NCBI GenBank assembly: GCA_012513515.1
Contig: JAAZCA010000026.1
Location: 1 to 28,841, forward strand
Direction of reading: 5' to 3'
Length of the DNA: 28,841 bases
Origin: Myxococcales bacterium
GTDB taxonomy: Bacteria > UBA10199 > 2-02-FULL-44-16 > JAAZCA01
The notes below the pieces were generated by a model. It was not told the DNA's origin. It ran no database searches and saw nothing but the letters and a program-made list of their open reading frames with translations. This document shows, one piece after another, positions 1 to 28,841 of the stretch. Numbering within the stretch: the stretch's first letter is position 1; each line of letters opens with the position of its first letter. A program made the position numbers and the translations under genes.

Positions 1-403
1 GCATGGCTGCGGATGCGGTTGCAGGTGACTCTTCAGTCTAACTAACTGAAAATTAACGTTAAATTGGTCGGGCTGCAACTTTGCCCTCGGCATCCCTTCC
101 GGCGTCGGCTCCCAGATCGCGGGCGGGGTGAAAAATGTGAAAAATGTTAGCAACTTAAATTCATAAAGGCCGACAAAGGGGCAGGAAATTAAGAAGTCTA
201 ACTAGGGGCTGGTCATGATCATCCATTTCAAAAAGATCGCTCTGTCGTCCTCAGTTTTTTCACTATCATTTCAAAAATTTAAAAGAAAATTCCATTGTAA
301 TATTTTTTTGAGTGGGCATCCTGCGCGCGCTTCGCTTATGCGACATGCGCTTTGATTTTTTAATTGTTCCCTGAGGGGATCTCATCAAAGGGAGGTTGGA
401 GAG
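1..403. other. Non-coding leader region upstream of the 1257-aa gene
   Basis: No convincing gene is seen. Two frames stop at 39-41 and 43-45, so the extreme left edge could hold the last codons of an upstream gene, but this cannot be proved. A direct 9-nt repeat (gtgaaaaat twice) sits at 128-145 and runs into a TG-T-TAGCAA extended -10-like element at 144-152 without a recognisable -35. Positions 240-310 are markedly AT-rich and are the most likely place for the promoter of the following gene, but no clean hexamer pair was found. A GGGAGG Shine-Dalgarno lies at about 390-395. Confidence 0.5.
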
Positions 404-3400
404 ATGGTTGGAGCGATTACTGGCGGATGGCGCTTAATGTCAGGTATGAATTTTCAAACTCTGAGCAGTTTTCACAATCCGCTACAGGCCTATACGTATA
501 ATCCGGGCAAGGGGCTTTACCTCCCTCGCGAGATCAGGGATCCATTTCTCGCTCAGCCAGGCATGTCTCCGATCATGTCCGCATTTATGAGCGACCAAGG
601 CATTCGGACGACTTCGGACTTTGATCCGCACACCGTGCGGGTGACGGATGCTGGGAAGAATGTGCTATTCGATCCTCTTGAAGCAAGGTATGTATCCGAT
701 AGTGGTCGCACTGTTTCGCGAGAATCCCTCAAACATTCGGATGATGATCCGTACGCCACGTGGGTGACGGATGCCATGGGGAAGGTGTCATCCGATCCTG
801 ACGCCGCTGGGGAGGAGTTCAAGCGGATACGTATCAATATGGAGACCAATGACCGAGGAGTCGGCGGCGCTTTATATGGGATGGCCTCCTTTGGCGAGGC
901 GATATGGGGACAAGTCGATGAAGGGACTTTCGCGGCATTAAGAAATGTGAGGCTGGCGGCCGATGAAGAAAAAGACGAAACTACCCTCGCCAGAGAGCTT
1001 CTGATCCGCTCAGTTGCAAGCGCTAAAGTCGGCAATGATGAAGCCGCGCTTAACACGTTGCGGTTTGCAGTGGATAGTGAGGAGATGAAAAGTTCCGTTC
1101 CGCTGCAAATAACGAGTATGGTCATGTACGCCAACGTTCTCGTCAACCAAGGTTTTAAATACACCGGCGCGAAGAGAAACGAGGCACTGGAGTATCTCGG
1201 GGAGTTGATGAATGAAACGATTCCGGAGACTATACGGGAGGCAAAAGATGATTCATACGTCGCCGAGACGATGGAGTCCACGCTTCCGGATCTCTATGTT
1301 TATATAGCTGATTACTTTCTCGCACAGCACAGGCCGCTGGACGCGATGAACATCATCAATACCCTGAAAGAATATTATCCGGAACACCCGAAGACGCTGG
1401 CTCTTTTTGAGAACCCTTCCCCTGTGACGGGAGATGGCCCGAGCACGAAGGTAAGAACTCCGTTGCAGAACTTGATTGCAAGCCAGACTAGAGATCCCGA
1501 GGAGTCAGACCAGTCCTTCAATCACATTATTGCGGGCGCAGCAGAATTTTTGAGGACCTCCTCATTTGAAAACAACGTGGCTTATTGGAAGTCCGCGCTT
1601 TGCGGTGCCATACCGGCGTCGATAGCTGGCGCTGTGTACGGTTTCTTTTCAAATGGTTCGTTTTCCGCCGCCCTCATGGGCGCGGGACTGGGCGCTACGC
1701 TTTCCGTTGCCGCTTCAAAGATAAAGCGTGGAGCGACTTCTGAAGAGACGAGGCAGGCCTTCATTACCGGATACTCCGACACCAATCTCGGCCAGGTTGC
1801 ATTTTCTGAAACGATGAAGCTTCTTGCCACCTATGCGTTTTTTGGTGGTGCGCTTCCCCTGCTTAATTTTATGCCGGATTTTACCTTGGCAGCCAGCGGA
1901 AATTTTACGGGTCAGCTGTACGGGCCGGGCAGCGTCTTGTCGTATTTTGTGAGCTCTGCGACGGAAAGGATGAATCAGCTTGTCACCTCGATTTCGGATA
2001 CCAACTTTACCGACGGCTTCATGAATTTTTGGGATGGATGGAGAGCTACCAGCCCGTTCGCACAGGCGTTGCATAATGGCCTGACGCTTCCATTTCGACC
2101 ATCCACGGATATAGTGGAGATGCTTTTTCAGCGTTACTCGACCTGGGACAAGGCCGTTGAATTCTACAAGACACTTCCATCTGATGGATTGGCTGGCGCA
2201 GCTATCTCGGCGGCGTCGGCGGCGCTTGCTTCCTACGTGGGAGCGTCTGGCCTATATGCCATTTTCAGTATGAATCCTACCCTTGCCGCCTTCATGAAGG
2301 ACAAGCTGCCAAAGAACATAGACAGAAAACTTTTCCTAGGAGCCTATCTTGGGACCGTTGCGGGCATGGTCGCCTCGGGTTTTAATCCTCTTTCCGCATC
2401 CATTTTCACTCTGTTTTGTTATGCGGTTCAGTACCGCCATCACGTTCAGAGCGGGGGCGACTGGAGGATATACAAAAAGGATGTTTTTAGGGGCCTGGAT
2501 CTTTCAAAATTTATGAGGGCAGGTGCAATTCAGCTCTTATATATCGGACCCGGGAATGCGATAAAGCCGAATATCCCCAAGATCGACTGGATGGCCTCCA
2601 CTTTCCCCGAGATAACGAATTACCTCTTGGCAAACGTCGAGGCGCATATGGGGATGGTCCCGTTTCTCGCGGCGCTAGGCGTTTTCCACGCGGCGTTTAC
2701 TGGTCTCAACATCCGGCAGACCCTCCTGGCGAAATATGCAAAGGCATATACCTACGAGATCCCGGCAAACGTTTTGAAATTGAGCTTGGGATGGACATCG
2801 CTCGCCGGCAACGTCGCAGGAACGGCGATAAAGGAGTTTGGGATCGGGGCGAGCGTCACAGCGAGCTTCAGGGAGGCAGGAAATTCTCCGATTCAGCTGG
2901 ATGCTGTTATGGGCAACCTGAAGAAGATAGGTCTGGAGCGTAAAAATTTGGAGGCCGCAGTGCCTGAAGGGCTCGCCTCGCCATTCGTCAAACTGTATGA
3001 ACGGATGGCAGCCGAAGCCCTTGAAACGGAGAGGCAAGGAACCCTTGCGGCAAGATCAGGCGACGGAGCCAGATTCTTAAAGGATAACTATGCGATGCTT
3101 CCATTTCAGGAAAAGCTGATCAAGCTTACATCAAATTATTATGTAAGGTCCGATAGGTCGCCTTTCATACCTCCTCGTCCTGCCTCCAGTGAATACAACG
3201 ATGTCGTCTTTAGGGCGCTGGTTACCACCGAGACTCCTGGCGAAGTGGTTGACGAATATCTTTCGAGATTGCGCATCATTCTTACGGACTTGGATCCGGC
3301 GCTCGCCGATGTGCGCCACAACCTTTTGGTCGCTACAATTTGTGCTGTAGCAGGAGCGGCACATGGCGACAGGATAAAAGGCTTTTTGGATAGCGAAGAT

Positions 3401-4177
3401 GTCTGGTTGGTCATGCAGAGCTATGGACTCATTGCTCTCTACGAGAAGGTTGCTGAAAAACGGGGAACGTATGACAGTGAGGCATGGAAGGCTTTGAGAA
3501 TATTGCCAGGCAGTTCGAGGGGATTTATCGCCAAGCATTTCAGAAAACCGGTGCTTTCTCAGGAAGATAAATTCTATAATGCCGCTACAGTGCCAGGGAG
3601 GAGTTTCCCGTTCAGCGGCGTCGTCACTGGCAATTCGGTGGTTCAAAACGGGTCGCCACTCTTTGCTTTCTTGCTTTCCGCCATACAGGGGGATCCCGCA
3701 TTTGAAACCAAGGCCGATCCCACGTTTTTCAAAGGCACGCTGTACAAAATTTTGATGGGGAATCCTGCCAAAGCTGAAATGGGCATGGAACAGTACAGAG
3801 TTGAATATCTGTTACCCCTGCTTTCAGGGGTATTGAACTCTGCCTCGAAGCTGAACGATTCCAGATTTGACATACGCCATAATCTGTTGACGACTATATG
3901 GCTGGCTTCGAATGGCCCTCATTCTGAACTTCTAAAAAAGTGGATTGAGGAACACAAGCATCTGTACAATGCCCACGGCATCTACGGGGAACCGAAGATA
4001 GGCTCCAAGGTAGTCGCCCTGCCAAGGAGCCGGAGCTTGAAGGAAAGGCGGCTTATCAATGCCCTATTTAAGCAGTACCTCGTCAATTCGACAAATTCAG
4101 CGGACGGCAAGGTGCGGTACAATATGCCTCCAAAGGCTGGGCCTATGAGGTGGAGCAGCCTCGAGTCTCTCAAATAA
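404..4177 (+). CDS. Giant membrane protein of unknown function, with duplicated C-terminal domain
   Basis: 1257 aa; I do not recognise a named family. The ATG is preceded by GGAGG with 8-nt spacing. Residues about 73-135 hold two short related units (VTDAGKNVLFDP and VTDAMGKVSSDP). Residues about 190-330 look alpha-helical and TPR-like, with phrases such as LNTLRFAV and PLDAMNIINTLKEYYPEHP. Hydrophobic, Gly/Ala-rich segments follow at roughly 389-440, 470-500, 595-680 and 750-770 and are probable membrane helices. The C-terminal third (about 895-1225) is polar and holds two related units, marked by VRHNLLVATI near residue 968 and IRHNLLTTIW near 1155. The same unit occurs once in the 981-aa protein at 11214-14159, so the two are probably paralogues. 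No signal peptide or catalytic motif was seen. A strong terminator follows, so it is probably monocistronic. The coding call is secure; the function is unknown. Confidence 0.9.
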   Translation: MVGAITGGWRLMSGMNFQTLSSFHNPLQAYTYNPGKGLYLPREIRDPFLAQPGMSPIMSAFMSDQGIRTTSDFDPHTVRVTDAGKNVLFDPLEARYVSDSGRTVSRESLKHSDDDPYATWVTDAMGKVSSDPDAAGEEFKRIRINMETNDRGVGGALYGMASFGEAIWGQVDEGTFAALRNVRLAADEEKDETTLARELLIRSVASAKVGNDEAALNTLRFAVDSEEMKSSVPLQITSMVMYANVLVNQGFKYTGAKRNEALEYLGELMNETIPETIREAKDDSYVAETMESTLPDLYVYIADYFLAQHRPLDAMNIINTLKEYYPEHPKTLALFENPSPVTGDGPSTKVRTPLQNLIASQTRDPEESDQSFNHIIAGAAEFLRTSSFENNVAYWKSALCGAIPASIAGAVYGFFSNGSFSAALMGAGLGATLSVAASKIKRGATSEETRQAFITGYSDTNLGQVAFSETMKLLATYAFFGGALPLLNFMPDFTLAASGNFTGQLYGPGSVLSYFVSSATERMNQLVTSISDTNFTDGFMNFWDGWRATSPFAQALHNGLTLPFRPSTDIVEMLFQRYSTWDKAVEFYKTLPSDGLAGAAISAASAALASYVGASGLYAIFSMNPTLAAFMKDKLPKNIDRKLFLGAYLGTVAGMVASGFNPLSASIFTLFCYAVQYRHHVQSGGDWRIYKKDVFRGLDLSKFMRAGAIQLLYIGPGNAIKPNIPKIDWMASTFPEITNYLLANVEAHMGMVPFLAALGVFHAAFTGLNIRQTLLAKYAKAYTYEIPANVLKLSLGWTSLAGNVAGTAIKEFGIGASVTASFREAGNSPIQLDAVMGNLKKIGLERKNLEAAVPEGLASPFVKLYERMAAEALETERQGTLAARSGDGARFLKDNYAMLPFQEKLIKLTSNYYVRSDRSPFIPPRPASSEYNDVVFRALVTTETPGEVVDEYLSRLRIILTDLDPALADVRHNLLVATICAVAGAAHGDRIKGFLDSEDVWLVMQSYGLIALYEKVAEKRGTYDSEAWKALRILPGSSRGFIAKHFRKPVLSQEDKFYNAATVPGRSFPFSGVVTGNSVVQNGSPLFAFLLSAIQGDPAFETKADPTFFKGTLYKILMGNPAKAEMGMEQYRVEYLLPLLSGVLNSASKLNDSRFDIRHNLLTTIWLASNGPHSELLKKWIEEHKHLYNAHGIYGEPKIGSKVVALPRSRSLKERRLINALFKQYLVNSTNSADGKVRYNMPPKAGPMRWSSLESLK

Positions 4178-4257
4178 TCTACGGAGCGATGTCGCCGTTG
4201 TTCTATAGGAGAGGCGTTTCGGGGCGGCGTATTTGACAAATCAATCGGTTTTCAAGA

Positions 4258-4290
4258 GGCAGGCGGTCGATTGGCCGGCCTGCCTTTTTA
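4258..4290 (+). terminator. Rho-independent terminator after the 1257-aa gene
   Basis: A GC-rich hairpin, GGCAGGC (4258-4264) paired with GCCTGCC (4278-4284), is followed at once by TTTTT. It lies 81 nt after the stop codon and ahead of the next promoter, so it separates the giant-protein gene from the sugar cluster. Confidence 0.85.
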
Positions 4291-4303
4291 TGCCTTTCAT
4301 GGG

Positions 4304-4332
4304 TTGCTAAGCATCTCCGCTTCTGTTAGCCT
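4304..4332 (+). promoter_or_regulatory. Candidate promoter for the first OPA transporter
   Basis: TTGCTA (4304-4309) and TAGCCT (4327-4332) are separated by 17 nt, with an extended TG at 4324-4325. It falls between the terminator and the transporter start. The layout matches the candidate glyS promoter at 19723-19751. The -10 match to consensus is imperfect. Confidence 0.4.
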
Positions 4333-4370
4333 CCACGAAATTTTTCGAGAGTTTAAAAGGGAGATACGAA

Positions 4371-5657
4371 ATGTCTAAGGCGCTTTCCAAGGAGTTTATA
4401 CGCAGGAGAAGAATCAACTGGCTTTCATTGGCCTTTCTTTACGGTTCCTTTTACGCCTTGAGGTACAACCTGTCGCTGGCAAACAAATCGATCTGCGACG
4501 AGTACGGGTTTAGCAACGCCCAGTTCGGCCTTATTATCACGGCGACCTACGTGGCATACGCCATAGGACAGTTTGTGAATGGCCCGATCGTGGATCGCTT
4601 CGGCGGCAAGAAGATGATGCTCTTCGGCGCAGCCGGAACGATAATAGCCAACATCCTTTTCGGCATAAGCGCGTACACCGGCGTGCTGAACCTGTTCGTC
4701 GCTGTTTGGGTGTTAAATGGTTATATGCAGGCATACGGTTCTCCCGGAAATTTGAAGGTCAACGGAAGCTGGTTCGATACCAAAGAGCGCGGCCTCTTCG
4801 CTGGAATTTTTACCGCTGTCGTTTACTGCGGAAGACTTGCCATCATGATATTCGGGCCCCTCATCATAGCCAAATATCATTGGAAATGGGTCTTCATAGC
4901 GCCGGCGCTCGTAACAGTTCTAGTCTCTCTAGTCGTCTTGTTTTTTGTGAAGGAGACGCCTAAAGAGGCCGGCTTCGACGATATTGATTTTGCTCAGAGC
5001 AAGGTAGAAGAGGGGTCGCACGTAGGCTTTCTCACTTCTCTCAAGATAGTTCTTTCCAATAAATATATGTGGATAATGGGTTTCGCATATCTTTCGACGG
5101 GGGTCGTCAGAAATGGGCTCGAGCAGTGGTTTCCGAAATACCTGCAGGAAGTTCACAATATCATGCCGGGCTCCGTAAAATTTGGCGCGCAGGCGGTGCT
5201 GATGCCGATAGCCGCACTCTCTGGTGCGATAGTGGCCGGCTGGATTTCAGACAGGCTTTTTGCTGCCAGAAGAGGTCCGATAGTTGCGATCATGTATTTC
5301 GCGCAGGCGATTTTACTTTTGCTTTTCATCTTCGCAATAAATCCGCTTTGGTGTGGCATCCTTCTCATAATACTTTCATTCATGTTCAGTGGGCCGCATT
5401 CGATCGTAGGCAGCGCCGTGGCGATGGACTTCGGCGGCAGGGAGGCTACCGCTACCGCGCACGGCTTCGTCGATGCCATGCAGTACGTTGGCGCATCGCT
5501 CGTCGGCGTAGTCATGGGAAAGATAATAGATATTTTCGGTTGGAAGGGCTGGGGTCCGAGCCTCATAGCCTTCGCGGTTATGGGAGGACTCCTCATGTGC
5601 CTCGTATGGAACGTAAAGGGCGATCAAGTTGCCTGTAAAACAAGGGGAAAAAACTAA
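4371..5657 (+). CDS. MFS transporter, organophosphate:phosphate antiporter (OPA/GlpT-like) family
   Basis: 428 aa, the normal length for a 12-helix major facilitator. The N-terminus has the OPA signature region: the segment around YALRYNLSLANKS places an arginine (R31) in the first helix where GlpT uses R45 to bind phosphate. The loop between helices 2 and 3 reads DRFGGKK, the usual MFS motif A position, and a WFDTKERG segment follows helix 4. The central loop (about residues 195-220) is charged, and a second six-helix half follows with DRLFAARRGP as its motif A copy. OPA proteins import glycerol 3-phosphate or hexose phosphates in exchange for phosphate; the exact substrate cannot be read here. 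The start has a GGGAGA SD. The next gene is a sucrose-type glycosyltransferase 94 nt downstream, which suggests a sugar-phosphate substrate. Confidence 0.85.
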   Translation: MSKALSKEFIRRRRINWLSLAFLYGSFYALRYNLSLANKSICDEYGFSNAQFGLIITATYVAYAIGQFVNGPIVDRFGGKKMMLFGAAGTIIANILFGISAYTGVLNLFVAVWVLNGYMQAYGSPGNLKVNGSWFDTKERGLFAGIFTAVVYCGRLAIMIFGPLIIAKYHWKWVFIAPALVTVLVSLVVLFFVKETPKEAGFDDIDFAQSKVEEGSHVGFLTSLKIVLSNKYMWIMGFAYLSTGVVRNGLEQWFPKYLQEVHNIMPGSVKFGAQAVLMPIAALSGAIVAGWISDRLFAARRGPIVAIMYFAQAILLLLFIFAINPLWCGILLIILSFMFSGPHSIVGSAVAMDFGGREATATAHGFVDAMQYVGASLVGVVMGKIIDIFGWKGWGPSLIAFAVMGGLLMCLVWNVKGDQVACKTRGKN

Positions 5658-5751
5658 GCAACTTCCTGCGTTACAAAGCGATAAATCTGCGGGAATTGAG
5701 TTTGAGCATTGCTCGTGTGTTGTCGGTCCATCTTAAACAAAGGATGTTAGC

Positions 5752-7920
5752 ATGAACAGGCAGATCACGAAGGAAGGTATCTTAGACTCATTTGCTTACA
5801 GAACGTATAAAGAAATTTTTGAGAGGAACGGTGTCCAAACTATAGATCCATACAGCTTCGATTCTTTTTCCAACGAGCTTTCAAATCATCCCCCGATATT
5901 TATGATTCAGACTCAAGGGCATATGCCTAGAGTCAACTACATGGGCGCGAACAGCTCGCTAAGTCCTGCCGAGCGAGGTTGGGTTTCCTCAGGTACAGAT
6001 ACGGGAGGGCAAACCTTTTATGTGCTGGACGAGGCTATGGCGCTTGCGAAACTTGGGCACAGTATAGTGATCATAGCGCAGAGGTTCGACGACGGTCCTG
6101 CGTATCTCAATTGGTTCCAGCATAAAAGCGGCGGGAAGGTGGAGATAGTGAGGGTGCCGGCCGGTGGCATACAGGCGGGGGATCACGGAAAGCCTGTAAA
6201 AAGCCGGTATGAATTTGTCAGGAAAGAAGATCTGTATCCCAATCTGTATGGGACATCTGTCGATGTTTCAGCAATAGCCCTCCTCAGAGGGGCGTACGGT
6301 TTCATAGGAGGGTATGCCGACGGTGGGGTTGTAGCGGTTGCAGCGGGCCAGGCGCTTGGAAGACCGTCCATTTTCATTGCTCACTCGATGGGGCTGAGAA
6401 AACTTTCTCTTTCCGGAAGAGATGTAAGAGATCCGAATTCTTACTACGAATCAAAATTGTGGTTCGGTCCGAGGCTTCACGCGGAAAGGGCTTCGTTTTT
6501 AGGCGCCGATTTCGTGGTTGCCAACACTCCAGATGAAAACCGTGCTTACGCCGAGCTGTACGGAATAGATGTGCCGAATTCGCGGATGCTTCCTCCGGGC
6601 GTGAATCGAGCATTTTTCATAGACGAGTGTGATGAGCACGAGTGCTATCGCACGGCCGCGGCGCAGAAGGTCTCTGCGCACGATCTCAAAAGAGACAGAT
6701 ATTTCATGAGCTGGGGAAGGATTGCCCACGATAAAAATCTCGCAGGCCAAGTTCGAATACTCGGCGAACTCAAGGGAATGTATCCAGAAGAATATAAAGA
6801 TGTGAAGCTCCTAATGATAGGTGGGAATCCTGAGAATCCAACTGAAGAGGAAAGGGCCGAGATTCAGAAGGTGTGCGATGTGGCGGGTGAGTACGGGCTT
6901 GAAGTCAGCGCGAAAGGCGATATCGTCAGAATAGGAAATCTCGATTCCAGCGTCATAGCGCTTCTAGCTAAGGATGCCATCGCCTATCTCGGAACGCAAT
7001 TTCATGAGCCGTTTGGAATGGCCCCCGCCGAGATGCTTGCTGTCGGAGGAAAAGGATTCGTCGTTGTGCCTGAGGTATCTGGGTTTGCCAAGTGGATTAG
7101 AGCAAACGGCTTAGGTGATTCGGTTTCTATAATCGATCTCGGAACTAAAAGCGCCTCGCAGCAATTCGATATCGAGGCTTACAAAATAGCTGCGGAGAAG
7201 ATCCATTTGTTTAGGAAGCACCCCGATCTGAAAAAACGAATCGAAAGGGGCGCCAAATTCGCCGATGAGAATCTTAGATGGGAGAGGTTGGCTAGGACGA
7301 AGCTAGGCGTACTCCAAGATAGCGCGAAGGAGAAGGCTTTCAGGCCGAGCCTTTATCTGGCTATGCCTGCATGGTACAGGAGCCCACATACCATAGTGGA
7401 TGTCGCCACAGGGAACTTCCCGCGCATGCCATCGACTTCCGACCAGTCTCTTGCGTGGATGAGCGAAGTTGTCAAAGATATAGGTGGTCAGGTTGCAGGC
7501 TGGCTAATCAAAAACCCCTCAGCTTCGAGGAAGCTGATTACAGTTGATGGAGAGAACTCCGAGATTTTTGCCGATTTGCTGGCTGCTTCAATAGATTCGC
7601 CGACCTCCCGTGTTCAAAGAGTTGCAAGTGAGGTGTTGGGGAATGTCCCGCAAGAACTTATCAGGAGAACAATGCACTCTTCCAGATTCCATGACAGCGA
7701 TTTTGCGGTTTATGGAGGAGGCAAAGTCTTCCTCGAAGAAAACGCTAGGGTGTTCGTTACCAACCGTCCTAACTTAGTCGGGGATCTTCACATCGCCCTT
7801 GGGGCAAACGCGCTGAACGCTGCGACAGCCAACATAGTCGTAAGCGGACAGACATGGTATATGAATACAGCTATGCCTTGCTTTATGGCACTTGCTTCCA
7901 GAATGCCAGTGCTTCACTGA
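5752..7920 (+). CDS. GT4 glycosyltransferase, sucrose synthase / sucrose-phosphate synthase-like, with extra C-terminal domain
   Basis: 722 aa. The N-terminal Rossmann half holds GTDTGGQTFYVLDEA (D83-Q87), equivalent to the SDTGGQ motif of sucrose synthases and sucrose-phosphate synthases, and later HSMGLRKLSL, close to their HSLG..K motif. The C-terminal GT-B half holds GRIAHDKN (R323, K328: expected nucleotide-sugar phosphate contacts) and the E-x7-E pair E419/E427 in HEPFGMAPAE. A GT4 retaining transferase of the sucrose-synthesis type is therefore well supported; whether the acceptor is fructose, fructose 6-phosphate or another sugar is not. Residues about 530-722 form an extra region I cannot assign; it lacks the DxDxT motif of the HAD phosphatase fused to some bacterial SPS. 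SD AAGGA precedes the ATG. Sucrose phosphorylase follows downstream, supporting a sucrose role. Confidence 0.85.
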   Translation: MNRQITKEGILDSFAYRTYKEIFERNGVQTIDPYSFDSFSNELSNHPPIFMIQTQGHMPRVNYMGANSSLSPAERGWVSSGTDTGGQTFYVLDEAMALAKLGHSIVIIAQRFDDGPAYLNWFQHKSGGKVEIVRVPAGGIQAGDHGKPVKSRYEFVRKEDLYPNLYGTSVDVSAIALLRGAYGFIGGYADGGVVAVAAGQALGRPSIFIAHSMGLRKLSLSGRDVRDPNSYYESKLWFGPRLHAERASFLGADFVVANTPDENRAYAELYGIDVPNSRMLPPGVNRAFFIDECDEHECYRTAAAQKVSAHDLKRDRYFMSWGRIAHDKNLAGQVRILGELKGMYPEEYKDVKLLMIGGNPENPTEEERAEIQKVCDVAGEYGLEVSAKGDIVRIGNLDSSVIALLAKDAIAYLGTQFHEPFGMAPAEMLAVGGKGFVVVPEVSGFAKWIRANGLGDSVSIIDLGTKSASQQFDIEAYKIAAEKIHLFRKHPDLKKRIERGAKFADENLRWERLARTKLGVLQDSAKEKAFRPSLYLAMPAWYRSPHTIVDVATGNFPRMPSTSDQSLAWMSEVVKDIGGQVAGWLIKNPSASRKLITVDGENSEIFADLLAASIDSPTSRVQRVASEVLGNVPQELIRRTMHSSRFHDSDFAVYGGGKVFLEENARVFVTNRPNLVGDLHIALGANALNAATANIVVSGQTWYMNTAMPCFMALASRMPVLH

Positions 7921-7921
7921 T

Positions 7922-7942
7922 GTGAATGGCTATTCCATACAC
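7922..7942 (+). other. Small hairpin just after the glycosyltransferase stop
   Basis: GTG-A-ATGG (7922-7929) pairs with CCAT-A-CAC (7935-7942) around a 5-nt loop, with one A-A mismatch. It begins 2 nt after the stop codon. There is no T tract, so it is not a classical terminator. It could stabilise the upstream mRNA 3' end or pause transcription ahead of the promoter at 7951. Confidence 0.3.
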
Positions 7943-7950
7943 GTTTCGTC

Positions 7951-7978
7951 TTGCCTAAAAGCGGTGCGTCAATATACT
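7951..7978 (+). promoter_or_regulatory. Candidate promoter for sucrose phosphorylase
   Basis: TTGCCT (7951-7956) and TATACT (7973-7978) with a 16-nt spacer make a good sigma70-type pair. Transcription would start near 7985, about 34 nt before the ATG at 8019. This gives the phosphorylase a promoter independent of the upstream glycosyltransferase. Confidence 0.55.
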
Positions 7979-8018
7979 CCACAGAATGTAGTTGTATTCC
8001 GTTGAATGGAGATCTTTC

Positions 8019-9488
8019 ATGACGGTCAAAAATAAGGTTCAGCTCATAACGTATCCGGATTCGCTCGGCGGGGATCTGAGGACCCTCAACAGAGTTATGT
8101 TGGATTTTTTTCCAGATCTTTTCCAGGGCGGCGTGCACATACTTCCCCCTTTTCCATCCTCAGGGGACAGGGGTTTCGCTCCGCTGAGCTATTTTGAAAT
8201 CGATCCAAAATTTGGATCATGGGATGAGATACGCGCGATTTCGTCTCATGCGGACGTTCTTCTCGATCTAATGGTCAACCATGTATCGAAAGAGTCTCCA
8301 TACTTTCAGGATTTTTTGAAGCACGGAAGGTCTTCGCAATATGCAGACATGTTTCTCACTATCGACAAGATATGGGAGGATTCCGTCCCAAAAGAGGAAG
8401 ACATAGCCAAGATATTTTTGAGAAGGAAAGTCCCTTATTCAGAATTTGTTATTTCTGATACGGGCAAAACGGAGACGGTTTGGACTACCTTTGGGAAACA
8501 GAATCCCTCCGAGCAGATAGATGTGGATTTGAGTTCTGATACTGTAAAAAAACTTTTTGTCGATGTCCTTGAAAAGTTCAGCAAGAACGGAGTGAGGATA
8601 GTGAGGCTGGATGCCATAGGTTATATCATAAAGAAGATGGGCACGAGTTGCTTTTTCGTCGAACCTGAAATTTACAGTTTCATCGACTGGATAAACGGGG
8701 TTGCATCTTCTTTAGGTCTGGAACTCCTCCCTGAGGTGCACGCCCACCACTCGATTCAATTTAAACTCTCCAATCATGGATGCTGGATATACGATTTTAT
8801 ACTCCCCTATTTGGTGTTGGATGCCATGGTGAACAGATATTCGCGTAAGCTCGCCGAATATCTTGGGAGCCGACCTAAGAGGCAGTTTACGATGCTTGAC
8901 TGTCATGATGGCATACCGGTCAAACCCGACATGGACGGTCTTGTTAAAACCGACGATGCCAGAAAGCTGGTAGAACATTGCATGAAGATGGGGGCCAATC
9001 TCAGCCTTATATTTTCAGATAAGCACAAGGACCCCGACGGATTTGATGTCCATCAAATAAGATGCACCTATTACTCGGCGCTTGGCTGCGACGATGATGC
9101 ATACATAGCGGCAAGGGCCATTCAGCTTTTTACACCCGGGATTCCCCAGATCTACTACGTTGGTCTTCTGGCGGGAGAGAATGACTACGAGGGGGTCGAG
9201 GCTTCAAAGGAAGGAAGGGAAATCAACAGGCACAACTTTACTATCGATGAGATATCGCAGTGCATGGGCAAACCCGTCGTTCAGAGACTGATCAAACTGA
9301 TCAGGTTCAGAAATGAACATCCAGCCTTTGAAGGTAAATTTTCCGTCTTCTCTCCTTCGGAAAAGGAAATAAAACTTTCATGGAATAATGGGGGCGATTT
9401 TTGCTCGGTGCTTGTCAATATGTCCGACTATAGTTCGCAGGTGGAGTGTTCATCAGTGGGTTCGATCAAGAAAAGTTTCAAGGCATAA
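8019..9488 (+). CDS. gtfA: Sucrose phosphorylase (GH13_18)
   Basis: 489 aa. Catalyses sucrose + phosphate to alpha-D-glucose 1-phosphate + fructose in the cytoplasm (EC 2.4.1.7). The protein opens KNKVQLITYPDSLGGDL, and GGVHILPPFP, DLMVNHVSKES, RLDAIGY, LPEVHAHH, LDCHDGI and YYSALGCDDDAYIAARAIQ follow in the family order. The expected catalytic triad is complete: nucleophile D198, acid/base E239 and transition-state stabiliser D297. Length is close to the roughly 500 aa of characterised enzymes. Related GH13_18 phosphorylases act on sucrose 6-phosphate or glucosylglycerate, but the overall pattern here is closest to the true sucrose enzyme. I chose the ATG at 8019 because GGAGA lies 6 nt upstream; an in-frame TTG at 7992 would add 9 residues but has no SD. 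It is convergent with the second OPA transporter. Confidence 0.92.
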   Translation: MTVKNKVQLITYPDSLGGDLRTLNRVMLDFFPDLFQGGVHILPPFPSSGDRGFAPLSYFEIDPKFGSWDEIRAISSHADVLLDLMVNHVSKESPYFQDFLKHGRSSQYADMFLTIDKIWEDSVPKEEDIAKIFLRRKVPYSEFVISDTGKTETVWTTFGKQNPSEQIDVDLSSDTVKKLFVDVLEKFSKNGVRIVRLDAIGYIIKKMGTSCFFVEPEIYSFIDWINGVASSLGLELLPEVHAHHSIQFKLSNHGCWIYDFILPYLVLDAMVNRYSRKLAEYLGSRPKRQFTMLDCHDGIPVKPDMDGLVKTDDARKLVEHCMKMGANLSLIFSDKHKDPDGFDVHQIRCTYYSALGCDDDAYIAARAIQLFTPGIPQIYYVGLLAGENDYEGVEASKEGREINRHNFTIDEISQCMGKPVVQRLIKLIRFRNEHPAFEGKFSVFSPSEKEIKLSWNNGGDFCSVLVNMSDYSSQVECSSVGSIKKSFKA

Positions 9489-9520
9489 AAAATCGGGGAT
9501 ATGTGTTGGATATATCCCCG
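9487..9520 (-). terminator. Terminator for the minus-strand OPA transporter
   Basis: CGGGGATAT (9494-9502) pairs with ATATCCCCG (9512-9520) around a 9-nt loop. Read on the minus strand the stem is followed by a T run (the A tract at 9487-9492). It lies 26 nt past the end of the minus-strand gene. On the plus strand no T run follows, so it would act weakly if at all on the phosphorylase mRNA. Confidence 0.8.
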
Positions 9521-9546
9521 AATCTATCTAGGTCTGTTGCCCACCG

Positions 9547-10881
9547 TTATTTTATCTTCTTGATGTGAGGCGATCGCTTATTCCAAGTCATCGCGAATAG
9601 TATGGAGCCAAGAAATGCCGCCCCGGCAAAGAAATATATGCCTCCGGCCCATCCGTACTTGTCAACGAGAAGCCCGGTTCCAAGTCCTGAAATAGCGGCT
9701 CCGATATATCCGAAAGCGCCGGTAACTCCGGCCGCCGTAGAGGCGGCTTGTTTACAAGCGAAGTCCGTAGCTGCAACCGGGACGAGAAGCTGTGGACCAT
9801 AGACGAGAATGCCGGCTGCTATCAGAAGAGCTGTATCGATCATCGGTCTGCCCGGAGGGAGTATCCAGAGCAACGATACGACGACTCCGAGGAGAATCAT
9901 CGAGATCGTTGCGAGGGGCCCTCGCCTTCCTCTGAAAATTTTGTCAGAGACCCATCCAGCCCCGATTGCGCCGAGCATCCCTGCCAGCTCGAATGCCGCT
10001 GTTTTGAATCCGGCGCCAACTAGGCCCGACCCTCTCGCTTCGGTGAGGAATGTGGGAGCCCAGTCCATTATGCCAACCCGGACCACGTAGACGAATATGT
10101 TGGCGGTGGCGACGATCCATAGAAGTCTGTTTCGGAATATGTGGTCCTTCATTATCACCATGAAGGGTTTTGTGTCTCCGGCATCTGGGTCCGCTTCGGT
10201 GGTTTCCCCGCGGTGTTTTTCTATCGGAGGAAGGCCGACGGATTGCGGGGTGTCACGAAGCCGGTTGATCAGCCAGAAAGATGTTAAAATCGCTATCGCT
10301 GCCGGAATGTAGAAGGAGAATCTCCATCCATAACGGGGTATGAGCCATCCGGCGAAGACCATTATTCCGGCTCCGCCTATCTGATGCGCCGTGCTCTGTA
10401 TCCCCCATATGGTTCCGAGTTCAGTAGGGCTGAACCATCTTGTGAGAAGTCTTACGCTGGCGGGCATGCCGAGAGACTGCACCCAAGCGTTTAACAGCCA
10501 GAAAAATCCAAAGGCCATTATTCCGCTGCTCATTCCAAAAAAGAAATTGATTACGCCGGAAAGCAGAAGTCCGAATGCCATCAGATATCTGGCGTTGGTG
10601 TAGTCGCCAAGGACGCCGTTTACGAATTTACCGATTCCGTAAAGTATCGCAAAGAGAGTCAGTATAGCTCCAAAATCGGTCTTTGTGTAACCGAGTTCCT
10701 GAAGCATGACAGGCATGGCCATCGAGAAATTTTTTCTCACAAAATAGTAGATGGCGTAACCGACGACCATACCGTATAGGTTGCGAGTTCTAAAATGCTT
10801 GTAGAGCCTCTTTCTTTCCTCCGGATCCTCTATTTGAGGGATATAGGGGGCTGGCTTTATGAGGGAGATTAAGCTTGCCAT
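9547..10881 (-). CDS. GlpT/UhpT/UhpC-like OPA family sugar-phosphate or glycerol-phosphate transporter
   Basis: 444 aa, 12-helix MFS of the organophosphate:phosphate antiporter family. The N-terminus (FKPAP-like IKPAP segment, then GYAIYYFVRKNFSMAMP) closely follows E. coli GlpT, and R49 corresponds to the GlpT phosphate-binding R45. The central loop reads RDTPQSVGLPPIE, again GlpT/UhpT-like. This is clearly nearer to GlpT/UhpT than the OPA protein at 4371. Whether it carries glycerol 3-phosphate or hexose 6-phosphate, or senses rather than transports (UhpC-like), is not decidable here. The ATG at 10881 has CGGAGG 6 nt upstream. It is convergent with sucrose phosphorylase and ends before a dedicated terminator. 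Confidence 0.88.
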   Translation of the reverse strand: MASLISLIKPAPYIPQIEDPEERKRLYKHFRTRNLYGMVVGYAIYYFVRKNFSMAMPVMLQELGYTKTDFGAILTLFAILYGIGKFVNGVLGDYTNARYLMAFGLLLSGVINFFFGMSSGIMAFGFFWLLNAWVQSLGMPASVRLLTRWFSPTELGTIWGIQSTAHQIGGAGIMVFAGWLIPRYGWRFSFYIPAAIAILTSFWLINRLRDTPQSVGLPPIEKHRGETTEADPDAGDTKPFMVIMKDHIFRNRLLWIVATANIFVYVVRVGIMDWAPTFLTEARGSGLVGAGFKTAAFELAGMLGAIGAGWVSDKIFRGRRGPLATISMILLGVVVSLLWILPPGRPMIDTALLIAAGILVYGPQLLVPVAATDFACKQAASTAAGVTGAFGYIGAAISGLGTGLLVDKYGWAGGIYFFAGAAFLGSILFAMTWNKRSPHIKKIK

Positions 10882-11213
10882 CTAGGGCCTCCGTTTGGAA
10901 TGTAAGCGCGCGTTTTTTATCCAAAAATAAAGATTCGGAATACTATCCTTCGAACTTCGGAAAGCAAGCAATTATTTTCCGCATCTGCTTAGTTGCAGGC
11001 TCTAATTTCCGACCTTGTAGTCTCCTCCATTTGCTCGGCCACTGCACTCTTGGTGCGGTTGCAGCGGTATATGGGTGTAAAACGCCGATTTTGCGGCCTT
11101 TACTGTTGCCTAAGAGGACGAAAAGGAAAAAGGTAGCAACTTTTCCCTGCCATGGTCGAAAAAGCTGGCGGAAATAGGTTTTAGGCCAATATTTAACTAA
11201 CGCCGAGGATTTG
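10882..11213. other. 332-nt divergent intergenic region
   Basis: It separates the minus-strand OPA gene from the 981-aa gene and must hold both promoters, but no convincing hexamer pair was found. Several short complementary arms occur: CTGCA (11042-11046) with TGCAG (11060-11064), and GTTGC (11105-11109) with GCAAC (11136-11140), the latter followed by TTTT. A small RNA or attenuated leader is possible but not shown. The string AGCAACTTTTCCCTGC (11135-11150) resembles AGCAACTTCCTGC at 5657-5669. Confidence 0.4.
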
Positions 11214-14159
11214 ATGCGCGCTTCTGCACCGTTTTTTTCGTCGATCTTTCCGATGGCAAGCAGTTTTTCTGCCAATACCTATGCCTCCCCCGTATCTTCA
11301 CCATTTCTTGCTTATGATCTTTTGAATGATCCGGCGATCAATGCTGCGCGCCCCTCCTTTTTGACCTCTCCGATAGCAAGGGCGAATGTCGTTTCATCTA
11401 TACATGGTGAAATAGATACTCTGAATCTTTATCTGTCGGAAGCCTACAAGGCTCATTCCTCTCTTGATCCGGAGGCGGCGCGAAGCTGTTTCAAAAAGGC
11501 CAGTGCTATTTTGGAATCCCGATTTGAGCCCTCCGCAGGTTATGAGGTTCGCATACTGGATGTAATAGATGACGGCAGGAGACTTCATCGTGAGGCCGTC
11601 TTCGGAGCGGCGGCCTATGTTACTCCCAATGATGCCGTGGAAACCCTCAAGTCGTTAAATGGCATCATAGCTGATTTAAGCAAGGAATCTTCGGATGCCT
11701 CTGGCGTTGACCTGGTCAGGGCTAATTTGCTCAAGGCTTTTGCTTTGATGAAACACACATCTGCCTTCACTATCCAAAGGTCCGAACGCTACGAATCGGT
11801 GGAGAGATTGATCGGCGAGGTTCTAGAAAATCCCGCTTCTCAAGAAGATGACAATATCGTTTTTTCAGCCAGAGCCCTTTTATTGGAGTCCTTGGCAAGG
11901 CAGACTGAGAGAGCTCATCACAGGAGAGATTTCAAGGCGAGAAAAGTTCTGCTCGGGAAAATGATGGCCGCGGCCGACGATCTTGCGAAGATGGGGGTCG
12001 AGCTCTCTTCCGGCCATGTCGATATAGCCGCTAGGTACGAGGAGCGCATCATCTCTCTGCTCATCGGTATGAAGACTTGGGCGCTGGGGTTGGACAGAGC
12101 TAGGCGTTTTACCGAAAATGGAATCTACGCCACAACGGATTCCTCGCGTTCCGTGCTCTCCATGCCGGAGCTTTCGCCATATATTGAGGACGGAAGAATT
12201 CTCAGCAGGGAGGAGTTGAAAGCCAGGTCCCCTTTTCTCAAGGGGCTCATCGCCAGGATAAAAGCGGCTCTTGCCAATGCGCATTCCGAGAGCCTTTCAC
12301 AGAGTGTAATGATTGGAGGAGTTGCGGCTGCCGCTACGATGGCGGCGGATTTTATGTTTGATGGAAGGATAGAGTCGGCTGTCGTCCCCGCAATGATTGC
12401 CGGGGGAGCCTCCCTTTTCAATAAGTTGAGAAATGGGTGGAACACCGATGAGGCGCTCTCCGCCGCTTCGATAGGGCTTTATGAGAGAAGCATGAAAGAG
12501 TCCATCAGCGATGTCGCCGGTCTTGCCTTGAAAGGCGGCCTCGAAATAGGCGCGTGGCTTGCCCCGACCTCCCTCGCTCAAATTTTGCCCGAGGCCTCAT
12601 TGCTCACCACGACTATACTGGGCAGGGCATTTCAGATGTACGGCAGTTTCTTTTCCGGCGCTGCAAGGGGAGCCATGGCGCTATATGATCCTGCGACATA
12701 TTCGAACATCGCGGGCAGTTTTGATTCATCCCTTTCAATCGGAGATGCCGTCTCTTTCCTACTGAAGGCTTATGAAGCGGGGGCTGCCACCCAGTACCTC
12801 GGATATCTTTTATTTCCCAAACGAAGGCGCTTTTTGGCCAAGACGGCAAAATTTTTCATCCCAGGGGCTGTTATCTTGGGAGCTGATCTCGGTATGGCGA
12901 TATCAGGCAATGACGATTTCTGGGACAGGTTCATAAGGGGTTCGATATCCATTGCTGAAGGGACATCGATGCTTATGGCCGCTGGCGTCATAGCCCTCGC
13001 GAGGACTAAATCCTTTAAAGATTCCATTTCGTCCATGGTCAGCGGGCTAAAAAGGGCGGATCACAATGCGCTGGTTGCAATAGCTCTCACCGTCGGGGTT
13101 TCATCCGCGATGGGCGGTGTTATGACAAAGGGGTTGCCCAAACCCGACAATATGGCCCTCATCGCCATCAAGGGAGCTGCCGTCACGCTGGGACTCTTGC
13201 CGATCACGATACTTATCAGCGGAGTAATGAAAAGGAATGTGGAGCTTTTCGACAACATAAAAGAGGGATGGGATGATTCGAAGGGGACCGGATTTTTCAA
13301 TCGCCTTGTCCAGTCGGCGATCGGCGGAGTGAATTCATTCTGGACTCCGTATGTATTCAATCGGGTCGGGAGATCCCCGACTCTGGACGTTCCGAGCGCC
13401 GCTCTCAGGACCTATATAGGTTGGGATACAAATGTAGGATACTCTTCATTTGTTGGGGTAAATTTTGTCTTTACGAATCCGGCCGCAACGATGGTTTTTC
13501 CCGAGACCGGCGGTGTCGAATGGGAGAGGGCGGCATTCGTAGAGATGTTGGAGCATGGACGTCATGACGAAGTGATAGACCATTGGATAAAGGCCTCACA
13601 GCGAATGCCGCTCAGCCATTTTTTCAGGCCGCATAATCTTTCAGATAAATTTTTCCCGCTGACGGCCGTAAGAAGAATAGTGAGACCTCCGATTTTTCCG
13701 TTGATGCCGCAGGCCCATTATTTTGGGGCGCTTGAGCAGCTGCTGGAGGGCGGTTATCTCAACTCGCTTGGAAAGTCAGAAATGAAGACGATGTTTGAAG
13801 CGATATTGCAGTTCGCCGACGCAGCTTTTGCACCGGCGTCCGATATCGACGAAGAAGCGAAAAAAGCGATGCACCAGGATGTTTTGAGGCCGCTTATCCA
13901 GACCCTGTACATGGCGAGGCAGAACGAGGCAAATGGCGAAGCTATTTCGGAATTCTTTGCCGAGAATTCATGGCTCATGGACATGCTTGCGATAGATGGC
14001 AACTCCACTCCTGCTCCTGGAGGAAGGTATAGAAGGCAGCGCAGGTCTTTTGTAAGAAAAGTAGTGAAGATGAACGGTGCGCGATACGATGAGCATGTCA
14101 GGGAGCACTCTGCCAGAAAGAGGGCTCCCCTCCTTGGCCCCGACGCTTTCAGCCTCTAG
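11214..14159 (+). CDS. Large membrane protein of unknown function, paralogue of the 1257-aa protein
   Basis: 981 aa from the ATG at 11214, which has GAGG 5 nt upstream; a TTG codon just before it is not needed. Not a recognised family. Residues about 60-300 are charged and helical, possibly TPR-like (PEAARSCFKKASAILESRF). Gly/Ala-rich hydrophobic segments lie near 362-382, 390-405, 441-480, 551-565, 583-600, 619-637 and 647-672 and probably span or enter the membrane. The soluble C-terminal part (about 799-960) has the order HFFRPHNLSDKFFPLTAV, PPIFPLMP, then LIQTLYMARQ and ISEFFAENSWLM. This parallels HFRKPVLSQEDKFYNAATV, SFPFSGV, LLTTIWLAS and LLKKWIEEHKHLY in the 1257-aa protein. The last 45 residues are strongly basic. 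Its 3' end overlaps the convergent symporter gene by 11 nt. Confidence 0.9.
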   Translation: MRASAPFFSSIFPMASSFSANTYASPVSSPFLAYDLLNDPAINAARPSFLTSPIARANVVSSIHGEIDTLNLYLSEAYKAHSSLDPEAARSCFKKASAILESRFEPSAGYEVRILDVIDDGRRLHREAVFGAAAYVTPNDAVETLKSLNGIIADLSKESSDASGVDLVRANLLKAFALMKHTSAFTIQRSERYESVERLIGEVLENPASQEDDNIVFSARALLLESLARQTERAHHRRDFKARKVLLGKMMAAADDLAKMGVELSSGHVDIAARYEERIISLLIGMKTWALGLDRARRFTENGIYATTDSSRSVLSMPELSPYIEDGRILSREELKARSPFLKGLIARIKAALANAHSESLSQSVMIGGVAAAATMAADFMFDGRIESAVVPAMIAGGASLFNKLRNGWNTDEALSAASIGLYERSMKESISDVAGLALKGGLEIGAWLAPTSLAQILPEASLLTTTILGRAFQMYGSFFSGAARGAMALYDPATYSNIAGSFDSSLSIGDAVSFLLKAYEAGAATQYLGYLLFPKRRRFLAKTAKFFIPGAVILGADLGMAISGNDDFWDRFIRGSISIAEGTSMLMAAGVIALARTKSFKDSISSMVSGLKRADHNALVAIALTVGVSSAMGGVMTKGLPKPDNMALIAIKGAAVTLGLLPITILISGVMKRNVELFDNIKEGWDDSKGTGFFNRLVQSAIGGVNSFWTPYVFNRVGRSPTLDVPSAALRTYIGWDTNVGYSSFVGVNFVFTNPAATMVFPETGGVEWERAAFVEMLEHGRHDEVIDHWIKASQRMPLSHFFRPHNLSDKFFPLTAVRRIVRPPIFPLMPQAHYFGALEQLLEGGYLNSLGKSEMKTMFEAILQFADAAFAPASDIDEEAKKAMHQDVLRPLIQTLYMARQNEANGEAISEFFAENSWLMDMLAIDGNSTPAPGGRYRRQRRSFVRKVVKMNGARYDEHVREHSARKRAPLLGPDAFSL

Positions 14160-15951
14160 AATAAGGTTCGACTATGTAGTTTACTCCTTCATGCTCAATA
14201 GCTGCACGACTCTCTGCGGGTTTTGTCTTTGACTCCGAGCTTATCCTGTGGAGCAGAAAGCCTCCTGAAATTACGGCTATGACGCCAAGCGCCGTTGCGA
14301 GTTCATACTTCGCCAGAAGAAAGCCGCCTATGGCGAAATTGAAAGTGGCGAAGAACAAGATGCCAACGAGAGTATTGACTATCGCTCTTGCTGCAAACCC
14401 GCCGGATTTTATGCCGTACTTTTTGTAAATATAATTCCATCCCGGCGATCCGGGCTGAATCTTTTCAACGAATGCCACGAGAACTTTCTCATCCACGGGT
14501 TTGGTCAAGAAGGTAACAGTCAGCCATACTACTGCCGAAAGAACGACGTTTATTATTATCTTGTAGCCGAATCCCATATCTGGGTGGAAGATCGAAATGT
14601 ATATAGCGATTATTCCGGATGAGATCATGCCTGAAAATTCAGACCAGGCGTTGATGCGCCACCAGAACCAGCGTAGCACCCAGGTGACTCCTGCGCCGCT
14701 GGCAAAGGATATTATGAACTTCCATGAATCGCCGACCGATTTCATGTTGAGCGAAATCAGAATAGCTATGCCGAGGCTGAGTACAGTAGCGACTCTAGAC
14801 ATTCCGACGTAATGTTTTTCCGAGGCGTTTTTCACGAGAAAGCGGCGGTAGATGTCGTTGATCATATACGATCCGCCGAGGTTGATGTGGGTGGATATCG
14901 TTGACATGAATGCCGCGATCAGGGAGACAAGCATGATCCCCAGGATGCCGTGCGGCAGCCATTTCGCCATCATCCAGACGTAGGTCATTTCCGGGTCGGC
15001 TATGTCACGGCCGTAAATTGTCAGGGCGCAGAGCGCTACTATGATCCATGGCCAGGTTTGAATCGCATAATTCATCACCGTGAAAAAGAACGTGGCGAGC
15101 GTAGCGTGCTTTTCATTTTTTGCAGCGGACATGCGCTGGATATGTTTTCCTCCGCCGTCGGAATATTTCTGCGACCACCACTGTACGAGGATATAGACGA
15201 GAAAGGCGCTCATCGGAACGCCCTTGAATATCTGGGAGGTCGAATCCCAGCTCGGCACGAAGGAGAGTGCTCCGCTGTTTTCGCCGAACATGCTGTTGAT
15301 CGTGGCAACGAGCTGTTCGGTTCCGCCGGCCCCCTTGAGCGAATAGTACATAAGGGCGAATGATCCTAAGAGACAAAAACCGTACTGGATGAAATCGGTG
15401 AGGATCACTCCGTATAGTCCCGAGGCTAGGGAATATACAGTCACAGCTACCGCAGACCCTACGACTATCCAGAACGGATCTATATTGGTGAAACCTCTGA
15501 GGACCTTGAATACCGCCAAGAATACCCATCCCATCACGAAGCAGTTGACGAGAATCCCGAAATAGCATCCCTTGAATACCCGCAGCGCTGCTGCCGGTTT
15601 TCCGCTATATCTTCTTTCCACGATCTCCGCGTCGGTCATCACCTGTGCCTTCCTCCACATCTTGGCGAAGAAAAATGTGGCAACCATTCCGGATATCGCC
15701 GATGACCAGAAAAACCATACTCCTCCGACGCCTTCTGTGAATACGTATTTTGTGATAGCGAGAGGGGTATCTATTGAAAAATTTGTTGCAGCCATCGATG
15801 CGCCGATAAGCCACCACGGCATGCTTCTACCGGTGAGGAAGAATTGATCCACATCCTTCGATGCGCGCTTTGTATAGTAAAACCCGAGCACTATACATAC
15901 GACGGTGTAAATCGCCATAATCCAGTAGTCGATTGCTGCTAGAACTCTCAT
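14149..15951 (-). CDS. Sodium:solute symporter (SSS family)
   Basis: 600 aa. SSS proteins couple Na+ entry to uptake of a sugar, amino acid, vitamin or anion through the LeuT fold. The family start is clear: IDYWIMAIYTVVCIVLGFYYTKR, then DQFFLTGRSMPWWLIGASMAATNFSIDTP, the conserved GR..PWW...S..A motif with helix 1 unwinding. Further on are DFIQYGFCLLGS and LVSLIAAFMSTISTHINLGGSYMINDIYRRF, the family helix 8 region that carries Na2-site serines. About 13-15 hydrophobic segments are visible, with extra helices at the C-terminus as in sugar-type members. The substrate cannot be assigned. ATG has GGAGG 4 nt upstream. It follows the Na+/phosphate cotransporter by 28 nt and is likely co-transcribed with it. 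Confidence 0.88.
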   Translation of the reverse strand: MRVLAAIDYWIMAIYTVVCIVLGFYYTKRASKDVDQFFLTGRSMPWWLIGASMAATNFSIDTPLAITKYVFTEGVGGVWFFWSSAISGMVATFFFAKMWRKAQVMTDAEIVERRYSGKPAAALRVFKGCYFGILVNCFVMGWVFLAVFKVLRGFTNIDPFWIVVGSAVAVTVYSLASGLYGVILTDFIQYGFCLLGSFALMYYSLKGAGGTEQLVATINSMFGENSGALSFVPSWDSTSQIFKGVPMSAFLVYILVQWWSQKYSDGGGKHIQRMSAAKNEKHATLATFFFTVMNYAIQTWPWIIVALCALTIYGRDIADPEMTYVWMMAKWLPHGILGIMLVSLIAAFMSTISTHINLGGSYMINDIYRRFLVKNASEKHYVGMSRVATVLSLGIAILISLNMKSVGDSWKFIISFASGAGVTWVLRWFWWRINAWSEFSGMISSGIIAIYISIFHPDMGFGYKIIINVVLSAVVWLTVTFLTKPVDEKVLVAFVEKIQPGSPGWNYIYKKYGIKSGGFAARAIVNTLVGILFFATFNFAIGGFLLAKYELATALGVIAVISGGFLLHRISSESKTKPAESRAAIEHEGVNYIVEPYSRG

Positions 15952-15979
15952 TTTGCCTCCGTGGATTTATTCAATAGAT

Positions 15980-17635
15980 TTATTTCAGCGCCGCAGCTGC
16001 CCTGGCTATCTTTGCGAGCCTCGCATTTACTAGGCGTAGCTGGCTTATCAGTTCGAGATGTATCGTGCTCGTCTCATGGCTTTCAGCGCGCATCTCGTTC
16101 AACCTCATCAGATGTGAATGTCTGAGATCGCGTTCTATGTCGTCCATGTAACGTTCGTGGCGCTGTATCTTCCTGAAGATATCCTCGTCGGGGTGAACCA
16201 TCATTGCCATCGTCAGATCGAAATTTTCACTTATCAGAGAAAACAGCTTTTCGAGTTCTGCCCATCCTTCTTCTGAAAAACGAACCATCTTTTTTCGCTT
16301 TTTGAACGACAGCGCGACTATGTCCTTTGAAACAATGTCGCCTATCGCCTCTATTTCGTCCCCGATGCTCAGAAGCGACATCTGCGTCTGCGACTGATTT
16401 TCTGTCAGGCTTTTCTGTGATATTTTGGCTATGTAAAATCTTATGGCCTTTTCGAGAACATCAATCCTGTCGTCGTCATTTTCAATGCTCTCGACGATTC
16501 CCTGGTGATCGACGTTCGTATGAAATATTTTTAGCGAGAGTTTGAACATCATCCTTGCGATCTGCGCGATGCGCATCGTTTCGCTCTTTGCCTGCGCGAA
16601 GGCCAATGCAGGGGTCTCCAGCGCCGCTTCATCGATGTACTTAGGTTTGAATCTCTTTTCTCCTATATCGCGGTAGGGGATGAGCTTTTGGATCATCCAG
16701 ACGAATGGCCCTGCGAGTGGCATGAATAGTATTGCGAGAAAAGCGTTGAACGTTATGTGGGTGAGGGCGATTTTGCCGGACGCTGCGAGCGCAGGCAGGA
16801 TGCTCTGATTGGTTATTACATGATCGATCCTATCTATGAGAGCGGCGAACTGGTCCAGAAACGGGAATACTATCGCTACGCCCATGAGTTTTACCATCAC
16901 GTGCGCAAGGGCCACCTGCCTGCCGCGTATTCCCATTCCAAAGCACGAGAGTCCCGCAGTCACGCACGTTCCGATGTTCGCGCCCAGCACGATCGGGATG
17001 GATGTTTCGAATGTCAGGACTCCTGAATACGAGAGCGCTATCGCAAGCCCTATCGTCGCAGCCGAAGAATGTATCAACCCGCTGAATATCGTTGCGAATA
17101 TTATGTTCCAGAACGGGTTTTTCGCCAGAAACTGGAATATCGTGATTGCCGCTTCGCTTTCCCTGAGAGGGGTGGCAGCTGATGTCATCAGGCCCATTCC
17201 AAAGAAGATCATTCCGAAGCCGAGGATTATCGCGCCGACGTATTTCACCATCGGAACCTTGGAAAGTTTTTCGAGTGCGATGCCGAGCGCTATTACCAGA
17301 AGCGCGTAGTGGGTTATTTTCTTAAAGGTCAGGAGGATGACCACGAAGGTCGTTCCGATATCCGCGCCGAGTATCACGCCGAATGCCTGCGTCAGGGTTA
17401 TTAGCTGTGCTTCTGCGAAGCTTACGAGTATTACCGTGGTGGCGGTGGAGCTCTGCAGGACTATCGTGATCAGCGCTCCGAAAATCAGAGCGAAAAAACG
17501 ATTCTTGGTCATCTTGCCGAGCAGCATTCTCAGGCGTTCGCCTGCCGCGAGCTGCAGGCCCTGCCTTGCGGAATCGAGTCCGAAGAAGAAGAAGGCGAGG
17601 CCGCCAAGCATCGAAATCCAGTCGAAAGCCCCCAC
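15980..17635 (-). CDS. Na+/phosphate cotransporter (NptA/PNaS family) with PhoU-like C-terminal domain
   Basis: 551 aa. The two inverted Na/Pi repeats are visible: QSSTATT (61-67) with GADIGT (90-95), and HSSAAT (189-194) with GANIGT (218-223). These paired motifs define the family and line the Na+ and phosphate sites. The membrane part ends near residue 330. The C-terminal 200 residues are helical and polar (phrases such as LLSIGDEIEAIGDIVSKDIV) and fit a PhoU-like domain, the usual architecture of bacterial NptA/YjbB proteins. The start is GTG at 17633-17635 with AGGAG 7 nt upstream. It probably imports phosphate with Na+, though some homologues work in export. It forms a two-gene unit with the SSS gene. 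Phosphate supply would suit the phosphorolytic sugar enzyme and phosphate-exchanging OPA carriers in this window. Confidence 0.9.
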   Translation of the reverse strand: MGAFDWISMLGGLAFFFFGLDSARQGLQLAAGERLRMLLGKMTKNRFFALIFGALITIVLQSSTATTVILVSFAEAQLITLTQAFGVILGADIGTTFVVILLTFKKITHYALLVIALGIALEKLSKVPMVKYVGAIILGFGMIFFGMGLMTSAATPLRESEAAITIFQFLAKNPFWNIIFATIFSGLIHSSAATIGLAIALSYSGVLTFETSIPIVLGANIGTCVTAGLSCFGMGIRGRQVALAHVMVKLMGVAIVFPFLDQFAALIDRIDHVITNQSILPALAASGKIALTHITFNAFLAILFMPLAGPFVWMIQKLIPYRDIGEKRFKPKYIDEAALETPALAFAQAKSETMRIAQIARMMFKLSLKIFHTNVDHQGIVESIENDDDRIDVLEKAIRFYIAKISQKSLTENQSQTQMSLLSIGDEIEAIGDIVSKDIVALSFKKRKKMVRFSEEGWAELEKLFSLISENFDLTMAMMVHPDEDIFRKIQRHERYMDDIERDLRHSHLMRLNEMRAESHETSTIHLELISQLRLVNARLAKIARAAAALK

Positions 17636-17670
17636 GCGGATCTCCTCTGCTGAAATGGTGTCCCGGCCCG

Positions 17671-17697
17671 TCTATACGAAAAGAAATGGTGGTGCAA
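17671..17697 (-). promoter_or_regulatory. Possible promoter for the Na/Pi - SSS unit
   Basis: On the minus strand TTGCAC (17697-17692) and TATAGA (17676-17671) are separated by 15 nt, slightly short. It lies 36 nt upstream of the GTG start in a 138-nt gap after the glycosidase gene, where an internal promoter is expected. Confidence 0.3.
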
Positions 17698-17773
17698 GGA
17701 AAAAGGTCTCAGGTTCGAAGAGGATATTTCAACGATAACAACTTGTTAGATTGTTGCCGAAGTTTCGCCTTGG

Positions 17774-18568
17774 TTACTTCTTGAAGACTGCCAGAGCGTT
17801 GGTTATGCGTGCGAGTCCGGACTGCGAATATTCGAAATTTCCGATTTTAGCAAAAATCTGCGAGGAGCTGCCACCGTCTAGCGCCATGGCGTTTTTGCAG
17901 TCGAGGCCACCCTGAAATGGAGAGAGCGTCATCCTTCTGGCGAGCTCGGTCATCGATATTCCATATCCGGAAGTGATTGCGATTACAACCATGCCGTCCT
18001 CGGATATTCCCAGCGCGGATCTGGTAGCAAGGTTTTCCTTGAGTTTCGGTATGACTCCGTTGATCGCAAGCCTCGGGCCCACCTGCAGCGCGATGGATAT
18101 ATTTTCAGAGATGACGAAATCGGACGGCTTGGAAATTGACGGGACTCCATCTGAGATGGAAAATATGCTCCACCAGCTCGTTTTGTGGAGCCCGTTAAGA
18201 ATTTTTCCGTTTCGCACTATCAAGCCGATCGATCTATGCTCAGGGGTGAAAAATCCTCCGTTTATAGCGATAAGCGGTTTTGTTTTTCTCGCCAGATCGA
18301 ACACCGTGGCCCCTTCGACTTCGTCATCAGTCATGAGGATGTCGAATCGATAGAGCTTCGGGTCGATTTTGAAGGCGTTGAAAACGACGCGCTCTTTCTC
18401 GCCGATCACGAACGAATAAGAAGCGTGCTGGATCCCTTCAGCGAGCTTGTTCCAGATGTATGCCGCCTTCGGCGTCGCCAAAGCGAAGGGAGAGTCGGCC
18501 GACATAGCTAAAATTACAAAGGGGATGGCCCAAGCCATTTTTTTTATGAAGTTTTTTATCTTCCCCAT
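17774..18568 (-). CDS. Secreted phosphodiester glycosidase family protein (NAGPA / DUF2233 domain)
   Basis: 264 aa. The N-terminus has a basic stretch, a hydrophobic core (AWAIPFVILAM) and a likely cleavage site near ALA-TP (about residue 32), so the protein should be exported to the periplasm. The NAGPA fold markers are present in order: AINGGFF (101-107), RSALG (183-187) and ALDGGSSS (229-236). The family includes the uncovering enzyme that removes N-acetylglucosamine from mannose phosphodiesters, and bacterial homologues are thought to act on sugar phosphodiesters in cell-surface polymers; the substrate here is unknown. The ATG overlaps the end of the upstream adaptor-protein gene by 13 nt, which indicates translational coupling. 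The SD is weak (AAGGAA, about 13 nt upstream); a start at M11 is possible but would shorten the signal peptide. Confidence 0.85.
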   Translation of the reverse strand: MGKIKNFIKKMAWAIPFVILAMSADSPFALATPKAAYIWNKLAEGIQHASYSFVIGEKERVVFNAFKIDPKLYRFDILMTDDEVEGATVFDLARKTKPLIAINGGFFTPEHRSIGLIVRNGKILNGLHKTSWWSIFSISDGVPSISKPSDFVISENISIALQVGPRLAINGVIPKLKENLATRSALGISEDGMVVIAITSGYGISMTELARRMTLSPFQGGLDCKNAMALDGGSSSQIFAKIGNFEYSQSGLARITNALAVFKK

Positions 18569-19644
18569 ATGTCGAGCACCGTTCCTTCGGTGAGTTTTTC
18601 ATTTCCTTTCACTACGACCAAGTCATCTTCGCGCAATCCCTTTGCGATTTCGATCTTGCTGCCTACCTTTTCCTTCGGGACTACCTCCACCTTGTGCGCT
18701 ATCCCGTTGATGACGGTAAAGACGTAATGCCTTCTGCGTTCCCGAATGAGAGCCTCCGCCGGTATCAGGTAGAAACGCTGTTTTTTGGGAGTTACAAACT
18801 CCACCTCGGCGGACATGCCTACTTTCAGATGACCATTGGCGTTTGGAACCTCTGCCCAGACTTTGAAGGTCTGCAGCTCAGGGTCTATGGTTGGGTCGAT
18901 CTTCGTTATCTTCGCATGAATACTTTCGGCGCTTAAGTCGGGAAGCCTCACTGTCACGCCCATGCCGTTCGATATGGCTGAAGATTCATAGGAGGCGAGT
19001 TCGAAACGAGCGGTGAGCGGATCTACCTTGGTTATCTTTATCAACGCTTTTCCTGCAGGCGTGGCGGTTCCGACTGCTGCATTTATCTCCGACACTACTC
19101 CGCGTGCGGAACTCGTTATGCTGTTGCTGGAGGGGCTCTCCGTAAGCCTCGTCAGTTCCGCCTGAACTTTTTCGGCCCTCTGCTCGGCGGCATCGAGGTC
19201 GGGTTCTATATCGTCGTACTGCGACTGTTCAATGCGTCCCTCCTCGATGAGGCGGTCGCGGTTATTGAAGAGATACATGTTCTTGTCGATGTCGGCCTTG
19301 GCATCCCTGAGATCCTCCTGAAGTTTCGCGATCCTGTTCTTGATCTCCATTTCGGATATCTGAAAAAGAGGATCTCCAACCGAGACCTTGTCACCGACTG
19401 ACACGAGCACCTTCTCAACGGTGATCTCTTTCGGGAAGGTGATTTCCTCAACCTTCGAAGGTTCGATGGTCGCCGGAACCTTTATCCTGTAATCCTTGTC
19501 CCTTATCGTCACCCCCTCTACTGTGACGGGGACTGCGCTTCCGCCGCCCTTGAAGAGTTTCCCAAGGAAGCCGTCGCTGTCGAAATCGCAGCCCTGAATC
19601 TGCGGGAGCACGGCAACTAGCGCGATGAGAATGACTCTTTTCAC
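18556..19644 (-). CDS. Periplasmic adaptor lipoprotein (HlyD/RND membrane fusion protein type)
   Basis: 362 aa. The start is GTG with GGAGG 6 nt upstream. A lipoprotein signal ends at IQGC (C19), so it should be lipid-anchored. The order is that of an efflux adaptor: a barrel/lipoyl half (VEKVLVSVGDKVSVGDPLFQIS), a coiled-coil hairpin at about 97-165 (KLQEDLRDAKADIDKN to AEQRAEKVQAELTRL), the returning lipoyl half (ARGVVSEINAAVGTATPAGKALIKI), then beta-barrel and membrane-proximal parts (LKVGMSAEVEF, YLIPAEALIRERRRHYVFTV). Adaptors link an inner-membrane RND or ABC pump to an outer-membrane channel. No pump or channel gene lies beside it; the next gene is the secreted NAGPA protein, with which it overlaps. 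It may serve a pump encoded elsewhere. Confidence 0.88.
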   Translation of the reverse strand: MKRVILIALVAVLPQIQGCDFDSDGFLGKLFKGGGSAVPVTVEGVTIRDKDYRIKVPATIEPSKVEEITFPKEITVEKVLVSVGDKVSVGDPLFQISEMEIKNRIAKLQEDLRDAKADIDKNMYLFNNRDRLIEEGRIEQSQYDDIEPDLDAAEQRAEKVQAELTRLTESPSSNSITSSARGVVSEINAAVGTATPAGKALIKITKVDPLTARFELASYESSAISNGMGVTVRLPDLSAESIHAKITKIDPTIDPELQTFKVWAEVPNANGHLKVGMSAEVEFVTPKKQRFYLIPAEALIRERRRHYVFTVINGIAHKVEVVPKEKVGSKIEIAKGLREDDLVVVKGNEKLTEGTVLDIWGR

Positions 19645-19668
19645 TCAAAACCTCCGTGTTTTCGAAGA

Positions 19669-19696
19669 ATTATAGCGATGAATCCGGGGAGGGCAA
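19669..19696 (-). promoter_or_regulatory. Sigma70-type promoter for the adaptor/NAGPA operon
   Basis: On the minus strand TTGCCC (19696-19691), a 16-nt spacer and a perfect TATAAT (19674-19669) lie 24 nt upstream of the GTG start. The geometry is the same as the candidate promoter at 7951-7978. Confidence 0.65.
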
Positions 19697-19722
19697 CCCT
19701 AAAAAGGGCTGTCTAACACCTC

Positions 19723-19751
19723 TTGACGCCTACCGGGCTGCATGTTAGCAA
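19723..19751 (+). promoter_or_regulatory. Candidate promoter for glyS-ppdK
   Basis: TTGACG (19723-19728), a 17-nt spacer and TAGCAA (19746-19751) with an extended TG at 19743-19744. Transcription would start near 19758, leaving about 30 nt before the chosen glyS start. The region is divergent from the adaptor promoter, with the -35 elements 26 nt apart. Confidence 0.5.
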
Positions 19752-19789
19752 GGGCGCTCTTTTACTTCATAATTCAAGGGGTTTTGCGT

Positions 19790-21100
19790 ATGGACATGGA
19801 GACTCTCGTATCTCTCTGCAAGCGCAGGGGGTTTGTCTTCCAATCTAGCGAGATATATGGCGGGATCAATGGCTTCTGGGATTTTGGGCCTGTCGGCGTC
19901 GAGTTGAAGCGCCGAATCAAGGACTCCTGGTGGCGCAGGATGGTTCAAGGGCGCGACGATGTCGTCGGCGTAGATACCTCCATAATAGCGCATCCGAGGA
20001 CATGGGTCGCCTCCGGCCATGTTTCGAGCTTCAGCGATCCGATGGTGGACTGCAAGTCATGTAAAAAGCGTTTTCGGGCGGACGATATGCCGACTCCAAA
20101 AAAGGGAAACGCTGAAGGGTCATGTCCGGAATGCGGAGGAGAGCTTACCGATGCGCGCGCGTTCAACCTGATGTTTCAAACCTATGTCGGTGCGACATCG
20201 GACAACGCATCGCTCGCCTACCTTCGGCCCGAGACATGCCAGTCTATCTTCACGCAGTTCAAGAACGTTCAGACTGTCAGCAGGATGAAGGTGCCGTTTG
20301 GCATCGCGCAGATAGGCAAGGCCTTTAGAAATGAGATCACGCCGAGGAATTTCATCTTCAGGTCGAGGGAGTTCGAACAGATGGAGATGGAATTTTTCTG
20401 TCACGCCGACGAGTCCGACAAGTGGTTTGAGTATTGGGTCGCGGACAGGCGCGAATGGTTTGCATCGATAGGAATAAAACCTGAAAAGATCCGCATCAGA
20501 GAACATTCGAAGGAGGAGCTCGCGCACTATGCCAAGGCCTGCAGCGATGTCGAGTACGAGATGCCGTTCGGATGGTCCGAGATGGAAGGGATAGCCAACA
20601 GGTCAAATTATGATCTGACGCAGCATATGAACGAATCCGGCAAGGACATGAATTACTTCGACGATGTGAGGAAGGAAAAATTTGTTCCGCACGTGGTCGA
20701 GACCTCCGTCGGCGTGGATAGGACGGCTCTTGCGGTGCTGTGCGATGCCTACAGGGAAGAGGAGGTCGCCGGGGAGAAGAGGGTAGTGATGGGTTTCAAC
20801 CCAGTTGTGGCCCCGGTGCAGATCGGCGTGCTGCCGCTTTCGAATAAGTTGAAGGAACCTGCGAAGAAGCTGGAGATGGATCTCAGAAAGAGGTTCGTCA
20901 GCGAATACGACGATGCGGGTTCCATCGGAAAGCGCTACAGGCGCCATGATGAAATAGGAACGCCATACTGTGTTACCTACGATTTTGATTCGGAGAGCGA
21001 CCACGCTGCCACTGTGCGCGACCGTGATTCGATGAAACAGGAAAGAATACCGCTGGCAAATCTCGTCAGTTACTTCGAGGATAAATTTTCGAAGTTCTAG
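19790..21100 (+). CDS. glyS: Glycyl-tRNA synthetase, homodimeric (eukaryote/Gram-positive) type
   Basis: 436 aa. Charges tRNA-Gly with glycine using ATP. A class II core is clear: the start METLVSLCKRRGFVFQSSEIYGG and FWDFGPVGVELK, motif 2 FRNEITPRNFIFRSREFEQ (near residues 180-200), GWSEMEGIANRSNYDLTQH, and motif 3 ETSVGVDRTALAVL. A zinc-binding pair C88/C91 and C112/C115 lies in the insertion after motif 1. The C-terminal anticodon-binding domain starts near residue 330 (APVQIGVLPLSNK). It is the single-chain alpha2 type, not the alpha2beta2 type of most proteobacteria. I chose ATG 19790 (AAGGGG 8 nt upstream) over the in-frame ATG at 19742, because that lies inside the promoter -10 region and adds a non-family extension. 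Confidence 0.95.
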   Translation: MDMETLVSLCKRRGFVFQSSEIYGGINGFWDFGPVGVELKRRIKDSWWRRMVQGRDDVVGVDTSIIAHPRTWVASGHVSSFSDPMVDCKSCKKRFRADDMPTPKKGNAEGSCPECGGELTDARAFNLMFQTYVGATSDNASLAYLRPETCQSIFTQFKNVQTVSRMKVPFGIAQIGKAFRNEITPRNFIFRSREFEQMEMEFFCHADESDKWFEYWVADRREWFASIGIKPEKIRIREHSKEELAHYAKACSDVEYEMPFGWSEMEGIANRSNYDLTQHMNESGKDMNYFDDVRKEKFVPHVVETSVGVDRTALAVLCDAYREEEVAGEKRVVMGFNPVVAPVQIGVLPLSNKLKEPAKKLEMDLRKRFVSEYDDAGSIGKRYRRHDEIGTPYCVTYDFDSESDHAATVRDRDSMKQERIPLANLVSYFEDKFSKF

Positions 21101-21149
21101 GGGAGACGCGATACAGCTCAACAAAAAAATTCAAACAAGGAGGAACGCT

Positions 21150-23819
<2,670 letters not shown>

Positions 23820-23843
23820 TATCAGGTAGTTAAATGACAGTTC

Positions 23844-23878
23844 AAAAACGCCGACGTACGAGACGTCGGCGTTTTTTT
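23844..23878. terminator. Bidirectional rho-independent terminator
   Basis: ACGCCGACGT (23848-23857) pairs perfectly with ACGTCGGCGT (23863-23872) around a 5-nt loop. A T run follows on the plus strand (to 23878) and an A run precedes (23844-23848), giving a T run on the minus strand. It ends both ppdK and the convergent lipoprotein gene. Confidence 0.92.
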
Positions 23879-23956
23879 GTGTGCGCCCGGCAGCTTCTGC
23901 TTGTGCAGCTATTTTTGCAATACAGAGAAAAACCCCTCCACCGCTCAGCCCTATTT

Positions 23957-25186
23957 TCAGTTAATCTGTTCAACGCATACGATCTTCACATTGTCCCTGT
24001 CGCAGCTCTGCTCAAAAGCGGCAATTGCTTCTCCGTCCTTAGAATTGCAAAGGCCTATATAACCAGTACGATTAGCATCATCCTCCGTCCAATCCTGACA
24101 GGTATAACCGGTGACGGTCCTCCATTCATCATCGAGCCCTGTCCATGTCTCAATCTCCTCGGTTATATCCGAGAAAGCATTAGTGAGTTCAGCGATGTTG
24201 AAGTTAAAAATTCCCTTGTCTGTAGTCCTGCCGATGACCTTTGTAAGATCCGCCCGCACATACGTGGTATCGGGCAGCAAAACCCAATCGATGTGTTCGG
24301 TTGTACCATTTGTCTCGCAATTGCTGGAAGTACACGCGTTACGAGTAACTCCGTTAACGATCATGGCTTTGTATACACCGTTGCCCGGGTAGTTGCTGTC
24401 ATTCATGCAGAAGGCATCTGCGTTTGATATGGCAAAGTTCGGATCCCCTGCAAATTTTCCAGTGTTGCCGCTGTTCGTCACGAAGATCTTCTGGTAATTG
24501 GCTGTAAATTCAGCGGCAAACTCAACGGTACAGTCTTCAGTGATAGGGCCTGTTGTGTAGAGATTGCCTTCCCAACTTCCTGCGGGACATGTTCTGCCCA
24601 CGGAGTCATAGACGGTATAGCCGTCTTTTGCAGTTACTGTGAACTCGACGCTCTCACCAGAGTTGACGGTCTGGGCTTCACTGGGATTGAGGGTGTCGAT
24701 GTTATCGTCGCCGGAAGGGGTCACCTGATATTGGACTGTCGCCGCGGCGGTCGTGAATCTCGCCATGAAACCCGTGAAAGACCTGCCTAAGAGGTAGTAA
24801 ATGTCATCTGTGAGGCATATCGCGTACTGCGCGTCGCCGTCGAGATTCTCCTCGGGCGTCAGGTCGCAGGTCTTCAGCGTGTTGCAGTTAAGCGATGCTC
24901 CAAGGGCGTTCGCGGGATCGCAGAGCGCGGGGTCGATATCGGCCTTGAGGACCTGTGCAAGACGGGGAATCGGCACGATGAAGTAGCTATCTTCGGTCAC
25001 TGTTGACTCGTCTATCGGTATGTCAAATGTGTAGCGAAAGACGCTATTGACGGCGATATTGGTCCTCCCGTCGAGCGTGTTGACCGAGACCGCCTCAGAC
25101 GGAGGCGTCTCGCTCCCTCCGCAGGAAGCCATGGCAAGCACTGCAAAAAAGATGACAAGAAAACCGAATATTCTTCCTTCCCGCAT
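23957..25186 (-). CDS. DUF1554-domain lipoprotein with Ig-like N-terminal region
   Basis: 409 aa from the ATG at 25186, directly after a strong SD (AGGAGGTG); an in-frame start at 25219 would precede that SD and is rejected. The signal peptide ends in MASC (C22), a slightly atypical lipobox. Residues about 37-145 resemble a bacterial Ig-like (Big_5-type) domain: DGRTNIAVNSVFRYTFDIPID. Residues about 150-228 resemble a repeat domain of the InlB/Flg_new type, with GYTVYDSVGRTCPAGSWEGN and ITEDCTVEF. Residues about 230-409 match the DUF1554 pattern: KIFVTNSGNTGKF, GVYKAMIVNGVTRNAC, EHIDWVLLPDTTYVRAD, WTGLDDEW and a final VCVEQ. DUF1554 is best known from Leptospira surface lipoproteins. It has many cysteines that could form disulfides. 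Likely surface-exposed or periplasmic; function unknown. It is convergent with ppdK. Confidence 0.88.
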   Translation of the reverse strand: MREGRIFGFLVIFFAVLAMASCGGSETPPSEAVSVNTLDGRTNIAVNSVFRYTFDIPIDESTVTEDSYFIVPIPRLAQVLKADIDPALCDPANALGASLNCNTLKTCDLTPEENLDGDAQYAICLTDDIYYLLGRSFTGFMARFTTAAATVQYQVTPSGDDNIDTLNPSEAQTVNSGESVEFTVTAKDGYTVYDSVGRTCPAGSWEGNLYTTGPITEDCTVEFAAEFTANYQKIFVTNSGNTGKFAGDPNFAISNADAFCMNDSNYPGNGVYKAMIVNGVTRNACTSSNCETNGTTEHIDWVLLPDTTYVRADLTKVIGRTTDKGIFNFNIAELTNAFSDITEEIETWTGLDDEWRTVTGYTCQDWTEDDANRTGYIGLCNSKDGEAIAAFEQSCDRDNVKIVCVEQIN

Positions 25187-25190
25187 TCTA

Positions 25191-25198
25191 CACCTCCT
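25191..25198 (-). promoter_or_regulatory. Strong Shine-Dalgarno that fixes the lipoprotein start
   Basis: AGGAGGTG on the minus strand, 4 nt upstream of the ATG at 25186. It excludes the longer in-frame start at 25219 and implies high translation. Confidence 0.85.
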
Positions 25199-25208
25199 AT
25201 TTTTGCCA

Positions 25209-25238
25209 ATACTACGCACAGTGCTCGCTAAATATCAA
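25209..25238 (-). promoter_or_regulatory. Candidate promoter for the DUF1554 lipoprotein
   Basis: On the minus strand TTGATA (25238-25233), an 18-nt spacer and TAGTAT (25214-25209). Transcription would start near 25202, giving a leader of about 16 nt that contains the strong SD. Confidence 0.55.
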
Positions 25239-25305
25239 CCGAAAATCTCAAAATCGTCATAAAATCGTAAGACGGAGCAACGAGCAATTCTGTACAACCC
25301 CAACC

Positions 25306-25340
25306 TCGACCACGGACAATGGACAATTGACCATCGACCA
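25306..25340. repeat. Degenerate heptamer tandem repeat, five units
   Basis: Five consecutive 7-nt units: TCGACCA, CGGACAA, TGGACAA, TTGACCA, TCGACCA. The first and last are identical and all keep the GAC core. It is non-coding. Confidence 0.7.
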
Positions 25341-25350
25341 ACATCAAGAA

Positions 25351-25371
25351 GCTAGAATCTAGAAATGAGAA
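25351..25371. repeat. Second heptamer tract, three units
   Basis: Three consecutive units GCTAGAA, TCTAGAA, ATGAGAA, 10 nt after the first tract and with the same 7-nt period but a different core. It is short, so chance is not excluded. Confidence 0.5.
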
Positions 25372-25405
25372 ACAATTGTCGATTATCTAAGGAGCCTTTG
25401 AATTG

Positions 25406-25439
25406 AAAAAGCCATTCCGACTAGTTGCCGAAATGGCTT
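25406..25439 (-). terminator. Orphan hairpin with terminator geometry on the minus strand
   Basis: AAGCCATT (25409-25416) pairs with AATGGCTT (25432-25439) around a 15-nt loop containing the near-palindrome CGACTAGTTG. On the minus strand a T run follows (A tract at 25406-25410). No minus-strand gene ends nearby, so it may be a relic, a packaging or attachment element, or a backstop terminator. Confidence 0.45.
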
Positions 25440-25527
25440 CTTCTCCTACTTGGGGTGGCTTGTTGGAAAGTTTTAGAACTGCATGTCTTGAATATACGAT
25501 GCAATGTGCGGCATAAAGTGAGGATTT

Positions 25528-25956
25528 ATGAACGGTAAGAAAACACAAAATAAGAAGGTCGGCAGACCGCAATTTGATGGTAAAGACGAAAAAACCGTCC
25601 TCTCGAAATTGGAGTGGGCTTTTTCCATTGGTGCAACGGACGCAGAAGCCTGTAACCATGCAGAAATTTCGCTTTCTGCACTTGGCCGTTATCAACAAAA
25701 AAATCCTGAATTTCGGGAACAAAAAGAGGTCTTGAAGGAAACGCCTATATTGAAGGCTAGAAAGGCCATTTTCGACCGTCTGGATGACCCTGAATTTGCT
25801 ATGAAGTTTATGGAACGCAAGAAGAAGGATGAGTTCAGCACACGTCAGGAATGGACAGGAGCCGCCGGACGGCCTTTATCGGATATAGACGAGGGTCACG
25901 CTGTCAAGATTGCACAAACTTTCCTTAAAGCCCAGAAGATGAGAAATGAAGCATGA
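25528..25956 (+). CDS. Phage terminase small subunit-like protein
   Basis: 142 aa. The start has GTGAGG about 5 nt upstream. Residues about 25-60 (VLSKLEWAFSIGATDAEACNHAEISLSALGRYQQKNPEF) fit a helix-turn-helix of the kind small terminases use to recognise packaging DNA, and the charged helices after it could support oligomerisation. The sequence itself is not strongly diagnostic. The best argument is position: it overlaps the large terminase gene by 11 nt, the usual terS-terL arrangement. It would recruit the phage genome to the packaging motor. Confidence 0.75.
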   Translation: MNGKKTQNKKVGRPQFDGKDEKTVLSKLEWAFSIGATDAEACNHAEISLSALGRYQQKNPEFREQKEVLKETPILKARKAIFDRLDDPEFAMKFMERKKKDEFSTRQEWTGAAGRPLSDIDEGHAVKIAQTFLKAQKMRNEA

Positions 25957-27316
25957 ATTTGAAGATATTCTCGAACTTTCTCGAATAAGACTAGCCGCAT
26001 ATGCCCAGACGATGTGGTCTGGATACAAGACTCCTTTGCATGTCCTGAAACTGTGTAATGCCCTAGAAGAAATTGAGTGCGGGAATATCGACCGCCTCAT
26101 CGTTACGATGCCGCCTCGGTGTAGCAAATCGCTTAACATCGCCCAATTTTTCCCCGCATGGTATCTCGGCAGGAATCCATCAAAACAAATAATCTACTCA
26201 TCATACAGCCAGAATCAGGCCACAAAATTCGGTCGCCTTGTCAGAAATCAACTCGCAGACCCTCTGTTCAAAAGGATATTCCCGAATTGCCATATTAGTG
26301 AGGATTCACAGGCTAAGCATGAGTTCAACACAATCGAAGGTGGCACATACAATGCCGTCGGTCGTGGCGGCTCAATAACTGGCAAAGGTGCAGACCTTCT
26401 TATTCTTGATGATATGTTTAAGGACAACAAAGAGGCTGACAGCAAATATATTCGAGAACAGATAAAAGACTGGTATCGCTCTGTTGCGAGCACACGCCTT
26501 CAAAAGGATGGGGCCGTCGTTATGTGTGGCACACGCTGGCATGAGGACGACAATATCGGTTGGGCTATAAATGAACTTACTAACCAAAACTGGACGGTCA
26601 TCAATTTTTCGGCTCGTGATGAAAACAATAACCCACTGTGGCCGGAGATGTTCGGCGATTCGGCTCTTAGAGATATTGAAAAAACACTCGGCTCATATTT
26701 CTGGAACGCCCTTTACATGGGCAGACCATCAGCAAGAGAGGGCAATATCTTCAAACGAAATAAATGGCGATTTTATCAGGTTTCGCCGTCACGATTCGAT
26801 ATGATGATTCAGTCGTGGGATTCGAGTTTCAAGGATGGCAAAAACACGAGTTATGTTGTCGGTCAGGTGTGGGGTAAGGTCGGGCCTGATATTTATCTCA
26901 TCGACCAAGTGAGAGGAAAGATGGGTTTCGTCGATACGATAAAGGCTATCAATAAACTCGTAAAGGACTATCCAAAAACATACAGTAAGCTCATAGAAGA
27001 TAAGGCCAATGGCTCTGCAATCATCGACGTTCTGAAACGAAAGTTTCAGGGCGTATTGCCGATGACTCCCGACGGCTCAAAGGAGTCGAGAGCACAGGCA
27101 GTCTCTTATTTACAGGAATCCGGCAATATCTACCTTCCCGACCCTAAGATAAAATCATGGGTGAATGATTTTCTGGATGAGTGCGCCGATTTTCCAAACG
27201 CCCAGAACGATGACCAAGTGGATGCCATGTCACAGGCGCTCTCATATCTGCATAAAAAGTGTGATGGCGTTACAAGGCTGAAAAATCTTTTAGGCGACTT
27301 ATACAATGCAAAATAA
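25946..27316 (+). CDS. Phage terminase large subunit (ATPase plus nuclease)
   Basis: 456 aa, complete. The N-terminal packaging ATPase has a Walker A-like loop MPPRCSKS (55-62) and Walker B LLILDD (D155/D156), followed by VVMCGTRWHEDD as the probable coupling region. The C-terminal RNase H-like nuclease shows its acidic residues in order: QSWDSSFK (D292), IEDKANG (D352) and NDDQVDAM (D422/D423/D426). It cuts concatemeric DNA and pumps it into proheads. All key residues are intact, so packaging function is probably retained. It starts inside the small terminase gene. The next gene is not a portal, which is unusual. Confidence 0.93.
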   Translation: MKHEFEDILELSRIRLAAYAQTMWSGYKTPLHVLKLCNALEEIECGNIDRLIVTMPPRCSKSLNIAQFFPAWYLGRNPSKQIIYSSYSQNQATKFGRLVRNQLADPLFKRIFPNCHISEDSQAKHEFNTIEGGTYNAVGRGGSITGKGADLLILDDMFKDNKEADSKYIREQIKDWYRSVASTRLQKDGAVVMCGTRWHEDDNIGWAINELTNQNWTVINFSARDENNNPLWPEMFGDSALRDIEKTLGSYFWNALYMGRPSAREGNIFKRNKWRFYQVSPSRFDMMIQSWDSSFKDGKNTSYVVGQVWGKVGPDIYLIDQVRGKMGFVDTIKAINKLVKDYPKTYSKLIEDKANGSAIIDVLKRKFQGVLPMTPDGSKESRAQAVSYLQESGNIYLPDPKIKSWVNDFLDECADFPNAQNDDQVDAMSQALSYLHKKCDGVTRLKNLLGDLYNAK

Positions 27317-27348
27317 TACTGACATTCGGGTACAAACTTGATACCTGT

Positions 27349-27882
27349 ATGCACACCATGAATAGCGTGGATACTAGAAAAGAGAGTAAAATTGATGAAC
27401 TCCTTTTTTTGGCTGGATTGATAAATATAGATTTAAGAAGAAAACGTTTTGATATGCAATATGGGGCATCTGCTCCGATATTGCCGACTCACGTTGTTGA
27501 TTTTAAGAATATGACTATTTTTTTGACCGATTATGCTAAGCAAAAAAGGTTTGATGTTGTGGCTACGCCCAGAGTCAGTAATTCGCTTATTCAATATCAT
27601 GATAAGGATAATCCAGATAGCGGCGGTCGGATTTATCTTGGACACCAAATAAAAAATACAGATGGCTCTATCCATGACAGAAAAAATCTCACGATAATAT
27701 GGGATTTAGTACACGAAGTTGGTCACTTGCTAATTTTTGATTTGTCGAAAATCAGAAATAAAGAACATGAACAACATGCGTGGGATGCTGGTGAACAGTT
27801 AGTGTCTGATAAATATCCGTGCATTGAAAACAATAGACAGTCTTTCGAAGAATGGAAGAAAGATTGTCTTTCAACTTACTGA
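27349..27882 (+). CDS. ImmA/IrrE-like HExxH metallopeptidase
   Basis: 177 aa. The zinc-protease motif HEVGH sits near residue 125 in a helix (IIWDLVHEVGHLLIF), followed about 20 residues later by EHEQHAWDAGEQL, which could give the third zinc ligand. This is the COG2856 (ImmA/IrrE) pattern; in mobile elements such proteins cleave XRE-type repressors. There is no convincing SD, and either ATG 27349 or ATG 27358 could be the start. An XRE repressor gene lies just downstream on the opposite strand, with 21 nt between the 3' ends, which supports a regulator-protease pair. The N-terminal half is unassigned. Other HExxH families remain possible. Confidence 0.7.
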   Translation: MHTMNSVDTRKESKIDELLFLAGLINIDLRRKRFDMQYGASAPILPTHVVDFKNMTIFLTDYAKQKRFDVVATPRVSNSLIQYHDKDNPDSGGRIYLGHQIKNTDGSIHDRKNLTIIWDLVHEVGHLLIFDLSKIRNKEHEQHAWDAGEQLVSDKYPCIENNRQSFEEWKKDCLSTY

Positions 27883-27903
27883 TTACTCATATCAATATGT
27901 ACT

Positions 27904-28134
27904 TCAAGATTTCTCAAACAAATTCTTAGGGTCAACGCCGATGGTTTTACAAATGCGCCACACCGTCATCAGAGTGGGGTTGCCTTCGCCCTTTTTTATT
28001 CGTGCGATATAACGTGGGTCAAGACCTGATAGAAGTTGTTGTCTTTGGCTCATCCCCGCTTTTTTCAAAGCCTTTTTTAGATTGTCACAAAAACGCTTCT
28101 GAAAAGCTGTATATGTTTCAGTATAATCCTTCAC
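27904..28134 (-). CDS. XRE/Cro-CI family transcriptional repressor
   Basis: 76 aa, essentially a single HTH_3 domain. Residues about 18-72 hold the five-helix pattern: LKKALKKAGMSQRQ, LSGLDPRYIARIKKGEGNPTLMTVWRICKTIGVDPKNLF, with recognition helix DPRYIARIKKG. The start appears to be GTG at 28132-28134; the SD is weak. It probably binds the 26-bp palindrome at 28168-28193, which lies between it and the rightward genes, and so controls itself and them. It is likely the lysogeny-type switch of the element and a possible target of the HExxH protein at 27349. Confidence 0.88.
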   Translation of the reverse strand: MKDYTETYTAFQKRFCDNLKKALKKAGMSQRQQLLSGLDPRYIARIKKGEGNPTLMTVWRICKTIGVDPKNLFEKS

Positions 28135-28167
28135 ATGAAGGACTATAAATACCTCTGGCCTTTATAG

Positions 28168-28193
28168 ATATGGTATGATAGACTATACCATAT
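28168..28193. promoter_or_regulatory. Palindromic operator between divergent repressor and rightward genes
   Basis: Perfect 9-bp arms ATATGGTAT (28168-28176) and ATACCATAT (28185-28193) flank an 8-nt spacer. It is 34 nt upstream of the repressor start and 35 nt upstream of the gene at 28228, inside AT-rich DNA that should hold both promoters. Binding by the XRE protein is inferred. Confidence 0.65.
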
Positions 28194-28227
28194 GTAAGAA
28201 CATGATAACTATGGAGATATTGAATTA

Positions 28228-28449
28228 ATGGCGAACACGAAACACCATCTGCAAAAACGAGCTAACAGATTATTGGTGATTCTCATCTTCATTTCAATTC
28301 TTATCGCAGGGGGTGTGTTTTTCTGGTCTGGCAAAGCCGATTGCTGGCATTGTAGAACAGACCCTTGCTATTACGATATTCAATGCGGCACATGGTGTTA
28401 TTGTCACAAGGCGGAAAATGAAATGCGAGGCATTTGTGTTAGTGAGTAA
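28228..28449 (+). CDS. Small cysteine-rich single-pass membrane protein, unknown function
   Basis: 73 aa. Residues about 14-34 (LLVILIFISILIAGGVFFW) form one membrane helix after a basic N-terminus, so the C-terminal 39 residues should face the periplasm. That tail is rich in cysteine (CWHC, PCYY, QCGTWCYC, GICV), suggesting disulfides or metal binding. A GGAG SD lies about 12 nt upstream, longer than usual. It is the first gene rightward of the operator and is close to the thermonuclease-like gene. No family was recognised. Confidence 0.65.
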   Translation: MANTKHHLQKRANRLLVILIFISILIAGGVFFWSGKADCWHCRTDPCYYDIQCGTWCYCHKAENEMRGICVSE

Positions 28450-28455
28450 ATCGCA

Positions 28456-28841
28456 ATGAAGGCAACCTGTAACAGCATAAAGTCAGCAATCTTCATTTTA
28501 TTTTTATCATTACTCTTGTCTGGCTGTGCAAAGACGGTCGTGAGAATTGTGGACGGTGACACGATTGTTTTAAGCAACGGAAATAAAATAAGGCTCATTG
28601 GCGTTGATACCCCTGAAAGTCATTACAACAAAAAAATTGAACGTGATGTAGTCCGCTCTAAGTGCAAGGCCGATGACATTATTAAAATGGGCGCACAATC
28701 AGCCGATTATCTTAGCAATCTTCTATTGGGTAATAAAATACGCCTGAAATACGACAATCAACGCAAAGATATGTACGGGCGCTCACTGGGATATGTATTC
28801 ACTAAGGACGGGACATTTATAAATGAAAAAATAATAGCCGA
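28456..28841 (+). CDS. Thermonuclease-like (SNase) lipoprotein, truncated by window end
   Basis: 128 codons are visible and the reading frame is open at the window edge. The N-terminus is a lipoprotein signal with lipobox LSGC (AIFILFLSLLLSGC). The staphylococcal-nuclease fold follows: VVRIVDGDTIVL (Ca2+-binding aspartates), IRLIGVDTPES (catalytic Arg and Glu) and DMYGRSLGYVF (second catalytic Arg). Such enzymes cut DNA and RNA with Ca2+. As a lipoprotein it would sit on the outer face of a membrane. It starts 6 nt after the small membrane-protein gene, so the two are probably co-transcribed. A role in nuclease defence or DNA turnover by the element is possible but not shown. Confidence 0.85.
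   Translation, partial: MKATCNSIKSAIFILFLSLLLSGCAKTVVRIVDGDTIVLSNGNKIRLIGVDTPESHYNKKIERDVVRSKCKADDIIKMGAQSADYLSNLLLGNKIRLKYDNQRKDMYGRSLGYVFTKDGTFINEKIIA

Follow-up and report, generated by a model that had tools for sequence, protein, structure and literature searches.

The window, that is the whole analysed stretch of 28,841 nucleotides from a Myxococcales bacterium, raises the question why a small set of sugar-phosphate and sucrose genes lies between two genes for very large proteins. The original prediction regarded these as giant membrane proteins of one unnamed family, whose placement around the sugar genes could be due to chance or mark a lineage-specific system, and put forward profile-profile comparison and a search for further copies and their neighbours as checks.

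Judged by their sequences, protein A (1257 aa) and protein B (981 aa, read from the ATG at position 11214) are distant homologues and represent two clades of one previously unnamed family. Direct BLASTP comparison of the two was not significant (the best hit, at E 0.012, was out of register), whereas alignment of an A-type with a B-type profile (four and nine members, respectively) gave an HHalign probability of 99.8% and E=2e-30 over 791 columns, as the relatives bridge A and B where plain BLAST misses the homology. Single-linkage BLAST connects all A-type and B-type members, and the two types are set apart with full support in a maximum-likelihood tree. No Pfam or NCBIfam model matches A or B, the B profile found nothing of weight among the PDB sequences, and literature searches turned up neither such a family nor such a system. 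Protein A is preceded by a good Shine-Dalgarno sequence (GGGAGGTTGGAGAG). A role in anti-phage defence was rejected, the nine B-type members having no match among the PADLOC models.

The collinear pattern originally noticed in the C-termini is real and its motif pairs are genuine, since an A-type profile built without A recovers both A (residues 1050-1195, 56.4 bits, iE 4e-17) and B (residues 787-938, 17.1 bits), while 600 shuffled sequences reached at most 2.4 bits. The pairing itself needs adjustment: the stretch of A that had been aligned with B (HFRKPVLSQEDKFYNAATV ... LLTTIWLASN) belongs to the second copy of a duplicated domain, which was also matched at 3575-3988 (E 3e-14), and it is the first copy (residues ~880-1015) that is in full collinear register with B. 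The coordinates of these and all other features are compiled in Table 1.

Table 1. Features of the window, with positions counted from its first nucleotide
Feature	Position	Strand	Basis or remark
Protein A, A-type member of the new family	404..4177	+	whole gene; without Pfam/NCBIfam match
A, C-terminal helical domain, first copy (~residues 880-1015)	3041..3448	+	alignment of 13 members; A-type HMM without A
A, C-terminal domain, second (duplicated) copy (residues 1050-1195)	3551..3988	+	56.4 bits
MFS organophosphate/sugar-phosphate:phosphate antiporter-like (PgtP/UhpC/GlpT group)	4371..5657	+	Pfam/NCBIfam models
GT4 glycosyltransferase related to sucrose-phosphate synthase, with C-terminal extension	5752..7920	+	TIGR02472, 49 bits, far under cut-off
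GH13 sucrose phosphorylase (gtfA type)	7992..9488	+	TIGR03852
Second MFS sugar-phosphate antiporter-like (UhpC/GlpT group), divergent from B	9547..10881	-	Pfam/NCBIfam models
Protein B, B-type member of the new family	11214..14159	+	whole gene
B, alpha-solenoid (TPR-like), residues 60-340	11388..12230	+	AlphaFold; VIA-align
B, Gly/Ala-rich, moderately hydrophobic helical centre (~residues 360-670)	12288..13220	+	hydropathy
B, C-terminal helical domain common to A (residues 787-938)	13569..14024	+	alignment and HMM
Sodium:solute symporter (SSF)	14149..15951	-	close homologue also beside the G002 giant (A-type)
Na/Pi cotransporter with PhoU domain	15980..17635	-	likewise adjoins the giant in G002

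AlphaFold, run with four sequences, yielded a confident model of B only for residues 60-340, which form a helical solenoid (pLDDT mostly 68-91), while residues 1-57 are predicted to be disordered (very low pLDDT). In VIA-align, residues 62-308 matched the TPR domain of LGN with a best Z of 16.1 (3.6 Å over 210 residues), although matches between helical repeats often reflect no more than their arrangement. The likeness to LGN-type TPR and other alpha-solenoid scaffolds does not extend to sequence, as all models of the 34-residue TPR signature stayed under their cut-offs for the 13 members (E 0.097 and 0.2 at best), nor does it extend to the other 650 residues of B, which match nothing found. 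Modelled alone, residues 340-982 had a mean pLDDT of 45, at which the lack of a match is uninformative, and gave weak fold matches to helical repeats of the HEAT/ARM kind (Z <7). When the whole B model was submitted to Foldseek, the matches were solely importin-like long solenoids (TM ~0.15). An enzymatic role is made less likely by the residues that hardly vary across the 13 members from both clades: most are Gly, Pro, Ala, Leu, Trp or Phe, polar ones are few, and no catalytic set could be recognised among them. Of the common layout put forward originally, the helical N-terminus is supported by the AlphaFold model of B, and the Gly/Ala-rich centre stands, yet it is just moderately hydrophobic. 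A giant of this family would be a large, mainly alpha-helical protein that starts with a charge-poor disordered leader and continues through a TPR-like solenoid and a Gly/Ala-rich hydrophobic helical middle to a small C-terminal domain, likewise helical.

The search for further copies covered 46 genomes of the window's class, which in this data set is also its whole phylum, a small uncultivated groundwater lineage that may correspond to GTDB UBA10199. About 16 copies were found in seven genomes, and G003 alone has at least six. The window genome itself (G000, 1.79 Mb, 99% complete) encodes a third relative, of the A-type, on contig C19; the A-type is further represented in G001 and G002, and the B-type in G003, G004, G007 and G036. 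Six of the seven carriers come from the window's order, and the seventh, G036, stems from another family of the class, the other searched members of which have no giants. The family was not found in 14 genomes taken from other parts of the domain, on viral contigs or on plasmids, and a three-row profile search of genome contigs hit just two contigs, both from MAGs named 'Deltaproteobacteria bacterium', at least one of them from groundwater.

In the window, the genes for protein A, the first MFS protein, the GT4 and the GH13 enzyme share one strand, and the gaps between them are 193, 94 and 71 bases. The GH13 enzyme is a sucrose phosphorylase by the curated equivalog cut-off of TIGR03852 (507 versus 334 bits) and the sole copy in the 46 genomes. 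The arrangement resembles operons for sucrose-phosphate synthase (SPS) and sucrose phosphorylase in having an SPS-like GT4 together with a true sucrose phosphorylase, but the GT4 enzyme remains far under the equivalog-domain cut-off of TIGR02472 (49 versus 576 bits) and is not SPS by that test. To our knowledge, known sucrose operons carry no such giant.

Sugar genes recur with the giants elsewhere. GT4, GH13, GalT, PMI/ManC, maltokinase or UhpC/GlpT-type genes are present at 8 of the 12 giant loci, spread over all seven genomes. The order GalT-giant-GT4-UhpC/GlpT, with an SPS-like GT4, is identical in G007 and G036 and hence kept between two families of the class; in G036 the gaps are near zero and the genes almost touch or overlap. 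The same SPS-like GT4 and MFS proteins accompany the giants on G003 C22 and G004 C30, together with genes for mannose-6-phosphate isomerase (PMI, PMI/ManC) and nucleotidyltransferase, one of which (L037:3-4331) joins PMI, GT4 and nucleotidyltransferase in a single product at least 1443 aa long. A fusion of glucosamine-6-phosphate isomerase, PIG-L deacetylase and phosphoglucomutase/phosphomannomutase (942 aa) is encoded at L029:1112-3937. In G002 the giant is located between a GT4 gene and an SSF plus Na/Pi pair like that of the window. The A-type giants on G000 C19 and in G001 lie beside a GlgM-type glycogen synthase, a maltokinase-like protein and GH13-type proteins; these clusters resemble GlgM/maltokinase alpha-glucan gene sets in that the GlgM-type GT4 scores above its cut-off, but differ by the extra giant and by a maltokinase-like protein that stays under the cut-off of its model. 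The end of the G001 giant is overlapped by a gene for a 360-aa protein without Pfam match (L030:7042-8124), which by eye recalls the ChaN/Tiki type. No sugar genes are found near the giants at four loci of G003 (C72, C94, C54 and C111), and the role of the giants may therefore be broader than sugar. On C94, two B-type giants occur in tandem (L034:6375-13358), and the contig also encodes, at a distance of about 10 kb, a peptidase and unknown proteins with leaders similar to those of the giants.

The sugar setting of the giants is not chance. SPS-like GT4 genes were detected in five of the 46 genomes, all of them carriers (5/7 carriers, 0/39 non-carriers; Fisher 1.5e-5), and maltokinase in two carriers and one non-carrier, so that either gene is present in 7/7 carriers and 1/39 non-carriers (Fisher 1.5e-7; p=0.012 within the order alone). 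As the Fisher tests ignore kinship and the traits were picked from the giants' own neighbours, these figures are support rather than proof. Together with the eight sugar-gene loci, they support the lineage-specific system, one of the two options initially offered for the placement. The giants are a real, new and lineage-restricted family with a non-random sugar association, from which we infer their function. Since the family recurs inside sugar-phosphate and storage-sugar operons, its members probably serve as dedicated helpers of these pathways.

What kind of help this could be is suggested by the encoding of a non-enzymatic solenoid protein in several different sugar operons, which points to an organiser. 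We tentatively propose, as a reading that could well prove wrong, that the giants are non-enzymatic scaffolds, perhaps docked at the membrane, which gather the operon enzymes and the sugar-phosphate antiporter. Each giant would organise one sugar-phosphate or disaccharide/alpha-glucan pathway; its solenoid would bind the pathway enzymes, the hydrophobic middle would self-assemble or attach to the inner membrane next to the antiporter of UhpC/GlpT type, and synthesis and transfer of the product would be local. Scaffolding, docking and channelling are what we infer from the different pathways at the giant loci, the homology of the giants, the TPR-like solenoid, the conserved residues, the near-zero gaps and the co-occurrence, all of which speak for this reading, and the enzyme fusions at giant loci fit selection for proximity. 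The four sugar-free loci of G003 speak against it, and the confident part of the B model does not reach the middle and most of the C-terminus. If it is true, the lineage possesses a protein machine of its own that organises disaccharide and storage-glucan metabolism and uses a separate giant per pathway, as a case of natural metabolic channelling. Even if it is false, a new protein family has been recognized, and its operon partners provide the first functional handle on about 16 unannotated giants.

The linkage could also be historical, with the giants doing something unrelated, e.g. at the surface, in predation or in interaction with other cells, and merely travelling with sugar genes. The sugar-free copies in G003, including the tandem pair, and the patchy distribution would agree with this, but the association recurs in both clades with different pathways and the genes are separated by near-zero gaps, and we consider a purely historical linkage unlikely.

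A third explanation depends on how hydrophobic the giants are. When segments with a family-mean KD hydropathy of at least 1.3 were counted by the same measure on all family alignments, MFS proteins had 10, SSF proteins 12 and soluble enzymes 0-1, compared with four in B-type and one in A-type giants. The four conserved segments of the B-type lie between residues ~550 and 670 and are joined by weaker ones. The centre of the B-type is thus placed between soluble enzymes and true transporters, while that of the A-type is nearly soluble-like. The designation as giant membrane proteins is not established by these numbers: from segment counts of four versus one, membrane association appears plausible for the B-type and is unsupported for the A-type. 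Marginally hydrophobic helices could nevertheless form a pore or carrier for a disaccharide, a disaccharide-phosphate or a glucan product, and transporter genes do adjoin the giants. We regard such a translocator or channel as rather unlikely because the single segment of the A-type falls inside the soluble-enzyme range, the operons already contain MFS or SSF transporters, and the known transporter families in Pfam and NCBIfam have no match to the giants.

Nearly all giants start with a charge-poor leader rich in Pro, Ser and Thr that lacks the hydrophobicity of a signal peptide. Leaders like these were also noted at L028:5781-8150, L028:12638-14158, L035:9279-11033, L061:11773-13614 and L061:13716-15140, where they belong to two linked GH13-type enzymes, a linked PMI, an M4-like peptidase and one protein of unknown kind. 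They possibly represent a shared sorting or docking tag. A motif, G-[TNS]-[IQVL]..P..F..P, is found in three leaders versus 0.11 expected in shuffles, but carries little weight as it was written after the leaders had been seen. In its widest form, the scaffold reading would describe a new class of sugar organiser, in which lineage-specific giants, each with its own pathway, assemble leader-tagged enzymes and the sugar-phosphate antiporter in a storage compartment or in a metabolon docked at the membrane; we doubt that the proposal holds to this extent. The leaders on giants and linked enzymes and the glucan-type gene sets are also what would be expected if the giants coated, or seeded the formation of, a storage body or a compartment bounded by protein that takes up sugar or glucan, the leader targeting the cargo enzymes. 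This appears improbable, as no shell family in Pfam matches, the motif was defined post hoc and some cluster enzymes have no leader. A type III-like route could also export giants and leader-bearing enzymes into a host or a vacuole, as in Chlamydia, where phosphoglucomutase is secreted and Glc6P imported (PMC9251005). This is very improbable despite the unstructured Ser/Thr/Pro-rich leaders and the UhpC-like antiporters, because a search for the FHIPEP component revealed no dedicated injectisome in the carriers, six of which have a single FHIPEP, the number present in most non-carriers and expected for a flagellum, while G003, which has the most giants, lacks FHIPEP at a completeness of 96%.

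Two further features of these loci deserve mention. The GT4 enzymes of the window (in the C-terminal third) and of L029:6013-8289 possess long C-terminal extensions without Pfam domain. At the contig end, the window carries genes that by eye look phage-derived (25528-28839), encoding small and large terminase-like, metallopeptidase-like and thermonuclease-like proteins, the last cut by the window end, and this region is probably a prophage or a remnant of one.
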